Origin: Gemmatimonadota bacterium
GTDB taxonomy: Bacteria > Gemmatimonadota > Gemmatimonadetes > Longimicrobiales > Gaopeijiaceae
Length of the DNA stretch: 64,000 nt
NCBI GenBank assembly: GCA_022563405.1
Contig: JADFNK010000004.1
Span: forward strand, 1-64,000
Reading direction: 5' to 3'
Part shown: in pieces, positions 1-64,000 of the stretch
Numbering within the stretch: the stretch's first letter is position 1
Layout: every line of letters starts with the position of its first letter
Notes under the pieces: generated by a model
What the model was told of the DNA's origin: nothing
The model's input: the letters and a program-made list of their open reading frames with translations, nothing else
Databases searched by the model: none
Translations under genes and position numbers: made by a program

Positions 1-2
1 GA

Positions 3-959
3 CTCCTCCCTCGGGCCAACCGCGGCATCTTCGCGATGAACGAACTGCCCGATCTCGCGGGGAAGATTCAGGTCGGCCTCTTCAACATTCTCCAAGAGGG
101 TGACATACAGGTGAAGGGGTACCCCATTCGGCTACCGCTCGACGTCTTCCTCGTTTTTACGGCCAATCCCGAGGACTACACGGCCCGCGGAAAAATCATC
201 ACTCCGCTCAAGGACCGGATCGGCGCCGAAATCCAGACGCATTATCCCACCGAACTCTCGATCGGGATGAACATCACTCGGCAGGAGGCCTGGCTCGACC
301 GGAATGGCATTCCGACCGAGGTCCCGGATTTTATCGCCGAGCTCGTCGAACGGATCGCCTTTCTGGGCCGAGACGACAAACGTATCGACCAGCGCTCGGG
401 CGTCAGCCAGCGCATGCCGATCACCGTGCTCGAGAGCGTGGTATCGTCGGCAGAACGAAGGGCGCTCCTGCTCGGGGAGGATCACGTCGTTCCCCGCGTA
501 GCCGATATCTACAGCGCGCTTCCCGCCATCACCGGGAAGATGGAGCTCGAGTATGAAGGAGAGTTGCACGGTGCTGACCGAATCGCCCGGGATTTGATCA
601 GCTCGGCCGCAAAGGGTGTGTTTCAAGCCCACGCGGGCGGATCGGATGTGGAAGAGATCATCGAGTACTTCGAGCTGGGTGGCGCGCTCCAGGTGGGATC
701 CGAAAGCTCGGCGGAGGCATGCGTGCTGGGCTTCGAGATCGTTCCCGGCCTTCTGAAGTTGGTCAAGGCAGTCGGCCTCGCCCCGAAGAAGTGCTCCGAC
801 GGATTGCGGGCGGGAGCATGTGAGCTCGTTCTGGAAGCGCTGGCAGCGGATCGGAAGATCACGCGCTCGGTCAGCGGCAGCTACGCGAAGGCGCGGCATG
901 AGCCTCCCCCGGCCAAAGGGTACCAGGGGTTCGACCCATTTGGGGGCGTCAGCGCGTAG
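3..959 (+). CDS. MoxR/ChlI-type AAA+ ATPase, 5' end cut by window
   Basis: C-terminal part of an AAA+ ATPase of the magnesium chelatase subunit I/MoxR group. The reading frame is open to the first bases of the window (residues LLPRANRGIF precede the first in-frame ATG at 36), so the gene begins upstream and that ATG is internal. Visible parts are the Walker B region (GIFAMNELPDL, with NE where DE is more usual), sensor 1 (FTANPEDYT), the arginine finger region (PLKDRIGAEI) and the helical lid. Such ATPases work with a VWA-domain partner to remodel proteins or insert metals. The likely partner here is the VWA gene at 4712-6004, displaced by two minus-strand genes. The 3' end overlaps the end of mutY by 11 bases in a convergent arrangement. 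Family assignment is firm; the substrate is unknown. Confidence 0.85.
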   Translation, partial: LLPRANRGIFAMNELPDLAGKIQVGLFNILQEGDIQVKGYPIRLPLDVFLVFTANPEDYTARGKIITPLKDRIGAEIQTHYPTELSIGMNITRQEAWLDRNGIPTEVPDFIAELVERIAFLGRDDKRIDQRSGVSQRMPITVLESVVSSAERRALLLGEDHVVPRVADIYSALPAITGKMELEYEGELHGADRIARDLISSAAKGVFQAHAGGSDVEEIIEYFELGGALQVGSESSAEACVLGFEIVPGLLKLVKAVGLAPKKCSDGLRAGACELVLEALAADRKITRSVSGSYAKARHEPPPAKGYQGFDPFGGVSA

Positions 960-2187
960 GGGCTGGGGCGGCCAGCGCTGGGGTGGCCGGAGCTGGGGCG
1001 GCCAGCGCTGGGGTGGCCTGACCGGGGGCAGCCAAAGTTTTCCTGGCCAGCCCGAGGATCTTCCGCTGTGCGACCGGGAGCGGGAGGTGTTCGACCTGGT
1101 CTGGCATGACCCATTGGCGTTGCTCCAGCACGAGCTCCTCCGGAGGCTCCCGCCCAACCGACCACTCGGGCACCTCCCGCGGCTCGGGCCTGCCCGAAAG
1201 GATCTCTTCCACCTCCCCTGAACGGGCGCCGGCCACCAACATCGGACGGTACACCGCCTTGAGGTGGGTGAACGCGTGGCAGACCTCCGGCAGGACGCGG
1301 AAGTCCACCGTTCCCGGGGTAAACTCGACGCCCAGACCCTCCAGGCGGGCTCGGCATCGTTCATGGAACAGGGTCCCTCCACTGAGTTCACCTTCAGTAG
1401 ATGTGGGACCCTCAGGTGGGAGGTCCTCCGCCCCGATCTCGACCGCCGGAAACTCCCAGAGCCCGCCGAGGAGACCGTCGGGTGGTCGCTGGACCAGGAG
1501 CAGCTCGCCGTCCGGATTGTGTGCCACCAACACCGCGTAGGAGACCGAACGCACACGCGATCGGCGCTTCGAGGCCGGCCTCAGCTCCTGCGTCCCCTCG
1601 GCCCAAGCCAGGCATTCCCCCATCAGCGGACATTCCGTGCACCGAGGGGACCGGCGGGTGCATACCGTGGCTCCCAACTCCATGAGCGCCTGATTCCAAT
1701 CCCCGGGACGATCGGGATCGACGAGCTCGCCGGCTCGTTTCCGCAGGCTCGCGTCGGCGGGATCCACGAGGTCGAAGAGTCGGGACAAAACGCGCCGCAC
1801 GTTTCCATCCACGGCGGGCACAACCTCCCCGTAGGCGATGCTCGCGATGGCACCCGCGCTGTACTCGCCGATCCCCGGCAGCGTCTTGAGACTCCGGGAG
1901 TCCTGCGGAAGCATCCCGCCGAGCCGATCCCTCACGATCAGGGCCGAGCGCCGAAGATTCCGGGCCCGCGAATAATAGCCGAGTCCTTCCCATGCCTTCA
2001 GCACGGACTGTACGTCCGCCTCCGCAAGATCCTCCACCGTGGGAAAGCGCTCCATCCACCGGTCGTAATAAGGAATCGCGGTCTCTACACGCGTCTGCTG
2101 GAGCATGATCTCGGAGACCCAGACGCGGTATGGCTCCCGACTCGCTCGCCAAGGAAGGTCACGGCGATGCTCGTCGTAGTGCTCCAG
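949..2187 (-). CDS. mutY: A/G-specific adenine DNA glycosylase MutY
   Basis: Removes adenine mispaired with 8-oxoguanine. Visible motifs: MLQQTRV, the helix-hairpin-helix LPGIGEYSAGA, catalytic Asp in AVDGNVRRV, the [4Fe-4S] loop C-x6-C-x2-C-x5-C (CTRRSPRCTECPLMGEC), and a C-terminal NUDIX-like recognition domain (LLVQRPPDGLLGGLWEFP). The first canonical start is ATG at 2106, but conserved residues lie upstream in the same open frame, including DLPWR and the catalytic Glu of VWVSEIMLQQ. No in-frame ATG, GTG or TTG exists between 2106 and the upstream stop at 2266-2268. The end given here is a CTG at 2187; the exact start is unresolved. The C-terminus is an Ala/Pro repeat (PALAAPAP) encoded by tandem repeats near 960-1016. 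It lies just downstream of the DUF5916 gene on the same strand, and its N-terminal frame overlaps that gene's end. Confidence 0.9.
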   Translation of the reverse strand: MEHYDEHRRDLPWRASREPYRVWVSEIMLQQTRVETAIPYYDRWMERFPTVEDLAEADVQSVLKAWEGLGYYSRARNLRRSALIVRDRLGGMLPQDSRSLKTLPGIGEYSAGAIASIAYGEVVPAVDGNVRRVLSRLFDLVDPADASLRKRAGELVDPDRPGDWNQALMELGATVCTRRSPRCTECPLMGECLAWAEGTQELRPASKRRSRVRSVSYAVLVAHNPDGELLLVQRPPDGLLGGLWEFPAVEIGAEDLPPEGPTSTEGELSGGTLFHERCRARLEGLGVEFTPGTVDFRVLPEVCHAFTHLKAVYRPMLVAGARSGEVEEILSGRPEPREVPEWSVGREPPEELVLEQRQWVMPDQVEHLPLPVAQRKILGLARKTLAAPGQATPALAAPAPATPALAAPAPTR

Positions 2188-2230
2188 GAGGAGGCGTCTG
2201 AGTCGGTGAGGATCGCGGGTGGTCGTGCTC

Positions 2231-4495
2231 CTACCCCCCGAGCACCTTGAACTGTCGGCTAAACTTCAGGGTCAAAGAGCGACCGAGGGGGCCATCCAGT
2301 CGGTCGATTCCCTGGATTTCGTTGTACACGATGAATAATCCCGTCCCCGCCGTGTTCAACCAACCGAAGCGCACGTTCGCCGAGAGACGATCGATCTGAT
2401 CGCTGTACTGGATGAGCGACTGGAGATAGACCCGCGGCGTGAAGAAGTACCCGAGGTTCACCCCCACGAGGACGGTCTCGAAGTCTCCTTCCAGAAGGTT
2501 GACGTCGTTGTAGTCGATGCTGATCGACGACGTGAACGCCGCACCACTCCTCAGCGTGATCCCACCGGAAATGTTCCAACGATTCCCGGACAAGAAACTC
2601 CCGCCGTTGAATCTGCCGTTGAAGGAAAAGTCGGCGGAGCGATTCGTGTTGAAAAAGACGATGGCCTCCCACCCGTCGTAGGTTCCGGTCGGCACCACTA
2701 CGTCCGTGCCCCGGATTTCGAAGGGCTCGTACAGCCCCTCCCGTACCCAGTTGGCGCCGGTGGAGAGCTGGGTTCCGTCCGGCCACTCCCAGGCGGTATC
2801 GAGATGGAGGCGACTCGACTCCTCAAACCCTTTTTCGATCCCGCTCCGCCGACTCCGGAACGTGTTGAAGGACATATGGGGGCGGATCTCCCTCAGGAAC
2901 CCGTTGGGCCGAAGAAATCGCTGGAGACGCATCGAGTAAGACCGGTATCCGTCCCGCGGCACGAAGCCCACTTCGGGATTGAAGTTTTCCCCGATTTCAC
3001 GTATGCCAAAGGACGCGTCCCAATTTCGACTGTTCCACGCCGCGTTGGCATCGTAGGCGTGCTCGCCACCCGAAAGCCCCGGCGTCTCCGTCTGTGCTAC
3101 GAAGGAGGAGAGCGTCAGCGCCTCACCGATTGCCACCCGCGCATCCGCGGCATATGTCCTGTTGTAATCGCCATCGGCCTCGCCGCTTCGATCGATGAAC
3201 AACGCCCCAACCCGCGAGCGATTGGGTAGCTCCCGGGCGACACGAGCCACCGAGTAGGCATTGTCCAGCTGAACCCCGGCGACACCCTCGGTCTGAATGT
3301 GGAGAAGACCGACGTTGAAGCCAGCGGCCTTACCGGACAGACGTCCTCCACCTTTGATGGGGACCTGCACACCGTCGGCGATCCCGATCCTTCGGCTGAA
3401 AAAGAGATCTGCACCACCCGCACCCACCGTGAAGAAGCCCGCATTTTCCAGGAAAAAAGGTCTCTTTTCGGGAAAAAGAAGCGAGAAGCGCGTGAGATTC
3501 ACCTGCTGGTCGTCCACCTCGACCTGGGCGAAATCGGTATTTACGGTCAGATCGAACGTCAAGCCTTGCGTGACCTGGATCTTGGCTTCCCCACCGAACT
3601 CCGCCTGCTCGTCGAACGCCGTCTCGCCCTCCTCGTAATTCCGCGCCGTCGAGCCCAAGGCGTACGGCGTAACGGTGGCCAGCCGCCGGAATGGGGGCGC
3701 GAGTCCCTCCAGATCGCCGGCGTAGTTCAGGCGGTAGAGGTTGAACTCCCGTGGCACCGGAGACCAGAAGGACTCCTCGTTCAGCCGTCGGATGCGCCGG
3801 GATACGTTAAAGCCCCAGGACGAGCCGTCCGTCCCGTAACGCAGAGTGTTGAAGGGAATACGGAACTCCGCGTACCACCCCTCTGAGTCGAGGGAGGTCG
3901 CCACGGTCCAACTCCCATCCCAGTTCTTGTTGAAACCGCCGCCCGCCCCGGACTGGAAGCGCCGTTGGCCTCCTCCTCCTCCACCGCCGCCACCGCCAAA
4001 ACGTCCCCCACCCCGACCCTCGTTGGCAACTTGGCCGTCGTATTCAATGCCGACAGGCGTCGTGCCGAACACGAATCCGTTTTGCTCGTCTTTATACGTA
4101 TCGAAGATGAGCACGACGTTATCGCTCTGCGCTACCTGGTAGTCCCGGATCCGCTCCCCCAAAACGATCTCGGCAGGCCGGCTATCGAACGCCCACACGC
4201 CTATATAGAGAGCCTCGTCGTCGAAGACGACTCTCACCTCGGTCCGCTCCGAGGCGGGCTGTCCGTCGCTGGGCTCCCGCTGTGTGAACCCGGTCATCGG
4301 AGCCGCCCGCGCCCACGCGGCATCATCGAGGCGGCCGTCGATCAGCGGCGGGTTCGACACCCCCGTCGCGACGCCGACGCTAATCGGGCGGGGCGGAGCG
4401 CCACCAGACCCGGCAGAGGCGGGCCCGTCCTGCGCAGCGACGGTGGAAGCCATGCAGACGGCTAGGAGGCCTGCTATTACCGGACGAATGGTCAT
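2231..4495 (-). CDS. DUF5916 family outer-membrane protein with CBM9-like N-terminus
   Basis: Secreted protein of about 754 residues. A signal peptide (MTIRPVIAGLLAVCMA then ASTVAAQDG) begins at the ATG at 4495, which I prefer to the longer frame from 4609. Next is a CBM9-like beta-sandwich (PPLIDGRLDDAAWARA, ALYIGVWAFDSRP), a Gly-rich stretch around residue 170 (GGGRFGGGGGGGGGG), and a long beta-rich C-terminal half with alternating aromatic residues ending KFSRQFKVLGG, typical of an outer-membrane barrel. DUF5916 proteins are common in Gemmatimonadota and Bacteroidota and their role is not established. Four phased TTCCA boxes lie just upstream of the start. mutY follows on the same strand. 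Confidence 0.82.
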   Translation of the reverse strand: MTIRPVIAGLLAVCMASTVAAQDGPASAGSGGAPPRPISVGVATGVSNPPLIDGRLDDAAWARAAPMTGFTQREPSDGQPASERTEVRVVFDDEALYIGVWAFDSRPAEIVLGERIRDYQVAQSDNVVLIFDTYKDEQNGFVFGTTPVGIEYDGQVANEGRGGGRFGGGGGGGGGGQRRFQSGAGGGFNKNWDGSWTVATSLDSEGWYAEFRIPFNTLRYGTDGSSWGFNVSRRIRRLNEESFWSPVPREFNLYRLNYAGDLEGLAPPFRRLATVTPYALGSTARNYEEGETAFDEQAEFGGEAKIQVTQGLTFDLTVNTDFAQVEVDDQQVNLTRFSLLFPEKRPFFLENAGFFTVGAGGADLFFSRRIGIADGVQVPIKGGGRLSGKAAGFNVGLLHIQTEGVAGVQLDNAYSVARVARELPNRSRVGALFIDRSGEADGDYNRTYAADARVAIGEALTLSSFVAQTETPGLSGGEHAYDANAAWNSRNWDASFGIREIGENFNPEVGFVPRDGYRSYSMRLQRFLRPNGFLREIRPHMSFNTFRSRRSGIEKGFEESSRLHLDTAWEWPDGTQLSTGANWVREGLYEPFEIRGTDVVVPTGTYDGWEAIVFFNTNRSADFSFNGRFNGGSFLSGNRWNISGGITLRSGAAFTSSISIDYNDVNLLEGDFETVLVGVNLGYFFTPRVYLQSLIQYSDQIDRLSANVRFGWLNTAGTGLFIVYNEIQGIDRLDGPLGRSLTLKFSRQFKVLGG

Positions 4496-4512
4496 CGGCA
4501 AGTCAATCGGTA

Positions 4513-4570
4513 TGGAAAAACGATGGAACCAGGCGACAAAAGGATGGAACGAGGCAACAAGGTAGTGGAA
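4513..4570 (-). promoter_or_regulatory. Helically phased TTCCA boxes upstream of the DUF5916 gene
   Basis: On the minus strand TTCCA occurs four times, with plus-strand TGGAA starting at 4513, 4524, 4545 and 4566, so the spacings are 11, 21 and 21 bases (one, two and two helical turns). The two central units are longer imperfect direct repeats (GATGGAACcAGGCgACAA and GATGGAACgAGGCaACAA). They lie 18-75 bases before the chosen start at 4495. If the longer frame from 4609 were translated, they would encode repeated Phe-His pairs (SFH, SFH, WFH). Regulator binding is an inference. Confidence 0.35.
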
Positions 4571-4711
4571 TGAGCCACTAGACGCGCCGTCGGGCGTGTG
4601 GACCCGCAATCTGTTCGTACCCTGAACTCCGCACCGGCGAAGTGGCCGCCACCCTCAGCCTCGGTTAAACTTGATGGGAGATTTAGGGTTCACCCATCGT
4701 CCGGCTCCACT

Positions 4712-6004
4712 ATGCGATTTTCGACCTACACCAAATATCGAGGCGGCTGGCTCGACGCCATGAACCTCGAGAGCCTCATGGAATCCCTTTCGGATTTCTT
4801 CATGAACGGAGGCTTCGCCGGCGGGCCCAACTACCATCCTTTCTGGGGATGGTCGGGACTCGAAGACACGAGCTCGGTGGACGCTCTCAAGAACGCTCTC
4901 CTGAAGGCGTTGGTCGAGAGCGGGCAACTCACACAGGAGATGGTCGAGGAGCTGCGAGGCGACGGCGAGGGAGACGAGGCAGTTCAGCAGCAGATCGCCG
5001 ACCTCCTGGACGATCTCATCCAACGTATGGTCGAGGAGGGTTATCTGACGCTGGAGGAGGGGGCACCGACCATGCCCGGAGCCGTCCAGGACGTCACTGG
5101 AATGGGCGAGATCGATGAGGCCAAGGATGCGGCCCAGAAGGTGAATTTCAACCTGACCCAGAAGGGCACGGACTTCCTTGCCTACGGGGCCCTGAGGAGC
5201 CTTCTCTCCGCGATAGGATCGTCGAGTTTCGGCTCTCACGAGACACCCCACCTCTCGACCGGCGTCGAGTCCGACGCCACGAGCAAGCCTTACGAGTTCG
5301 GTGATACCCTGAACCTCGACGTTCCCGCCACGCTCAAGAACGCCATCGAGCGGGAGGGACTCGGTGTGCCATTGAACATCGACTATGGGGACCTCATGGT
5401 GCATCAGACCGAGTACCGGTCTTCATGCGCCACGGTGCTGATGCTCGATATCTCGCATTCGATGATCCTATACGGAGAGGATCGCTTCACCCCGGCCAAG
5501 CGCGTGGCGCTGGCCCTCTCCCATCTCATCCGCACCCGGTTCCCGGGAGACTCCCTTCAGGTAGTCACGTTCGGAGACCAAGCACAGGAGATCCCTCTCA
5601 GCCAGTTGGCGAAGGCTCAGGTGGGGCCGTTCCACACGAATACGGCGGGAGGACTGCTGCTGGCGCGAAACATTCTGAAAGCACAGAAGAAGGATATGCG
5701 GCAGATCATCATGATCACGGACGGGAAGCCGTCTGCGATCACCCTGCCCGACGGACGGATCTACAAGAACTCCGGGGGGATGGACCAACACATCCTGCAG
5801 CAGACCTTCCGGGAGGTATCCGCCTGCCGGCGCGCCGGAATCCTGATCAACACCTTCATGCTGGCACAGGACCCTTACCTGGTGCAGTTCGTCCAGAAGG
5901 TCTCGGAGATCGCGAGAGGTAAGGCCTACTTCACGTCGACCCGGACGCTCGGTCAGTACATCATGATGGACTTCATGCGACGCAAGCGGCGGAAGATCAG
6001 CTAG
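4712..6004 (+). CDS. VWA-domain protein, partner of MoxR/ChlI-type ATPase
   Basis: About 430 residues. The start at ATG 4712 ([13 protein letters not shown]) is chosen because the 38 codons upstream look non-coding. The N-terminal half is helical and acidic. The C-terminal von Willebrand factor A domain has the metal-ion-dependent adhesion site MLDISHSM (D-x-S-x-S), followed by the conserved Thr in FHTNTAGG and the IMITDGKPS strand. Proteins of this type act with MoxR/ChlI AAA+ ATPases, as BchD does with BchI. The candidate partner is the truncated gene at the window start, same strand and 3.7 kb upstream. The C-terminus is basic (RRKRRKIS). The substrate is unknown. Confidence 0.82.
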
Positions 6005-6015
6005 GCTTTCAGAAG

Positions 6016-6114
6016 TTCCCGGGGGGGGCCCGGAAACGTGGCCACGCCCGTTCACCCTGCGGCCCGCTCGCCTTGCAGTTCGCCCGCCGTGTAGCTCACC
6101 CGCCTTGCAGCCCC
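6016..6114 (+). repeat. GC-rich hairpin and short degenerate tandem repeat after the VWA gene
   Basis: A G/C-rich inverted repeat (TTCCCGGG then CCCGGAA, one bulge) at about 6016-6034 follows the VWA stop by 12 bases and could terminate transcription, although no T-run follows. From about 6063 to 6114 there are three degenerate 17-base units built around CGCC(T/G)TGCAG or CCGTGTAGC. No gene is visible before the SD at about 6130. Confidence 0.3.
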
Positions 6115-6143
6115 TAGCCCAGCAGCCCATGGTGGGAGAACCG

Positions 6144-7529
6144 ATGAACCGCAAACCCACCGGATGGGAGCGCACGATGGGATGGGGTGCAGGAGATCTC
6201 TCGCGTAAGTCGTTTTTGACTGGGCTCACGGGTGCGGCAGCCTTGGGGATCCCGCGATACGCACCCGGCGGCCAGGTCGTTCCGACGCTTTCGCTCCTCC
6301 CTTTCCTCGCCAGACCGACCACCGAGTCGATGCTGGTGAACGTTCGAAACGGCCCCGTGGACGCGACGGCACGGCTCGAGATCAAGGCGTCGCTCGGGCC
6401 GACTGTGTGGGGTGCGGCGGGAGCTGATCGGAGTGCCCCGGCGGGTGAATTCGTCAACTGGAACGTCGGCGACTTGGCGGCCGGTACTGCCTATGATTAC
6501 CGGGTCCTCATGGCTGCGTCCGGTGAAGATCTCCTGTCGGTCGCTACAGGACGCTTCACGACTCAACGTGTGGGTGAGGTAGCGTTCACGGCGGCGCTCA
6601 CCGCCGACCCGCATACCGGCTCCTTCCCCGATGGATCCGGTCCGATCAGGGTGCTGGACGACGTCGTTCGCAATGTCCAACGGGACCGGCCGGACTTCGT
6701 GATCGCCCTGGGAGACAACGTCGCGTGGGCCACTTCGCGGGACTATCCGCAGGTTGACGACTTTGGTGCGAGGTTCGCGTACACGATGTACCGACGCCAC
6801 CTGGCACCCCTCTCGGTTTCCTGTCCGCACTTCGGCTTGATCGGGAACTGGGAAGGCGAGTCCGGCAAAGTCCCTGCCGAGAACGCTGCGCTGGTAGCGA
6901 ACGTCCGACGACAGTTCGCACCCAACCCCGACCACCTCACCTACCCCCAAGGCGGAAGTGCGAATGAAGATTACTACGCCTTCGACTGGGGTCCTGCGCT
7001 GTTCGTTGTCTTGAATGTCCAGTCGTACTCGGCACCGTCGGGGCCGCGGTCGTCACCGATGGACGACGTTGCGCTCATGGAGGATTGGACGCTCGGTGGA
7101 GCCCAGTTCTCATGGCTCGAGGGCGTGCTTGCCGCCTCCGATCACCCATTCAAGTTCGTGTGCATCCACCACCCGGTCGGGGGCAACGCAGGCACCCAGT
7201 TCGAGACGCTGTACGGGCGGGGCGGGCCGAGAGCGGCAACGGTGGGTGAACAGCGCCTGGTGCACGAGATGATGCGCGAGTTCGGGGTGCAGATCTTCTT
7301 CTTCGGGCACGATCACGTCTTCTTGGACGAGGTCGTGGACGGCATCCACTACGCGCTCCCGGGTAGTTGTGGAGCTCCGTGGAAGTTCGGCCGTGAGGTC
7401 ACGGGGTACCAGAGGTACTGGCCGGAATCAGGACACGGCCGCCTCACCGTACGCCCCGATCTAGCGACCGTCGAGTTCGTGAATCAGGCGGGGTGGGTGA
7501 TCCATCAGTTCGCGGTCGAGCCGGCGTGA
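6144..7529 (+). CDS. Exported metallophosphoesterase (purple acid phosphatase/PhoD-like)
   Basis: About 461 residues. ATG 6144 is chosen because GGGAGA lies just upstream; an in-frame ATG at 6105 is possible. A twin-arginine-like leader (LSRKSFLTGLTGAAALG) comes first, then a fibronectin-like domain (WNVGDLAAGTAYDYRVLMA), then the calcineurin-like phosphatase core. Metal-binding motifs are TADPHTG, VIALGDNVAW, CIHHPVGG and FFGHDHVF. The usual GNHE block reads GNWE here, so the normally catalytic His is Trp. Metal ligands otherwise look intact. It is probably a periplasmic or surface phosphatase/phosphodiesterase of unknown substrate. It converges on the EMC3-like gene with a gap of about 20 bases. 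Confidence 0.8.
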   Translation: MNRKPTGWERTMGWGAGDLSRKSFLTGLTGAAALGIPRYAPGGQVVPTLSLLPFLARPTTESMLVNVRNGPVDATARLEIKASLGPTVWGAAGADRSAPAGEFVNWNVGDLAAGTAYDYRVLMAASGEDLLSVATGRFTTQRVGEVAFTAALTADPHTGSFPDGSGPIRVLDDVVRNVQRDRPDFVIALGDNVAWATSRDYPQVDDFGARFAYTMYRRHLAPLSVSCPHFGLIGNWEGESGKVPAENAALVANVRRQFAPNPDHLTYPQGGSANEDYYAFDWGPALFVVLNVQSYSAPSGPRSSPMDDVALMEDWTLGGAQFSWLEGVLAASDHPFKFVCIHHPVGGNAGTQFETLYGRGGPRAATVGEQRLVHEMMREFGVQIFFFGHDHVFLDEVVDGIHYALPGSCGAPWKFGREVTGYQRYWPESGHGRLTVRPDLATVEFVNQAGWVIHQFAVEPA

Positions 7530-7548
7530 ATCGACGCCCAGCAGCACC

Positions 7549-8385
7549 CTAGATCTTCACCCCCAACGGCTTCGCAAGTGCGAAAGCAAAGACCATCGTG
7601 AGAATGAAGAACGCGATGATCCAGTGTGTGTGCCAGCCGAACAGGTTGATCTCGGCGTCCACGTAGCCGAGCCTGATCGCCTCGGCGTTCGATCCCCGGG
7701 GCAACGGGATTTCCGCCGGGTAGATGAGCTGATCCAGCAGGCTGGACGGGCGGACCGGGGAGCGAAGCACCGTGGTCCCCGACACCCGCATGGACTTGGT
7801 GAGGGTCTCTTCGCCGATCCGCACTACGAGCTCATACTCACCGGGGCTCTCGGCGGCGATCCGCCAGCCGGCCTCCCTGAGGGAAGGGATCCAGATGAGG
7901 GCGGTCTCGAGGCGCACGCCGTCCGGTACCTCCAGCGACACACCGGCACCGTCGGCGGCGGCCACGCGTTCGGCGGCTTCCTCGGTGAGCTCCACTTTGA
8001 GGAGCGCGGTCTGTCCGGGCTCGAGGCTCTCGTAGCCGTACTGGAACTGTAGCTGGCTGACCATGATCACGATCGGCACCATCATCCAAAGCATGGGCAC
8101 CATCGACAGCCGGAAGTACGTCCCGGTCTCACGGAGAATACCGAGCTGCGCCGCGAAGATGGTGCGGAGGTCGTCCTTATAGAGTCGAATCTCGTACACG
8201 CCGCCGTAGATGCGGCGCTTGACCGCATCCAGTGCGTCCTGGTCCGAGACCGCTCGGAACCCGATCAGCATTCCCACGCTGACCAGCAACGAGATCACGG
8301 TGAGACCGACGATCGGAGGCATGCCCCGGAAGGGGAGCACGATGAGATCGAAGATCCAGCCCAAAGGGCGATTCACGAACCACAT
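7549..8385 (-). CDS. Membrane protein resembling the EMC3/TMCO1 (DUF106) group
   Basis: About 278 residues from ATG 8385; the 48 codons upstream are low-complexity Arg/Ser sequence antisense to other genes. One membrane segment lies near residues 19-40 (PPIVGLTVISLLVSVGM), followed by a charged, probably coiled-coil stretch (DALDAVKRRIYGGVYEIRLY), a second hydrophobic hairpin (LSMVPMLWMMVPIVIMVS), a beta-rich soluble region and a final membrane helix (IIAFFILTMVFAFALAKPLG). The order membrane segment, coiled coil, membrane pair resembles archaeal DUF106/EMC3 insertases of the Oxa1 superfamily. This is similarity by eye only. It is the last gene of a minus-strand run with the RHH protein and two phosphodiesterases. 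Confidence 0.6.
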   Translation of the reverse strand: MWFVNRPLGWIFDLIVLPFRGMPPIVGLTVISLLVSVGMLIGFRAVSDQDALDAVKRRIYGGVYEIRLYKDDLRTIFAAQLGILRETGTYFRLSMVPMLWMMVPIVIMVSQLQFQYGYESLEPGQTALLKVELTEEAAERVAAADGAGVSLEVPDGVRLETALIWIPSLREAGWRIAAESPGEYELVVRIGEETLTKSMRVSGTTVLRSPVRPSSLLDQLIYPAEIPLPRGSNAEAIRLGYVDAEINLFGWHTHWIIAFFILTMVFAFALAKPLGVKI

Positions 8386-8401
8386 CAGGAGGGGGGTCCC
8401 A

Positions 8402-8593
8402 TCAGGAGATGTATCCGAGACCTTGCAGGCGTTTACGGATCTCTTCCTCTGAGTCCGCGTCCTCGAACAGGAGCAGCTCTTTCTCGACCGCGTGAGTGAT
8501 GAACTCCGCGGGCGACGAATAGCCGGCAATCCGCGAGTACCTCTCGATTCGCCTCAACAGGTCCTTGTCGAGCTTCACTTTGGAACCGATCAC
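8402..8593 (-). CDS. Small ribbon-helix-helix-like protein
   Basis: 63 residues. GTG 8593 is preferred to the upstream ATG at 8641 because AGAGGAGGAGAC lies directly before it. The sequence (SKVKLDKDLLRRIERYSR, then YSSPAEFITHAVEKEL) has the strand-helix-helix pattern of CopG/Arc-type DNA-binding proteins. No toxin gene is adjacent, so it is probably not an antitoxin. It sits between the phosphodiesterase genes and the EMC3-like gene. Its C-terminus, LQGLGYIS, resembles the LRSLGYIN end of the sulfatase-like protein at 13421. It could be a regulator of this gene set or a tail-recognised adaptor. Confidence 0.6.
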   Translation of the reverse strand: MIGSKVKLDKDLLRRIERYSRIAGYSSPAEFITHAVEKELLLFEDADSEEEIRKRLQGLGYIS

Positions 8594-8603
8594 GTCTCCT
8601 CCT

Positions 8604-10544
8604 CTATCTTGGCGGAAAGCCCTCGACACCGAATTCCGCAAGAACAGCCGTAGCGAGCTCCTTCAGGGATGCGGCGGGGACCTGGAGCGGCCTGTTGGAC
8701 ACGAGCACACCGGGCACCGTTTCGTGGTCCATGATGTGGTCGCCACTCCAGGCCCCGGTGTTGTCCGTGAGAATCTCGGCCGGAATCTGACCCGCCGCTG
8801 ACTCGTCGGAGCTCCTCACACCCTTCGCGAACCCAATGACGAGATCCGGGCCGATCTCGGCGTGACCTGTGTCCGTATACGTCTCGTCGCGAGCATACAC
8901 TCGAGTGATCGCCACTTCGCCCGTGGCCGGATCGACCTCTCTCAACAGCCCACGGGTGATCTCTCTCAGCAGGACTCCCCTATCGGACGGCGGCACGATC
9001 CCGACGGCCTCCCTGCCCTCCAGATTCACGTACAACCCACTCAGACCCAAGGCGTACGCCTGGGTGCGGGGCCAGTCGACGTTCTGCAGGAAGTCGAGAT
9101 CCCTGCGGTTGCGATCCAGCACGGTCAGGTATCCGTTCTGCTCCAGCCAGCTGTTCAGGCTGAAGGATCGTCGCCACGAGGTGAAGCCGTGGTCGGACAT
9201 CACGATGAGGGTTCCGCCCCCCCCCAACTCTTCAAGGCGGTTCAACGTCTCGCCCACGATCTCGTCCGCCTCCACGTACAGATCTTCGATCACGTTGGCA
9301 TAAGGCGCGTCCCGCGCCTCGTCGTAGGCCGGGTGCTCGGGATCCGTGGCCCCCCACATGATGTGCGATACCTGATCCAGAAAACCGAAGTAGTTGAAGA
9401 GCAGCCCGTCATCGAAGTCGGCGAGGAGTCGCTCGTACTGGCGCCGGATCTCGCCGGCTGCCAGTGCGGCCTGGGCCAAGAACTCATCCTCGTCGAACGC
9501 GCCGTCACGGATGGCGTCGGTGTCTTCGGGAAAACCCTGCGTGTAGAACCGCCCTCCCTCCGCCAGCTCCGTGGCAAAGTCGTCGGGTGTCGAGATCGGC
9601 ATCGCCGGGTCGAGCGGATCGATGTTGACCGGCGTGGCGTAGAGCTGGAACTCGGGTCGGACCTGTTTGAGGTAGAATCGGGTCATCCCACGGAGCTTCT
9701 GGAAGAACGGAAGCGGGTACTCGATCGGAACCCAGTCGCTCCAGTCCCCTTCCTGGAGGATGATCTCTTCGTCGCCGATCTCGATCTTCACCACGGGGCG
9801 GACCGGATCGAGGTAGACCGGGAAGTCGGATCGCAGCTCCTCGAGCTCGACGAGCAGGAAGTTTGGAGGGCCTCTCAGGCTACCGTTGAAGACTCCACGC
9901 CGGATCTCGGCGCGCTGAACGTCGCCCCCTGGTGAGCCGCCCAGTCGCTCGGGGGCGGTCGTGAACAAGCTGTACGTTCCGTAGCCGCCCAGGATGTCGG
10001 GCGTGCCCATCCCACTGAGCTCGCGGCTCGCCGTGCCCGACGGTGGGAAGTTGGCCGGCATACGGATGATCGTGGTGGGCACGCCCTGCTCCTCGAGCAC
10101 CTCCCAGAAGGGTACACCTTGGCGCATGAGCACGACCTCGCCGCCACCCAGCGGGATCTCCCATCTGCCGAACCTCAGGGTACGCCCGGGCGGCTCGGTG
10201 ATCGTGGTCGAGAGGTAGGGCACCATCGTCTCGGGATCCCGGTGCAAGAAGTCGAAGATCCCGTGCCCGCCGGCGTCGAGCCCGGTGATGAAATCCGACC
10301 AGGCGACGGGGCTCTGCGGTGGGATCGACGTCTCGAGGGCCGAAAATGCTCCACTCTCCGCCATCCGCTGGAGGTTGGGGAGCCTGCCTTCCGACATCAT
10401 TCGCTGGGTCAGCTCGTAGTCCATCCCGTCGAAGCCGAGGACGATCACCTGGTGCCCTACCGGCTCGGACCCGCCACACGCGCCCGCAAAGGTGGCAATC
10501 GCCATGGTGGCCACTGCCGTCCGCGCTACGCGCATCGCTGTCAT
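8604..10544 (-). CDS. Lipoprotein phosphodiesterase, alkaline phosphatase superfamily (copy 1)
   Basis: 646 residues, type I phosphodiesterase/nucleotide pyrophosphatase fold. An N-terminal lipoprotein signal ends at the lipobox FAGAC. Metal-site motifs: VIVLGFDGMDY near residue 35, PPQSPVAWSDFITG (nucleophile region), YFGFLDQVSHIMWG and VMSDHGFTSWRR. Paralogous to the next gene upstream; both share DP(A/S)MPIS and a following D-x-A-x-E-D-T block. Its ATG overlaps the stop of that gene (ATGA at 10541-10544), implying translational coupling. The substrate is unknown; family members hydrolyse nucleotide, lipid or glycan phosphoesters outside the cytoplasm. Confidence 0.85.
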   Translation of the reverse strand: MTAMRVARTAVATMAIATFAGACGGSEPVGHQVIVLGFDGMDYELTQRMMSEGRLPNLQRMAESGAFSALETSIPPQSPVAWSDFITGLDAGGHGIFDFLHRDPETMVPYLSTTITEPPGRTLRFGRWEIPLGGGEVVLMRQGVPFWEVLEEQGVPTTIIRMPANFPPSGTASRELSGMGTPDILGGYGTYSLFTTAPERLGGSPGGDVQRAEIRRGVFNGSLRGPPNFLLVELEELRSDFPVYLDPVRPVVKIEIGDEEIILQEGDWSDWVPIEYPLPFFQKLRGMTRFYLKQVRPEFQLYATPVNIDPLDPAMPISTPDDFATELAEGGRFYTQGFPEDTDAIRDGAFDEDEFLAQAALAAGEIRRQYERLLADFDDGLLFNYFGFLDQVSHIMWGATDPEHPAYDEARDAPYANVIEDLYVEADEIVGETLNRLEELGGGGTLIVMSDHGFTSWRRSFSLNSWLEQNGYLTVLDRNRRDLDFLQNVDWPRTQAYALGLSGLYVNLEGREAVGIVPPSDRGVLLREITRGLLREVDPATGEVAITRVYARDETYTDTGHAEIGPDLVIGFAKGVRSSDESAAGQIPAEILTDNTGAWSGDHIMDHETVPGVLVSNRPLQVPAASLKELATAVLAEFGVEGFPPR

Positions 10545-12676
10545 TCGATCGACTCTCGCTCGAAGAGCACCTTGCCGTCCATATGCGCGGGCGGCTCGAT
10601 GCCGAAGAGCCAGCAGGCCGTCGGCGCGATATCAATGAGGGCGGGGTCGTCGCGATCGATGACCTTGTTGCTGAAGAACACGCCCGGGACGATGCGAGGG
10701 TCGACGCAGTGATCGCCGCTCCAGGGTTTCACGTTGTCCTCGATGACCGCGCCCGCGACCACACCGGTCGCTCCGTCCCACGAGATCCGGTAGCCCTCCG
10801 CGTACCCGATCAGGAGATCAGGCGCGTTCTGGAGATAGGGGCCCGAGTAGAGCGCGGAGGGGTCGAACGCCTCCCGGATCGCCAACTCTCCTTTCTCATC
10901 GTCACGCATGCCGCTGAGCCGCTCGATGAGCTCGGCCTTGAGCGCGGCGGCCTCTTCTCCCGGCTTGACCGATCCCTGCGCCTCACGACCCTCGATGTTG
11001 AGGTAGAGACCGGTGAGACCGAGCGCATAAGCCTTGGTCTCGGCCCAATCTATCTCTCGTAGCCACTCACCCTCCCCCTTGGCTCCGTCCTGAAGCTTCA
11101 GGTAGCCGTTCTCGTGTAGCCAGGCGTTCAGGTTCACCCCGCGGCGGAACGACGTGAAGCCGTGGTCCGACAGCACGACCAACATGTCTCCCTCCCGGAG
11201 CTCCTCGCGAATCCTGCCCACCATGGCGTCGTTGTGCACGTAGAGATCCTCGATGGCGTCGGCGTGCTCGCCGCCCGGACGCCCATTACCGCTGGGTTGC
11301 CCGTCCCCGCCCGGTCGCCCGTCACCGTTGGTTTGCGCGGCTCGTGCGGCGGGATGTCCCTCTTCCAGGTATCGCCAGAACATGTGCTGGATCCGGTCGG
11401 TCGCGTCGAACACGCAGACCACGGCCCCTTTGCGCACCCGCTCGAGCGCGGCGAAGAGCATGTTCTCGCGTTCCTTGTCGATGTCGTACGTCTGCTGGAG
11501 GAACGCGCCGTCGTCGATCACTCCTTCGTTCAGAGCCCAGGTGTCCTCGGCGAGACCCAGCGTCGAGAATTTCCCGAGCTTCTTCGAGAGGTACGTCGCG
11601 AAGTAGGCGGGATGAGAGATCGGCATGGCCGGGCTGTCGGGGTCGAGGTTGATCGGCGTGACATACAGCGACACGTGCTCGCCCGTCTCCGTGAGCAGCA
11701 TCCGGCAGATCCCGCGCACTTTGATGCCGGGTGCGGCCCGGAAGGCCAGATCCACCCAGTCGCTCAGCTCACCTAGCCGCAGCTCGAGTGCCGTGCCGTC
11801 GACTTCCACCCGGGCGCTTTCACCTGATCCGTTCAGCGTGATCTTGACCGGAAGGGTCAACACGGGGGCTCCCTCGACCAGCTCGTTGTTGGGACCCTCG
11901 AGCTCGGCTTCCAACCGACCGTCTACCCGTTTCAAGCGCACCCGTCGACCGCCCTCCTTGAAACCCGCCTCCGACTCCCGGGTCGAGAGAAGCGTGAACG
12001 TGCCCTGGGTCCCGAGAAGATCCGGGACGCACATCGCGCTCAACTGCGCCCCGTAAAAACGGTCCGGAGGGAAGGTGATCGGCACTCGCAGGATCGTGCT
12101 CCAGATCTGGTGGTCACCCAGGATCGACCAGAACGGCCTCGACCTCCTCAGAAGTCGCAGGTCGGGCTTCCCGATGGGTATACGGTAGCGACCGATCTTG
12201 AGGATTCGGTCGGGAGGGCCGATGCGGGTCGACGAGAGCAGGGGCAGGTAGGTGCGGCGGTCCCGTTCGAGGAAGTCGTAGATGTTGTGCTTCGCGGGAT
12301 GGGTGCCGGTGCTGAAGGAGGACCACGCCACCGGAGAGACCGAGGGGAAAGTGGTCTGAAGCGGGTGGTAGCACCCTTCCGCGGCCAGGCTTTGGAAGTT
12401 CGGGAGCTTACCCTCCGCCATGAAACGATCCGTCAGCTTCGGGTCCTGGCCGTCGAAGCCGACGATGATGAGCCGTCGAACCTTCGGTTTCGCTAGATGG
12501 GCATACCGCAGAAAACGCAACGCGGCCCTGAACGGCCACAACAGGAGGGAAAAGAGCGCAATCATCATTGAGACGAAGAAGACCAGGAAGGACGTGACGA
12601 ACACGAACCCCGCGCCGGGTCCGACGTAGGCCGCGACCGGCTCCGGCGTGGCCGCGAAGAGGATGAGTCCGAGCAC
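10541..12676 (-). CDS. Membrane-anchored phosphodiesterase, alkaline phosphatase superfamily (copy 2)
   Basis: About 711 residues. An N-terminal signal-like segment ends TPEPVAA, followed by AYVGPGAGF and a long membrane helix (FVTSFLVFFVSMMIALFSLL). The catalytic domain starts IIVGFDGQDPKLTDRF; the nucleophile region is SVSPVAWSSFSTG, and the metal motifs FDATDRIQHMFW and VLSDHGFTSFRR follow. GTG 12676 is the only canonical start that keeps most of the leader, but it leaves no positively charged n-region. The open frame continues upstream through RALLRGHGSWLVAAV, so a rare start codon is possible. An inserted Gly/Asn/Pro repeat (NGDGRPGG, SGNGRPGG) lies at 11271-11335. It is divergent from the sulfotransferase gene. 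Confidence 0.83.
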   Translation of the reverse strand: MLGLILFAATPEPVAAYVGPGAGFVFVTSFLVFFVSMMIALFSLLLWPFRAALRFLRYAHLAKPKVRRLIIVGFDGQDPKLTDRFMAEGKLPNFQSLAAEGCYHPLQTTFPSVSPVAWSSFSTGTHPAKHNIYDFLERDRRTYLPLLSSTRIGPPDRILKIGRYRIPIGKPDLRLLRRSRPFWSILGDHQIWSTILRVPITFPPDRFYGAQLSAMCVPDLLGTQGTFTLLSTRESEAGFKEGGRRVRLKRVDGRLEAELEGPNNELVEGAPVLTLPVKITLNGSGESARVEVDGTALELRLGELSDWVDLAFRAAPGIKVRGICRMLLTETGEHVSLYVTPINLDPDSPAMPISHPAYFATYLSKKLGKFSTLGLAEDTWALNEGVIDDGAFLQQTYDIDKERENMLFAALERVRKGAVVCVFDATDRIQHMFWRYLEEGHPAARAAQTNGDGRPGGDGQPSGNGRPGGEHADAIEDLYVHNDAMVGRIREELREGDMLVVLSDHGFTSFRRGVNLNAWLHENGYLKLQDGAKGEGEWLREIDWAETKAYALGLTGLYLNIEGREAQGSVKPGEEAAALKAELIERLSGMRDDEKGELAIREAFDPSALYSGPYLQNAPDLLIGYAEGYRISWDGATGVVAGAVIEDNVKPWSGDHCVDPRIVPGVFFSNKVIDRDDPALIDIAPTACWLFGIEPPAHMDGKVLFERESIE

Positions 12677-12793
12677 TGCAGCGACGAGCCAACTGCCGTG
12701 CCCTCTGAGGAGGGCGCGTGCTGCGGAAAGGCACTCCCTCGTGCTATTCTTCCGCCCATGACACCTGCCCTCCCAAGCCGGCCCCGCTGACCC

Positions 12794-13408
12794 ATGCCGA
12801 TCAACACGGCACGACGTGCCCTGCGCCGCGCTCGATATGGAGCCCCCATCGTGGTGGTCTCCGGACTTCCTAGATCCGGTACCTCGATGATGATGCAGAT
12901 GCTGGAGGCGGGAGGCGTTGAGCCCATGACCGACGGTGTCCGCACCGCGGATGAGAGCAACCCGAAGGGGTACTACGAGCTTGAAATGGTCAAGGACCTG
13001 GAGAAGGGCGTCGATGAGGTTTGGCTGCGAAGCGCACGCGGTCGGGCGGTCAAGATCATCGCCTTCCTCGTGCGACACCTTCCCGAGAACTTCAACTACA
13101 AGGTCATCTTGATGCACCGCGGGCTGGACGAGGTTCTGGCCTCCCAGACCAAGATGCTCGCCAAGCTGGGTGAGACGACCGATACCGACGACCCGCGCAT
13201 GAGGAAGCTCTTCGCGGATTCCCTCGCCCGCACGAAGAGCCTGCTCGCGCACCGACCTTGCTTCGACGTGCTTCACGTGAAGTACCACTCCGTTATCGAG
13301 GACGGACGGAAGCACGCCGACGAGGTGAATCGGTTCCTCGGAGGGCGGCTGGACACCGAGGCCATGGCCGCCGTCGTGAATCCGGAGCTGTATCGCAACC
13401 GCGGCTGA
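12794..13408 (+). CDS. Small sulfotransferase-family protein
   Basis: 204 residues. The 5'-phosphosulfate-binding loop is VVSGLPRSGTSMMMQ near residues 20-34, the classic P-loop-like signature for PAPS binding. A later FDVLHVKYHSVIEDG stretch fits the 3'-phosphate region. It is short for the family (usually 250-350 residues) and has no signal peptide, so it probably acts in the cytoplasm. It lies between, and opposite in strand to, the two-phosphodiesterase block and the sulfatase-like gene; its 3' end is only 12 bases from the convergent sulfatase end. A role in sulfating a surface glycan or lipid is an inference from context. Confidence 0.75.
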   Translation: MPINTARRALRRARYGAPIVVVSGLPRSGTSMMMQMLEAGGVEPMTDGVRTADESNPKGYYELEMVKDLEKGVDEVWLRSARGRAVKIIAFLVRHLPENFNYKVILMHRGLDEVLASQTKMLAKLGETTDTDDPRMRKLFADSLARTKSLLAHRPCFDVLHVKYHSVIEDGRKHADEVNRFLGGRLDTEAMAAVVNPELYRNRG

Positions 13409-13420
13409 GACACACACACA

Positions 13421-15931
13421 TTAGTTGATATAACCGAGGCTCCGAAGCCGCGCGATCTCGTCGGCGCTGAGGTTGGCGATCGCGTCCGTATCCGGCGGTG
13501 GGCGCAGCGACACCGCCCACTCCCGCCACGTCGACAACTCGGTGGCCAGATTCGCGACGATATCCGGATGATCCCCGGCCACGTCGTTGAGATTGATCGG
13601 ATCCTTCACGTGATCGTACAACTCGAATTCCGGCCAATCCTCAGCCTGATTCTCGTTCTGGATCAGCTTCCACCCGTCCAGAATGATGGAATACGAATCG
13701 TGCGGCAGTCCCATGAACGAGATGGCCGGAGCCACGACCCGCTCGCTGAATGCGGCCCGTCGAATCGCGCCAAAGTCGGACACGCCATCCGGGTCGACGA
13801 TCAACGGAAGCAGGCTCTGACCCTGCGCCGCCTCGGGAGGTGTGATGCCCGCCAGCTCCAGCACCGTGGGCATCATGTCCACGGACTCCGTCGTCTGCTC
13901 GACGACCGTCCCAGCGGGTAACACGCCGGGCCAATGCATGATCAGCGGCACGTTCATCATCTCGCCGTACGCGTTGTTCCCATGAAAGTGATGACCATGC
14001 TCCAGAAACTCCTCACCGTGGTCGGAAATCAGGACGAAGAGCGTCTCCTCCGCCAATCCGAGTTGCTCCAATCCCTCCATCAGCCTGGCGACCTCGACGT
14101 CCATGGCGCGTATGGATCCATCGTACCAGTCTTTTTCGTGCTGGAGATACAGCTCCTGATCGACATCCGTGGAGTCCATCTGGACTTGGGTCGGAAGATC
14201 ATTCATTCGACCTACCCAAAGCCCGTTGCCCCGCTCGTGTTCAGCGGCCCCCTCGGTCGTGCTCCACAGGGCGTCGTACGGTGCGTACGGCTCGAACGGA
14301 CTGTGAGGATCGAACGCGTGGATCATTGCGAAGAAAGGGATGTCGCTGTGGTCGCCGGCCCATTCGAGGAAGCGGTCGACGTACGTGCGGGCAGTCTTGG
14401 ACGCGCTGTGATCCAGGTCCCCGATCGACGTGCGCTCGTGCAACACGTCCACTCCCTGATGCAGATTGCTGTTCTTCCCAGAAAACTGGACAGAAGAAGT
14501 CTGCCACGTGGCGTAACCGGCCTCCCGGAGCGCTTCCGACATGGTCGTCACCGAAGACGGCAGGCGGTCGGGCATGTCTACGATTCCGTGCGTGCTCGGA
14601 TAAAGCGACGTCAGGATCGATGGGATCGATACCTTCGTCCACGAAGCTTGTGAGATGTTGTCGGCGAAACGCACGCCCTCGTTCGCCAGCCTCGTCATGG
14701 TGGGAGACGTGTTTCGCTCGTAGCCATACGACTCCAGGTGATCGCGACGCATCGTGTCGATGATCCAGAGAATAATGGCTCTCGGACGTTTGCTTCCCCC
14801 GTCCAACAGAGCGGCTCGGTCCTCCGTCACATCGTTGTTGTCCGGCATGGCACCGCTGTTGCGGACCACCGGCGATCCCCAGTATCCGAGCATGCCGGGG
14901 TCGTCCGCATCCAGCCCGAGCGAGAGCGTCACACTCTGGCCCGCGTATTCGGACAACTCCAAGCGGGATGTAGACCAACGGTCCGGAGTCGTCACCGTGC
15001 GCTTCAAGATGGACGTCTCCGTCCCAGCCGCGGTCACGGTCACCGTAAAGGTGACTGGACCGTCCTCGATCGTCCCATACGCCAGGTCGAGCCACGGCCG
15101 TGCTGGAAGGTCCAGGTCGATTACGATGCGCTCCGGGGTCCGACTGACGATCGTCTCCCGGTAGATCTCGGCCAGCCCATGCCACCCGGGGCCGGAGGGA
15201 ACCGTCGCGAGGTGCTCCCTGAGCGGAATGACGCGCACCGACTCGATCTCGAACTCGGCGCCCTCCACGTCACTCGGAGTGAGTAGAATGTTCCTTACTG
15301 TGCCCATCCGGATCGTGGCGCCGGCCTCGCGAAGGACGTACGTGACGAAGTCGTCTCCAGGAGTGAGCTCGGCCCTGAGTTGACGGCGCGGCTGATCGGC
15401 GAGCTGCTCGATTCTGGCCTCCACCCAGTCGTCGTCCCGATTCCGCGATCCATTGAGCTGGATTCCGATCTCCCCTCCACTCGACACGCGCATTCGGACC
15501 TCGATGGAGTACAGCTGATCGCTCTGGTCCACCCCGTCGGGGCGGACCCCGAGCAGGACTGGAAGGGCACCGGTCTTGCCGACGAGCATTCCGTCGCGAA
15601 CCTCCAGCCCCTCGATGTCGTTGAGCGCAGCCCATCCGAACGTGTCTTCCCCCGCGTCTGCCGCATCACTCCCTTCTCCGTCTTCTCCGTCTTCTCCTCC
15701 GTCGTCTCCGCCCTCTTCCTCATCTCCCCCCTCTTCCTCTTCGGGAGCTGGGAGCGTCCCCTCCCCGTCGAAGCGCCACTCCGTACGCTCGGGATCAGCA
15801 ACCGGAGGACTGCCTTGGACCATGCTGCTCTCGAAGTTGTCGACGAGCCGGATCCAGACGGTTTCGGGTTCACCTGCACAGGAGACGGCGAACACCAAGA
15901 GAGCCAGGGAGGGCAGCAGGACTTTGCGCAT
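13421..15931 (-). CDS. Sulfatase-like lipoprotein with large N-terminal domain
   Basis: About 836 residues from ATG 15931. A lipoprotein-type leader (MRKVLLPSLALLVFAVSC) is followed by an acidic spacer (EEEEGGDEEEGGDDGG), a 300-residue beta-rich region that looks carbohydrate-binding-like, and a C-terminal sulfatase/alkaline-phosphatase-superfamily domain. Motifs: IILWIIDTMRRDHLESYGY, nucleophile region SWTKVSIPSILTSLYP, IHAFDPHSPF and LISDHGEEF. The C-x-P-S-R formylglycine signature is absent; the site reads S-I-P-S-I. The activity may therefore be phosphodiesterase or phosphonate hydrolase rather than sulfatase. The C-terminus is LRSLGYIN. Confidence 0.83.
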   Translation of the reverse strand: MRKVLLPSLALLVFAVSCAGEPETVWIRLVDNFESSMVQGSPPVADPERTEWRFDGEGTLPAPEEEEGGDEEEGGDDGGEDGEDGEGSDAADAGEDTFGWAALNDIEGLEVRDGMLVGKTGALPVLLGVRPDGVDQSDQLYSIEVRMRVSSGGEIGIQLNGSRNRDDDWVEARIEQLADQPRRQLRAELTPGDDFVTYVLREAGATIRMGTVRNILLTPSDVEGAEFEIESVRVIPLREHLATVPSGPGWHGLAEIYRETIVSRTPERIVIDLDLPARPWLDLAYGTIEDGPVTFTVTVTAAGTETSILKRTVTTPDRWSTSRLELSEYAGQSVTLSLGLDADDPGMLGYWGSPVVRNSGAMPDNNDVTEDRAALLDGGSKRPRAIILWIIDTMRRDHLESYGYERNTSPTMTRLANEGVRFADNISQASWTKVSIPSILTSLYPSTHGIVDMPDRLPSSVTTMSEALREAGYATWQTSSVQFSGKNSNLHQGVDVLHERTSIGDLDHSASKTARTYVDRFLEWAGDHSDIPFFAMIHAFDPHSPFEPYAPYDALWSTTEGAAEHERGNGLWVGRMNDLPTQVQMDSTDVDQELYLQHEKDWYDGSIRAMDVEVARLMEGLEQLGLAEETLFVLISDHGEEFLEHGHHFHGNNAYGEMMNVPLIMHWPGVLPAGTVVEQTTESVDMMPTVLELAGITPPEAAQGQSLLPLIVDPDGVSDFGAIRRAAFSERVVAPAISFMGLPHDSYSIILDGWKLIQNENQAEDWPEFELYDHVKDPINLNDVAGDHPDIVANLATELSTWREWAVSLRPPPDTDAIANLSADEIARLRSLGYIN

Positions 15932-16116
15932 GGAGATCTCCAGAGTGCAACGCTTTCGGGAGGGATCTACTTCCCAGTTCGTCGGGAAACCAAAGTAGAT
16001 GTTCGGCGCCCCGGACGCGACAGACAATGCTCGGAAGCGGGTATTCAGCCTGTTCTAAACGTCCCAGGTTGGATCGAGCGCCACGGGACTTGCCCCCCCC
16101 ATCACTCTCGGGCACG

Positions 16117-16146
16117 TTACGGCCTTCTCATCCCGCTCGCTATATT
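16117..16146 (+). promoter_or_regulatory. Promoter of a nearly leaderless ferredoxin mRNA
   Basis: A -35-like TTACGG at 16117-16122 and a -10 TATATT at 16141-16146 with an 18-base spacer. Transcription would start near 16152-16154, two to four bases before the ATG at 16156, and no Shine-Dalgarno sequence is present. The mRNA would be essentially leaderless. Confidence 0.4.
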
Positions 16147-16155
16147 GTTCGAATC

Positions 16156-16416
16156 ATGTCCGAGCAAATTTCCGACCAAACGTCCGAGCGTGTTATTGAG
16201 GGTCTCCGGATCCACATCGACCGAGACCTATGCGTCTGCTTCGGGGACTGCATCGAGGCAGCGCCGGGGGTGTTCGAGTTCGACGAGGAGGACATAGCGG
16301 TGTTCGTGAATGAGGCGGGCACCATCACTCGGGAAGAATTGATCGCCGCATGCGCTTCTTGCCCCGTGGACGCACTGACGGCATTCGACCAAAAGGGGAA
16401 GCAACTCGCTCCGTAA
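16156..16416 (+). CDS. Single-cluster ferredoxin
   Basis: 86 residues from ATG 16156. Cluster ligands are in DLCVCFGDC near residues 26-34 and ACASCPVDAL near 68-77, matching the [4Fe-4S]/[3Fe-4S] ferredoxins with pattern C-x5-C plus a distant C-P. The second ligand position is altered: the usual C-x2-(C/D)-x2-C reads C-V-C-F-G-D-C, so a [3Fe-4S] cluster is possible. It begins the set ferredoxin, Mrp, PCP_red, ABC, permease, with one base between its stop and the Mrp start. It may supply electrons to the radical SAM enzyme downstream or be cargo of the Mrp protein. Confidence 0.85.
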   Translation: MSEQISDQTSERVIEGLRIHIDRDLCVCFGDCIEAAPGVFEFDEEDIAVFVNEAGTITREELIAACASCPVDALTAFDQKGKQLAP

Positions 16417-16417
16417 G

Positions 16418-17341
16418 ATGCGCAAGATCAGAACCTACAAGGACGTCACGCACGACACCGGCTCTGGGCTGCTCGAGCAGGTCGTGGACCAGCAACACCG
16501 CCTCGCCGACCGCCTCGCTCTGGTCCGGTCCGTGGTGGCCGTCGCCAGTGGCAAAGGCGGCGTGGGCAAGAGCGCCATCACCGCAAACCTCGCCGCCGCT
16601 CTCGCGGGGAGAGGGCTCGCCGTCGGGGCCGTCGACGCGGACCTCAACGGGCCGTCTTTAGCCCGCATGTTGGGCGTATCCGGTGCCCGCTTGGCCGATC
16701 GGGCCAGCGGAGTGGAGCCGGCCGAAAGCCCATCGGGAGTACGGGTCATGTCCATGGAGTTCCTCCAGCAGGAAGAGGACGCTCCCCTGCGCTGGCGAGA
16801 GCCCGAAATGGGGAGGTTCATTTGGCAGAGCACCCTCGAAACGGGGGTCCTCCGGGAGTTCCTGGGCGACGTGGAGTGGGGAGAGCTGGACGTACTCCTG
16901 GTCGATGTACCGCCAGGGACCGACAAGATTGCACGGCTCCTGGAGCTGGTCCCGGAGCTCGATCAGATGCTCATGGTAACGACCCCGTCGGAAACGTCTC
17001 GGTTCGTGGTGTCGAAATCCGTTCGTATGGCCCGTGAGGCCGCCGTCGGAACGGTCGCGCTGGTCGCGAACATGGTCGGCCATACGTGTCCAGAGTGCGG
17101 CCATGTGTCCGAACTCTTCATGGGTGACGGCGTCAAACGCCTCGAAGAGGAATCCGGCGTACCGGTCTGGGCTCAGATCCCCTTCGATCCGCGATTCGGC
17201 GCCGCCACGGACTCGGGCACGCCGCTCGTGATCACGGACCCCGACGCCCCCTCGTGCCACGCGATTCTCGCGTTGGCCGACCGGGTCGAAGAGCAGATCG
17301 GAATCCGTGGCAGGGACGCAGTCGAGGAGGTGGGCTCATGA
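16418..17341 (+). CDS. Mrp/NBP35 family Fe-S cluster carrier ATPase
   Basis: 307 residues. Deviant Walker A ASGKGGVGKSAITANLAAAL near residue 42, ADLNGPSLARMLG switch region and DVLLVDVPPGT Walker B. The conserved CxxC that bridges an Fe-S cluster is HTCPECGH near residue 226. No N-terminal DUF59/MIP18 domain is present. Mrp/ApbC proteins bind and transfer [4Fe-4S] clusters in the cytoplasm. Its position between a ferredoxin and the PCP_red proteins suggests cluster supply to this island. Its stop overlaps the next start (ATGA at 17338). Confidence 0.9.
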   Translation: MRKIRTYKDVTHDTGSGLLEQVVDQQHRLADRLALVRSVVAVASGKGGVGKSAITANLAAALAGRGLAVGAVDADLNGPSLARMLGVSGARLADRASGVEPAESPSGVRVMSMEFLQQEEDAPLRWREPEMGRFIWQSTLETGVLREFLGDVEWGELDVLLVDVPPGTDKIARLLELVPELDQMLMVTTPSETSRFVVSKSVRMAREAAVGTVALVANMVGHTCPECGHVSELFMGDGVKRLEEESGVPVWAQIPFDPRFGAATDSGTPLVITDPDAPSCHAILALADRVEEQIGIRGRDAVEEVGS

Positions 17342-17838
17342 AGTTCCTTTGCGTGGAATGCGACAAGGTCATGGACTTCGCCGAGCGCCAGATCCCCGGA
17401 GACGGGACGCTCGCCGCCGTGTTCACGTGCGGATCGTGCGACCGGGAGATCGCGATGCTCACCAACCCGATGGAGACGCAGCTCATCTCCAGCTTGGGCG
17501 TGAAGATCGGCGGACGCGAAGTCCCTGCCCAGCCCATGGAGCTGGCCCGCACCTCGCTCGAGGGCGGGCGCGACGATGCGTTCGTCTTGTCGGAGGACAT
17601 TCCGCTCGCCTCGGGCGAGTCGGCGACTCCAGGCGAGGGCGCGAGTGCCGGCACGGCCACCGTCGGTCGCGTTGTGTGGACGCCGGAGGCCACCGGCCGG
17701 CTCGAGCGCGTCCCCAGCTTCGTCCGGGGTATGGTGAAGCGGATCTACACCGATTGGGCACGCGAGAAGGGCGTTTCGGAGATCACGCCCGAAAGCATGG
17801 ACCGAGCCCGCACGGAGTTGGGCCTGGAAGGGATGTAG
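17338..17838 (+). CDS. Zinc-ribbon protein with C-terminal PCP_red domain
   Basis: 166 residues from ATG 17338 (MKFLCVECDKVMDF), chosen over an earlier in-frame ATG because it overlaps the mrp stop. The N-terminus has two CxxC pairs (CVEC, CGSC) about 30 residues apart, a zinc-ribbon or rubredoxin-like knuckle. The C-terminal 45 residues (WTPEATGRLERVPSFVRGMV, then ITPESMDRAR) match the PCP_red domain, named from the protochlorophyllide reductase B subunit. No photosynthesis genes are nearby. Two other proteins in this island carry the same domain, so it probably interacts with a tetrapyrrole or with the radical SAM enzyme. Confidence 0.8.
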   Translation: MKFLCVECDKVMDFAERQIPGDGTLAAVFTCGSCDREIAMLTNPMETQLISSLGVKIGGREVPAQPMELARTSLEGGRDDAFVLSEDIPLASGESATPGEGASAGTATVGRVVWTPEATGRLERVPSFVRGMVKRIYTDWAREKGVSEITPESMDRARTELGLEGM

Positions 17839-17840
17839 GC

Positions 17841-18836
17841 TTGTTCGCGGCCACGGAGCTTTCCTTCACCTATCCCTCGGGCCGTAAAGGTCTGGGAAAG
17901 GTCTCCCTCAAAGGAGCCCCCGGGGACCGGGTGGTCGTAATGGGCCCGAACGGATCCGGGAAGAGCACGCTGCTCCGCCTCGTATCTACCGAGCTCCCCT
18001 CCAGCCCAGGATCGCTCGAGCTTTTCGGCGAAGCGTGGGAATCCTCCAGGAGAGACTTTCGCAAGAGGAGAGACCTGCGAAAGAAGATCGGGATCGTGCA
18101 GGATACGCCGGTTCACGTGGAAGATCTCACGGGGATGGAGAACGGGCTCCTGTTCGCGGAGCTCTACGGGTTGCCCAGAGCCGAAGCTCTGGGCGCCTTT
18201 GCGGCCTTGTTCACGTCGCTCGGCTTGGACGAGGCGCTCGACGTCCCGACGAGGGAGTACTCGTACGGAATGAAGAAGAAGCTTCTCATCGCGGAGGCTT
18301 TGGTTCATAACCCCGACCTGCTCATAGTGGACGAGCCCGCACTCGGCTTGGATCCACCTTCACGGGCAGCCCTCCTTCGAATACTCGAGGAGCGCTCGGA
18401 GCAGGGCGTGTGCATCCTCGCCGCCACCAACGAACCCGCGCTGGCCCAGGAGCTGGCCACAGTGGTCGTCCTTCTCCACGAAGGAGAAGTCGTCGCACAC
18501 GGCAGCCCAGCCGAGCTTTTGGCCAAGGTGGGCGGTGCCACGCGCATCGAAGTGCACGTCACCGGCTCTCTGCCGGCCGACCTCACGACCACGGGCCCCG
18601 CCTTTGAAGGGCTCCCGGCGGACGTCGTCTCCATTCGGCAACTGCCCGGGCGCATCATCGCCGAGAGCAGATCGGGCTCCGATGTCCTGCCGCAATTGGT
18701 CGGCGCCGTCCTCGATGCGGGGCTGAAGATCGAGCGGGTCGAGATACGTGAACCCGACCTCACGGACGTGTTTACGCTCTTCACCGGCCGGGCCTTGGGC
18801 ACAGAGGCCTCCGACAGGCCCGTAGAGAATCCGTGA
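17841..18836 (+). CDS. ABC transporter ATP-binding protein
   Basis: 331 residues. TTG 17841 is chosen because GGAAGGGA precedes it, it sits two bases after the previous stop, and the protein starts with a typical LFAATELSFTYPSG strand. Walker A GPNGSGKST, signature YSYGMKKK (degenerate LSGGQ), Walker B LLIVDEPALGLDP. The switch His position reads Asn (ILAATNEPA). A C-terminal domain of about 110 residues resembles the regulatory extension of drug- and Nod-type exporters. It pairs with the permease downstream (GTGA overlap). Export of haem or a cofactor for the respiratory island is conceivable but unproven. Confidence 0.87.
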   Translation: MFAATELSFTYPSGRKGLGKVSLKGAPGDRVVVMGPNGSGKSTLLRLVSTELPSSPGSLELFGEAWESSRRDFRKRRDLRKKIGIVQDTPVHVEDLTGMENGLLFAELYGLPRAEALGAFAALFTSLGLDEALDVPTREYSYGMKKKLLIAEALVHNPDLLIVDEPALGLDPPSRAALLRILEERSEQGVCILAATNEPALAQELATVVVLLHEGEVVAHGSPAELLAKVGGATRIEVHVTGSLPADLTTTGPAFEGLPADVVSIRQLPGRIIAESRSGSDVLPQLVGAVLDAGLKIERVEIREPDLTDVFTLFTGRALGTEASDRPVENP

Positions 18837-19543
18837 CACTCCCCATCTGGAGAACGGAGTGGCTCACCGCCCTTCGACGCCGACGTCTCCTGGTGCTCAA
18901 CACGCTGATCCCCTTGGTGTTTGTGGCGCCCATCGCCCTCAGTGCGGCCCCGGCGGTGCACTCCGCGGCCGCCTTCACCGTGCTCTTCGCGCTCTTCGGC
19001 ACCTTCGGGTCGAGCATCCCGCTGATCCGCGACGGTGAATCCGGGCTCCTCCGGCGTTACGTGCTCACGGGAGTCCACCCCGGTGGTCTCCTACTCCAGC
19101 GCGTGTTCGCCAACGCGGCACTCGACCTGATGGAGTTGGCGCCGTCGGTGTTGGTCATCTTCGTAGCTCGGGGGAGCTCGGTCCCTCAAGTGGCCATGGT
19201 CCTACCGGCGATGGTGGTCGGGCTGGTCGCGGCGAACGCATTAGGGGCGCTCACCGCCGCCCTGGCCAAATCAGTCGCCGAAGGGGCACTCTTCTCGGCG
19301 GTGGCCGCCCTCCTTCTCCTGCATTGGGCGGGGACGTTTCGTACTCCTGTTCCCGGAACATGGCAAGCCACTCTGGAGACGTGGAATCCGTTCCGCCCGC
19401 TCCATGAGAGTTTGCTCGCGGCCGTGGGCGGCGGGCCCGATTTGGACCTGGCGCTACTCACGATTCCCGTCGGGATCACTCTCGCGGTGTTGCTCCTGAT
19501 CGCTGCCGGCGGCCGCTATACCATAGGGCTCGGCGGTCGCTGA
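18833..19543 (+). CDS. ABC-2 type transporter permease
   Basis: 236 residues starting at GTG 18833, which overlaps the stop of the ATPase gene. Six hydrophobic segments are visible (for example NTLIPLVFVAPIALSAAPAV, VLFALFGTFGSSIPL, AVLLLIAAGG), with a cytoplasmic N-terminus (WRTEWLTALRRRR). This is the layout of the ABC-2/CcmB-like permeases. The substrate is unknown. It ends the first transcription unit of the island. Confidence 0.82.
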   Translation: MTLPIWRTEWLTALRRRRLLVLNTLIPLVFVAPIALSAAPAVHSAAAFTVLFALFGTFGSSIPLIRDGESGLLRRYVLTGVHPGGLLLQRVFANAALDLMELAPSVLVIFVARGSSVPQVAMVLPAMVVGLVAANALGALTAALAKSVAEGALFSAVAALLLLHWAGTFRTPVPGTWQATLETWNPFRPLHESLLAAVGGGPDLDLALLTIPVGITLAVLLLIAAGGRYTIGLGGR

Positions 19544-19565
19544 GATCCGGCTCTGCGGCCAGCCG

Positions 19566-19595
19566 TTGACAGCCCTGAGAAGGGTCGGGTATACT
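19566..19595 (+). promoter_or_regulatory. Strong sigma-70-type promoter of the USP/radical SAM/cytochrome operon
   Basis: A perfect -35 TTGACA (19566-19571) and a -10 TATACT (19590-19595) with an 18-base spacer. It is the best consensus promoter I see in the window. It lies 23 bases after the permease stop and about 380 bases before the USP gene, so transcripts would carry a leader of about 375 bases. Confidence 0.65.
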
Positions 19596-19975
19596 CACTT
19601 TCCACCACATGCACCATTTGGAACAAGCGCCGATTCAGTAAGGCACCGAGGACCGGGTCTTCATTGATCCGAACGCTTCGCCTCCGAGGTCGGGACCTCT
19701 GGTTTGGCGATAAACGATGGGTTATCGATGTGGGAGATTGGGACTCCGATCGTGCTTGGTACGGCGGTCGCTTGCTGTGGGTTACCGGTAGCCCTATCTG
19801 TGTATGGAAATTCTGACTAATGGCTGCGTGCCTCTAGACCGAATCAGATCGCACTACGCATGTCCTTCCGGCTTTGAAGACGGAGCCCGCCAGCAGCTTC
19901 GCGGGGGACGAGGGCCGTTCGTGCGATCGGTACGTGAGGGGTGCCAGATAATCCGGGCAAACGCCCAAGGCGCTT
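19596..19975 (+). promoter_or_regulatory. Long 5' leader with two inverted repeats
   Basis: About 380 bases without a convincing gene. It contains a 14-base palindrome GAGGTCGGGACCTC (19686-19699) and, nine bases later, an inverted repeat CGATAA/TTATCG (19708-19713 and 19722-19727). It matches no riboswitch class that I recognise. Either the palindromes are operators for an internal promoter, or this is a structured regulatory leader. A 60-codon open frame at 19804-19986 has no SD and looks accidental. Confidence 0.45.
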
Positions 19976-22141
19976 ATGTACCGTGAACTTTTCGTACCCG
20001 TCGACAACTCCCAGCACTCCTATTGGGCCGTAGACCGCGCCATCGAGATCTGTAAGCACTCCGAGGGACGGATCACTGGTAACCACGTGTACGCGGCGCG
20101 GCTTCACGATGTGCGGTTTCGCCAGCTGGAGACGGGACTTCCCGCGCAGTTTCAATCCGCTAAAGAGATCAAGCGGCAGCGAAAAATTCACGACAAACTG
20201 ATCGAGAAGGGCCTCCAGCTCATCTCGGACTCCTTTCTCGATCAGACCGCCAAAAGTTGTGACGCGGCCGGCGTACCGCTGACCCGCCAACTCCTCGAGG
20301 GCATCCACTACGAAGAGGTGGTTCGGGAAGCCAACCGAGGCCTCGGCCGCCTTCCCAGCTTGATCGGCTTCGACCCGAACATCGCGGACAAGTACGACGG
20401 CGGTGAGACTGTCCGTAGCGATGTCATCGTGGATGAGGACGGGCGGATCATCGCAGAGGATGAGGAGCAGGACGAGAAGCTCGCCGGGTCCAGTGGGCGC
20501 GAATACGACCTCCTCGTGATCGGTGCCCACGGAATCGGCAAACAGCCCTCCTCACAGCTGGGTGGAATGGTGTCGCGGGTCATCCGCCAGGTCGAGAAGG
20601 ACACGTTGATCGTCAAGGACGATCGCGCACTCGCGGGTGGCGACTGGATCGTCTGCATCGACGGTTCCTCGTACGCATACAAGGCCATGAGGCAGACTCT
20701 GGAGATGGCCCGAGAGTTCGGGGCGAAGCTCCACGTATGCTCGGCCTTCGACGTGGAGTATCACCACGCCGTCTTCGGTAACATCAAGGACATTCTTTCC
20801 GTGCAGGCTTCGAAGGTCTTCAAGTTCGAGGAGCAGGAGGAACTCCATAACAACATCATCGACAAGGGTCTTCTGAAGCTGGCGCAGGCCAACCTCAAGC
20901 GGGCGCAGGTGATGGCTGAGGACTTCCCCGACGTCGAGGTCGAGACTCAGATCCTCGTCGGCAAGCCGTTCCAGTGCATCCTTCAGTGGGTCGAGGAAAT
21001 CAACCCGAGCCTTCTGATCTTCGCCCGCCACGGGGGGCACCGGATCGAGGGTACCGACATGGGCTCCCAGGCGGAGAACTTGTGTCGGCTCGTGCAGACA
21101 AACATCCTGCTCATCGGCATTACCGATGTGCGCCCGGATGACATTCCCTGGATCGAAGAGGACGGCGAGACCGGCCTCGAGTGGGCGCCCGAGGCCGAAG
21201 TCCGGATCCTCCGGGTACCGCCGTTCGCACTGGGGATCGCCCGCAAGGCCGTGGAAGAGTACACGCTCGACAACTACGGCCCAGGAGCCAACGGCGTGTA
21301 CCGGGAAGACGAAATCGTACAGGCCGCTTCGAACGGCGCCTCGGCCAACGAATCCTCGTCTAACGGCGTCTCGGCCGACGGCGAAGGGGCGACCCTCACC
21401 GGAACCGAGTCCGCCACCGATAGCGCGAGTCCGGGCACCTCGGTACCCCCGCTCGATGCCCGAGGACTCCCGATGGTCACGAGCGCTCGCCTCGACGAAG
21501 CCATCACCAAGCTGCTTCCAACCCACATGCAGTTGATCATGGGGATCGGAACGGCCGAAGAGCTCGTCCTCGCCGAGGTGAAGGCCGAGGAGGCGATGAA
21601 GCGGACGCTGGTCAGCGGTGTGGATGCCGACCCTGAGCCGGACGTACCCATGATCACGGCCACCTGCCCGCACAGCGGTCATCCGCTCACGCGTGAGCGG
21701 ACGGCGGCCGACCCGGTCCAATGGACCCAGGAGGCCTTCGAGCGACTGAAGCTGGTGCCGCTGATCGCGAGGCCGCTGGCCCGCAACACGGTGGAGCGAT
21801 TCGCCCGTGAGAACGATTTCTGGAGAGTCACCACACCGGTCATGGATGAGAACAAGCAGGCCATGATCGAGGCCGACGAGTTCGACATGGACACCATGTT
21901 GGTCATGTTCCGCGAGCTCCAGACCAAGCAGATCAAGGCGGCAGCAGAGGGCGTCGACGGTTTGACTCCCGAGATGCGCAAGTTCATCGAGGAGGCCAAG
22001 GCCAGCGGTGTGACGCGCTGCCCGATTCGGGACGTGGCCGAAGCCGCCGAGAACTGCCCGGTGGACATCAAGACCGTCTCACCCGAGGACGCGAAGGCCG
22101 CGATCGAGCAGTTCATGAACAAGGAACCCAGCGAAGCGTGA
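19976..22141 (+). CDS. Tandem universal stress protein with two PCP_red-like domains
   Basis: 721 residues. Two UspA-like units: the first ends with the nucleotide-binding motif VIGAHGIGKQPSSQLGGM, the second with FARHGGHRIEGTDMGSQAEN. After them come a PCP_red-like segment (residues about 402-450, EWAPEAEVRILRVPPFA), a Ser/Ala-rich linker and a second PCP_red-like segment (about 582-635, QWTQEAFERLKLVP). A helical C-terminus with two Cys (TRCPIRD, AENCPVD) follows. No signal peptide, so cytoplasmic. First gene of the long operon; its stop overlaps the radical SAM start (GTGA at 22138). Fusion of USP and tetrapyrrole-type domains suggests ATP-linked cofactor handling or sensing, which is inference. 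Confidence 0.82.
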   Translation: MYRELFVPVDNSQHSYWAVDRAIEICKHSEGRITGNHVYAARLHDVRFRQLETGLPAQFQSAKEIKRQRKIHDKLIEKGLQLISDSFLDQTAKSCDAAGVPLTRQLLEGIHYEEVVREANRGLGRLPSLIGFDPNIADKYDGGETVRSDVIVDEDGRIIAEDEEQDEKLAGSSGREYDLLVIGAHGIGKQPSSQLGGMVSRVIRQVEKDTLIVKDDRALAGGDWIVCIDGSSYAYKAMRQTLEMAREFGAKLHVCSAFDVEYHHAVFGNIKDILSVQASKVFKFEEQEELHNNIIDKGLLKLAQANLKRAQVMAEDFPDVEVETQILVGKPFQCILQWVEEINPSLLIFARHGGHRIEGTDMGSQAENLCRLVQTNILLIGITDVRPDDIPWIEEDGETGLEWAPEAEVRILRVPPFALGIARKAVEEYTLDNYGPGANGVYREDEIVQAASNGASANESSSNGVSADGEGATLTGTESATDSASPGTSVPPLDARGLPMVTSARLDEAITKLLPTHMQLIMGIGTAEELVLAEVKAEEAMKRTLVSGVDADPEPDVPMITATCPHSGHPLTRERTAADPVQWTQEAFERLKLVPLIARPLARNTVERFARENDFWRVTTPVMDENKQAMIEADEFDMDTMLVMFRELQTKQIKAAAEGVDGLTPEMRKFIEEAKASGVTRCPIRDVAEAAENCPVDIKTVSPEDAKAAIEQFMNKEPSEA

Positions 22142-23535
22142 GCAGAGCAGTCGACTTCAGGTCCTCTTCTTCGGCAACTCTGGCACCTCCCGCTCCGGAG
22201 GGACTCGAGACGGTCGCGCCGAGCGGCAGGCGTGGTCCGTACACTCCGCATATCGTTGCGTGGAACCTCACGAAGCGATGCAATCTGGCGTGCGCGCACT
22301 GTTATATCTCGGCGGGTTCCTGGCATACAGCCGACGATGAGCTCTCGACACAGGAGTGCCTCCGCATCCTGGATGAAGTTCTCGACGTAAACCCCAACCC
22401 CATGCTGATCCTCACGGGGGGAGAGCCCCTCCTGCGAGATGACCTGGAGACCCTTGCGGAGCGAGCCTCGTCGAGGGGCGCCACGGTTGTGGTCGGAACG
22501 AACGGGACGCGCCTGACCGACGAACGTATCCATTCTCTACTGGAAGCCGGAGTTAAAGGTGTCGCGGTGAGTATCGACTCGCTGCGTCCCGAGTACCATG
22601 ATCGATTCCGGCACGGTGGGGGTGCACTCAAGGACACGATGGCTGCGGTCGAGCGGTGCTCCGTTCGAGGGCTGGATTTTGTTATTCAGACGACCGTCAC
22701 GACCGGCAATCGGCACGAAATAGCGGACTTGGCTCGCTGGTCGGCCGAGGCCGGAGCCGTTTCCTTCAACGTCTATTTCGTGGTCCCGACCGGGCGCGCA
22801 GAACACATGCAGGGTATGAGTCCTGAAGAGAACGACGAGGTCCTACGGGAGCTCGTCGAGCTGGAGGGGACCTATCGCGGCCGCATGATGGTCCGCTCGA
22901 AGTGCCAGCCTCAACTCATGCGGCACGTCGTCCAGGGCGATCCGGAGTCTCCGCTGCTGAACTATGAGACTCGTTGCCCATGCGGAGTCCACTACGTGCG
23001 CATCACGCCCGAGGGCAAGGTCACTCCGTGTCCTTATATGCCTGTGGTCGCGGGAGACCTGTCGACGCAGAGTTTTCAGGAAATCTGGGAGTCGTCGCCC
23101 GTCTTCACCCAACTCAGGTCAGGCGAGCTTGGGGGAAAGTGTGGCCGGTGCGAGTATCGCGAAGTGTGCGGAGGATGCCGCGCCCGCGCCTATGCCGACA
23201 GCGGCGATTTTATGGGTCCGGATGATTCCTGCGCCTACGATCCATCCGGAGAGATACCGCTGATCGCTGCCCGGCGCCCAGTCTCGTACGGCCAGTCGGC
23301 CTCCAGCGAGTCTGCTACTTCGGTGCCTCTCGAATGGACCCCGGAGGCCCTCGCCCGTATCGACGGCATACCGAGCTTCGTTCGGGGAGTGGTGACGGCG
23401 AGGGTCGAGAAGTTCGCCCATGACCGAGGCTACACGTGCGTGGATGTGGAAGTCATGGAGGAGGTTCGCCGCAAGCTCCCCGTGGATTTCTCCAAGAAAC
23501 TTCCGTTCTTCTTGGGACGAGGGGGAAGGGCATGA
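22138..23535 (+). CDS. Radical SAM/SPASM protein (AhbD/NirJ-like) with PCP_red domain
   Basis: 465 residues from GTG 22138. The radical SAM cluster motif is CNLACAHC near residue 49 (C-x3-C-x2-C), with the GGEPLL motif near residue 98. The C-terminal SPASM region has many Cys (CPCGVHY, TPCPYM, CGRCEYREVCGGC, SCAYDP) for one or two auxiliary clusters. The layout resembles AhbD and NirJ, which modify iron-coproporphyrin or haem d1 precursors. Residues about 399-455 (EWTPEALARIDGIPSFVRG) form a PCP_red domain like those in two neighbouring proteins. A haem-modifying role for the bd-like protein immediately downstream (ATGA overlap at 23532) is likely but unproven. Confidence 0.87.
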   Translation: MSRAVDFRSSSSATLAPPAPEGLETVAPSGRRGPYTPHIVAWNLTKRCNLACAHCYISAGSWHTADDELSTQECLRILDEVLDVNPNPMLILTGGEPLLRDDLETLAERASSRGATVVVGTNGTRLTDERIHSLLEAGVKGVAVSIDSLRPEYHDRFRHGGGALKDTMAAVERCSVRGLDFVIQTTVTTGNRHEIADLARWSAEAGAVSFNVYFVVPTGRAEHMQGMSPEENDEVLRELVELEGTYRGRMMVRSKCQPQLMRHVVQGDPESPLLNYETRCPCGVHYVRITPEGKVTPCPYMPVVAGDLSTQSFQEIWESSPVFTQLRSGELGGKCGRCEYREVCGGCRARAYADSGDFMGPDDSCAYDPSGEIPLIAARRPVSYGQSASSESATSVPLEWTPEALARIDGIPSFVRGVVTARVEKFAHDRGYTCVDVEVMEEVRRKLPVDFSKKLPFFLGRGGRA

Positions 23536-25280
23536 GACTGAGCTTGAAGCTCGTGGGGGTGATGAGTCTCTCCGCGCTGGCCCTTCACCTATTCCCCGAG
23601 GTGGCCGGGGCGCAGGAGATCGCCGGCCGAATCTACGGAGATTTCCCCTTTATCGGGGGGCGTGTGGCGGTCTGGGGGGCGGCGCAGATCCACCTTCTCT
23701 TCGCGGCTTTCGTCCTCGGCGTGCCGATGTTCGCAGTCGTCGCCGAAGCCGTTGGCATGTTCGGGGGAGACCAGAAGTACGATAAGCTCGCGAAGGAGTT
23801 CACCCGGTTGTTGCTCGTTGCGTACTCCGCCACGGCGATCTGGGGAGCGATCCTCTCCTTCCTCCTCATCACCATCTTCCCGAACCTCTGGGTCTACCTT
23901 GCGGAGATCTTCGAGGTCTCCATGTGGATCTACGTAGGACTCTTCTTCTTCGAGTCCTTCACCCTCTACTTGTACTACTACGGCTGGGATCGCTGGAGTC
24001 AGGGGCGGGCCAAGCTGGGCCACTTGGGGCTGGGGCTCTTGCTGAACGTCTTTGGCACGGCGGTGATGCTCATCGCCAACTCGTGGCTGACGTACATGAT
24101 GAGCCCACCCGCTGAGGTGACTTCCGACACGCCGGCAAGCATGATCGACGCGTGGGGCGCCTTCGCGAACGCAACCTGGATGCCCATCAACATCCACCGG
24201 GCGATCGCCAACCTCGTGTTCGGTGGAGCGATCGTGGGCGCCTATGCCGCCTACCGCTTCCTGATGGCCAAGACGGACGAGGAGCGCGCCCACTACGACT
24301 GGATGGGCTACATCGGAAACCTGGTCGCGATCGGCTGGCTCATCGTCCTGCCCTTCGCGGGCTACTACCTCGGCCGAGAGCTCTACGAGTACAGCCCGCA
24401 GATGGGCAACACCCTGATGGGCGGCTTCATGAGCTGGCTCTGGATCATCCAGGCCTACTTGATCGGTGTGCTCTTCCTGGCCGGCAACTACTACTTGTGG
24501 GTGGGTATGGGACGGATTCCGGGGGCCGAGCGCTTCGCCCCCTACACCAAGTACATGTTGGTCGTGCTCGTGATAGGCGTGATCGTGTGGGCGACGCCGC
24601 ACACGATGATCGCCAACCGGGAAGAGGTCGACGCCATGGGCGGGGTGTACCACCCGTTCCTGGGTGTCCTCGGGGTCATGAGCGCCAAGAACACGGCAGT
24701 GAACATCATGATCTTGACCACGTTCCTGTCGTTCCTGATCTACGGGCGCGCGAACAAGGAGTGGACGGTTCCATGGGCCAAGACGGGGACGTGGGTGCAG
24801 GCGGCTCTGTTCGTGGTCGCCGCGGCCATCGTGATGTTCTACGGCATATACGGCTATTTCGTCAGTGCGATCGAGCGCGTCGATTTCTCGGTCTATCAAG
24901 TGGTGGCAGTGCTCGGTGCCATCTTCGGCGTGGGCATAATCCATCTGTTCATGTTGCGGGGCGCGAAGTCGCGCGGTGCGATCCGTTGGGGCCAGATGCC
25001 CCCCCGTTCCCAGTACGCACTATTCATCCTAGCCGTGACCTTCACATGGCTGATGGGTCTCATGGGCTTCGCCCGGAGTGGCATCCGCCAGCACTGGCAC
25101 GTGTGGGAAGTCATACAGGATACGAGTGAGTGGGCGGCGACACCGGCCCTCGGGTTTGCAGCCATCGTGATCTCCGCCTGCGTGCTGATCTTCTTCGTGC
25201 TCGTGGCGTTCATCTTCTGGCTCGGTGGGTTGGCCGAAAAGCCGATCGTATCGAACGTGGGCACGGGCGCCTCCGACTGA
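23532..25280 (+). CDS. Cytochrome bd-family membrane protein (CydA-like), no CydB partner
   Basis: About 582 residues from ATG 23532. A signal-like first helix ending VAGAQ is followed by about 12 membrane helices. Resemblance to CydA is clear around WGAAQIHLLFAAFVLG (His19 equivalent), LFFFESFTLYLYYYGWDRW (Glu107 region) and NIHRAIANLVFGG (His186 equivalent). By eye the Glu99 equivalent is missing (WIYVG where CydA has AIEG), and I find no GRQPW motif or Q-loop. No cydB is present. It is embedded among c-type cytochromes, so electrons may come from cytochrome c rather than quinol. It may belong to one of the divergent bd families lacking a quinol site. Confidence 0.83.
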   Translation: MRLSLKLVGVMSLSALALHLFPEVAGAQEIAGRIYGDFPFIGGRVAVWGAAQIHLLFAAFVLGVPMFAVVAEAVGMFGGDQKYDKLAKEFTRLLLVAYSATAIWGAILSFLLITIFPNLWVYLAEIFEVSMWIYVGLFFFESFTLYLYYYGWDRWSQGRAKLGHLGLGLLLNVFGTAVMLIANSWLTYMMSPPAEVTSDTPASMIDAWGAFANATWMPINIHRAIANLVFGGAIVGAYAAYRFLMAKTDEERAHYDWMGYIGNLVAIGWLIVLPFAGYYLGRELYEYSPQMGNTLMGGFMSWLWIIQAYLIGVLFLAGNYYLWVGMGRIPGAERFAPYTKYMLVVLVIGVIVWATPHTMIANREEVDAMGGVYHPFLGVLGVMSAKNTAVNIMILTTFLSFLIYGRANKEWTVPWAKTGTWVQAALFVVAAAIVMFYGIYGYFVSAIERVDFSVYQVVAVLGAIFGVGIIHLFMLRGAKSRGAIRWGQMPPRSQYALFILAVTFTWLMGLMGFARSGIRQHWHVWEVIQDTSEWAATPALGFAAIVISACVLIFFVLVAFIFWLGGLAEKPIVSNVGTGASD

Positions 25281-26716
25281 TGTCGAATTCGACGGTGGGC
25301 CTTCTGGCCTCGTTCGAATACGTAGACTCGGCCGTGAACGCCATCGGCGAGTTACGGGCGGCCGGCCTCAAGAAGATCACGGCTTACATGCCGTATCCCG
25401 ACCACCACATCGAAGAAGCGCTTGGCTACGATCAGAGCCCTGTCAGGGTGTGGGCGTTGGCGGGTGGACTCCTGGGCGCCGCCGGCGGGTTCGCCCTGGC
25501 GTCTTTTACCTCGATGGATTGGCCCTTGGTCACGGGGGGCAAGCCGATCCTCTCGATGCCGGCATACGTGATCATCTCGTTCGAGATGATGGTGTTGTTC
25601 GGTGCGTTGGCTACCGTGATCGGGTTCTTCGTCAATAGCCGCCTTCCCTATGTCAAACCGATGGTGGTGTACGATCCCGAGTTCAGCGCGGGTAAGTTCG
25701 GGGTTTATGTGACGGTGGCCGTGGATCATCTCGACCGAGCCAGAGGCATCCTGAGGGGCCAGGACCCTGCTGAAATCCGGGAAGATCCTGTGGGAGTGAC
25801 CCATGCGCCGTCCGGAGTCGACCCGGGATCTGAAATCCCGGAGCTGGTGGGTGTGGCCCACGCGTCGGTGGGGGTGGCCCATGCCTCGTCGGCGTCCGAC
25901 TCGAAAAAACGCGAGTCTCGCAGGATACTGGTCGAGAACCTCAAGATCTTCGGGGTCGTGATCGGCACGATTGGCACGTTCACGTTCATCGCCAATGCCA
26001 TTCCGCAGCTACAGTCGGAGGTACCCGTGGCCGTCGGGGAGAACGTGAGCACGGCTGAGCTTGTCGTGCTTGGGGAGGCCCTCTTCAGTGGTGGCAGCTG
26101 TGTAGACTGTCACGGGCTTGGCGAGAGGGCGCCGAACCTTCTCACCGACCACGAGGGCGCCGGTACGATCGGCGTCCGGTGCGCGGATCGGGTGCCCGGC
26201 CAGGACTGCAAGGCATACCTCTACAGCTCGTTGGTGGACCCCGCTGCCTTTATGGTCCCCGGCTTCGCACCGATCATGACCGACCAGCGTAGCGGTCTCT
26301 CGAACGCGCAGATCTGGGCACTCGTGGCCTACTTGGAGTCGGTGGGCGGTGAGGCGACCGTGACGGGCGCAGACATCGCGGAGACCGGCGGTGGTTCGAG
26401 CGCGACAGCTGGTGCTCCGGCGGCGACCGCGGCCGGGCCTGCCACCGCCTCCATGGATCCCCTCGAGATCATGCGCGGCAATCTCTGCCTCGGCTGCCAC
26501 GTGTTCAACGGGGAGGGGGCTCCGTTGGGTCCCTCGTTCGACGGAATCGGCGCACGCATAGATGCCGACTATATCCGAGAGTCGATCCTGGATCCGGCCG
26601 CCGGCGCATCACCAGGCTTCGAGACGAGTGTAGGGTTGATGCCTCCGATTTTCGGTGACCAGCTCACCGCAGGTCAGTTGGAAGTCGTTGTACAGTTCCT
26701 GGCAAGCCAACGCTGA
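25280..26716 (+). CDS. ActD (DUF3341)-dihaem cytochrome c fusion
   Basis: 478 residues. ATG 25280 overlaps the previous stop (TGATG). Residues 1-175 match DUF3341, the ActD subunit of alternative complex III: VGLLASFEYVDSAVNAIGEL, YMPYPDHHIEEALG, two membrane helices, and WPLVTGGKPILSMPAYVIIS. A linker with VGVAHAS repeats and a further membrane helix (VVIGTIGTFTFIANAIPQ) leads to two cytochrome c domains with haem sites CVDCH (about 274) and CLGCH (about 403). In known ACIII, ActD is haem-free and separate from ActE, and its partners ActA, B, C and F are absent here. The fusion and its bd-like neighbour are unusual. Confidence 0.85.
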   Translation: MSNSTVGLLASFEYVDSAVNAIGELRAAGLKKITAYMPYPDHHIEEALGYDQSPVRVWALAGGLLGAAGGFALASFTSMDWPLVTGGKPILSMPAYVIISFEMMVLFGALATVIGFFVNSRLPYVKPMVVYDPEFSAGKFGVYVTVAVDHLDRARGILRGQDPAEIREDPVGVTHAPSGVDPGSEIPELVGVAHASVGVAHASSASDSKKRESRRILVENLKIFGVVIGTIGTFTFIANAIPQLQSEVPVAVGENVSTAELVVLGEALFSGGSCVDCHGLGERAPNLLTDHEGAGTIGVRCADRVPGQDCKAYLYSSLVDPAAFMVPGFAPIMTDQRSGLSNAQIWALVAYLESVGGEATVTGADIAETGGGSSATAGAPAATAAGPATASMDPLEIMRGNLCLGCHVFNGEGAPLGPSFDGIGARIDADYIRESILDPAAGASPGFETSVGLMPPIFGDQLTAGQLEVVVQFLASQR

Positions 26717-26735
26717 GGGGGAGGCGAGAATAGCG

Positions 26736-27536
26736 ATGGGCAAGTACTTGAAGCATCCCTTGGGCCAGGCTGTCCTGGTCTTCGTGGTTGCTTACTTCTT
26801 GTTGGATTTCGGAATCGAGTACATCCCGCCTCTGCTCGGATGGGCGAGCGCTCCCATTCCGAATTCGGTGCTGCTTCAGTATCTCATCACCGTGGGCGTG
26901 GGGATCCTCCTCTGGGTCAGCGACAACGACGCCCGCTGGGCTGAGTTCAAGGCTCCCATGCATCGCGTGATGGTGGACCCGGGCCAGAAGACGCTGCGGA
27001 ACTCGCTCATGGTGCTGGTGCCGGTCCTCGTGGCGTTCGCGACGTTCAATTCAGTAAGACCTTCCGTCTCAGCGCCGACCACCCTGCGCGCGATTCACCC
27101 GTCGGCTCCGGGCCAGTTCGTTTTCCAGGGGGCTACCCTGCAGCTCGCCGGTCTGGAAAACCCCTTGCGCTCGCAGGGCTCCATGGAGGAGCACTACGAA
27201 GAAGGGAAGCGCGTCTACTATGAAAACTGTGTTGGCTGTCATGGTGACGGACTCGACGGCCAGGGGCATTACGCGCATGGATTCAATCCGGCACCCCTGA
27301 GCTTCCAGGACGACAACACCATCGCGACGCTCGTCGAAGCCGTCGTTTTCTGGCGGATCGCGAAGGGGGGGCCCGGGCTCCCCAATGAGGGGGCTCCGTG
27401 GAACTCCGCCATGCCGGCGTGGGAGGACTTTCTCACGCAAGACGAGATCTGGTCCGTGATCATCTTCTTGTATGAGCAGACCGGTAATGAGCCCCGCACG
27501 TTTGAAGAGGAAGCCGGGGGAGGGGAGGCCGAATGA
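26736..27536 (+). CDS. Membrane-anchored monohaem cytochrome c
   Basis: 266 residues from ATG 26736, preceded by GAGGCGAG. Three hydrophobic helices come first (AVLVFVVAYFLLDFGIEYI, LLQYLITVGVGILLWV, SLMVLVPVLVAFATF), then a periplasmic cytochrome c domain with CVGCHGDG near residue 165 and a distal Met candidate in NSAMPAWEDF. Part of the quinol/cytochrome c island, 19 bases after the ActD fusion. Its stop overlaps the next start (ATGA at 27533). It probably relays electrons between the membrane complex and soluble cytochromes or the oxidase. Confidence 0.85.
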   Translation: MGKYLKHPLGQAVLVFVVAYFLLDFGIEYIPPLLGWASAPIPNSVLLQYLITVGVGILLWVSDNDARWAEFKAPMHRVMVDPGQKTLRNSLMVLVPVLVAFATFNSVRPSVSAPTTLRAIHPSAPGQFVFQGATLQLAGLENPLRSQGSMEEHYEEGKRVYYENCVGCHGDGLDGQGHYAHGFNPAPLSFQDDNTIATLVEAVVFWRIAKGGPGLPNEGAPWNSAMPAWEDFLTQDEIWSVIIFLYEQTGNEPRTFEEEAGGGEAE

Positions 27537-29119
27537 TGGCGGCGAGGCCGATGGCCCTGGCCGTCTTGTTCGCTGCAGCGGCTCTAGCTGCGGGCGACCT
27601 GAGCGCACAGGACGGCGACGATCTCGGCGAGGTCACCTACGTCCGTTGGTGCGCAGGCTGCCACGGTGTGGACGGGACCGGCAACGGTCCTGGCGCGGAG
27701 TACATGCTTCCGCGACCCCGGGACTTCACTTTGGCGCTGTACCAGATTCGTACCACGGCCAATGGCGCTCTTCCGACGGATGATGACATTCTCGCCATCA
27801 TCGACCGGGGGATGCCGGGCACGACGATGCCGGGATGGGAAAACCTTCTTTCGGACGACGAGAAGGAGGCGCTGGTAGAGTATCTCAAGTCGTTCTCCCG
27901 GTTCTTCACTCCCGATGAGGTCCCGCAGCCGCTCGATTTCGGTGGCGCCACCCGGGTCAACGCCGACGTGCTCGCTGAAGGTGAGGCCCAGTACCAAGCG
28001 CTCGAGTGCTGGAGGTGTCACGGCAATGAGGGCCGTGGCGACGGAGAGTCCTCACCGACACTGACCGATGACGTCTTGGATTTTCCCATCCGCGCGGCCG
28101 ACCTGACCGAGAACTGGCTGTTCAACGGTGGCGGAGAGGTCGAGGACATCCACCGTCGGATGCTGACAGGTCTGGACGGCACGCCCATGCCGACCCAAGC
28201 CGACCTCATCACGGCGGGCATCATCGACGAAGACCAGCTCTGGGCTCTTGCACACTACGTTCGCAGTCTTTCTCCAGACGACCCGCCGGGAATCACCGAG
28301 GTGGTCCGGGGTGTCCTCTTCGAGGACGCTCCGCTTCCCTCGTCCGTCAACGACGAGGCCTGGCTTGATGTCGAGCGCGCGTACCTCCCCCTGGTCGGAC
28401 AGATCATAGTGAGTCCGCGATGGTTCGACCCCCGGGTGGACGGCGTCTGGGTGCAGGCCGCGCACGACGGAGAATCCGTGGCCGTTCGTGTTAGCTGGAG
28501 CGACCCGAACAACAGCCCCGATCCCGAGTGGGCCGACTGGAAGTCCTCGATAATTTCGCTCATGCAGCCGAAGGAGGGAGACCCCCAGGACGAGGGGCCG
28601 ACGCCGGATCAACTCATGGTCCAGTTCCCGATGCAGATGCCTGAGGGTATGGAGATGCCGTTTTTCCTGAGGGGAGACGACAGCCGTTCTGTGTATCTGT
28701 GGCAGTGGCAGAGCGACCGTGATGGCGCCCTGGAGGGAGAGGCCCGCGGGTTCGGGACCGAAGCCTTCCAATCGGAGGGGGAAAACCTTACCGTAGACGC
28801 CTCTCATGCCGATGGGGAATGGCAGGTCATGTTCACGAGGCGGCTCGTCACGGATGACGAAGCCGACCTCGATTTCGTGACGGGTGAGGCCATTCCGATG
28901 GCCTTGTTCGCCTGGGATGGAGACAACGGGGAATCCGGCACCAGGGGTGCGGTCAGTTCTTGGTACTTCTTGTTCCTCGAGGAGGCCACTCCCACCACGG
29001 TGTATGTGTACCCCGCTTTGGCTATGCTGCTTACGTTCCTGCTGGGAATCTTGGTCGTACGCAGCGCCCAAAAGAGGGAGCGAGAGGGCGGTGAAGTAGT
29101 AAGCGAGACAGCGATTTAG
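27533..29119 (+). CDS. Dihaem cytochrome c fused to ethylbenzene-dehydrogenase-type haem b domain
   Basis: 528 residues. Signal peptide (MALAVLFAAAALAAG, LSAQ). Two class I cytochrome c domains with CAGCH near residue 40 and CWRCH near 162. Residues about 240-490 resemble the haem b-binding gamma subunit of type II DMSO-reductase-family enzymes (ethylbenzene dehydrogenase, nitrite oxidoreductase NxrC-like): WVQAAHDGESVAVRVSWSD, QFPMQMPEGMEMPFFLRGD, GEWQVMFTRRL. A C-terminal anchor helix (YVYPALAMLLTFLLGILVV) ends it. No molybdopterin subunit is nearby, so the domain probably acts as an extra electron relay. Confidence 0.82.
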   Translation: MMAARPMALAVLFAAAALAAGDLSAQDGDDLGEVTYVRWCAGCHGVDGTGNGPGAEYMLPRPRDFTLALYQIRTTANGALPTDDDILAIIDRGMPGTTMPGWENLLSDDEKEALVEYLKSFSRFFTPDEVPQPLDFGGATRVNADVLAEGEAQYQALECWRCHGNEGRGDGESSPTLTDDVLDFPIRAADLTENWLFNGGGEVEDIHRRMLTGLDGTPMPTQADLITAGIIDEDQLWALAHYVRSLSPDDPPGITEVVRGVLFEDAPLPSSVNDEAWLDVERAYLPLVGQIIVSPRWFDPRVDGVWVQAAHDGESVAVRVSWSDPNNSPDPEWADWKSSIISLMQPKEGDPQDEGPTPDQLMVQFPMQMPEGMEMPFFLRGDDSRSVYLWQWQSDRDGALEGEARGFGTEAFQSEGENLTVDASHADGEWQVMFTRRLVTDDEADLDFVTGEAIPMALFAWDGDNGESGTRGAVSSWYFLFLEEATPTTVYVYPALAMLLTFLLGILVVRSAQKREREGGEVVSETAI

Positions 29120-29148
29120 CTGAACCATTTTATCATATTGGAGGCATA

Positions 29149-29925
29149 ATGTCGGATCGATTCGAGTTGCGCGGGCTAGTCTGGCCCACACTCATGCTGC
29201 TGGTCATGGCCGGCTGCGGAGGCGGAGACGGTGGTGGTGGTGGTGACGCCGGTGGTGGTGCAGCCATGGAGGACCCGGTCGACGCGGCCACGGCGGGCAA
29301 CATCGCGGGCTCCATCGTTTTCGAGGGAGACGCGCCCAGCATGGCCGTCATCGACATGAGCCAGGAGTCCGTGTGTGCGGACAAGCACTCGTCCACACCG
29401 ATGATCCAGGAAGTGGTCGTCAACAGCAACGGTACCCTGGCCAACGTGTTCGTCTACGTGAAGGAGGGCCTGGAGAGCCTCCAGTTCCCGACGCCCGGAC
29501 CGGTACTGCTCGACCAAAACGGATGTGTCTACCTTCCGCACGTCTTGGGCGTGATGGTGGGCCAAGATATTACGATCAGGAACAGCGACGGACTGTTGCA
29601 CAACATCAACGCGTCGCCCACCGTCAATCGCGGATTCAACAGCAGCCAGCCGGTCTCTATGGAGAGCACGCGCAGCTTCGGGAGCGCCGAGATCATGGTG
29701 CCTCTACGCTGCGACGTACATGGTTGGATGACCGCCTACGTCGGCGTTGTCGATCATCCGAAGCACTCCGTGTCGAACGGTAGCGGCGCCTTCAGCCTGT
29801 CCACGCTGCCTCCGGGCGAGTACGTGATCGAGGCGTGGCACGAGCGTTACGGAACGCAGACCCAGAACGTGACGGTGACCACGGGTGAGACCACCGAAGT
29901 CACGTTCACGTTCAGCGCATCGTAA
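29149..29925 (+). CDS. Cupredoxin lipoprotein with carboxypeptidase-regulatory-like tail
   Basis: 258 residues. GGAGG six bases before ATG 29149. A lipoprotein signal ends VMAGC, then a Gly-rich spacer. The plastocyanin-like domain has the type 1 copper ligands His in LLHNINASP and Cys, His, Met in LRCDVHGWM. The C-terminal domain (FSLSTLPPGEYVIEAWHERY) is carboxypeptidase-regulatory-like. It is probably a periplasmic electron carrier between the cytochrome complex and the downstream oxidase. Last gene before the hairpin at 29935. Confidence 0.85.
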   Translation: MSDRFELRGLVWPTLMLLVMAGCGGGDGGGGGDAGGGAAMEDPVDAATAGNIAGSIVFEGDAPSMAVIDMSQESVCADKHSSTPMIQEVVVNSNGTLANVFVYVKEGLESLQFPTPGPVLLDQNGCVYLPHVLGVMVGQDITIRNSDGLLHNINASPTVNRGFNSSQPVSMESTRSFGSAEIMVPLRCDVHGWMTAYVGVVDHPKHSVSNGSGAFSLSTLPPGEYVIEAWHERYGTQTQNVTVTTGETTEVTFTFSAS

Positions 29926-29934
29926 GTGGTTACA

Positions 29935-29972
29935 GCGCCCACCGGTCCCTCCTTGAACGGACCGGTGGGCGC
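29935..29972 (+). terminator. Perfect 14-bp hairpin between cytochrome and cox operons
   Basis: Left arm GCGCCCACCGGTCC (29935-29948) and right arm GGACCGGTGGGCGC (29959-29972) pair perfectly around a 10-base loop. It starts nine bases after the cupredoxin stop. No strong T-run follows (CTCTCCATTA), so it may be a partial terminator or a processing or stability element that sets the ratio of the two operons. Confidence 0.65.
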
Positions 29973-30022
29973 CTCTCCATTACAACTGTAGAGCTCACAC
30001 TCCAGCTCGGGAGACGAGTGGG

Positions 30023-30793
30023 ATGAATTTTTTCTGGCGGATGGGGATGTTGCTGGCCGGCATGCTTACCGTGGTCATCGTGTTGTGGGTCATAACCGGC
30101 CCCTCGTGGACGGACCTTTCCTGGGTGATGCCGGACAACACGGTGTCGACGTTCGGGCCCACCTTGGACAACCTGTGGCTCATAATCCTTTGGGTGACGG
30201 GTATCATATTCGTCGTCACGGAGATCACCTTGTTGGTCTTCATGGTGAAGTACCGCCACAAGGAGGGACGTAAGGCGGAGTACATCCACGGCAGCAATAA
30301 TGCCGAGATCGTCTGGACGACGGTCACCTTCGTCATCGTCATGGCTTTGGCCTTCTACTCCAAGGGCCTCTGGGACGAGATCCGTGATCCCAATCTCATC
30401 CCGGCCGACGCATATCAGATCCAGATGTTGGCCAGTCAGTTCGAGTGGAACGCCACCTATGCGGGCGCCGACGGACTGTTCGACACTGCGGATGACTTCA
30501 TTTCCCGAAACGTACTGCACATTCCGGTCGATCGACCCGTTGTAGTCCAGCTGATGGCCCAGGATGTGATTCATTCGTTCTTCCTTCCCGAATTCCGGGT
30601 GAAGCAGGACGCGGTGCCCGGCATGATCACACCGGTCTGGTTCGAGGCGACACGGATCGGTGAGTTTACCCTGGCCTGTGCCGAGCTCTGCGGGCTCGGG
30701 CACTATACAATGAGCGGGACGGTCATCGTCCACTCACAAGCTGATTTTCAAGACTGGCTCGCGCAGCAGCAAGCCGCGGCGGAGGACGACTGA
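30023..30793 (+). CDS. coxB: Cytochrome c oxidase subunit II
   Basis: 256 residues. Two N-terminal membrane hairpin helices (LLAGMLTVVIVLWVITG, LWLIILWVTGIIFVV; a third hydrophobic stretch TTVTFVIVMALAFY), then the cupredoxin domain with the binuclear CuA site: VIHSFFLP and CAELCGLGHYTM (C-x3-C-x3-H-x2-M). The haem c domain of caa3 oxidases is absent. GGGAGACGAGTGGG before the ATG is a good SD. Its stop overlaps the coxA start (TGATG at 30793). Confidence 0.95.
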   Translation: MNFFWRMGMLLAGMLTVVIVLWVITGPSWTDLSWVMPDNTVSTFGPTLDNLWLIILWVTGIIFVVTEITLLVFMVKYRHKEGRKAEYIHGSNNAEIVWTTVTFVIVMALAFYSKGLWDEIRDPNLIPADAYQIQMLASQFEWNATYAGADGLFDTADDFISRNVLHIPVDRPVVVQLMAQDVIHSFFLPEFRVKQDAVPGMITPVWFEATRIGEFTLACAELCGLGHYTMSGTVIVHSQADFQDWLAQQQAAAEDD

Positions 30794-32589
30794 TGAGCAC
30801 GACCACTGCGACGGAAACACACGCCGGAACCGCTGAACATCACGAGCTCAGCTTCGTCCGCAAATACATCTTCTCGACCGATCACAAGATGATCGCCAAA
30901 CAGTTCCTCTTCGCCGGGCTGATGTTCCTGGCGCTGGGAGGATTGCTCGCGGTCATGATTCGCTGGCAACTCGGTTTCCCGGGACGACCCCTGCCCGTTT
31001 TCATACAGTGGATCTTTCCGGACACCATGGCCCCCGGCGGCATCATTCTACCCGAGTTCTACAATTCCCTGGTCACGATGCACGCCACGTTCATGGTGTT
31101 CTTCGCGCTCATGCCGCTCATGGCGGGGGTCTTCGGTAATCTCCTGATCCCGCTCCAGATCGGGGCGGAGGACATGGCTTTCCCACGCATCAACATGGCG
31201 TCCTTCTGGATCATGCCCGTCGCGGGATTCATCATGCTGGCGAGCTTCTTCGTGGAGGGAGGCGCCGCGGGAGCCGGTTGGACCTCCTATGCGCCGCTGA
31301 GCACATCGGGCGAGTGGACGGGCGTCTACATGGGCCAGATACTCTGGCTGATCTCTCTGATCGTCCTGGGATTCTCCTCGATCCTGGGCGCTTTGAACTA
31401 CGTCACGACCGTGATGAACATGCGGGCACCGGGGATGACGTGGTTCCGGATCCCGCTGGCCACCTGGTCGATATTCGTCACCGCGTGGCTGCTTCTGTTG
31501 GCGATCCCGATTCTTACGGGCGGCCTGATCCTGCTCCTCGCCGATCAGACCCTCGGAACGGCCTTCTTCCGCCCGGAGGGCAGCGGCGAGCCCCTCCTCT
31601 GGCAGCACATTTTCTGGTTCTTCGGTCACCCCGAGGTGTACATCCTGATCCTTCCCGCGATGGGGTTCGTGTCCGAAGTGATCGCAAACCGCTCCCGGAA
31701 GCCGATCTTCGGCTACCACTCCATGGTGATCGCCATGGTGAGTATCGGTTTCTTGGGATGGGTCGTCTGGGGCCACCACATGTTCCAGAGCGGCATGAAT
31801 CCACTCCTAGGCATGACCTTCGTGGTGACCACGGTCGTGATCGCGGTTCCCTCGGCGATCAAGACCTTCAACTGGATGGGAACGCTCTGGCGTGGGAACA
31901 TCCACTTCGACACGCCGCTCCTGCACGCGGTCGCGTTCGTGGCGCTCTTCATCATCGGAGGGCTCTCGGGGATCTTCATGGCCTCGGCTCCCGTCGACAT
32001 CTACATCCACGACACCTACTTCATCGTGGCGCATCTCCACTACGTTCTCGTGGGTGGAAGCCTCTTCGGAATTTTCGCGGGGATCACGTACTGGTATCCG
32101 AAGATGTTCGGCCGGATGATGAACGAGGGACTCGGCAAGGTGCACTTTACGCTCTCGTTCCTCTTCTACAACATGGCGTTTTTCCCGATGCACAATCTGG
32201 GTGTGCAAGGCATGATGCGCCGCATCTACGATCCCAACCAGTACGAGTACCTGCAGGGGCTACAGCCTCTGAGTACGTTCATCTCGATAAGCATATTCCT
32301 CTTCGCGACAACGCAGATCCTCTTCGCGTTCAACTTCCTGTGGAGCCTGCGTGCGGGTAAGGTGGCCGGCAATAACCCCTGGAAATCCTGCACGCTGTTG
32401 TGGACCACTCCCTCTCCCCCACCCCACGGTAACTTCCCGGAGATGCCCATCGTGTACCGGGGCCCATACGAGTACAGCCATCCTGATCGGGAGGAGGACT
32501 ACTGGCCTCAGGACGAGCCGCCCGAGACCAGCGAGGCGGGCGGACAGCTCGCTGCTGCCCCAAGCCCCGAACCCGTTCCTGGAGACTGA
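30793..32589 (+). CDS. coxA: Cytochrome c oxidase subunit I
   Basis: 598 residues, about 12-14 helices. Haem a ligand His in MHATFMVFF; CuB/Tyr motif FWFFGHPEVYILILPAMG, whose GHPEV glutamate marks the A1 (D- and K-channel) oxidase class; CuB His pair in VWGHHMFQSG; haem a/a3 His pair in VAHLHYVLVGGS. The C-terminus has a Pro/Glu-rich tail (AGGQLAAAPSPEPVPGD). It reduces oxygen to water with proton pumping. Second gene of coxBACD, three bases before coxC. Confidence 0.96.
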   Translation: MSTTTATETHAGTAEHHELSFVRKYIFSTDHKMIAKQFLFAGLMFLALGGLLAVMIRWQLGFPGRPLPVFIQWIFPDTMAPGGIILPEFYNSLVTMHATFMVFFALMPLMAGVFGNLLIPLQIGAEDMAFPRINMASFWIMPVAGFIMLASFFVEGGAAGAGWTSYAPLSTSGEWTGVYMGQILWLISLIVLGFSSILGALNYVTTVMNMRAPGMTWFRIPLATWSIFVTAWLLLLAIPILTGGLILLLADQTLGTAFFRPEGSGEPLLWQHIFWFFGHPEVYILILPAMGFVSEVIANRSRKPIFGYHSMVIAMVSIGFLGWVVWGHHMFQSGMNPLLGMTFVVTTVVIAVPSAIKTFNWMGTLWRGNIHFDTPLLHAVAFVALFIIGGLSGIFMASAPVDIYIHDTYFIVAHLHYVLVGGSLFGIFAGITYWYPKMFGRMMNEGLGKVHFTLSFLFYNMAFFPMHNLGVQGMMRRIYDPNQYEYLQGLQPLSTFISISIFLFATTQILFAFNFLWSLRAGKVAGNNPWKSCTLLWTTPSPPPHGNFPEMPIVYRGPYEYSHPDREEDYWPQDEPPETSEAGGQLAAAPSPEPVPGD

Positions 32590-32592
32590 CGC

Positions 32593-33249
32593 ATGAGTCA
32601 GGGAGCAGTCGCGACCATGGACCGTAAGCCCATGCCAGGGATGATGGTCTACAACAAGAAGTTGGGCATGTGGGTCTTCCTGCTCAGCGAGGTGATGTTC
32701 TTCACGTCGTTGATCGGGACCTATGTGATCCTGCGCTTCGCCCACCCGGATCATTGGGCTGACGTGGGCTTGGTTCTCAACGTTCAGTTGACCGCGTTGA
32801 ACACGTTTTTCCTGATCTGTTCGTCAGTCACGATGGTCAAAGCGTTCGCGGCCATACAGGAAGGGAACCAGAAGGGCCTCCAGATGTGGCTGCTCGCCAC
32901 GATCTTGATCGGAGCGAGCTTCGTGGGCATCCAAGTCTATGAATACATGGCGCTGACGGGTGAGGGCTTCGTTCCAATGCTCGACTCCTACCATGCCGTG
33001 GGACGCGGAAATCCCCACGAGGGTCCTTCCCTGGGCGGACCGCTCTACGGAGCCACCTTCTATGCCATGACCGGGTTTCACGGGGCCCACGTTTCGATCG
33101 GGGTTCTGTGCTTGATTTTCGTTTACGTCCAGTCGCTCCGGGGCGTTTACACGGCAGACAACCACGAGGGCGTGGAGGTGATCGGTCTCTACTGGCACTT
33201 CGTCGATCTCGTTTGGATCCTCCTGTTCACCATCGTCTACCTTATTTGA
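32593..33249 (+). CDS. coxC: Cytochrome c oxidase subunit III
   Basis: 218 residues. Five membrane helices of the short bacterial subunit III, with KLGMWVFLLSEVMFFTSLIG near residue 16 and the conserved TGFHGAHVSIG and LYWHFVDLVWILLF motifs. Stabilises subunit I. Part of the cox operon. Confidence 0.94.
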   Translation: MSQGAVATMDRKPMPGMMVYNKKLGMWVFLLSEVMFFTSLIGTYVILRFAHPDHWADVGLVLNVQLTALNTFFLICSSVTMVKAFAAIQEGNQKGLQMWLLATILIGASFVGIQVYEYMALTGEGFVPMLDSYHAVGRGNPHEGPSLGGPLYGATFYAMTGFHGAHVSIGVLCLIFVYVQSLRGVYTADNHEGVEVIGLYWHFVDLVWILLFTIVYLI

Positions 33250-33263
33250 AGGCGGGACCAATC

Positions 33264-33536
33264 ATGGAAGAGCAAGAACACGCGCACCCACGCTACATCC
33301 TGATCTGGGTCATCCTGCTCGTGCTCACGCTGGCCGAGCTGGGATACGCCTTCCTGGACCTGCCGAAGGTCGTACTGGCGGTGGGGCTGGTCTTCATGGC
33401 GGTTTGGAAGGCGGTCATGGTCGCGATGTACTACATGCATCTGCGGTATGAGCCGGCCCGACTGTGGATCCTGGCGATTTCTCCGCTTCCCTTGGCGGTC
33501 ATCCTCGTACTGGCCGTCATGAGCGAGTTCAGGTAA
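33264..33536 (+). CDS. coxD: Cytochrome c oxidase subunit IV-type small membrane protein
   Basis: 90 residues from ATG 33264. Three helices (YILIWVILLVLTLAELGYA, VVLAVGLVFMAVWKAVMVA, LWILAISPLPLAVILVL) and the conserved YYMHLRYE of prokaryotic cytochrome c oxidase subunit IV. Starts 14 bases after coxC. Confidence 0.88.
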   Translation: MEEQEHAHPRYILIWVILLVLTLAELGYAFLDLPKVVLAVGLVFMAVWKAVMVAMYYMHLRYEPARLWILAISPLPLAVILVLAVMSEFR

Positions 33537-33552
33537 CCACTACTGCGTCGCG

Positions 33553-33597
33553 GAAGCCCGGACGGGAACGGAACCCCTTGGTTTCGGTCCGGGCTTC
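33553..33597 (+). terminator. Hairpin after coxD
   Basis: Arms GAAGCCCGGAC (33553-33563) and GTCCGGGCTTC (33587-33597) are perfectly complementary. The 23-base loop can form a smaller internal stem. A weakly T-rich stretch (TGCTTGTTACC) follows. Likely terminator of the cox operon. Confidence 0.65.
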
Positions 33598-33673
33598 TGC
33601 TTGTTACCCTAGCTAGTGCTGTCACGGTGGCCGAGCGCTGCCATCCCATCGCTTTCGTCTGAGATACACAGCC

Positions 33674-33796
33674 GTGGATAATGAAGGTCTGAGGCTCGGG
33701 ATGTTCCTGGGCGGGCTACTCATGGCGGCCGTCCCCGTAACGTTCGGCATCGCGGCAATGATTTTCCTCTTCAAGAAGTATCGCGAGGAGCGCTAG
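33674..33796 (+). CDS. 40-residue single-helix membrane protein near the cox operon
   Basis: GTG 33674 opens a 40-codon frame: VDNEGLRLGMFLGGLLMAAV, then PVTFGIAAMIFLFKKYREER, ending in TAG at 33794-33796. It has one clear membrane helix and a positively charged C-terminus, as in small oxidase subunits. The SD is weak (GAGATA). It lies after the coxD hairpin and 35 bases before the next membrane protein. Not recognised; possibly an oxidase-associated or assembly peptide. Confidence 0.5.
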   Translation: MDNEGLRLGMFLGGLLMAAVPVTFGIAAMIFLFKKYREER

Positions 33797-33831
33797 CTAG
33801 CCGACCGGAAGACCGAGCAAGGGGGTGCACC

Positions 33832-34794
33832 ATGAGCACACGGTTTGGAGGGCATGTTTCCCGCGGTGTTATCGCCGGGGTGATCGGTGCCACTGCGCTC
33901 GCTTTCTGGTTCTTGGTGGTCGACGGCTCCCAGGGTAGCCCCTTCCGTACGCCGGGATTCCTCGGTGGTGCCCTCCTCGGCACCGACGCCCTCGAGCCGG
34001 GGGTCGGTGCGATCATTCTGTACTCGTTCCTTCACTACACCGCCTTTATCGCCGTCGGGGTCGGCGTATCTTGGCTCCTCTCCAAGATGCACGCGACACC
34101 GAACATCTTTTCGGGGCTCGCGCTCGGCTTCGGGCTCTTCGATGTGGTCTTTTACACAAGCGTCACGGTGACGGGGGTCGACGTCATCGGCGAGTTCGGT
34201 TGGCCCCCCGTACTGATGGGCAATCTGATCGCCGGGGTGTCTCTCATGAGCTTTCTCCAGTTCACGGGTGAACGGCCCCCGATATCGTGGTGGGCCACCC
34301 TTGGCCAGAACCGGGTGTTCAAGGAAGGTCTGGTCGCGGGGCTCGTCGGGGCGTGGACCATCGCGTTGTGGTTCTTCATGGTCGACATGGGACGAGGGCA
34401 GCCCTTCTTCACACCGGGCGCGCTCGGCTCGGCGCTCTTCCTCGGCTCGACGGATCCGGCTTCCGTAAGCATCTCGATCGCGACGGTTGCCGGCTACAGC
34501 ATCTTCCACATCGGCACCTTCTTGGCCCTGGGTTTTGTGGCCGCCGCCATCGCCGGATACGCTGAGGATACGCCTCCGCTCATCCTCGCCGCGGTGATGC
34601 TCTTTCTGGCCTTCGAGGCATTCTTCATGGGCCTCATGGCACTTTCTGCCGAGTTTCTACTCAGCGCCTTGGCCTGGTGGGCGATCGTGGTCGGTAACGT
34701 TCTAGCCACCTTGGCCATGGGATCCTATCTGTGGATCAAGCACCCGAAGCTACGGGAGGCATTAGCGGCTTTTCCGATGGACAAGACGTCCTGA
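33832..34794 (+). CDS. Membrane protein with internally duplicated halves
   Basis: 320 residues, about eight hydrophobic helices. Two homologous halves: VIAGVIGATALAFWFLVVDG and LVAGLVGAWTIALWFFMVDM begin the repeats, both followed by a (Q)GxPFxTPGxLG(G/S)AL motif and an (L)YS(F/I)(L/F)H box. The SD before ATG 33832 is modest (GGGGGTGCACC). Not recognised as a named family. Its position just after cox genes may mean a respiratory or stress role. An intramembrane dyad, as in duplicated transporters, is an inference. Confidence 0.7.
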   Translation: MSTRFGGHVSRGVIAGVIGATALAFWFLVVDGSQGSPFRTPGFLGGALLGTDALEPGVGAIILYSFLHYTAFIAVGVGVSWLLSKMHATPNIFSGLALGFGLFDVVFYTSVTVTGVDVIGEFGWPPVLMGNLIAGVSLMSFLQFTGERPPISWWATLGQNRVFKEGLVAGLVGAWTIALWFFMVDMGRGQPFFTPGALGSALFLGSTDPASVSISIATVAGYSIFHIGTFLALGFVAAAIAGYAEDTPPLILAAVMLFLAFEAFFMGLMALSAEFLLSALAWWAIVVGNVLATLAMGSYLWIKHPKLREALAAFPMDKTS

Positions 34795-34821
34795 CCTTTT
34801 TTTCGATCTACTGAGGATGTG

Positions 34822-37800
34822 ATGACGAAGCTGACTGCGATCCTCCTTTCTGCCGTGATCCTCACGTGTCCGGCTGTTGTGACCGTCTCTGCCCAGGTAG
34901 CGCAGGACACTACCCAGGCAGAGCAGGACAAATGGGACATCGAACAGTCCCTGGGGCCCACCATCCCACTCTCTTTCGAGACCGACGAAGGGACCTGGAT
35001 GAACGTGGACCTCGACCCGGACGGTGCGACCTTGGTGTTCGACTTGTTGGGTGATCTCTATACGATGCCCATCGCCGGGGGAACGGCCACCCGCATCTCA
35101 TCCGGGCAGTCCTTCGACATGCAGCCTCGGTTCAGCCCCGACGGGTCAGCCATCACCTTCATCTCCGACAGGGACGGGGCCTTCAACATCTGGCTGATGG
35201 ACCCGGACGGATCGAACCTTCGGCAGGTCTCGGAGGAATCCAACCGGGAGGTGAACAGTCCCTCCTGGTCCCCCGACGGCCAGTACATCTTCGTTCGAAA
35301 GCACTTTGTGGACGAGCGTTCGCTCGGAGCGGGTGAAGTGTGGATGTACCACGTGACGGGCGGCTCAGGGCTGCAGGTGACCGAGCGAGACGGGTGGCAG
35401 AAAGACCAGGGCGAGCCCGCCATCTCCCCGGATGGACGGTATCTCTATTACAGCCGGAACGTGTGGCCGGGGGAGACATTCGAGTACGACAAGAACGTGT
35501 ACGAGACCATCTACGCGATTCTCCGGCGAGATCTTTCCACCGGAGAGGAGCGGACGATCGTCCGGAGACCCGGTGGATCGATCACTCCGCGGCCCTCACC
35601 GGACGGGACGAAGCTCGCCTTCATACGGCGTGTTCGAGAGAACACGGTGCTCTTCCTGCACGACCTTTCCACCGGAGAGGATTGGCCGATCTTCGAGGGG
35701 TTGGACCGCGACATGCAGGAAGCCTGGGCCATCCACGGCGTCTACACACAATACGACTGGACACCCGACGGCAGCGGGATCGTGATTTGGGGCCAAGGTA
35801 AGATCTGGCTCGTGGACGTGGCCACGGCTACGGCGGAAATCATCCCCTTTACCGCGCAGGTGGATCAGACGATTCACGAGGCGTTGCGCTTCAAGCAACA
35901 CGTGGGAGCGTCGCGATTCGACGTGAAGATGCTGCGCGACGTCACCACGTCGGGCCGGGGCCGCTTCGTGGCTTACACGGCGTTGGGTAGGCTCTATCTG
36001 AAGGAACTTCCCTTCGAATCGCCCCGGCGGCTCACGCGAGACGACCGCATCGAGTTCGCCCCCGCCTTCTCGCCGGACGGACAGTGGATCGTTTACGCGA
36101 CATGGACCGACTCTGCAAGAGGCCGGATCCGAGTGATCCGGGCCGACGGCAGTGGCGCCCGTGATCTGGTCACGACGCCGGGACACTACTCGGCTCCTTC
36201 TTATTCACCCGACGGGCAGTGGGTGACTTATCGATCGACAGGCGGCGACATCGTCCGGGGTCCGACCCACGGAGAGAACCCCGGAATCTTCATCGTCCCC
36301 GTGGACGGGTCCGAAGAGCCCAGGAGAGTCCGCACGACCGGCTCGGACCCGATGTTCGATCCCACGGGCACACGGATCTTCGTAAACGATTTCGCCGACG
36401 GAAACCGGCGCCTCGTGAGCGTCGACCTCGATGGGACGGACGAAATCGTTCACTTCGAATCAGAAAACGCCACCGAAATCGTCCCTTCTCCCGACGGCCG
36501 ATGGGTCGCCTTCACGGAACGCTACCGTGCCTACATCGCCGCTTTCCCCCGGTCCGGAAGAACGGTCACGCTGGGTCCTGACGTGGATGGCTTCCCGGTA
36601 GAACGCGTCTCCGAGAACGCCGGTCTGTACCTCCACTGGTCGGGCGACAGCCAGTCGCTCCTCTGGACCTTGGGGCCCGAATATTTCACTCGGGACCTCA
36701 CCGAAACGTTCACGTTCAGACCCGGTGCGCCGGCCGAAGCCGCTGAGCCCGAAGCGAGGGGGATCTCGATCGGATTTACTCAGAACAGCGACGTACCGAC
36801 CGGCACGGTCGCCTTCGTGGGAGCCCGCATACTCACACTCGCCGCGGAGTCGGGCGAAGACGGCGGCTTGATCGAGGACGGCACGATCGTGGTGACCGCG
36901 AACACGATCACCGATATCGGGCCCCGGAACCGGGTCACCGTCCCCCCGGATGCTTACCGGGTGGACGCGGCGGGCAAGACCATCATTCCCGGGTTCATCG
37001 ACGTACACGCACACGTGAGCGGGGAGGGAGCCGGGATCGTGGGGGAGGCCAGTTGGCCGCTCATGGCCAACCTCGCTTTCGGTGTGACCACCTCCCACGA
37101 TCCGTCGAACAACACCACGATGGTGTTCACGAACTCGGAGATGATCAAGGCCGGCTTGAAGCTCGGGCCGAGACTCTTCTCCACGGGCACGATTCTGTAC
37201 GGGGCTGAATCGACGAGTAAGGCCATCGTCGACGACTACGACGACGCCGAACGTCACCTGGCCCGGATGAAGGCCGTGGGCGCCTTCAGCGTAAAGAGCT
37301 ACAACCAGCGCCGGCGCGACGCTCGCCAGATGATCATCCAGGCGGGCCGGAATCTGGAGATGATGGTCGTGCCGGAGGGAGGATCCCTCATCTACTACAA
37401 CATGACCATGGTACTCGACGGTCATACGGGAGTGGAGCACGCGCTCCCCGTTCCGGTCGTGTACAACGACTTGGCTCAACTCTTCGGGCAGAGCTCGACG
37501 GGCTACACGCCGACGCTGGTGGTCGGCTACGGGGGCCTGGGGGGAGAGAACTACTGGTACGAGCGCACCAACGTGTGGGAGAACGAGCGCCTGCTCACTT
37601 TTGTGCCCCGTGACGTCGTGGACCCTCTCTCACGCCGACGTATCATCGCCGCGGGCGACGAGGACTACAACCACATCAGAATATCCCGGGGCGCCAAGGC
37701 CATCCAGGACGCGGGCGGACTCGTTACGCTGGGGGCCCACGGGCAGATGCAGGGTCTCGGCGCCCACTGGGAGCTGTGGATGCTCGAGCAGGGAGGGATG

Positions 37801-38097
37801 ACCGCGGTCGAAGCGCTCAAGGTCGCCACGATCAACGGCGCCCGCTACCTCGGCCTCGATGATGATCTGGGCTCGTTGGAGGTGGGCAAACTCGCCGACC
37901 TCCTCGTCCTGGACCAAGATCCGCTGGAGGATCTCCGTAATACGGAGTCGCTCAGTATGGTGATGCTGAACGGGCGGTTATACGACGCCCTGACTCTGAA
38001 CGAAATCGGAAATCACCCGGGGGAACGCCCGCTCCTCTACTGGGAGAGGCTCCCCTCGCCTGCACCTGCTACCCCGGCGCCCGAAAACGGGAACTGA
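34822..38097 (+). CDS. Secreted amidohydrolase with TolB-type beta-propeller
   Basis: About 1091 residues from ATG 34822 (GAGGA upstream; GTG at 34819 also possible). Signal peptide ends VSAQ. The first ~600 residues are a beta-propeller of PD40/TolB repeats (QPRFSPDGSAITFISDRDG, SPSWSPDGQYIFVRK, APAFSPDGQWIVYA). The C-terminal amidohydrolase domain has the metal-binding IPGFIDVHAHVSG and the family's usual C-terminal NGARYLGLDDDLGSLEVGK, KLADLLVLD. Members of this architecture are periplasmic hydrolases of unknown substrate. Its 3' end is echoed by a relic just downstream. Confidence 0.88.
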   Translation: MTKLTAILLSAVILTCPAVVTVSAQVAQDTTQAEQDKWDIEQSLGPTIPLSFETDEGTWMNVDLDPDGATLVFDLLGDLYTMPIAGGTATRISSGQSFDMQPRFSPDGSAITFISDRDGAFNIWLMDPDGSNLRQVSEESNREVNSPSWSPDGQYIFVRKHFVDERSLGAGEVWMYHVTGGSGLQVTERDGWQKDQGEPAISPDGRYLYYSRNVWPGETFEYDKNVYETIYAILRRDLSTGEERTIVRRPGGSITPRPSPDGTKLAFIRRVRENTVLFLHDLSTGEDWPIFEGLDRDMQEAWAIHGVYTQYDWTPDGSGIVIWGQGKIWLVDVATATAEIIPFTAQVDQTIHEALRFKQHVGASRFDVKMLRDVTTSGRGRFVAYTALGRLYLKELPFESPRRLTRDDRIEFAPAFSPDGQWIVYATWTDSARGRIRVIRADGSGARDLVTTPGHYSAPSYSPDGQWVTYRSTGGDIVRGPTHGENPGIFIVPVDGSEEPRRVRTTGSDPMFDPTGTRIFVNDFADGNRRLVSVDLDGTDEIVHFESENATEIVPSPDGRWVAFTERYRAYIAAFPRSGRTVTLGPDVDGFPVERVSENAGLYLHWSGDSQSLLWTLGPEYFTRDLTETFTFRPGAPAEAAEPEARGISIGFTQNSDVPTGTVAFVGARILTLAAESGEDGGLIEDGTIVVTANTITDIGPRNRVTVPPDAYRVDAAGKTIIPGFIDVHAHVSGEGAGIVGEASWPLMANLAFGVTTSHDPSNNTTMVFTNSEMIKAGLKLGPRLFSTGTILYGAESTSKAIVDDYDDAERHLARMKAVGAFSVKSYNQRRRDARQMIIQAGRNLEMMVVPEGGSLIYYNMTMVLDGHTGVEHALPVPVVYNDLAQLFGQSSTGYTPTLVVGYGGLGGENYWYERTNVWENERLLTFVPRDVVDPLSRRRIIAAGDEDYNHIRISRGAKAIQDAGGLVTLGAHGQMQGLGAHWELWMLEQGGMTAVEALKVATINGARYLGLDDDLGSLEVGKLADLLVLDQDPLEDLRNTESLSMVMLNGRLYDALTLNEIGNHPGERPLLYWERLPSPAPATPAPENGN

Positions 38098-38109
38098 CCC
38101 AGCGCCTAC

Positions 38110-38382
38110 TCATCGCCGCCGCCCGCTACCTGGGCCTCGATAATGATCTGGGCTCACTGGAGGTGGGTAAACTCGCCGACCTCCTCGTCCTGGATGAAGG
38201 AAGCGCTTGAGGTGCCGGAGGTAGTAGGCCAGACCAACCGTAACAACCAAGAAGAATCCTGAGATCCACAGGGAACCCCTTTCCCCGTTCTCGCTGAACT
38301 CCAAGAACTCGTATACCCCATATCCCGCACAAAAAAGGATGGCGACGGCGATGAGGATCCGGTGAAAGTTGATGAGGGACAT
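38110..38382 (-). CDS. Small two-helix membrane protein, C-terminus from relic antisense
   Basis: 90 residues. Two helices: LIAVAILFCAGYGVYEFLEF and SLWISGFFLVVTVGLAYYL, then a basic tail. From about residue 62 (HPGRGGRRVYPPP) it is encoded by the antisense of the amidohydrolase relic at 38121-38194, so its original C-terminus was probably replaced. It starts directly after the metX stop with no gap. Function unknown. Confidence 0.65.
   Translation of the reverse strand: MSLINFHRILIAVAILFCAGYGVYEFLEFSENGERGSLWISGFFLVVTVGLAYYLRHLKRFLHPGRGGRRVYPPPVSPDHYRGPGSGRRR
38121..38194 (+). pseudogene. Relic of a second amidohydrolase gene's 3' end
   Basis: Seventy-four bases match 37840-37913 of the preceding gene with about six differences. 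In frame they read ARYLGLDNDLGSLEVGK then LADLLVLDEGSA and a stop. Nearly all differences are synonymous (CTC/CTG, TCG/TCA, TTG/CTG, GGC/GGT, GAC/GAT); one changes Asp to Asn. This points to an older paralogous gene that evolved under selection before deletion, not a fresh duplication. The antisense strand is used as the 3' end of the small membrane gene 38110-38382. Confidence 0.6.
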
Positions 38383-39354
38383 TCAGAAAGTGACCTCCTC
38401 GGCAAGAACGTGGCGAATCACCCTTCCGACCGCGGTTTTTTCCTTCAGGAACGCGTCGTGCCCGAAATTGGACGTCATACGGATGGTCCGCCCCGTGCCG
38501 GGTAACCGCCGCACCATCTCCGCGACCAGCCAAGGAGGCACCAGCGTATCCGAGTCGACCGACACGACCGTGGTCGGCACCTGAACGAGGGCCGGATCGA
38601 CATTGTGAAGGTCGAGCGACTGCGAGAGGATCGCGAAAGCCCGCCCGTCGAAGCGCCGAACGAACTTCTCTCCCTGAATCTTCAAGTACTTCTCCACGGC
38701 GAAGTGGGGGCTTCCCTCTTCCCAGATCGGGACCGATACGAACCGCTTCTCGAACTCCTCGGAGGTGCGGTACGTGGTCATTGCGAGTTCACGCGCGAGA
38801 GCCAGTCCCTCGGACTCCCGTCCCGCGTCGGCGGCCAACTCGACGATCCGGCGCTGGAGGCCTCGGAGGCCCGTGGCCATCGGATGCGATCTGTGCGCCG
38901 CACAGAAGACCAGGAGCCGCGCCAAGCGGTCGGGATGGAGTACCCCGAACGCCAGGCCCACCATTCCGCCGTACGACGCACCGACCCAGGCGTGTAGCTT
39001 GTCGATGCCGAGGTGGTCCAGTACGGCCTTCACCCCGTTGGCTTGGTCCTCGGTGGTCACGACGGGTACCCCCGGTCCGTTCACCGACGATCCGCCCGCC
39101 CCACCGATATAGTCGACGCCCAAGATCCGATAGGGCCCGGGAGCGAGCGGAGTCTCCGTGCCGACTACACCGGGCCACCAGCCCGGTGTCCCATCCTCAT
39201 CGCCACAAACGAAGCGATGGGCGGAGATCCCCCCGACAACCATCACGGCGGGTGCGTCCTCCGGGCCATACGAGGCGTAAGCCACCCTCTCGCCCACGAC
39301 CGACGGATCGACAAGATCCACCGTCCCGAACTCGGCCCCAGTGACGGAGATCAC
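38383..39354 (-). CDS. metX: Homoserine O-acyltransferase, MetX family
   Basis: 323 residues, alpha/beta-hydrolase fold. GTG 39354 with GGAGG six bases upstream is the start. Motifs: GGISAHRFV, GGAGGSSVNGP, nucleophile elbow VGASYGGMVGL, catalytic Asp in SVDSDTLVPP and His in FGHDAFL. Acylates homoserine with acetyl- or succinyl-CoA in methionine synthesis; the SSVNGP sequence is seen in succinyl-type enzymes, but I cannot settle the acyl donor. Directly controlled by the SAM-I riboswitch upstream, which supports the methionine role. Confidence 0.87.
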   Translation of the reverse strand: MISVTGAEFGTVDLVDPSVVGERVAYASYGPEDAPAVMVVGGISAHRFVCGDEDGTPGWWPGVVGTETPLAPGPYRILGVDYIGGAGGSSVNGPGVPVVTTEDQANGVKAVLDHLGIDKLHAWVGASYGGMVGLAFGVLHPDRLARLLVFCAAHRSHPMATGLRGLQRRIVELAADAGRESEGLALARELAMTTYRTSEEFEKRFVSVPIWEEGSPHFAVEKYLKIQGEKFVRRFDGRAFAILSQSLDLHNVDPALVQVPTTVVSVDSDTLVPPWLVAEMVRRLPGTGRTIRMTSNFGHDAFLKEKTAVGRVIRHVLAEEVTF

Positions 39355-39475
39355 GACCGCCTCCGGACATCCATGTAGTTCTCCCGCTCTATATGTAACG
39401 GGACCAGGAGCACCAGCGGATGAGACGGACTTGACCGGGAGGCCTCGGCGAAGAGAAGCCGCGGCTCGGACGCGC

Positions 39476-39595
39476 GTTCATCTGTCGGTGAACCTTGGTT
39501 CCCGCAGGACTTGGCACCTTTTCGGGAGTTGCGTAATCTCCCGAAGGTTGCCCCGGCTTCTCAGGGCCTGCCCCTCAGCCGGTCTCGATGATGCC
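39476..39595 (-). promoter_or_regulatory. SAM-I (S-box) riboswitch before metX
   Basis: Minus-strand sequence fits the S-box layout. P1 is TCATC (39587-39591) paired with GATGA (39478-39482). P2 is formed by GGCTGAGGG and GGCCCTGAGAAGCC, then the conserved GGGGCAACC. P3 has arms TTCGGGAG and CTCCCGAA, then AAGGTGCCAAGTCC. P4 is GAACC/GGTTC. No intrinsic terminator is evident between it and metX. Instead GCCTCC at 39438-39443 can pair with the metX Shine-Dalgarno region GGAGGC (39359-39364), so control is probably at translation. Confidence 0.88.
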
Positions 39596-39680
39596 TGGAG
39601 TCTACGTAGGGAGGTTCAGCGGGTCAACCGCAGTGCTTCAACGCATGTTTCGGAGCGACCGGTGGGTTCCCGCCGCACGG

Positions 39681-39938
39681 TCAGGGCAGCTTGTCGAGCT
39701 CGATGGCCTCGTCGATCAACATGATCGGGATGTCCTCCCGCACGGGATACAGGATCTTGTCGTCCTCCCGGACGAGGCCCTCCTCGATTGGATCGGCCAC
39801 CTCATCGCCGCCTCGATTGGTTACACTCCCGGACCGGATCGCCTGATTCAGCCGGTCCAGAAGCTCGCGCTCGGCGGGGCGCACCGGTTGGTGGGTCTCG
39901 GGGCAGACGAGAATCTCGAGTAGTTCAGGATCGACCAT
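39681..39938 (-). CDS. Trm112/UPF0434-like protein
   Basis: 85 residues. MVDPELLEILVCPETHQPVR is the typical Trm112 opening, although only one Cys of the usual zinc pair is present, and PVREDIPIMLIDEAIELD is the typical C-terminus. These small proteins act as methyltransferase activators. Encoded upstream of, and on the same strand as, the riboswitch-metX unit, and divergent from the DUF192 gene. Confidence 0.8.
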   Translation of the reverse strand: MVDPELLEILVCPETHQPVRPAERELLDRLNQAIRSGSVTNRGGDEVADPIEEGLVREDDKILYPVREDIPIMLIDEAIELDKLP

Positions 39939-40036
39939 GGGAACGCCTTCGCCTCAATCCCGGTAAGGAAGACATGATGGCTTCACCGATGCGAAGCTCA
40001 ACACGGGAATCTATCAGCGCCTCCACGTAACGATCA

Positions 40037-40513
40037 ATGAAACCACTCATTTTCCTGCTCGCCTCTGCGGCGGCGTTGCCACTCGCGAAACCGGAGGCCG
40101 AGGTTCGGCCGGACCCACCTGTATGGGCCAATTCGGCGTCGGCTGCGAGGCCAGCCACCGCACTCGTCATCTTCGGCAGCGATACGGTGCGCGCCGAGGT
40201 GGCGAATACGCCGGAAACGCGAGGGCAGGGGCTCATGTTCCGAGACTCGGTGCCGGACGGTACCGGTATGCTCTTCGTCTTCGACAGGGAGGCGGAACGA
40301 TCGTTCTGGATGCGGAATACGTTCGTTGCCCTCGATGTCGCCTTTATCGACCGCAACTTCAGGATCGTCGATATCCAGCAGATGGAGCCCGAGAGCACCG
40401 ACATCCATGACGGCGCAAGGCCCGCGATGTTCGCCCTCGAGGTTCGTCAGGGGTGGTTCGCGGAAAAGGGCATCTCGGTGGGCGACCGCTGCGAGCTGAT
40501 ATTTTCCCCGTAG
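40037..40513 (+). CDS. Exported DUF192 family protein
   Basis: 158 residues. Signal-like N-terminus (MKPLIFLLASAAALPLA), then a DUF192 domain: VEVANTPETRGQGLM-like segment (AEVANTPETRGQGLMFRD), GMLFVFDREAERSFWMRNTF and LDVAFIDRNFRIVDI. Function of DUF192 is not established; it is a small periplasmic barrel. Divergent from the Trm112-like gene. Confidence 0.85.
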   Translation: MKPLIFLLASAAALPLAKPEAEVRPDPPVWANSASAARPATALVIFGSDTVRAEVANTPETRGQGLMFRDSVPDGTGMLFVFDREAERSFWMRNTFVALDVAFIDRNFRIVDIQQMEPESTDIHDGARPAMFALEVRQGWFAEKGISVGDRCELIFSP

Positions 40514-40555
40514 CCCGCAGAGTCTCGGCTGCCCGTGCCAAGCAGGGGGGGGTCT

Positions 40556-41251
40556 CTACCCCGCAAAGATCGCGATGACGGCTGCCGTCGTAAGCGGAAT
40601 CATCAGAACGAATACACAGCCGACGCTCCACGACTTCTTGCGGGCAATCCTGGCGGCTCCAAGGCCCACGAGCACCCATGACCAAACGCCGAACAGGTCC
40701 ACGAAACTGAGGAACCGGAGCACGTAGCCAGGCGGCAAGAACGTGGCGAACGTACCGATTGAAATCAGGAGTTGCGCGTCCTCCATGGCGATTCTCAGGG
40801 GCGCGATCAGGATCCCCGCCGTGGCCGTGATCAAGTGGGCATGGGCCACCACGGCCAGGTACTGCCGATAGGCTCCCTCGTGCCCCAGCAAGAACGCGAA
40901 GATCACCATGACCACGCCGGCGTACAGCGCCATCGCGATGGGCCAAAACACGAATGCCGCCGCACCTCCTACATAACGGAGCACCCCGCCCAGATCCTCG
41001 AAGCCCGAAGGGAGGGGCTGCCCTTGCGCCAACGACCGCTCTCGCAGCGTCGCGATAGTCACGTCGGCTGGGAGCAGCAACGTCCCCACCGCTATCAAAG
41101 CACCACCCAGGAGCACGGCACCGAGCCAGTCCGGCCGACCGCGTAACGCTCGGAACAGGAGATCGGGAGAGAAATAGACCAGGAAATAACGCTTGAAGAG
41201 ACCCGGAAACTCGGCCTCCTGGTCCGGGTGTCCCTCTCCCATGGTGTTCAT
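40556..41251 (-). CDS. YIP1-like membrane protein
   Basis: 231 residues with about five helices. The N-terminal FKRYFLVYFSPDLLFRALRG followed by WLGAVLLGGALIAVG and later YAGVVMVIFAFLLGH with YRQYLAVVAHAHLI fits the Yip1 family. ATG 41251 or the ATG three codons later could start it. Function in bacteria unknown. A palindromic repeat copy lies 44 bases upstream. Confidence 0.7.
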   Translation of the reverse strand: MNTMGEGHPDQEAEFPGLFKRYFLVYFSPDLLFRALRGRPDWLGAVLLGGALIAVGTLLLPADVTIATLRERSLAQGQPLPSGFEDLGGVLRYVGGAAAFVFWPIAMALYAGVVMVIFAFLLGHEGAYRQYLAVVAHAHLITATAGILIAPLRIAMEDAQLLISIGTFATFLPPGYVLRFLSFVDLFGVWSWVLVGLGAARIARKKSWSVGCVFVLMIPLTTAAVIAIFAG

Positions 41252-41294
41252 GTATGGATTCTCGCTCCTTCGAGTTCGTTCTTGCGCGACAACA

Positions 41295-41350
41295 ACGCCT
41301 CGTCGTCGGTCCTTGTCTGAACGCGCACAAGCGCCTTGTGCGCGACCCGC
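41295..41350. repeat. 56-bp palindrome-containing repeat, copy 1
   Basis: Matches 47005-47060 in 55 of 56 bases, same orientation. It contains a perfect palindrome with arms CGCGCACAAG (41322-41331) and CTTGTGCGCG (41335-41344) around CGC. Flanks differ from copy 2, so the 56 bases are the shared unit. Antisense translation gives the repeated peptide RLCAFRQGPTTRR, which would appear in spurious ORFs. Resembles a REP-type element. Confidence 0.75.
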
Positions 41351-41533
41351 TGTATTCCTTCAACAGCCTTCATCATTACGGATGGCCCCCGCGAAATCAT
41401 CGTCTTCAGCTGGCCGACACGGCCAGGGTCCCGTCACCTGGACCCACTTGGCCGCGATAGACTGATCAGGTTATCGTTTGGAGTCGAGCAGGAAGATACC
41501 TACAAGTGTTACGCGTGTTGAGGGAGAGAGGTA

Positions 41534-42121
41534 ATGGGGCTTCGGACGAACCCTGACCGAATTCTGGAGAACATCGATCGGCAAAGGATCCGGGAAGAGG
41601 AAGCTCAGGCCGGGCAGGACCGCCAGGCTGTGGGTCGGGAGCTGGAAACAGAAATACCCGACGTGGACGCGACGACTCCGGAGCGTATGAAGCGCATATT
41701 CGCCATCGTGGAGCGGAGCTACATGAAAGCCGCATCGAACGTAGAGCTCGGCAAGCTGGCCTCGCACTTCCGCGCCGTGGGCGACATTCCCACACATCAT
41801 GCGCTAGGGGATGTATCCGTTTCCATCCAGTACATCGATTCCGCTCGCTTGGACGACATCGGAATGGCCCCGTTCGAGATCCGCCCGGAGCGCCTCATAG
41901 AAGCCAAGAAGGAAACCAAGACGAGCCGTCCCGACGTCAACGCGCTGAAGGTGCTGCGCAAGGTGATCCGTGACGGCGTGATGGCGGCTTACAGGAAGGT
42001 CCAGCCGAGAGTTCGGGATGCATTACGTGACCGCGCCGACATGGGCCATATCGCCGTACAGGTGACCATGGACGTGCGGCCCGTGGAGGTGCGGATACTC
42101 GACGAGGAGTCGCTCCTCTGA
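41534..42121 (+). CDS. Hypothetical soluble protein
   Basis: 195 residues, charged, no signal peptide or membrane segment. Strong SD (GAGGGAGAGAGG) before ATG 41534 and consistent codon use support translation. Mixed alpha/beta pattern: MKRIFAIVERSYMKAASNVE in the middle, GHIAVQVTMDVRPVEVRIL near the C-terminus. I do not recognise the family. The gspE-like gene follows on the same strand within 80 bases. Confidence 0.65.
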   Translation: MGLRTNPDRILENIDRQRIREEEAQAGQDRQAVGRELETEIPDVDATTPERMKRIFAIVERSYMKAASNVELGKLASHFRAVGDIPTHHALGDVSVSIQYIDSARLDDIGMAPFEIRPERLIEAKKETKTSRPDVNALKVLRKVIRDGVMAAYRKVQPRVRDALRDRADMGHIAVQVTMDVRPVEVRILDEESLL

Positions 42122-42201
42122 CCGCGTAGTCTGTCACCACGTAGTACCTCCTGGCCCGTGCCGTCATGGCACCGCCCATCGGAATCTCCCAACGTGTCCC
42201 G

Positions 42202-43962
42202 ATGGCCACACGACATCTCCGGCTCGGCCAGTCTCTGGTGGAAGCCGGACGACTCAAGGAACGGCATCTACGCGCGGCGCTTGACGAGCAACAGGGTTCC
42301 GGGCGGCGCCTCGGCGACATTCTCGTACGCAGGGGATACATCGACGATACGGCCGTTGCCAGAGCCCTAGCCGCTCAACTCAGGCTCCCTTTCACCGAGG
42401 GACCCCTGATTCCCGAAGCCGAGGCTCTAGGATTCGTGGACGCCGCGCTGGCTCGTAGTCGGGGCATCCTTCCGTTGTCGGCCACCGACCGAATCCTTCG
42501 TCTGGCGGTGTCCGACCCGCTGGACCAGAACACGCTGGAGGAGCTCCGTTTCAACAGCGGACGGCGGGTCGAAGCCGTCGTGGCCGCGCCGTCCGCGATA
42601 GCAGAGGGCATCCGCACGGCGTACGGAGGGGAGCTCGCCGAGCTGGTCAAGGATCTGCCGGTGTGCGACGCCGACTCGGAGGACGACCGGACGTTGAGGG
42701 CCGCCGCCGCCGCCGCGCCCGTCGTGCGACTCGTGGATCACATCCTACAGCACGGCGCAGCCATGGGAGCGAGCGACATCCACCTCGAACCCTTCGCCGG
42801 TCGAGTGCTGATCCGCTACCGCATCGACGGCGTACTGCGCCGCTCTCTCACGCTTCCGACGAGCGCTCTGGCTTCGATCACGTCACGGATCAAGGTGATC
42901 TCGGGAATGGATATCTCCGTAAAAAGGAGGCCCCAGGACGGCGGTCTGACCATCGAGCATGCAGCCGGAACCCTCAGGATTCGGGTGTCGACCCTTCCCG
43001 TGGCAGGGGGCGAGAAGATCGTGCTGAGGCTTCTGGATCCGCTCAAGGTCCCTCGAAACCTCGACGCACTCGGCCTCTCCCAGCGCGACGCCTCCCTCGT
43101 ACGGCGACTTGGCCAGGCAGGGCAGGGTGTGATCCTAGCTGCGGGGCCGACCGGAAGCGGAAAGAGCAGCAGCCTCTTTGCGGCTCTTGCCGAGCTGAAC
43201 CAGGAGGGGCTGAACGTGGTCACCCTCGAAGACCCTATGGAGTACAGGATACCCGGCATCAACCAGGTCCAAGTGAGCCCGCTCGCCGGGTTGACCTTCC
43301 CCGTGGCCCTCCGAGCCATCCTGCGGCAGGATCCCGATGTGGTCATGGTCGGTGAGATTCGGGATCGCGAAACCGCGGAAATCGCCATGGGTGCCGCGGT
43401 CACGGGCCACCTCGTGCTGTCGACGATTCATGCGACGGACGCCCCTGGAGCCATCACCAGGCTGCTCCACATGGGGGTGCCGCCGCATTTGGTGGCGGGT
43501 GGTCTGAGCGGCGTCGTGGCCCAGCGCCTCGTGCGCACCTTCTGTCGATTCTGCCGCGGCCGGAACCCTGAAGACTGTACCCGTTGCGAAGACGGGTACT
43601 CGGGCCGGACCGGCGTTTTTCAGGTGCTGGCGATGAACAACGCGATTCGCGACGAGATCATGTGCGGCGCCTCTGCGTCGGAACTTGGGCGGCTTGCGAC
43701 CGAAAGTGGTATGGCCTCCTTGACGGAAGACGTGAGCCGGAAGGTGGCTGAAGGTGTCACTTCGCCGCACGAAGCCGCGCGGGTCATACGGAGCGACGTG
43801 GGGTCGGTGGCGCCGTGCCCAGAGTGTGACGGAGAAGTCCCATGGGATGCCTTGGGCTGTCCACATTGCGGGCGAGTCGTGAGGCGAGTCTGTACCTGTG
43901 GAGCCGTGGTGAGAAGCAGGTGGAGATTCTGCGCGTCCTGCCTGCGGCCTGTAGCCGCATAA
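42202..43962 (+). CDS. GspE/PilB-type ATPase with C-terminal zinc ribbons
   Basis: About 586 residues. ATG 42202 is preferred since RHLRLGQSLVEAGRLKERHL is the usual start of the T2SE N-terminal domain; ATG 42166 also possible. Walker A AAGPTGSGKSSSLFAAL, Asp box VTLEDPMEYRIPG, Walker B DPDVVMVGEIRDRETAEIA, His box GHLVLSTIHATDAP. A CxxC-rich element (FCRFCRGRNPEDCTRCEDGY) replaces the usual tetracysteine motif. The last ~60 residues form a double zinc ribbon (CPECDG, CPHCG, CTCG, CASC) not normally present in GspE or PilB. No other pilus or type II secretion gene is in the window. Confidence 0.85.
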   Translation: MATRHLRLGQSLVEAGRLKERHLRAALDEQQGSGRRLGDILVRRGYIDDTAVARALAAQLRLPFTEGPLIPEAEALGFVDAALARSRGILPLSATDRILRLAVSDPLDQNTLEELRFNSGRRVEAVVAAPSAIAEGIRTAYGGELAELVKDLPVCDADSEDDRTLRAAAAAAPVVRLVDHILQHGAAMGASDIHLEPFAGRVLIRYRIDGVLRRSLTLPTSALASITSRIKVISGMDISVKRRPQDGGLTIEHAAGTLRIRVSTLPVAGGEKIVLRLLDPLKVPRNLDALGLSQRDASLVRRLGQAGQGVILAAGPTGSGKSSSLFAALAELNQEGLNVVTLEDPMEYRIPGINQVQVSPLAGLTFPVALRAILRQDPDVVMVGEIRDRETAEIAMGAAVTGHLVLSTIHATDAPGAITRLLHMGVPPHLVAGGLSGVVAQRLVRTFCRFCRGRNPEDCTRCEDGYSGRTGVFQVLAMNNAIRDEIMCGASASELGRLATESGMASLTEDVSRKVAEGVTSPHEAARVIRSDVGSVAPCPECDGEVPWDALGCPHCGRVVRRVCTCGAVVRSRWRFCASCLRPVAA

Positions 43963-43971
43963 CAGCTGGGG

Positions 43972-44694
43972 TCAGAGGTTCGCTGGAATCTGGGAGACTT
44001 CTCTCAGAAGACGCCCAACCGGGTTGCCTGAGGCCGGCCAGAAGTGCCGATCGGAGATCCGATTCAGCGCCGTCCGGACGGCGCTGAACTGCGTCGCCAC
44101 TCCCATCAGAACGGTGTCCATCCCGAGCTCGCCGGCCTCGAGACTCTCCGACGCGCCACGGTAGCCGGTCGCTCCCAACTCCTCGAAGTAGCTGATCGGC
44201 GGCGCCCCCTTCCGACGGGTTCGCGCCTCCAGATAGTCCGGAAACAGTCCCGACATCCACAGCGCGAAGTCCCCCATGTGTACACCCAGGAGAAAACGCC
44301 GCCGGCCGCCGGCGCTTCGGAGCTCCGAGATTATGTCCGTCAGGTAGTGGAATTCGACGTCGTCCCTGTCGGAAATTCGATACGCGCGCCCGGCCTGACC
44401 GAACGAAACCAGCATCGATGCGACGTAGTCGGAGGTGTTTTCATCGTCGATTCCCCCCTCCAGTAGCGCTTGCCGCACCAGTACGTAGAAGATCACTGGA
44501 GGAGCGATAGACACGTCCGGGTCGGTGAGCAACGCGCTCCGGACCCTCGGGTCGTCCAGGAGACTCCCAACCCCGTGCTCGTCGAGACGGAGCCGCGCGG
44601 CCTCGGCCAACTCTGGGTCGCCTCGGCCCAAAAGACGTACCAGCTGCTGCGCGTCGCTGCGACTCAGGGAGGCGCGAATCGTCGGTAAAATCAT
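43972..44694 (-). CDS. Hypothetical protein
   Basis: 240 residues, helical, no signal peptide or clear membrane helix. It begins MILPTIRASLSRSDAQQLVR and contains RRRFLLGVHMGDFALWMSGL near the middle. Conserved-looking but not recognised. Convergent with the gspE-like gene (9-base gap). Confidence 0.6.
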   Translation of the reverse strand: MILPTIRASLSRSDAQQLVRLLGRGDPELAEAARLRLDEHGVGSLLDDPRVRSALLTDPDVSIAPPVIFYVLVRQALLEGGIDDENTSDYVASMLVSFGQAGRAYRISDRDDVEFHYLTDIISELRSAGGRRRFLLGVHMGDFALWMSGLFPDYLEARTRRKGAPPISYFEELGATGYRGASESLEAGELGMDTVLMGVATQFSAVRTALNRISDRHFWPASGNPVGRLLREVSQIPANL

Positions 44695-44747
44695 GATTCG
44701 CTCCTTATCTCTTGCGTCAGAGGTTTCACACCGTGTCCCTTATCTAA

Positions 44748-44767
44748 TTTTCGGCATCTCCCGAAAA
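44748..44767. terminator. Bidirectional A/T-flanked hairpin
   Basis: TTTTCGG (44748-44754) and CCGAAAA (44761-44767) form a 7-bp stem with a 6-base loop. It lies 48 bases after the end of the enolase-superfamily gene on the minus strand, in an AT-rich 120-base gap that holds nothing else visible apart from the promoter region of the hypothetical gene. Confidence 0.4.
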
Positions 44768-44814
44768 GATTCAATGATTTTGCCGAAAAGCCGCTATTTC
44801 ACTGGACAATCCCA

Positions 44815-45915
44815 CTAGAAATCGGCCTGTCGCACGGCCCAGGCGTCGAGAAGATCTTCCCTCACTTCTACGCCAATACCCGGCCCGGACGGGACGGAAA
44901 CCGTACCTCCATCGAGCACGAACTCGGGCGTCACAATGTCTTCGGTCCAATAACGCCGGCTCGCGGAAATGTCTCCGGGGAGCGTGAATCCGGGGAGGGA
45001 AGCCAGGGCGACGTTGTGGGCCCGTCCGATGCCCGACTCGAGCATCCCCCCGCACCAGACCGGCATGTCGTGTTCGACGCACAGGTCGTGGATGGCCTTC
45101 GCGGAAGACAGGCCACCCACGCGACCCGGCTTGATATTGATGATGCGGCAGGCCCCGATCTCGAGGGCGAGTGATGCGTCTCGCACCGACCGTATGGACT
45201 CGTCGAGACAGATGGGAGTCTCGATTTCCGCCTGCAGGCGTGCGTGGTCGAGATAGTCGTCGTGCGCGAGCGGTTGCTCGATCATCGTGAGACCGAGTGC
45301 GTCCAATTCCTTCAGACGGGGAAGATCCTCCAGGGAGTACGCCGAGTTGGCGTCCGCCATGAGCGGGACGTCCGGAAATCGCTCGCGTAGTCCCTGGAGC
45401 ATCCGTACGTCACGCCCCGGTTTGATCTTGACCTTGATACGTTCGTACCCCTCCTCGAGGTAGTCGGCGACCTTCCGGTGTAATGCCTCGTCGGTCGGTT
45501 GAAGGCCGATGCTGACCCCCACGGGAACCGAGTCGCGCACGCCTCCGACGAGTGAAGCCAGGGAGCAGCCGACCGCCTTCGCTTCCAGGTCCCATGCGGC
45601 CATCTCCACCGCCGCCCTCGCCATGGGGTGGCCACGAATTCCCTCGAAAACGGGGAGAAGATCCGATGACGACTCCATCACGGCGCCCGCCACCCTCGGC
45701 AGGATCAGATCAGTCAGGATCGACCATGCCGTGTCGGTGGTCTCGTACGAATAAGCCGGTGTTTCGCCGGCCACACATTCCCCCCAGCCGGTGATCCCCT
45801 CGGCGTGTAGCGCCACGAGCAGCACCCGCCTGTCGTGGGAGATGCCGGTCGATACCTCGAATGGCTCACGGAGTCGCATTCGGATTTCCCGTAGTTCGAC
45901 ACGGTCGATCTTCAC
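44815..45915 (-). CDS. o-Succinylbenzoate synthase/N-succinylamino acid racemase family
   Basis: 366 residues, enolase superfamily. Catalytic Lys pair in YERIKVKIKPG, metal ligands DANSAY, EQPLAHDD and DES(I), and the second Lys in INIKPGRVGG. Family members are OSBS (MenC, menaquinone synthesis), NSAR (amino acid racemisation) or both. The GTG start overlaps the stop of a COG3375-type acetyltransferase gene (GTGA at 45912), the same neighbour that defines the NSAR pathway in Geobacillus. No other men genes are nearby, so NSAR is favoured. Confidence 0.85.
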   Translation of the reverse strand: MKIDRVELREIRMRLREPFEVSTGISHDRRVLLVALHAEGITGWGECVAGETPAYSYETTDTAWSILTDLILPRVAGAVMESSSDLLPVFEGIRGHPMARAAVEMAAWDLEAKAVGCSLASLVGGVRDSVPVGVSIGLQPTDEALHRKVADYLEEGYERIKVKIKPGRDVRMLQGLRERFPDVPLMADANSAYSLEDLPRLKELDALGLTMIEQPLAHDDYLDHARLQAEIETPICLDESIRSVRDASLALEIGACRIINIKPGRVGGLSSAKAIHDLCVEHDMPVWCGGMLESGIGRAHNVALASLPGFTLPGDISASRRYWTEDIVTPEFVLDGGTVSVPSGPGIGVEVREDLLDAWAVRQADF

Positions 45916-46736
45916 GTGATCACGAGCAGGTACTCACCGTACCCGTCCCTCCTGTAGAACTCGCGGGCTTCGAACCCTCGCTTCAGGTAGGTCGTCAGGA
46001 CCGCGCGTGTGACGGTCCGCCAGCGCACGGCGGCCTCGAGCGAGGTGTCCCGGAGCGCCTGGATCGAGGTCGGAATCGGCACCAGCAGGCGATCAGTATC
46101 GATCTCGAGATCGGGCTCCCCCGGAAGATCCAGACCGGCCTCTCGCCGGACGGTGAACGTCCGCGGTGCCCCCTGGTCTCCACCGGGGTCGGGGCCGATC
46201 CGCCCCTCCACGAGTCGCTCCACCACTCGGGGAGAATCCATCAGCCAGGTAGAGACGAAGCGGTCGGTGCCGATCCCCTCGTGGAGCGGGGAGTCGCTCC
46301 GGCCGTACATATCCTGGACATACTCGCCGGCCACCGCCCCGAGCTTGTTGAGATTGAGGTGCGCGTTCTTGGCCTCGAGGGGGTCGAACGTCCAGTGCAT
46401 TCGTGTGATTTTCCTGGAGATGAGCTCCTCCCGCTGGTAGGCCTTGAGGCGCGTGCCCAGCCCGGCGTCCTGTAAATCCGGGCGAACCGCAAGCATATCC
46501 GACCAGTGTACGATCTGTCCCGCCTGTACCCCTGTCATGCCAAACACAAACCCGATCAGGCTGCCTTCGCCGTCGTAGGCGCCCGATGCGATTCCTCCGA
46601 GACGCTGGCTCACCTTCAAGACGGCCACCGCCACACGCTCGGAGAAGCCCTCACCCCACGTCTCTTCCTGAAAACGGACGCACTCCTCGAACTCCCTTAT
46701 GGAGGCGAACGGGCGGATCGTGAAATGGGAAGCCAC
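45912..46736 (-). CDS. GNAT acyltransferase of the COG3375 type
   Basis: 274 residues. Acetyl-CoA-binding region WSDMLAVRPDLQDAGLGTRL (R/Q-x-x-G-x-G/A form) and MHWTFDPLEAKNAHLNLNKL, typical of COG3375 predicted acyltransferases next to NSAR/OSBS genes. Starts at GTG 46736, whose first base is the edge of the MITE-like element; no SD is visible, so the native upstream region may have been displaced. The proposed role is N-succinylation of D-amino acids before racemisation. Confidence 0.8.
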   Translation of the reverse strand: MASHFTIRPFASIREFEECVRFQEETWGEGFSERVAVAVLKVSQRLGGIASGAYDGEGSLIGFVFGMTGVQAGQIVHWSDMLAVRPDLQDAGLGTRLKAYQREELISRKITRMHWTFDPLEAKNAHLNLNKLGAVAGEYVQDMYGRSDSPLHEGIGTDRFVSTWLMDSPRVVERLVEGRIGPDPGGDQGAPRTFTVRREAGLDLPGEPDLEIDTDRLLVPIPTSIQALRDTSLEAAVRWRTVTRAVLTTYLKRGFEAREFYRRDGYGEYLLVIT

Positions 46737-47084
46737 TAGGAGGGTGATCGGCAGGGGGGGTGGGCCGCGTTGCGGATGCCACGGCCCCAGCTCCTAGGCG
46801 GAGCGACGACGCCATAGCATTCGCTATGGTTAGGAGCTCCAACAACGGGGCACCGCGCGTTAGCGTGGTCGGGGTCGTGCCACCGCAACCCTTCAACTTG
46901 TAAGGTCATTCCCCTCATGTTCGTGGGCACATGGCGGTTGTGCGGTTGATCCTGCGTCTCTCCTCCTCGCGACCACGGCTTCTGGCCGCGGTGCCCGCTT
47001 TGCTACGCCTCGTCGTCGGTCCTTGTCTGAACGCGCACAAGCGCCATGTGCGCGACCCGCCCCCCTTGCCGATCACCCTCCTAG
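46736..47084. mobile_element. 349-bp MITE-like element with 24-bp terminal inverted repeats
   Basis: Ends are 46736-46759 and 47061-47084; CTAGGAGGGTGATCGGCA (then G-rich) recurs inverted with one mismatch over 24 bases. Each end carries CTAG, a possible target duplication. Inside are nested hairpins (AGCTCCTA/TAGGAGCT around CCATAGC/GCTATGG, 46789-46838) and copy 2 of the 56-bp repeat. No open frame has coding character. No transposase is in the window, so it would be non-autonomous. It abuts the GNAT start codon. Confidence 0.6.
47005..47060. repeat. 56-bp palindrome-containing repeat, copy 2
   Basis: One base differs from copy 1 (T at 41336, A at 47046), which breaks one pair of the palindrome. 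It lies inside the MITE-like element, next to its right terminal repeat. Confidence 0.75.
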
Positions 47085-47230
47085 AAGGTCGTTGAAGAAG
47101 TACGGTGGGTCCCACCCGTGCTATCGCGCGGTACCCCTGATGCCACGGACCCAGCACCGAAACTTGCGGTACTCGGCAGCGGTAGACCAGCTTGGCCCCG
47201 AACCGGAGATCACAACTTGCAACGACCAGG

Positions 47231-48076
47231 ATGATCACGAGGCATAACGTCGACGCTGATGGGCATCCCATCGCCCTCTGGGAGAAGAGCCCGCCGGAGG
47301 CGCGGGGGGCGATGCTCCTACTTCACGGTCGCACATGGAGCGCTCTTCCCAACTTCGATCTACAAGTTCCGGGTGAGGACCTGTCGCTGATGGACGGGTT
47401 GGTGGAAGCCGGGTACGCGGCCTTCGCGATCGACTTCAGAGGCTACGGCCAAACACCCCGAGACGAGACCGGATGGCTGAGCCCCGATCGTGCCGCAAAG
47501 GACCTGAAGGCTGTGCTCGAGCATATTTGGCTTCTCACCGGGCGTGGGCCGAGGCCTTTCATTCTCGGTTGGTCCCGTGGTTCGAAGGTGGCTCAACTCA
47601 CGGTACAACGGTGGCCGGAGTTGGTGTCGGCGCTTGTATTGTTCGGCTATTCCCCGACGTTCGCTGGAGCCCCACTCGCCGATGGCGAAGGGGATACACC
47701 ACCTGCGGCTGATCCGAACAGCGCCGTCAACGCGGTGAGCGACTTCATCACACCCGGATCGATCAGCCAGCTCGCCATCGATACCTATGTGAAGGCGGCG
47801 ATGGAAGCTGACCCCATCCGCGTGGACTGGCGCGGCGCAAGCGAGTGGGATGAGCTCGATCCCGCGCAGGTGCGCGTCCCGACACTCCTCATGCATGCCG
47901 AGTTCGACCCCATCGCGACGCCTGAGCAGCGTGACTCGCTCTTCCGCGCCCTGGGATCGACCGACCTCGAAGCGCTCGAAGTCTCGGGAGCGGATCACAT
48001 GGCCTTTCTCGAGTCTGCCCGGGCGGACTTCTTGAAGGCTCTGGTGGGTTTCATGGAGCGGCACGGCGGCGCTTGA
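47231..48076 (+). CDS. Alpha/beta hydrolase
   Basis: 281 residues from ATG 47231. MLLLHGRTWSALPNFD forms the oxyanion region, nucleophile elbow ILGWSRGSKVA, acid in HAEFDPIATPE and His in SGADHMAFLE. Cytoplasmic, esterase- or lyase-like; substrate not inferable. A MarR-type regulator is encoded convergently, 20 bases away. Confidence 0.83.
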   Translation: MITRHNVDADGHPIALWEKSPPEARGAMLLLHGRTWSALPNFDLQVPGEDLSLMDGLVEAGYAAFAIDFRGYGQTPRDETGWLSPDRAAKDLKAVLEHIWLLTGRGPRPFILGWSRGSKVAQLTVQRWPELVSALVLFGYSPTFAGAPLADGEGDTPPAADPNSAVNAVSDFITPGSISQLAIDTYVKAAMEADPIRVDWRGASEWDELDPAQVRVPTLLMHAEFDPIATPEQRDSLFRALGSTDLEALEVSGADHMAFLESARADFLKALVGFMERHGGA

Positions 48077-48096
48077 CGTGCCTCCGGGTTCCCAGG

Positions 48097-48591
48097 CTAT
48101 TGGCTCGCTCGGAGCCGGAGGAACGAGTCTGCGGCGCCCCGGAGCGAGTCGACGCTTTCCTCTCCAAGAGTGTCTCGCGCTTTCTCCCCGGCGGATCGCC
48201 AAAGCGGGAGCGTCTCGCGGAGTAGCGCCCGGCCTTTCTCTGTAACGCCGAGGCGACGCGACTTGCGGGTAGGCCCTGCGGACTCCTCCACCCAACCCCG
48301 TTCCCGTAACAGCGCCAGACCGCGACTGACGGTGGATTTGTCCATTTCGAGGTATTTCGCCACGTCCGCGGCGCGGAGGCCCTCCATCGCTGCGATCAGC
48401 GCCAAAACCGTCAACTGATTGGCCCGAACCCCGCCCGAAGCCAGGGAGTCGTCGAAGATGCGTGAAAGGACACGATCGAGCATACGCGTTCGGCTATACA
48501 CACAACCGCGAAGGATCTCTCGTGCTGCCTCCCGGTTTTCGCCGGCGTCCACCTGGTCTGCCTGTAAGGCCTTTTCTACGCCACCGTCCAC
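48097..48591 (-). CDS. MarR family transcriptional regulator
   Basis: 164 residues from GTG 48591. Winged helix: NQLTVLALIAAMEGLRAADV, VAKYLEMDKSTVSRGLALL (recognition helix) and ERGWVEES with the wing basic residues RKSRRLG. One Cys (RGCVYSR) lies near residue 30, so thiol sensing is possible but not shown. Two TTG-N6-CAA palindromes lie upstream, which suggests autoregulation. Confidence 0.87.
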   Translation of the reverse strand: MDGGVEKALQADQVDAGENREAAREILRGCVYSRTRMLDRVLSRIFDDSLASGGVRANQLTVLALIAAMEGLRAADVAKYLEMDKSTVSRGLALLRERGWVEESAGPTRKSRRLGVTEKGRALLRETLPLWRSAGEKARDTLGEESVDSLRGAADSFLRLRASQ

Positions 48592-48613
48592 ATCGGCTCT
48601 CGGTCCGGAGGGT

Positions 48614-48706
48614 TAGTTGTATATACAACTATAGTTGGTCGTCTATACGTATCACATCCCAGAAACAAGAGGGAACGCCACCAAACTATGTGTTGCATAT
48701 ACAACT
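48614..48706 (-). promoter_or_regulatory. Two MarR-type operators
   Basis: A perfect 18-base palindrome TAGTTGTATATACAACTA at 48614-48631, and a near copy GTTGCATATACAACT at 48692-48706. Their TTG(T/C)ATATACAA cores (48617-48628 and 48693-48704) are 76 bases apart. The first starts 23 bases before the MarR start codon and overlaps a TATAGT that could be its -10. The pattern is the one bound by many MarR/OhrR proteins. Confidence 0.75.
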
Positions 48707-48748
48707 AGCAATGTCAGCCCCGATAGAGGAGGAGTCCAGATAAGCTGG

Positions 48749-49219
48749 TCAGGACGTTTCGCCGGAGGAGCCGTCAGAGGGTTGGGGTAGCGAGGCCTTC
48801 GGCATGGGACTCGACAACTCCCGTTCGATCCAAGCCTGAAGTTTTCGGACTCGCCTGAGGCGTTTTCTTCGGTCGAACCAACCGCCGCCGAACGCCAAGA
48901 CGAGAAGGATCCCGCCGAGGACTGCTCCCCGGAGATCGGTCGAGTTGAGAACAATAAGGATCCCAGTTGCGGCTATCCAGATCGTCCCGAACCCCCGTGC
49001 GCGACTTCCTTGGCGCATTTCTTGGCGCATTTCATCTAGATTGTCGTTCAACCCAATCAGGAGCTCAGCCCGGGCGTCATCGCGGCGGTGCTGCCCCGAC
49101 AGCGCCTGTTGTGTCCCACCCGACTGAGGGTCGTCAAAAGTCGATTGAAGTGCCGACAGCCGCTCTTCGAAGCTCCGCCTGCGCCGGAACAACTCGAGGA
49201 AACGCAGCCCGCGTAACAC
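48749..49219 (-). CDS. Hypothetical two-helix membrane protein
   Basis: 156 residues: a basic, charged N-terminal half (FRRRRSFEERLSALQ, then DNLDEMRQEMRQ), two helices (IWIAATGILIVLNS, GAVLGGILLVLAFGGGW), and a basic segment with a Ser/Pro tail. A perfect 13-base tandem repeat in the DNA at about 49007-49032 encodes MRQEMRQ. Follows the M20 gene on the same strand by 11 bases. Not recognised. Confidence 0.6.
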   Translation of the reverse strand: MLRGLRFLELFRRRRSFEERLSALQSTFDDPQSGGTQQALSGQHRRDDARAELLIGLNDNLDEMRQEMRQGSRARGFGTIWIAATGILIVLNSTDLRGAVLGGILLVLAFGGGWFDRRKRLRRVRKLQAWIERELSSPMPKASLPQPSDGSSGETS

Positions 49220-49230
49220 AGTGACCCTCC

Positions 49231-50445
49231 TCAGCCTTCCATCGGCGGCATCATCAGAATGAGGGCCAAGAGGGCTGCTCTCTCAGGAAGGCTGCTCACG
49301 CGGACATGCTCGTGGCGCGCGTGAGCCCCGTCTCCCACCGCACCCAGTCCGTCCACCGTCGCAGTGTAGCGACTCGTCGTGTTTCCATCTGACGCGCCGC
49401 CGGACTCGGCATCCCCCAACTCCAGCCCGAGGCGTTTAGCGCATCCCTGAATGGCCTCCCAAAGAATTCGGTTGCGAGGCGTGGCCTCCATCGGACCACG
49501 GTCGAGCGACATCTCGATTTCCAACCGGGTTCCTGGTGTGGTGGGCTCCAGGCGCTGAATGATGTCTTTGACCCATTGACCGTCCGCCTGCGTTCTCACT
49601 CTCACGTCCACGCTGGCGCAGCACTCGGCGGCAACCACATTGACCGCCGTCCCGCCGGAAACCGTGCCCACATTGACGGAGATGCCCCGCTCCGGGTCCG
49701 TCAGCGCGTGAAGACTCTGGATGACTTGGGCCATCTCCTGGATCGCACTCGCACCTTCCCCGGGCGCGAGACCCGAATGCGCCGCACGACCGACGACCCG
49801 GATATCGAAGCGGACCACACCCCGACGGGTCGTCTTGATGAGTCCCTCCGGGCCGAGGGCCGGCTCGAGCACGAGTACGCGACTCGACACCCGACCCAGC
49901 TGTTCGACATGACCTTGTGATTCGGGACTTCCGATTTCCTCGTCGGAGTTCAGGAAGATCGTAGGAGCGACGGTCGGCTCGAGCCCGAGCTCCGATAGGG
50001 CTTCGAGCGCAAAAACCATCTGGGCGATCCCGGCCTTCATGTCGAAGACTCCCGGACCCCGGATGACGTCCTCCCCTTCGTCCCATTCCACCGGCATGTC
50101 GCGCACCGTGCCGATCGGCCAGACGGTGTCCGTGTGGCCGAGCAGAAGTTGGACCGGCGCTCCATCGGCGGCACACCCGGCCCCCTCGGACGCCCCCTCG
50201 GGCGCTGCCTGGGGCGCCTCCTCCCGTGACAGATAGAGGTGGCCCCCCGTTTCCTCACCGGGGAAGAGCTGCGCTACGAAGCCGATCGCCTCGAGCCGCC
50301 GGCTCAAGATCTCCTGGATGGCCCGTTGGGGCTCGGGCACCAGAGAAGGGGACTCGAGGTCGGCCAACTCGATGAGCAGCTTGGCGATGTCGTCTCGCCG
50401 TGCGGCGAGGAAGTCCCCGATCGCCGAGACTTCAAGGTCCGTCAT
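49231..50445 (-). CDS. M20 family metallopeptidase (carboxypeptidase G2-like)
   Basis: 404 residues. Zinc ligands: LLLGHTDTVWP, GPGVFDMKAGIA, LNSDEEIGSPES (catalytic Glu), and HARHEHVR at the end; dimerisation-domain motif GRAAHSGLAPGEGAS. An Ala/Gly/Glu-rich insert (APEGASEGAGCAADGAP) at about 50160-50222 interrupts the N-terminal region. Cytoplasmic amidohydrolase or deacylase. Its start overlaps glcF by 14 bases. It could be the desuccinylase partner of the GNAT and NSAR genes 3 kb away. Confidence 0.86.
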   Translation of the reverse strand: MTDLEVSAIGDFLAARRDDIAKLLIELADLESPSLVPEPQRAIQEILSRRLEAIGFVAQLFPGEETGGHLYLSREEAPQAAPEGASEGAGCAADGAPVQLLLGHTDTVWPIGTVRDMPVEWDEGEDVIRGPGVFDMKAGIAQMVFALEALSELGLEPTVAPTIFLNSDEEIGSPESQGHVEQLGRVSSRVLVLEPALGPEGLIKTTRRGVVRFDIRVVGRAAHSGLAPGEGASAIQEMAQVIQSLHALTDPERGISVNVGTVSGGTAVNVVAAECCASVDVRVRTQADGQWVKDIIQRLEPTTPGTRLEIEMSLDRGPMEATPRNRILWEAIQGCAKRLGLELGDAESGGASDGNTTSRYTATVDGLGAVGDGAHARHEHVRVSSLPERAALLALILMMPPMEG

Positions 50446-51862
50446 AGAACCCGGCCCGCCGATAACTCTCGTCCAGCAACTCGACGGGGTGGCACGCGAT
50501 CACGTCGGATCCTTCGAGCAGGAGTCCGGCGCCGATCTGCATCATGCAGCCGGGATTTCCGGTCGCCACGATCTCCGCTCCCGTGGCCAAGACGGCGGAC
50601 ACCTTATCGGCGCCGATCTGCCCTCCTAGCTCGGCATGGGTGACCCCATAGATTCCGGCGCCACCACAACACTCCTCTTCGTCCTGTAGCGGCAGGACGA
50701 CGAGTTCCGGGATGGCCTCGAGCAGCACCCGGGGCTCCTCTCTCAAGCCCTGTGCGTGGCACAGATGGCAAGCGGCATCGTACGTGACCCGAGCCGGTAA
50801 CGGGGCACCCACCCTCAAGCTGTCCCCGGCCTGCAACGTGTCACCGGTCAGAAGTTCCGAAATGTCCCGGGTCGAAGCCGCAAGGTCCGCGGCGGTCTGT
50901 TTGTACTCCTCATCGGCCTCGAGAAGATGCCCGTACTCCTTCAGAGCGGCACCACAGCCGGCGGCGTTCACCGCAATGAAGTCGACCTGGGCCGATCCCA
51001 GGATCTGAACGTTGGCACGGGCCAACTCGCGAGCCTCCGCGGCATCCCCCGCGTGTGTGTGAAGGGCGCCACAACATCCCTGCCCGCTCACCTCGACCAC
51101 CTCGTAGCCGTTGGCGCGAAGGACCCTCTCGGTAGCGTCGTTCACCCTCGCGAACAGGCCTGCCTGGACACACCCACGAAGGATCGCCACCCGTCCCCGA
51201 CTACCCTCCCGCCAACGCGCCGCGCCGTCCGACGACGGGTCGTCCGATGACCCGGCGTCCGGTAACCCCGCCTCCGATGACCCGTCCCCCGCCGACCCGT
51301 CTGCCGACCCGTCCGGGGCTGCGAAACCCGAAGGCGATGCGACCGGGAATTGCCGCTCCCGGCTCGCGTCGAGCATCGCGAGACCGAACCGTATCGGGTG
51401 GAAAAAGCGGTTCGCCGGCATCAGCCTCGCCGCCCGGCCGGCCATGCCTAGTCCTCGCACGACCCTCGCCAGGCGCATGCTCCAGCTCGTCCACCTACGG
51501 CTCGAAAAAACAGCCAGGAGCATCCCTACCATGGCGGGCGTCTTGCGAGCCCGGAAAATAGACTCCCGTGCGGCCTCGAGCAGGACGCCGTACTCTACGC
51601 CCGAAGGGCAGACGGGCTCGCATGCACGGCATCCCAAGCAACGGTCGATGTGGGTCTGAAACGCGTCGGAGTCGGGGCTCAGCCGGCCCTCGACGACGGC
51701 GCCCATGAGGTAGAGTCTACCTCGGGGCGAATCGTTCTCGTCTCCCAGCCGGGTGTAGGTGGGGCACGCCGGTAGGCAAAAGCCACAGTGCACACACGGC
51801 TTGAGCTTGTCCTCCTGCGCCCAGAGCGCGGCAGCCAACGCGGTGTCGTGTTGCGGCTTCAC
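50432..51862 (-). CDS. glcF: Glycolate oxidase iron-sulfur subunit
   Basis: 476 residues. Two [4Fe-4S] ferredoxin motifs (CVHCGFCLPACP, CLGCRACEPVCP) and two CCG domains (GQGCCGALHTHAG, EECCGGAGIYG) of the heterodisulfide-reductase type. A low-complexity insert of Ser/Asp/Gly repeats (GSADGSAGDGSSEAG) is encoded by DNA repeats at 51225-51318. Carries electrons from the flavin subunits to the quinone pool. Start overlaps the glcE stop (ATGA). Confidence 0.88.
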   Translation of the reverse strand: MKPQHDTALAAALWAQEDKLKPCVHCGFCLPACPTYTRLGDENDSPRGRLYLMGAVVEGRLSPDSDAFQTHIDRCLGCRACEPVCPSGVEYGVLLEAARESIFRARKTPAMVGMLLAVFSSRRWTSWSMRLARVVRGLGMAGRAARLMPANRFFHPIRFGLAMLDASRERQFPVASPSGFAAPDGSADGSAGDGSSEAGLPDAGSSDDPSSDGAARWREGSRGRVAILRGCVQAGLFARVNDATERVLRANGYEVVEVSGQGCCGALHTHAGDAAEARELARANVQILGSAQVDFIAVNAAGCGAALKEYGHLLEADEEYKQTAADLAASTRDISELLTGDTLQAGDSLRVGAPLPARVTYDAACHLCHAQGLREEPRVLLEAIPELVVLPLQDEEECCGGAGIYGVTHAELGGQIGADKVSAVLATGAEIVATGNPGCMMQIGAGLLLEGSDVIACHPVELLDESYRRAGFYDGP

Positions 51863-53172
51863 TGTGGCGATCCACCTCGGGCGAGAATCCCGGCGGGGTC
51901 GAACGCGGCCTGGATCCCCGCGGTCAACAGAGCTGCCGGACCGAGTTCACCCCATGCTGAAACGGCACTCACGATCTCCGGCGGACCTTGAGAGACCACA
52001 AGGCTTCCACCCTCCGCCTCGAGGGACCGCCGCAGGACTCCCAGCACCGTCTTGGCCCGATCCACCCAGCCGTCCGGGCGGCTCACAACAGCGATCATCA
52101 CCCGTAACACCCCCGTGTGAGCGTGGGCCGCCAGGCGCATTCCCCAGCCCTCGTTCGGATCATATAGATCGCTCAGCCGAGAAGTCATCTCCACCAACTC
52201 CGGTAACCGGGAAGGAAGAAGGCTCAAGCGTAACACGAGCTCTGCCCCGTCTTCCATGGCTCTCACGTTGTCGAAAATCGCCGCCGATTGCTCTCCTTCC
52301 AGCCGCTGAACAGGTGCCATACCCGCACTCTCGGACAAAACCCGCTCCGCTTCGTCCGCGGCGTCCGCCGACTCCAGGATCCGGACGGCGACCAGGGGGC
52401 TGGGTGCGCCTCCGCCCGACTCCCCCTCGCCGGGCACCAACAGCTCCACGGCCGCAAGCGGGAGTGGTGTTTGGGCAAGGCGGCACGCCAGCTCCGCGCC
52501 GTCCTCCGCCTCGGCACCCTTGAACAAGAGGGATCGATCACTCGCCGGAGTGGGGTGAAGCCGCATGGTCACACTCGTGATCATTCCCAAGGTACCCCAA
52601 CTGCCCGCGACCAACTTGAGCAGATCAAATCCCGCCACGTTCTTCACCACCTTGCCACCGAGGGCGAGCACTCTTCCGTCCCCGGTTACGAGCGTGGCTC
52701 CGAGCACCTGATCCCGGGGGCACCCGAAGCTTGCCTGAAGTGGCCCCGCGGCCCCGACCGCCAGCATGGCCCCAAGTGTACCTCGCTCTCCACCCGGGGG
52801 ATCGAGGGCAAGCCACTGCCCGCACTCGCTCGTACGACGCTCCAGTTCGTCTAACCTGGTTCCTGCTTCGGCCACAATGAACATGTCGGCGGGCTCGTAC
52901 TCCGAGATGTCATCCATCCTCTCCGCGCTCAAGAGTACGTCCACGCTCTGGGGAGGCTGCCCTCCGTGTAGCCAGCTCCCTTTCCCCCCTGGCACGCAAC
53001 GCCACCCCTCTTCACTGGACAGCGAGAGGACCTCGGCGACCTGCGCTTCGCTCTCCGGGAAAACAACGGCCTGAGGCACCCGCCCGCACACCGCCCAGGC
53101 TTCGGTGTCGAAGCCGTCGATCACCTGCCCCTTGGACAGCCGTTCGGACAACAGCTCGGCCAACGGATTCAC
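51859..53172 (-). CDS. glcE: Glycolate oxidase FAD-binding subunit
   Basis: 437 residues. FAD-binding type 4 (PCMH) domain: VCGRVPQAVVFPESEAQVAEV, CVPGGKGSWLHGG, LALDPPGGERGTLGAMLA, GDGRVLALGGKVVKNVAGFD. The domain is shorter than GlcD, as usual for GlcE. Start overlaps the glcD stop. Confidence 0.87.
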   Translation of the reverse strand: MNPLAELLSERLSKGQVIDGFDTEAWAVCGRVPQAVVFPESEAQVAEVLSLSSEEGWRCVPGGKGSWLHGGQPPQSVDVLLSAERMDDISEYEPADMFIVAEAGTRLDELERRTSECGQWLALDPPGGERGTLGAMLAVGAAGPLQASFGCPRDQVLGATLVTGDGRVLALGGKVVKNVAGFDLLKLVAGSWGTLGMITSVTMRLHPTPASDRSLLFKGAEAEDGAELACRLAQTPLPLAAVELLVPGEGESGGGAPSPLVAVRILESADAADEAERVLSESAGMAPVQRLEGEQSAAIFDNVRAMEDGAELVLRLSLLPSRLPELVEMTSRLSDLYDPNEGWGMRLAAHAHTGVLRVMIAVVSRPDGWVDRAKTVLGVLRRSLEAEGGSLVVSQGPPEIVSAVSAWGELGPAALLTAGIQAAFDPAGILARGGSPQ

Positions 53173-54599
53173 GTGGCGGCTCCCGCGGAGTCGGGCGCAT
53201 CGGGAAGGACTTTACCCGGGTTCATGCGCCCGAGCGGGTCGAAGACGGCCTTGATGCGCCGCATGGCGTCCAACTCATCGGGACCATGCACCAGGCTCAT
53301 GTAACGCCGCTTGTCCAAGCCGACGCCATGCTCTCCGGTGATCGTGCCCCCAGCCTCCACGCACACCGCCATGATCTCGGTCGACGCGCGCTCGACCCGG
53401 GCGACCTCTTCGGGATCGCTCCGGTCGAAGAGAAGGTTCGGATGGAGGTTGCCGTCCCCGGCGTGAAACACGTTGGCGATGGTCAGATCGTGGCGGACCC
53501 CGATCTCGGAGATGCGCTCGAGGACGTCGGTAAGCTGGCTCCGGGGGACGGTCGCGTCCTGAACCAGCAGATCGCTCGCGATCTGCCCCATGGCCCCGAA
53601 GGCCTTCTTGCGGCCCTGCCAAAGCGCGAGCCGTTCCTCCTCGGAGTCCGCCGTTCGGACCTCCCGGGCCCCGGCCTCCCGGCAACGAGCCACCGCCCGT
53701 TCGACATCGGCCTCGAGGCCCGCTTCGATCCCGTCGAACTCGACCACCAGCGCCGCCTCCGCGTCGGTCGGGAAACCCGCTGCGAACACACTCGCCTCCA
53801 CCGCACGGATCGTGGGCCCATCGATGATCTCCAGAGCCGCCGGCAGGAGCCCCTCGGCCATGATCTCTGTCACGGCGCTGCCGGCGTCCCCCAATCGGTC
53901 GAAGATCGCAAGCAGAGTACGCACTCCTTCTGGCTTCGGGAGAAGCCGCACTTCGATCTCGGTAGCGATTCCGAAACACCCCTCGGAACCGACGAACACC
54001 CCCAGAAGATCGTATCCGCCGGACTCTCTACCGAAGCCGCCCATCTCGACGATCTTTCCGTCGTAGGTCACGACCGTGAGCCCCGTCACATACCGCGAGG
54101 TGACCCCGTACTTGAGGCAGTGGGGGCCGCCCGAATTCTCTGCTATGTTCCCGCCCAGTGTACAAGCGGACTGCGAGGACGGATCGGGCGCGTAATAGAG
54201 CCCGAAGGGCTCGGCCGCCTTCGTGAGATCCACGTTGATCATGCCCGGCTGAACACGGGCAAGTCGGTTGGCGGGATCGAGTGCGAGCATGTCGGTCATG
54301 CGCGCCGTACCGACCACGACCGCGTCACCATCCGCCAGCGCGCCACCGGAGAGTCCTGTTCCCGCACCTCGCGGAACCACGGGCACGCCTTCCTGTGAAA
54401 GGATGCTCAGCACGCGGCTGACTTCGTCGGTGGTCCGAGGGAGCACGACCGCTCTTGGCGTCCTACGATAGGCGGTCAGCCCGTCGGACTCATACGCCAG
54501 AAGACGATCCGCGTCGACGATGACCCAAGAGTCCCCCACGACACCTCGGAGGCGATCCCCCAACTCCTTCGTCAGCGGCTCTGGCAATATGTTCTCCAT
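53169..54599 (-). CDS. glcD: Glycolate oxidase FAD-linked subunit
   Basis: About 476 residues from ATG 54599; a TTG at 54632 would add 11 residues. PCMH-type FAD-binding domain (VVPRGAGTGLSGGALAD, GMINVDLTKAAEPFGLYYAP, SACTLGGNIAENSGGPHCLK) and the C-terminal FAD-linked oxidase domain (VFHAGDGNLHPNLLFD, GTITGEHGVGLDK). Oxidises glycolate or a related 2-hydroxyacid such as D-lactate. First gene of glcDEF-M20. Confidence 0.9.
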   Translation of the reverse strand: MENILPEPLTKELGDRLRGVVGDSWVIVDADRLLAYESDGLTAYRRTPRAVVLPRTTDEVSRVLSILSQEGVPVVPRGAGTGLSGGALADGDAVVVGTARMTDMLALDPANRLARVQPGMINVDLTKAAEPFGLYYAPDPSSQSACTLGGNIAENSGGPHCLKYGVTSRYVTGLTVVTYDGKIVEMGGFGRESGGYDLLGVFVGSEGCFGIATEIEVRLLPKPEGVRTLLAIFDRLGDAGSAVTEIMAEGLLPAALEIIDGPTIRAVEASVFAAGFPTDAEAALVVEFDGIEAGLEADVERAVARCREAGAREVRTADSEEERLALWQGRKKAFGAMGQIASDLLVQDATVPRSQLTDVLERISEIGVRHDLTIANVFHAGDGNLHPNLLFDRSDPEEVARVERASTEIMAVCVEAGGTITGEHGVGLDKRRYMSLVHGPDELDAMRRIKAVFDPLGRMNPGKVLPDAPDSAGAAT

Positions 54600-54667
54600 C
54601 CCGGGCCTGGGCGGTTGATAGCCGCCGTCCAACGACCTGATTTCTTACCGATGAACCCGGTAGGCTG

Positions 54668-55138
54668 TCAGCTGCGCTCCTGAGCTAACTGCTCGGCGAC
54701 CTTGTCCGCCAGGGATTGGATGGCTGCGCTGTCCTCGTCCGTGAACGCCTCTTCCGTTCTACTCTCGATATTGATCAGCCCGAAAATCTCATCGCCACCA
54801 CGGATCAGGACGACCATCTCGGATTTGGTTCTCCGATCGCACTCGATGTAGTGGTCCACCGCACTCACATCGGGCACGTTCGTGTTCTCCCCCGACGCGA
54901 CCGCAGTGCCACATATACCCTCACCGATTGGGATCTTGGAGTGTGTCGTGGGTCTTCCGACGTAGTTGTGTAGCCAGACCACGTTCTCCTCGGGATTCAC
55001 GAGGTAGATGCCCACCCAGTCGAAGCGATCGTCGGCCGCCGCAGTGTCCTTTACGATCCGGCGCAAGAGGGTATCCGAGAGGAATCCGTTGTCCCTCAGA
55101 TCCTGCAATTCATTCAAGATATCATTCGGTTCGAGCAT
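54668..55138 (-). CDS. GAF-domain protein, probable free methionine-(R)-sulfoxide reductase
   Basis: 156 residues, a single GAF domain. The Cys pair of fRMsr is present: GEGICGTAVASGE near residue 94 and YIECDRRTKSEMVV near 119. Other features (DWVGIYLV, IFGLINIESRTEEAFTDED) also fit YebR/MsrC. It reduces free Met-(R)-sulfoxide. It starts 143 bases before the M42 gene and ends 69 bases before the glcD start region, same strand. Confidence 0.78.
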   Translation of the reverse strand: MLEPNDILNELQDLRDNGFLSDTLLRRIVKDTAAADDRFDWVGIYLVNPEENVVWLHNYVGRPTTHSKIPIGEGICGTAVASGENTNVPDVSAVDHYIECDRRTKSEMVVLIRGGDEIFGLINIESRTEEAFTDEDSAAIQSLADKVAEQLAQERS

Positions 55139-55206
55139 TCGGACCTATTCCGGTTCAGGGACCGCGTGCGTGCACGCGAAACGCGCACACACGCGAGAAT
55201 GGGGCC

Positions 55207-55295
55207 ATGCCCCAAAAAAAACCATCGAGTTCGTTGGCCAAGACGGTACGTGGGACCCCGCCTATGAGCAAGCCAACACCGTCATCGAGGAGTAA
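55207..55295 (+). other. Possible 29-residue peptide split by an A8 run
   Basis: ATG 55207 reads MPQKK; the frame one base back reads KTIEFVGQDGTWDPAYEQAN, then TVIEE and TAA at 55293-55295. The two frames meet at eight A's (55214-55221). With nine A's they would be one 29-residue ORF. The second segment looks protein-like. A sequencing error, slippage or chance are all possible; it lies antisense to the end of the M42 gene. Confidence 0.2.
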
Positions 55296-56352
55296 AGTCT
55301 GTGTCTCCATCGAGACTCGTTACGAAAGCAGCCAACAGACGAGCCGTGGATTCCAGATCGGACAGGCTCACCACTTCGTTCGGCGAATGCATATATCGAT
55401 TCGGCACCGACACCAGCCCGGTGGGGACCCCGGATCGGGTCAGATAGATGGAGTCGGCGTCCGTGCGCGTGGACCGTGGTGAGGCCTGAATCGTATGAGG
55501 AATCCCCTCCGCCCCCGCTACCTCCACGAGGCGCTCGAAAACCACCGGATGGGCCGCTGACCCTCTGCTCAAGACAGGGCCTCCCCCCAAACGGTGCTCC
55601 CCCAACACCTTCTTCTCCATATCAGGTACGTCGGTGCTGAACGTCACATCGACCACGAGGGCGACGTCCGGTTCCAGACCGAAAGCACTGCTGCGTGCTC
55701 CACCGCCCGCACCCCCACCGATCTCCTCCTGTACCGTCGCAACGGCGACAGCGGAGGCCACCGGTGACGCGTCCGAAAGGAGCCGTAGGGCCTCGAGTAC
55801 CACGTACGCCCCGATTCGGTTGTCGATGGCCCGGCTCGCGATTCGATCCCCGGCCAAACTCACCATCGCCGCGTCGATAACCATGGCGTCTCCGACCCTC
55901 AGGCCGAGCTCCGTCGCTTCCGCCCGGGACCCCACCCCGACGTCGATCCACAGCTGGTCGATTCTAGAGACCTTCCTCCGCTCTTCGACCTTCTGTAAGT
56001 GAATCGGCTTCTTACCGACAACCCCTACGAGGCCCCCCGGAGAGCCCAGTATTTTCACGCGTTGGCCGACGAGTACCTGGGGATCCCACCCGCCGATCCC
56101 TTCTACGTAGAGGAACCCCTCCTCATCGATGTGTGTGACTTGAAGGCCGATCTCGTCGATGTGACCGGCAAGCATGACACGTGGTCGCCCCTCGGGGTTG
56201 ACGGTCGCCAGTGTGTTCCCGCTGACGTCGGTCGTTACCGAGTCCGCGAAGGTCTCCGCCTCCGCACGCCAAAGCCCAGCCACGTCAACCTCGAATCCAG
56301 AGGGACCCGCAGCATCGAGTAGGCGGGCGAGAAAGGCCGGTGGGTCATTCAT
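55282..56352 (-). CDS. M42 family metallopeptidase
   Basis: 356 residues. Metal and catalytic motifs: MLAGHIDEIGLQV, RAIDNRIGAYV, ATVQEEIGGGAGG (catalytic Glu) and the C-terminal RYMHSPNEVV. M42 enzymes are cytoplasmic dodecameric aminopeptidases of the TET/FrvX type. The lone odd point is a Gly/Ala-rich stretch (GGGAGGGARSS) after the EE motif. Confidence 0.9.
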   Translation of the reverse strand: MNDPPAFLARLLDAAGPSGFEVDVAGLWRAEAETFADSVTTDVSGNTLATVNPEGRPRVMLAGHIDEIGLQVTHIDEEGFLYVEGIGGWDPQVLVGQRVKILGSPGGLVGVVGKKPIHLQKVEERRKVSRIDQLWIDVGVGSRAEATELGLRVGDAMVIDAAMVSLAGDRIASRAIDNRIGAYVVLEALRLLSDASPVASAVAVATVQEEIGGGAGGGARSSAFGLEPDVALVVDVTFSTDVPDMEKKVLGEHRLGGGPVLSRGSAAHPVVFERLVEVAGAEGIPHTIQASPRSTRTDADSIYLTRSGVPTGLVSVPNRYMHSPNEVVSLSDLESTARLLAAFVTSLDGDTDFTPR

Positions 56353-56456
56353 GGTGGGGCAAAGCTATACGCTGTGGTACGGCACTCAAAGGGCTCACCC
56401 AGGAGAGCGTCTCGGGCCGTCGGCGAACGGTCGACCCGCTCGGGATCCGCGGCTGC

Positions 56457-56960
56457 CTACTCCCCTGTCGATCGGGACGAAGACATCGGATCGGGAGACA
56501 TCGGATCACGAGAGATCGGGTCTGCAGACCTCGGATCAGGAGAGCGAGTCCATATTTCGCCGCCAGCCATTCTCACGTTGACCGCACCTTCCTGGAGGCG
56601 GCGCTCCAGTCGAGCCATGATACGTTTTTGGATGGCGTGCCGCGTCCTGGGGACCAGCAAGCTGAACCCGATCAGATCGGTGAGGATCCCCGGCGCGAGG
56701 AGAAGCGCACCACCGGCCAGCACCGCCATACCATCCATGATGGCTTGCCTCGGTATTCGCCCATTCGCGAGATCATAGCGCAGCCTCCACATGGTCCGTA
56801 ATCCCTGCATACGCGCCAGCCAGGCACCCGTGACACCCGTAAAGACCACCAAGCCGATCGTGGGCCAATATCCGACCCACTGGCCCATCTGGATCAGAAG
56901 GGCCAGTTCCAGCAAGGGAACGATGACGAAGAGAAGGGCGAGACGCCCAAGAATGCTCAT
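56457..56960 (-). CDS. fxsA: FxsA family membrane protein
   Basis: 167 residues. Helices LALLFVIVPLLELALLIQMG and YWPTIGLVVFTGVTGAWLA, then GGALLLAPGILTDLIGFSLL, the FxsA core. The C-terminal tail (DPRSADPISRDPMSPDPMSS) is encoded by a 15-base tandem repeat and is probably disordered. Confidence 0.85.
   Translation of the reverse strand: MSILGRLALLFVIVPLLELALLIQMGQWVGYWPTIGLVVFTGVTGAWLARMQGLRTMWRLRYDLANGRIPRQAIMDGMAVLAGGALLLAPGILTDLIGFSLLVPRTRHAIQKRIMARLERRLQEGAVNVRMAGGEIWTRSPDPRSADPISRDPMSPDPMSSSRSTGE
56484..56543. repeat. 15-bp tandem repeat, four units, in fxsA tail
   Basis: Units CATCGGATCGGGAGA, CATCGGATCACGAGA, GATCGGGTCTGCAGA and CCTCGGATCAGGAGA run from 56484 to 56543. Because 15 is a multiple of three, the repeat keeps the fxsA frame and gives a 5-residue repeat in the protein. 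Confidence 0.75.
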
Positions 56961-57107
56961 GGCTCAACATACCCCGACCGGAGGGGGTTCGGTCCTGTTT
57001 GGCGGCACCTTCTTCGCGCCCTAGAGGCCCCCCGTTAGTTTTCAAGTAGCGGTGGCTCGCCTAGTGGTGGCTCACCGGAACCGCCCCCTGGAACCTAACG
57101 ATTAGAA

Positions 57108-58328
57108 ATGGAAGAGACCTACTTTAGACGCGGCTTCGGCTTGAAGTCTCAGGTGCAACCCCTGATCGATCTGGAGTACCACTCCGCCCTGGTCGAGGAA
57201 ATCCGCTCCGAAGGAAATCGGAAGGTCCTGGGTGACGTCACCGTGCGCCTGGCAAAAGAATTCGGATTCTGCTACGGCGTGGATCGGGCCATCGACTACG
57301 CCTACGAAACCCGTCACAAGTTCCCGGAGAAGCGCATTCGACTGGTGGGGGAAATCATCCACAACCCGCATGTAAACCAGCGCATTCGAGACATGGGGAT
57401 GGACTTCATCCTACCCGACAGCTCCGGGGCGTTCGACTTCTCGGAGTTGACCGAGCAGGATGTGGTGATCCTGCCCGCCTTCGGGGTCACCGTTCAGGAC
57501 CTGGGCGCACTGAGAGAAGTCGGGTGTGTGCTGGTGGATACGACGTGCGGATCGGTTCTCCTAGTCTGGAAGCGGGTGGAGAGCTACGCCCGGGACGGGT
57601 TCACCGCCCTCATTCACGGAAAACACTATCACGAAGAATCGAGGGCGACGGCTTCCCAGGTCCTGAACCATGAAGGTGGCCGATACATCATCGTACGGGA
57701 CATGCCAGAGGCGGACCTCATCTGTGACTACATCGCCAAACGTCAGAAGCGACTGTCTCGTGATGCCTTCATCGAGCATTTTCGAGCGAAGGCGACGGAA
57801 GGCTTCGATCCCGACCTGCATCTTCAGAAGATCGGCGTGGCTAATCAGACGACCATGCTCGCCAACGAGTCGCTCGCCATCGGCGCAAGAGTCCGAGAGG
57901 CCATGGTCGAGGGATCTGGGGAAGATTACGCGGAGAGTAACTTCCGATCTTTCGATACGATCTGTTCCGCGACCCAGGAGAGACAGGACGCCATCGAGAC
58001 CATGATGGCCGAAGGCCCCCCCGAGGTCATGATCGTCATGGGCGGCTACAACTCATCGAATACCGATCACCTCGCCCATCTCTGCCGTACGTTCACGACC
58101 ACGTACCACATCGAGGACGCGGCGTGTATCGACCTGGAGAACGGGACCATCCGGCACAAGCCGGATATCGGGAGCGACACCCCCGAAGAGATGGCCGCCG
58201 ACTGGATGCCGGAGGGCCCGTTCGATCTGGGGATTACGGCTGGAGCATCGACGCCCAACAACAAGATCGGGGAGGCACTGTTGCGGATCCTGGAGATTCG
58301 GGGCGTCGAGTATCAGCCCACCGAGTGA
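57108..58328 (+). CDS. ispH: 4-Hydroxy-3-methylbut-2-enyl diphosphate reductase, long type
   Basis: 406 residues, the longer form seen in cyanobacteria, plants and several phyla. Cluster Cys in KEFGFCYGVDRA, DTTCGSVLLVW and FDTICSATQERQDA; substrate motif ITAGASTPNNKIGEA. Last step of the MEP isoprenoid pathway. Start ATG 57108, with a GC-rich 150-base gap from fxsA. Confidence 0.93.
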   Translation: MEETYFRRGFGLKSQVQPLIDLEYHSALVEEIRSEGNRKVLGDVTVRLAKEFGFCYGVDRAIDYAYETRHKFPEKRIRLVGEIIHNPHVNQRIRDMGMDFILPDSSGAFDFSELTEQDVVILPAFGVTVQDLGALREVGCVLVDTTCGSVLLVWKRVESYARDGFTALIHGKHYHEESRATASQVLNHEGGRYIIVRDMPEADLICDYIAKRQKRLSRDAFIEHFRAKATEGFDPDLHLQKIGVANQTTMLANESLAIGARVREAMVEGSGEDYAESNFRSFDTICSATQERQDAIETMMAEGPPEVMIVMGGYNSSNTDHLAHLCRTFTTTYHIEDAACIDLENGTIRHKPDIGSDTPEEMAADWMPEGPFDLGITAGASTPNNKIGEALLRILEIRGVEYQPTE

Positions 58329-58366
58329 GCCAGGAGTTACGAGCGGTCAAAACGAGCAGCGCGCCG

Positions 58367-60853
<2,487 letters not shown>

Positions 60854-60997
60854 CGATCTTGTTCGAGACTCTGGTGGATCTGGAAGGCTGTTGAAGGAGT
60901 GCAGCACAGTGAGCCTGCGCGGGCGGGGAGGCAAGATACGAGTAGGGACACGAGATAGACGGAAGAGCCGGCACCTCACACGGCGGCCGAGCCCGGG

Positions 60998-61135
60998 TCA
61001 GTCCGACGCGGGATACTTGGCCACGAGCCTACGGATGGTCGTCATGTTGCGCATGGTCGTTGAAGCTCCTCCCGTCATCTTGGCCCAGTCCCATACCGAA
61101 GAGCGGTGACTCGCTGAGGCGAAGTAGCGCGGCAT
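60998..61135 (-). CDS. Possible 45-residue protein
   Basis: An open frame from ATG 61135 reads MPRYFASASHRSSVWDWAK, then MTGGASTTMRNMTTIRRLVA and KYPASD with TGA at 60998-61000. No SD is visible. It lies in the 398-base gap between the RnfD-like fusion and doxX, on the strand of the fusion. The rest of that gap is GC-rich and I see nothing else in it. Confidence 0.25.
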   Translation of the reverse strand: MPRYFASASHRSSVWDWAKMTGGASTTMRNMTTIRRLVAKYPASD

Positions 61136-61251
61136 GGCGAGTACGTTGGTAACCCGTGTCGGCCGCCGCAAGCGGAGAGGGAACTTTGAGGGGTGGGTAC
61201 CGCTTTCCAGACCGGCCGAAAAGAGTATCCTCGCTACGGGAGGAAGCGATC

Positions 61252-61713
61252 ATGAGGTGGAAGTCCATTCGCAGCACTCGGGACGACCGAGTCGCTGCCA
61301 GCATCCGCATCGGGCTGGGAATTCTCTTCGTGATGACCGGAATCATGAAAGTCGTCGTCCCCAGCTTGGGAGAAGCGTTCGCTGGACAACTGGCGGGCGC
61401 AAACATTCCGCTCCAGGAGCTGAACCGTTGGGCGGTTCCCTTCATCGAGATGGCAGTCGGCGGTGCTCTGTTGGTCGGATTCTACACTCGACTCGCCACC
61501 TTTGTCGTTTTCAACATCATGATCGTGGGGACCTACGTGCACCTGGTGGTAGACGACCCCTCTCTGTTCCCACTCCAGCCCGAGCAACCGATTATCCCCG
61601 CGGTGGTGATGATCCTGTCGGTGTACCTGCTCCTCCGTGGAGGGGGTGCCGGAAGCGCGGACCTGAGGGCGTCGGATGGAACACCCCAAATCGGAGCGAG
61701 CACGCGATTATGA
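61252..61713 (+). CDS. DoxX family membrane protein
   Basis: 153 residues from ATG 61252 (GGGAGGAAG upstream). Four helices with IRIGLGILFVMTGIMKVVVP and VPFIEMAVGGALLVGFYTRL, the DoxX core. Possibly redox or thiosulfate-linked, but unspecific. Stop overlaps the MOSC start (ATGA). Confidence 0.85.
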   Translation: MRWKSIRSTRDDRVAASIRIGLGILFVMTGIMKVVVPSLGEAFAGQLAGANIPLQELNRWAVPFIEMAVGGALLVGFYTRLATFVVFNIMIVGTYVHLVVDDPSLFPLQPEQPIIPAVVMILSVYLLLRGGGAGSADLRASDGTPQIGASTRL

Positions 61714-62372
61714 GCGATAGTGAGATGAAGGTGGTTTCCGTCAACGTGGGCCTTCCCAAGACCGTCCAGTGGAGGGACCAACCCGTCACGACCGGCATCT
61801 TCAAGAGTCCGGTGGAAGGCCCGGTCGCCTTGCGCAAACACAATCTGGACGGAGACCAGCAAGCCGACCTTTCCGTCCACGGCGGTCCGACCAAGGCGGT
61901 GTACGTATATCCGATCCAACACTATACGTATTGGCGTGGTGAGTTGCCCGACGTCGATTTCGGGTGGGGCCATTTCGGTGAGAACTTCACCGTTGAGGGC
62001 ATGGACGAGGACTCGATCTGTATCGGCGACGAGTTCAGCGTCGGATCGGCTCGAGTAGTGGTGACCGAGCCGCGCATGCCCTGCTTCAAGCTGGGCGTTC
62101 GTTTCGGCCGGGCCGACATGCCGAAGCGGTTTCTCAAGAGTCAGCGGACCGGCTTCTACTTTGGCGTGGTGGAGGAGGGAGAGGTTCAGGCGGGCGATGC
62201 CCTCGAGCTGCTCTCGAAACATCCCGACGCGTTATCCGTCGCCGACGTCACGAGCCTGTACACCACCGACAGAGGGAACGTCGCGTTCTTGAAGAAGGCC
62301 ATTGCGGCGTCTGCGTTACCCGAAAGCTGGACCGGGTACTTCGAGCACCAGCTCGAGAGGCTGGAGGGATAG
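61710..62372 (+). CDS. MOSC domain protein (YiiM-like)
   Basis: 220 residues from ATG 61710. Typical YiiM residues: GLPKTVQW at the start, NLDGDQQADLSVHGGPTKAV, WGHFGENFTVEG and the conserved Cys in PRMPCFKLGVRFGRADM. MOSC proteins handle sulfur for molybdenum cofactor or reduce N-hydroxylated compounds. Confidence 0.88.
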   Translation: MSDSEMKVVSVNVGLPKTVQWRDQPVTTGIFKSPVEGPVALRKHNLDGDQQADLSVHGGPTKAVYVYPIQHYTYWRGELPDVDFGWGHFGENFTVEGMDEDSICIGDEFSVGSARVVVTEPRMPCFKLGVRFGRADMPKRFLKSQRTGFYFGVVEEGEVQAGDALELLSKHPDALSVADVTSLYTTDRGNVAFLKKAIAASALPESWTGYFEHQLERLEG

Positions 62373-62378
62373 GACTCC

Positions 62379-63044
62379 ATGATGTTCGGTCACCCTCGGA
62401 CAGCGCTGCTCCTCTACGCCGTCGCGATGGGCTATCTGGAAGCCGCGGTCGTCGTCTATCTCCGCGCCATCTACTACCCCGACGGATTCTCCTTCCCGCT
62501 GAAGCCCATGGACCCCGGGATCCTGCGCATGGAGATCGGCCGGGAGGCCGCAACCGTCGTCATGATCTTCGCCATCGCGTGGGCGGCGGCCCGTTCCCGC
62601 TGGCAGACGTTGATCGGCTTCGCGCTCGTCTTCGGCGTGTGGGACATCGCGTACTACGTCGGACTGAAGATTCTGCTGGGCTGGCCCCCGTCGCTCTTCG
62701 AGCCGGATGTGCTCTTCCTCATTCCCATCGTCTGGGTCGGGCCGGTGTGGGCCCCGTCGCTGATCGCCCTCTCCATGTCGGCGGCGGCCTGGGCGCTCTG
62801 GCCGATGGATTATGGAGTCATCGCGCCCCGCGCGTGGGAGTGGTGGCTTGTGGTAGCGGGATGCTGCGTGTTGCTCGCGACGTTCACCGTGCCCGTTGCG
62901 CTGGCCGGAGTGACGGGATTGGGGGAGGGAGTCTCATTGCCGGCCGTGAGCTACCCGTGGTGGGGATGGATCGCAGGAGAGTCTGCAGCCCTTTTCGTAG
63001 CGGTGCGGTGGTGGATGAGAGGACGGACCACACCTCCTCGATGA
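62379..63044 (+). CDS. Hypothetical membrane protein
   Basis: 221 residues, about six helices (ALLLYAVAMGYLEAAVVVYL, TVVMIFAIAWAAARS, WWLVVAGCCVLLATFTVPVA). No known family recognised. Six bases after the MOSC gene. Confidence 0.7.
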   Translation: MMFGHPRTALLLYAVAMGYLEAAVVVYLRAIYYPDGFSFPLKPMDPGILRMEIGREAATVVMIFAIAWAAARSRWQTLIGFALVFGVWDIAYYVGLKILLGWPPSLFEPDVLFLIPIVWVGPVWAPSLIALSMSAAAWALWPMDYGVIAPRAWEWWLVVAGCCVLLATFTVPVALAGVTGLGEGVSLPAVSYPWWGWIAGESAALFVAVRWWMRGRTTPPR

Positions 63045-63111
63045 TGCAATGGTCTCAGGTGCCGGCTCTGTGGGCAGCAAGGTCGAGGGCAGGGAGCGGT
63101 TCTTCGGCCGT

Positions 63112-63546
63112 TCAGCCGCCCTCGAAGTCGACGGAATCGACCATGTGGACCCCGTTCGCCAGCGTCTTGTGAACCGGACAGCGCCGGGCCACTTGGGCCA
63201 ACCGCTTGCGTTGAGGCTCGTCGAACGTTCCCCGGAGGGTGACGTGCGATTGGATGCGCTCGATCCAGCCGTCGGCACGTTCGTCACAATCCACGCAGTC
63301 GTCAGCGTGCACGCGGTCGTACTCGACCTCGACGCGGACCTCCTCGAGCGGGATACCTTTGTGGTCTGCATAGAGCCGCAACGTGATCGTGATGCAGGCC
63401 GCGAGGCTCCCTAGCAAGATCTCGTACGGAGTGGGGCCGGTGTCCGTCCCCCCGGCGCCAGTCGGCTCGTCACCGAGCCAGGTGAAGTCGCGGGCCCGTA
63501 TCGCTACCTGAGTGCCTTCGCGAAGTACGCCGCTCACAACCGCCAT
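63112..63546 (-). CDS. OsmC/Ohr family peroxidase-like protein
   Basis: 144 residues from ATG 63546 (AGGAGG eight bases upstream; the earlier in-frame ATG at 63606 is weaker). Two redox Cys: LLGSLAACITITLRLYADH and QVARRCPVHKTLANG. C-V-D-C in HADDCVDCDERAD is an extra pair. Detoxifies organic peroxides. Confidence 0.87.
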   Translation of the reverse strand: MAVVSGVLREGTQVAIRARDFTWLGDEPTGAGGTDTGPTPYEILLGSLAACITITLRLYADHKGIPLEEVRVEVEYDRVHADDCVDCDERADGWIERIQSHVTLRGTFDEPQRKRLAQVARRCPVHKTLANGVHMVDSVDFEGG

Positions 63547-63669
63547 TACCCATTCCTCCTGCCATCGTGGATGCCACCGCTGCTCCCACGCACGCGGGTT
63601 CGCCAAGGTGTTCGACGACGTATATCGTTCTCACTAGCCGTTGACTGCCCCCACCTTACCCTCGTCGAA

Positions 63670-64000
63670 ATGGAACACCAACACTCGGAGTCGCACCAGC
63701 GGTCCGAGGCATCTCAATCGACGCAGGAGGGGCGAGTCCGACTCGCCACGAGCGCAACACTCCATTGTCTCGCCGGGTGTGGTGTGGGTGAAGTTATCGG
63801 CGTGATCGTGGGGGTCGCTTTGGGTCTGACGCGGTTTGCCACCATCGCTCTTGCCGTGTCCCTGGGCTTCGTGTTCGGATTCGCAACTTGGACTCATCCC
63901 GCTCTACCGTGCCGGCTACACCATGCGGAGGGCCTTCAAACAGGTCTTGATCGCCGAGGGCTTGAGCATCGCCGTGATGGAGACATTTGAAGTTCTCGTG
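63670..64000 (+). pseudogene. DUF4396 membrane protein gene, frameshifted, cut by window end
   Basis: From ATG 63670: MEHQHSESHQRSEASQ, then TLHCLAGCGVGEVIGVIVGV and IALAVSLGFVFGFA, the DUF4396 core. At 63886 one extra A shifts the frame: skipping it gives LGLIPLYRAGYTMRRAFKQV and LIAEGLSIAVMETFEVLV, the expected continuation, to the window end. Without the skip the frame runs into unrelated sequence. Either a sequencing error, a real lesion, or programmed +1 shifting. The 3' end lies beyond the window. Confidence 0.7.

Follow-up and report, generated by a model that had tools for sequence, protein, structure and literature searches.

The locus raises the question of why four PCP_red domains, of a kind familiar mainly from the C-terminus of a chlorophyll-synthesising enzyme, are encoded in three proteins beside a bd-like cytochrome complex in a bacterium of the Gemmatimonadota. 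We analysed a window of 64,000 nucleotides (contig JADFNK010000004.1 of assembly GCA_022563405.1, positions 1 to 64,000), and all positions given here refer to it. An earlier note on this DNA had proposed that the gene set serves to mature a modified haem, or to insert it, for the CydA-like protein encoded downstream.

Gene order and the PCP_red proteins

The genes of the set and of the oxidase that follows it are listed below.

16156..16416, + strand: ferredoxin with a single 4Fe-4S cluster, proposed electron donor (Pfam Fer4_13, 38 bits)
16418..17341, + strand: ApbC/Mrp-type P-loop NTPase, proposed Fe-S cluster carrier (Pfam ParA/NUBPL, 236 bits)
17338..17838, + strand: zinc-ribbon-like protein with a C-terminal PCP_red domain at 17677-17811 (PF08369, 52.9 bits); orthologues in Gemmatimonadota loci
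17841..19543, + strand: ABC-2 type transporter, ATPase then permease, accessory (ABC_tran, 90 bits; ABC2_membrane, 34 bits)
19976..22141, + strand: universal stress protein (USP) with two PCP_red domains, at 21182-21268 (weak) and 21722-21856 (Usp, 91 bits; PCP_red, 54.6 bits in two stretches)
22138..23535, + strand: AhbD/NirJ-like radical SAM/SPASM protein with a C-terminal PCP_red domain at 23335-23469 (Radical_SAM, 100 bits; SPASM, 41; PCP_red, 54.7)
23532..25280, + strand: CydA-like membrane protein of the long, bd-like type (Cyt_bd_oxida_I, 68.6 bits, N-terminal half only)
25280..26716, + strand: ActD domain fused to a dihaem cytochrome c (ActD, 143 bits; Cytochrom_C, 53 bits)
26736..27536, + strand: membrane-anchored monohaem cytochrome c (Cytochrome_CBB3, 38.8 bits)
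27533..29119, + strand: dihaem cytochrome c with an EB_dh (haem b) domain, alt_NxrC-like (Cytochrom_C, 70 bits in two stretches; EB_dh, 64 bits)
29149..29925, + strand: periplasmic cupredoxin-like/carboxypeptidase-regulatory-like protein (CarboxypepD_reg, 39 bits), conserved in position in Gemmatimonadota loci
30023..33536, + strand: aa3-type cytochrome c oxidase subunits II, I, III and IV (COX2; COX1, 490 bits; COX3; COX4_pro), conserved with the cassette

The stop of the ApbC-type gene overlaps the start of the zinc-ribbon PCP_red gene in an ATGA, and the same overlap joins the radical SAM gene to the CydA-like gene, which had rightly been placed immediately downstream. Overlaps also join the USP and radical SAM genes, the CydA-like and ActD-cytochrome genes, and the monohaem cytochrome c and EB_dh-cytochrome genes. 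The ferredoxin gene is found, at varying positions, in 18 of 19 Gemmatimonadota cassette loci. The ABC-2 pair, left out of the earlier note, lies inside the gene set and is variable, being missing in about half of the relatives. Two further amendments concern the downstream genes: the gene after the CydA-like gene encodes the fusion of ActD with a dihaem cytochrome c, and the complete aa3-type oxidase set belongs to the same conserved cluster.

The search with PF08369 that had been proposed as a check was run, and it located PCP_red where it had been described, namely at the C-terminus of the zinc-ribbon protein, twice in the USP protein and at the end of the radical SAM protein. Three of the four domains exceed the Pfam gathering threshold of 32.5 bits in a profile search of the assembly (58.2 bits at 23335-23469, 52.9 bits at 17677-17811 and 41.4 bits at 21722-21856), and only the match at 21182-21268 lies below it (22.7 bits). 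The weak domain is credible since the USP protein of relatives, for example in genomes G138, G020 and G131, carries two PCP_red domains above the cut-off. A separate hmmscan concurs, placing PCP_red at residues 114-158 of the zinc-ribbon protein, residues 400-444 of the radical SAM protein and in two stretches of the USP protein. Two CxxC pairs mark the zinc ribbon itself, although its Pfam score (15.7 bits) stays below the cut-off of 30.3. The near-invariant residues of PCP_red are only a Trp, a Pro and two Arg, and no conserved His, Cys or Met was found in it as a possible metal ligand. We found no paper on the role of PCP_red, even within dark protochlorophyllide reductase, and we know of no tetrapyrrole role for USP domains.

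PCP_red is shared with the C-terminus of BchB of the dark-operative protochlorophyllide reductase BchL/BchN/BchB (PDB 2xdq_B, E 8.4e-05). The PCP_red proteins described here, however, lack the oxidoreductase body of BchB, the NCBIfam model DPOR_BchB matches over its last ~60 positions only (44 bits, where the cut-off is 490), and the P-loop protein is of the ApbC type and not BchL. No PF08369 match beyond these four exists in the 3.25-Mb assembly, therefore no BchB is detected. PCP_red also occurs outside BchB in the standalone protein Asr4154 of Nostoc (PDB 2l09), whose host, unlike that of the present genes, is a chlorophyll-making cyanobacterium. For Asr4154 we know of no radical SAM, USP or CydA context.

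Co-occurrence across genomes

The gene set is a conserved cassette and not a chance cluster. It is conserved in 19 other Gemmatimonadota loci and is also present in Poribacteria, Chloroflexi and Actinobacteria-labelled MAGs, while a Nitrospirota-labelled MAG (L079) contains the USP-PCP_red and radical SAM-PCP_red genes. Co-occurrence of PCP_red with the CydA-like gene, which the earlier note had suggested surveying, is perfect within the samples of three phyla. In the Gemmatimonadota sample all 42 genomes with the long CydA-like protein have PCP_red and none of the 95 without PCP_red has the CydA-like protein; the corresponding counts are 12/12 and 0/134 in the Acidobacteriota sample. Both families are present in 57 of the 60 Nitrospinota genomes sampled and both are missing from the same three (57/57 and 0/3). 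Fisher p values are 4.7e-26, 2.9e-15 and 2.9e-5 for the Gemmatimonadota, Acidobacteriota and Nitrospinota, respectively, for genomes that are not independent of each other. Of 38 genomes found by a scan for the radical SAM protein only, 36 also match the CydA family, nearly all in its long form; in two Elusimicrobia MAGs the radical SAM-PCP_red gene is present and the CydA-like gene was not detected.

These data bear on whether the PCP_red and USP proteins could be stress or redox regulators that merely share an operon with unconnected neighbours. In its N-terminal part, the largest PCP_red protein is indeed a true universal stress protein, but such an arrangement seems scarcely credible, as the co-occurrence extends over three phyla and holds even where the genes are unlinked, as in Nitrospinota. 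Moreover, the radical SAM and CydA-like trees are broadly congruent (r = 0.65, permutation p = 0.0005).

Two other candidates were rejected. Genome G016 appeared to have PCP_red and to lack the CydA-like gene; since the cassette genes on its 9.6-kb contig share 83-87% DNA identity with those of acidobacterial cassettes, the contig is regarded as contaminating or recently transferred. PCP_red in Gemmatimonadota does not reflect phototrophy, as the genomes with BchB-sized, high-scoring matches mostly form a separate group without the CydA-like orthologue.

The CydA-like complex

A canonical quinol-oxidising cytochrome bd (CydAB) was defined by a full-length CydA match, the E. coli residues His19, Glu99, Glu107 and His186, and a CydB partner. 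The AlphaFold model of the CydA-like protein (pLDDT 78.6) has the CydA fold, with all top 10 Foldseek matches being CydA (E 1e-6 to 1e-8, TM-score by target 0.47-0.61), and His19, Glu107 and His186 are kept. Glu99, however, is not conserved, and a Tyr (Tyr134) that is invariant in the CydA-like family lies at or beside its place; the profile match covers the N-terminal half only, and no CydB partner was found in the cluster. The complex encoded here is thus not canonical cytochrome bd.

It resembles instead the enigmatic cluster of a cytochrome bd-like oxidase, alt_NxrC and two cytochromes c in Nitrospira, Nitrospina and anammox bacteria, as described in the portions of PMC3578206 and PMC6606698 that we consulted. 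The CydA-like protein, dihaem cytochrome c, membrane cytochrome c and cytochrome c/EB_dh protein of the window correspond to those accounts, the subunits and their order are the same as in two Nitrospinota loci (L110 and L115), and the CydA-like proteins are about 46% identical. In contrast to that cluster, the present one comes without nitrite oxidoreductase and an aa3 oxidase follows. Retention of haem b ligands and absence of quinol-binding residues are described for the bd-like cluster and the OR-N type CydAA' in the parts consulted of PMC3578206, PMC6606698, PMC10839748 and PMC12342949. The consulted parts of the published cluster descriptions mention no PCP_red or radical SAM partner, and our searches brought up no literature in which PCP_red is connected with radical SAM, CydA or nitrite oxidisers; as far as searched, the link is undescribed.

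The ActD domain recalls alternative complex III (ActABCDEF), but it is the only component of that complex in the cluster, ActA/B/C being absent from it. ActD was also rejected as a part of the system, as its fusion is lineage-specific: relatives match residues 204-479 only and have ActD outside the cluster, elsewhere in the genome. With ActD as the marker for alternative complex III, the idea that the CydA-like complex replaces complex III as a general rule was discarded, since nearly all genomes have ActD outside the cassette, whether or not they carry the latter. As a side observation, bc1-type cytochrome b is rarer among genomes that have the cassette; a search with PF14589 (NrfD_2) was uninformative on the complex III question.

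The radical SAM protein and links to tetrapyrrole metabolism

The radical SAM protein belongs to the SPASM class, defined by the CX3CX2C motif and the SPASM cysteines: both Pfam domains are above cut-off, the cluster cysteines are invariant across alignments and the model (pLDDT 82) has the SPASM fold. It shares this architecture with the AhbD/NirJ haem enzymes, and its best NCBIfam scores are to TIGR04055 NirJ2 (296 bits) and TIGR04545 AhbD (282 bits). These top scores could point to a haem b synthase (AhbD) or a haem d1 enzyme in an alternative haem pathway, which would make the cassette plain haem biosynthesis. However, the scores are far under the equivalog cut-offs of 500 bits, and the extra C-terminal PCP_red, present in 79 of 80 matches of the radical SAM scan, sets the family apart from AhbD/NirJ. 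Ferrochelatase is encoded in 40 of 42 cassette genomes as compared to 41 of 108 others, and coprohaem decarboxylase-family, HemE, HemY-like and HemH genes lie near several cassettes. Because the hosts use ferrochelatase, they can make ordinary haem without the radical SAM protein, and we consider plain haem biosynthesis very improbable.

Haem-biosynthesis genes adjoin the cassette in three Gemmatimonadota loci (L129, L125 and L127) and HemH lies 11-24 kb from it in 7 genomes. All 7 Nitrospinota genomes examined encode a fusion of PCP_red with a coprohaem decarboxylase-family protein, and in the one genome inspected the fusion gene adjoins a gene for a haem-binding THAP4/nitrobindin-type protein. 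The AhbD-like partner, this fusion and the adjacent hem genes independently back the earlier suggestion that PCP_red serves a tetrapyrrole other than chlorophyll.

We favour, with slightly better than even confidence, the interpretation that the cassette is dedicated to maturing or inserting a tetrapyrrole for the bd-like complex encoded downstream. Weighing against it, the parts are scattered over the genome in Nitrospinota and some Poribacteria, the two Elusimicrobia MAGs yielded no CydA-like gene, PCP_red has no conserved metal ligand, USP domains are not known to handle tetrapyrroles, and peptides are a frequent substrate of SPASM enzymes. The domains, operon structure, near-perfect co-occurrence and haem-gene links are observed, and we propose the substrate, the chemistry, the carrier role of PCP_red and the client subunit. 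The PCP_red modules of the zinc-ribbon and USP proteins would hold haem or a haem precursor and hand it on to the radical SAM/SPASM protein, itself equipped with a PCP_red module. With clusters from the ApbC-type carrier and electrons from the ferredoxin, this enzyme would act on the tetrapyrrole, and the product would be loaded into the CydA-like subunit or one of its cytochrome partners; the client could equally be such a partner as the CydA-like protein named in the earlier note. In this scheme the high-spin haem pocket of the CydA-like subunit is remodelled relative to canonical CydA, in line with the non-conserved Glu99, and the complex would exchange electrons between membrane and periplasm and feed the adjacent aa3 oxidase.

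A bolder proposal, which we make only tentatively, is that the AhbD/NirJ-like enzyme and the PCP_red carriers make a previously unknown haem or chlorin and insert it into bd-like complexes. It is also conceivable, though somewhat unlikely, that the cassette acts in haem chaperoning or insertion only, with ordinary haem b being delivered, reduced or transiently adjusted for an unusually haem-rich complex and no new haem being made. The adjoining hem genes, the nearly constant ferrochelatase and the Nitrospinota fusion, whose partner is of a family of ordinary haem b enzymes, fit such a role; mere delivery would nevertheless not be expected to involve a radical SAM/SPASM enzyme whose cluster cysteines are all invariant, and to our knowledge canonical cytochrome bd assembly requires no protein of this kind.

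SPASM radical SAM enzymes frequently modify peptides, and the structural neighbours nearest to the modelled protein, PqqE and SkfB (the best PDB fold matches) and SuiB, are peptide or protein maturases. The enzyme could accordingly cross-link or oxidise a polypeptide, either the CydA-like protein, where the invariant Tyr134 is suggestive, or a cytochrome, with PCP_red, devoid of a conserved metal ligand, as a protein-docking module. We judge this decidedly unlikely, as NCBIfam favours NirJ2/AhbD over PqqE (109 bits) and PCP_red is independently fused to tetrapyrrole enzymes, namely BchB and the coprohaem decarboxylase-family protein.

A tetrapyrrole maturation or insertion system would give PCP_red a function as a tetrapyrrole-handling module outside photosynthesis. 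For more than ten years the bd-like complexes found in nitrite oxidisers and anammox bacteria have been described as enigmatic; a near-constant set of companion genes in three phyla offers a handle on how bd-like complexes are built and which cofactor to seek in them. Should the bolder proposal of a new haem or chlorin extend to these closely similar complexes, the nitrogen cycle would partly depend on an undescribed respiratory cofactor. Nitrospinota is the phylum of abundant marine nitrite oxidisers, and many of its genomes carry about nine copies of PCP_red.

PCP_red proteins and their gene neighbourhood

Profile search with PF08369 returned four matches in the whole 3.25-Mb assembly, all of them on contig 26, inside the window, and spread over the three proteins that the earlier note had named. 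Three of the four domains lie above the Pfam threshold and the fourth is weak in the window genome; the universal-stress-protein (USP) protein of relatives carries two good domains.

Members of the PCP_red cassette
Zn-ribbon-like protein, one PCP_red domain
USP protein, two PCP_red domains
Radical SAM/SPASM protein, PCP_red domain at the C-terminus
Neighbours: 4Fe-4S ferredoxin, ApbC/Mrp-type NTPase and ABC-2 transporter (variable)
Further members, in order: CydA-like protein, ActD-dihaem cytochrome c fusion, membrane cytochrome c
Then: dihaem cytochrome c with EB_dh haem b domain, cupredoxin-like protein, aa3 oxidase

Stop and start codons overlap at the ApbC/Zn-ribbon, USP/radical SAM, radical SAM/CydA-like, CydA-like/ActD-cytochrome and membrane cytochrome c/EB_dh-cytochrome junctions, and synthesis of the radical SAM and CydA-like proteins is therefore probably coupled. 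The fusion (25280-26716) joins the cluster's dihaem cytochrome c to an alternative complex III ActD domain, the sole ActD match in the assembly. In relatives this cytochrome is unfused and ActD lies elsewhere in the genome.

PCP_red domains also occur in other arrangements. A 278-residue Nitrospinota protein (L107:4668-5504) consists over nearly all of its length of three such domains. BchB-type genomes contain, besides the BchB-sized match, a second PCP_red-bearing reading frame of about 530-770 residues with an insertion within the domain (for example G145:C20:1708-1860, G135:C25:105116-105268 and G079:C6:489384-489536).

The downstream CydA-like complex

The AlphaFold model of the CydA-like protein (pLDDT 78.6) has a CydA-like fold and its ten best Foldseek matches are all CydA subunits, with sequence similarity confined to the N-terminal half. 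The E. coli CydA residues His19, Glu107 and His186 are retained as His54, Glu141 and His222. Glu99 is without a counterpart; at or beside its place lies Tyr134, which is invariant. Two Nitrospinota loci (L110, L115) encode the same subunits in identical order. The complex matches a published cluster that Nitrospira, Nitrospina and anammox bacteria share, comprising a bd-like oxidase, alt_NxrC and two c-type cytochromes; its oxidase is described as having 14 helices, retained haem b ligands, missing quinol residues and an undetermined role (PMC3578206, PMC6606698). It is thus of a known but enigmatic kind. Our literature search found no paper linking PCP_red or the radical SAM protein to this complex.

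The PCP_red cassette is associated with the CydA-like complex

Among 150 Gemmatimonadota genomes, PCP_red was found in 55 and a CydA-like orthologue (>850 bits) in 42, all within the 55. Most of the remaining 13 contain a BchB-sized, high-scoring match and a few have stray matches; G016 is the single cassette-like exception. Over the cassette genes its 9.6-kb contig 1 (L012) shares 83-87% DNA identity with the cassettes of Acidobacteriota, and it probably represents contamination or recent transfer. Apart from this contig, all of the 20 loci fetched from the phylum share the gene set in nearly constant order; the cassette is conserved.

In the other two phyla presence was counted irrespective of gene linkage. 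PCP_red and the CydA-like gene each occur in 57 of 60 Nitrospinota genomes, the same three lacking both. The long CydA-like protein is present in 12 of 149 Acidobacteriota genomes, all with PCP_red, and in none of the 134 without it. The association proposed earlier thus holds in every CydA-like genome (42/42, 12/12 and 57/57 in Gemmatimonadota, Acidobacteriota and Nitrospinota), with Fisher p values of 4.7e-26, 2.9e-15 and 2.9e-5, respectively, which overstate significance because the genomes are related. These samples come from the three phyla named and consist partly of MAGs.

Searching some 85,000 species genomes with the radical SAM part alone gave 318 relatives, and 79 of the best 80 carry the PCP_red tail; these records are labelled Acidobacteria, Poribacteria, Nitrospina, Nitrospiria, Chloroflexi, Elusimicrobia and Acidimicrobiia. 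CydA-family matches, nearly all including the long type, were present in 36 of 38 scan-derived genomes checked, the other two being small Elusimicrobia MAGs. The radical SAM tree broadly agrees with that of CydA (distance correlation 0.65, permutation p 0.0005) with one clear exception, the MAG Candidatus Kutchimonas denitrificans (L066), whose cassette is close to that of the window. In this MAG the CydA-like protein falls among Gemmatimonadota and the radical SAM protein among Acidobacteriota-type sequences, suggesting that the cassette halves were exchanged.

A possible role in tetrapyrrole maturation

The radical SAM protein scores best, below equivalog thresholds, against models of NirJ2 and AhbD, which are haem-pathway enzymes. 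The rival reading, in which it modifies a protein rather than a tetrapyrrole, stays alive because the closest SPASM enzymes of known structure by fold are peptide maturases. All seven Nitrospinota genomes examined (L109:4957-5916; L135-L140) encode a fusion of PCP_red with a protein of the coprohaem decarboxylase family (PF06778, 191 bits), whose best-matching solved structures carry the annotation coprohaem decarboxylase, and in the one inspected in detail, L109, the adjacent gene encodes a haem-binding THAP4/nitrobindin-type protein. With BchB and the AhbD-like protein, PCP_red thus has three tetrapyrrole-linked partners.

Across 353 aligned PCP_red domains only Trp1, Arg8, Pro13 and Arg17 are near-invariant and no metal ligand is conserved. 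Any tetrapyrrole binding would therefore be non-axial, and the same feature is compatible with a less likely alternative, in which PCP_red is a protein-docking module.

Haem genes provide a further, indirect link to tetrapyrroles. At L129, and similarly at L132, both from the same family as the window, the cassette is preceded by a series of genes for ferrochelatase, glutamyl-tRNA reductase, HemC, HemD, HemB, a ChdC-family protein, HemE, a HemY-like protein and a HemL-like aminotransferase; at L125, L126 and L127 the oxidase genes are followed by ChdC-family, HemE, ferrochelatase and HemY-like genes. Ferrochelatase lies 11-24 kb from the cassette in seven genomes and is encoded in 40 of the 42 Gemmatimonadota cassette genomes versus 41 of the 108 others (p 1.9e-11). 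Cassette hosts are thus haem producers and do not depend on the radical SAM protein for ordinary haem b.

The earlier note had proposed that the set matures a modified haem, or inserts it into the CydA-like protein. Its tetrapyrrole part is plausible, with four lines of indirect support in the model scores, fusion, neighbouring haem genes and ferrochelatase, and the parsimonious reading is a tetrapyrrole maturation or insertion system for the CydA-like complex. The tetrapyrrole would be bound by the PCP_red modules and acted on by the radical SAM enzyme, for which ApbC would supply clusters and ferredoxin electrons; the resulting product would pass to the CydA-like complex. That this product is a chemically modified haem can be hypothesized. 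The gene set belongs to none of the described systems tested; as a maturation cassette devoted to the respiratory enzyme next to it, it is of a familiar general kind.

Two further observations concern haem genes in Gemmatimonadota. Ferrochelatase was not detectable in 69 of the 150 Gemmatimonadota genomes, which suggests haem auxotrophy or another route. Beside the haem genes of L125, a coprohaem decarboxylase-family protein is fused to a Rieske [2Fe-2S] domain (L125:8668-9750).
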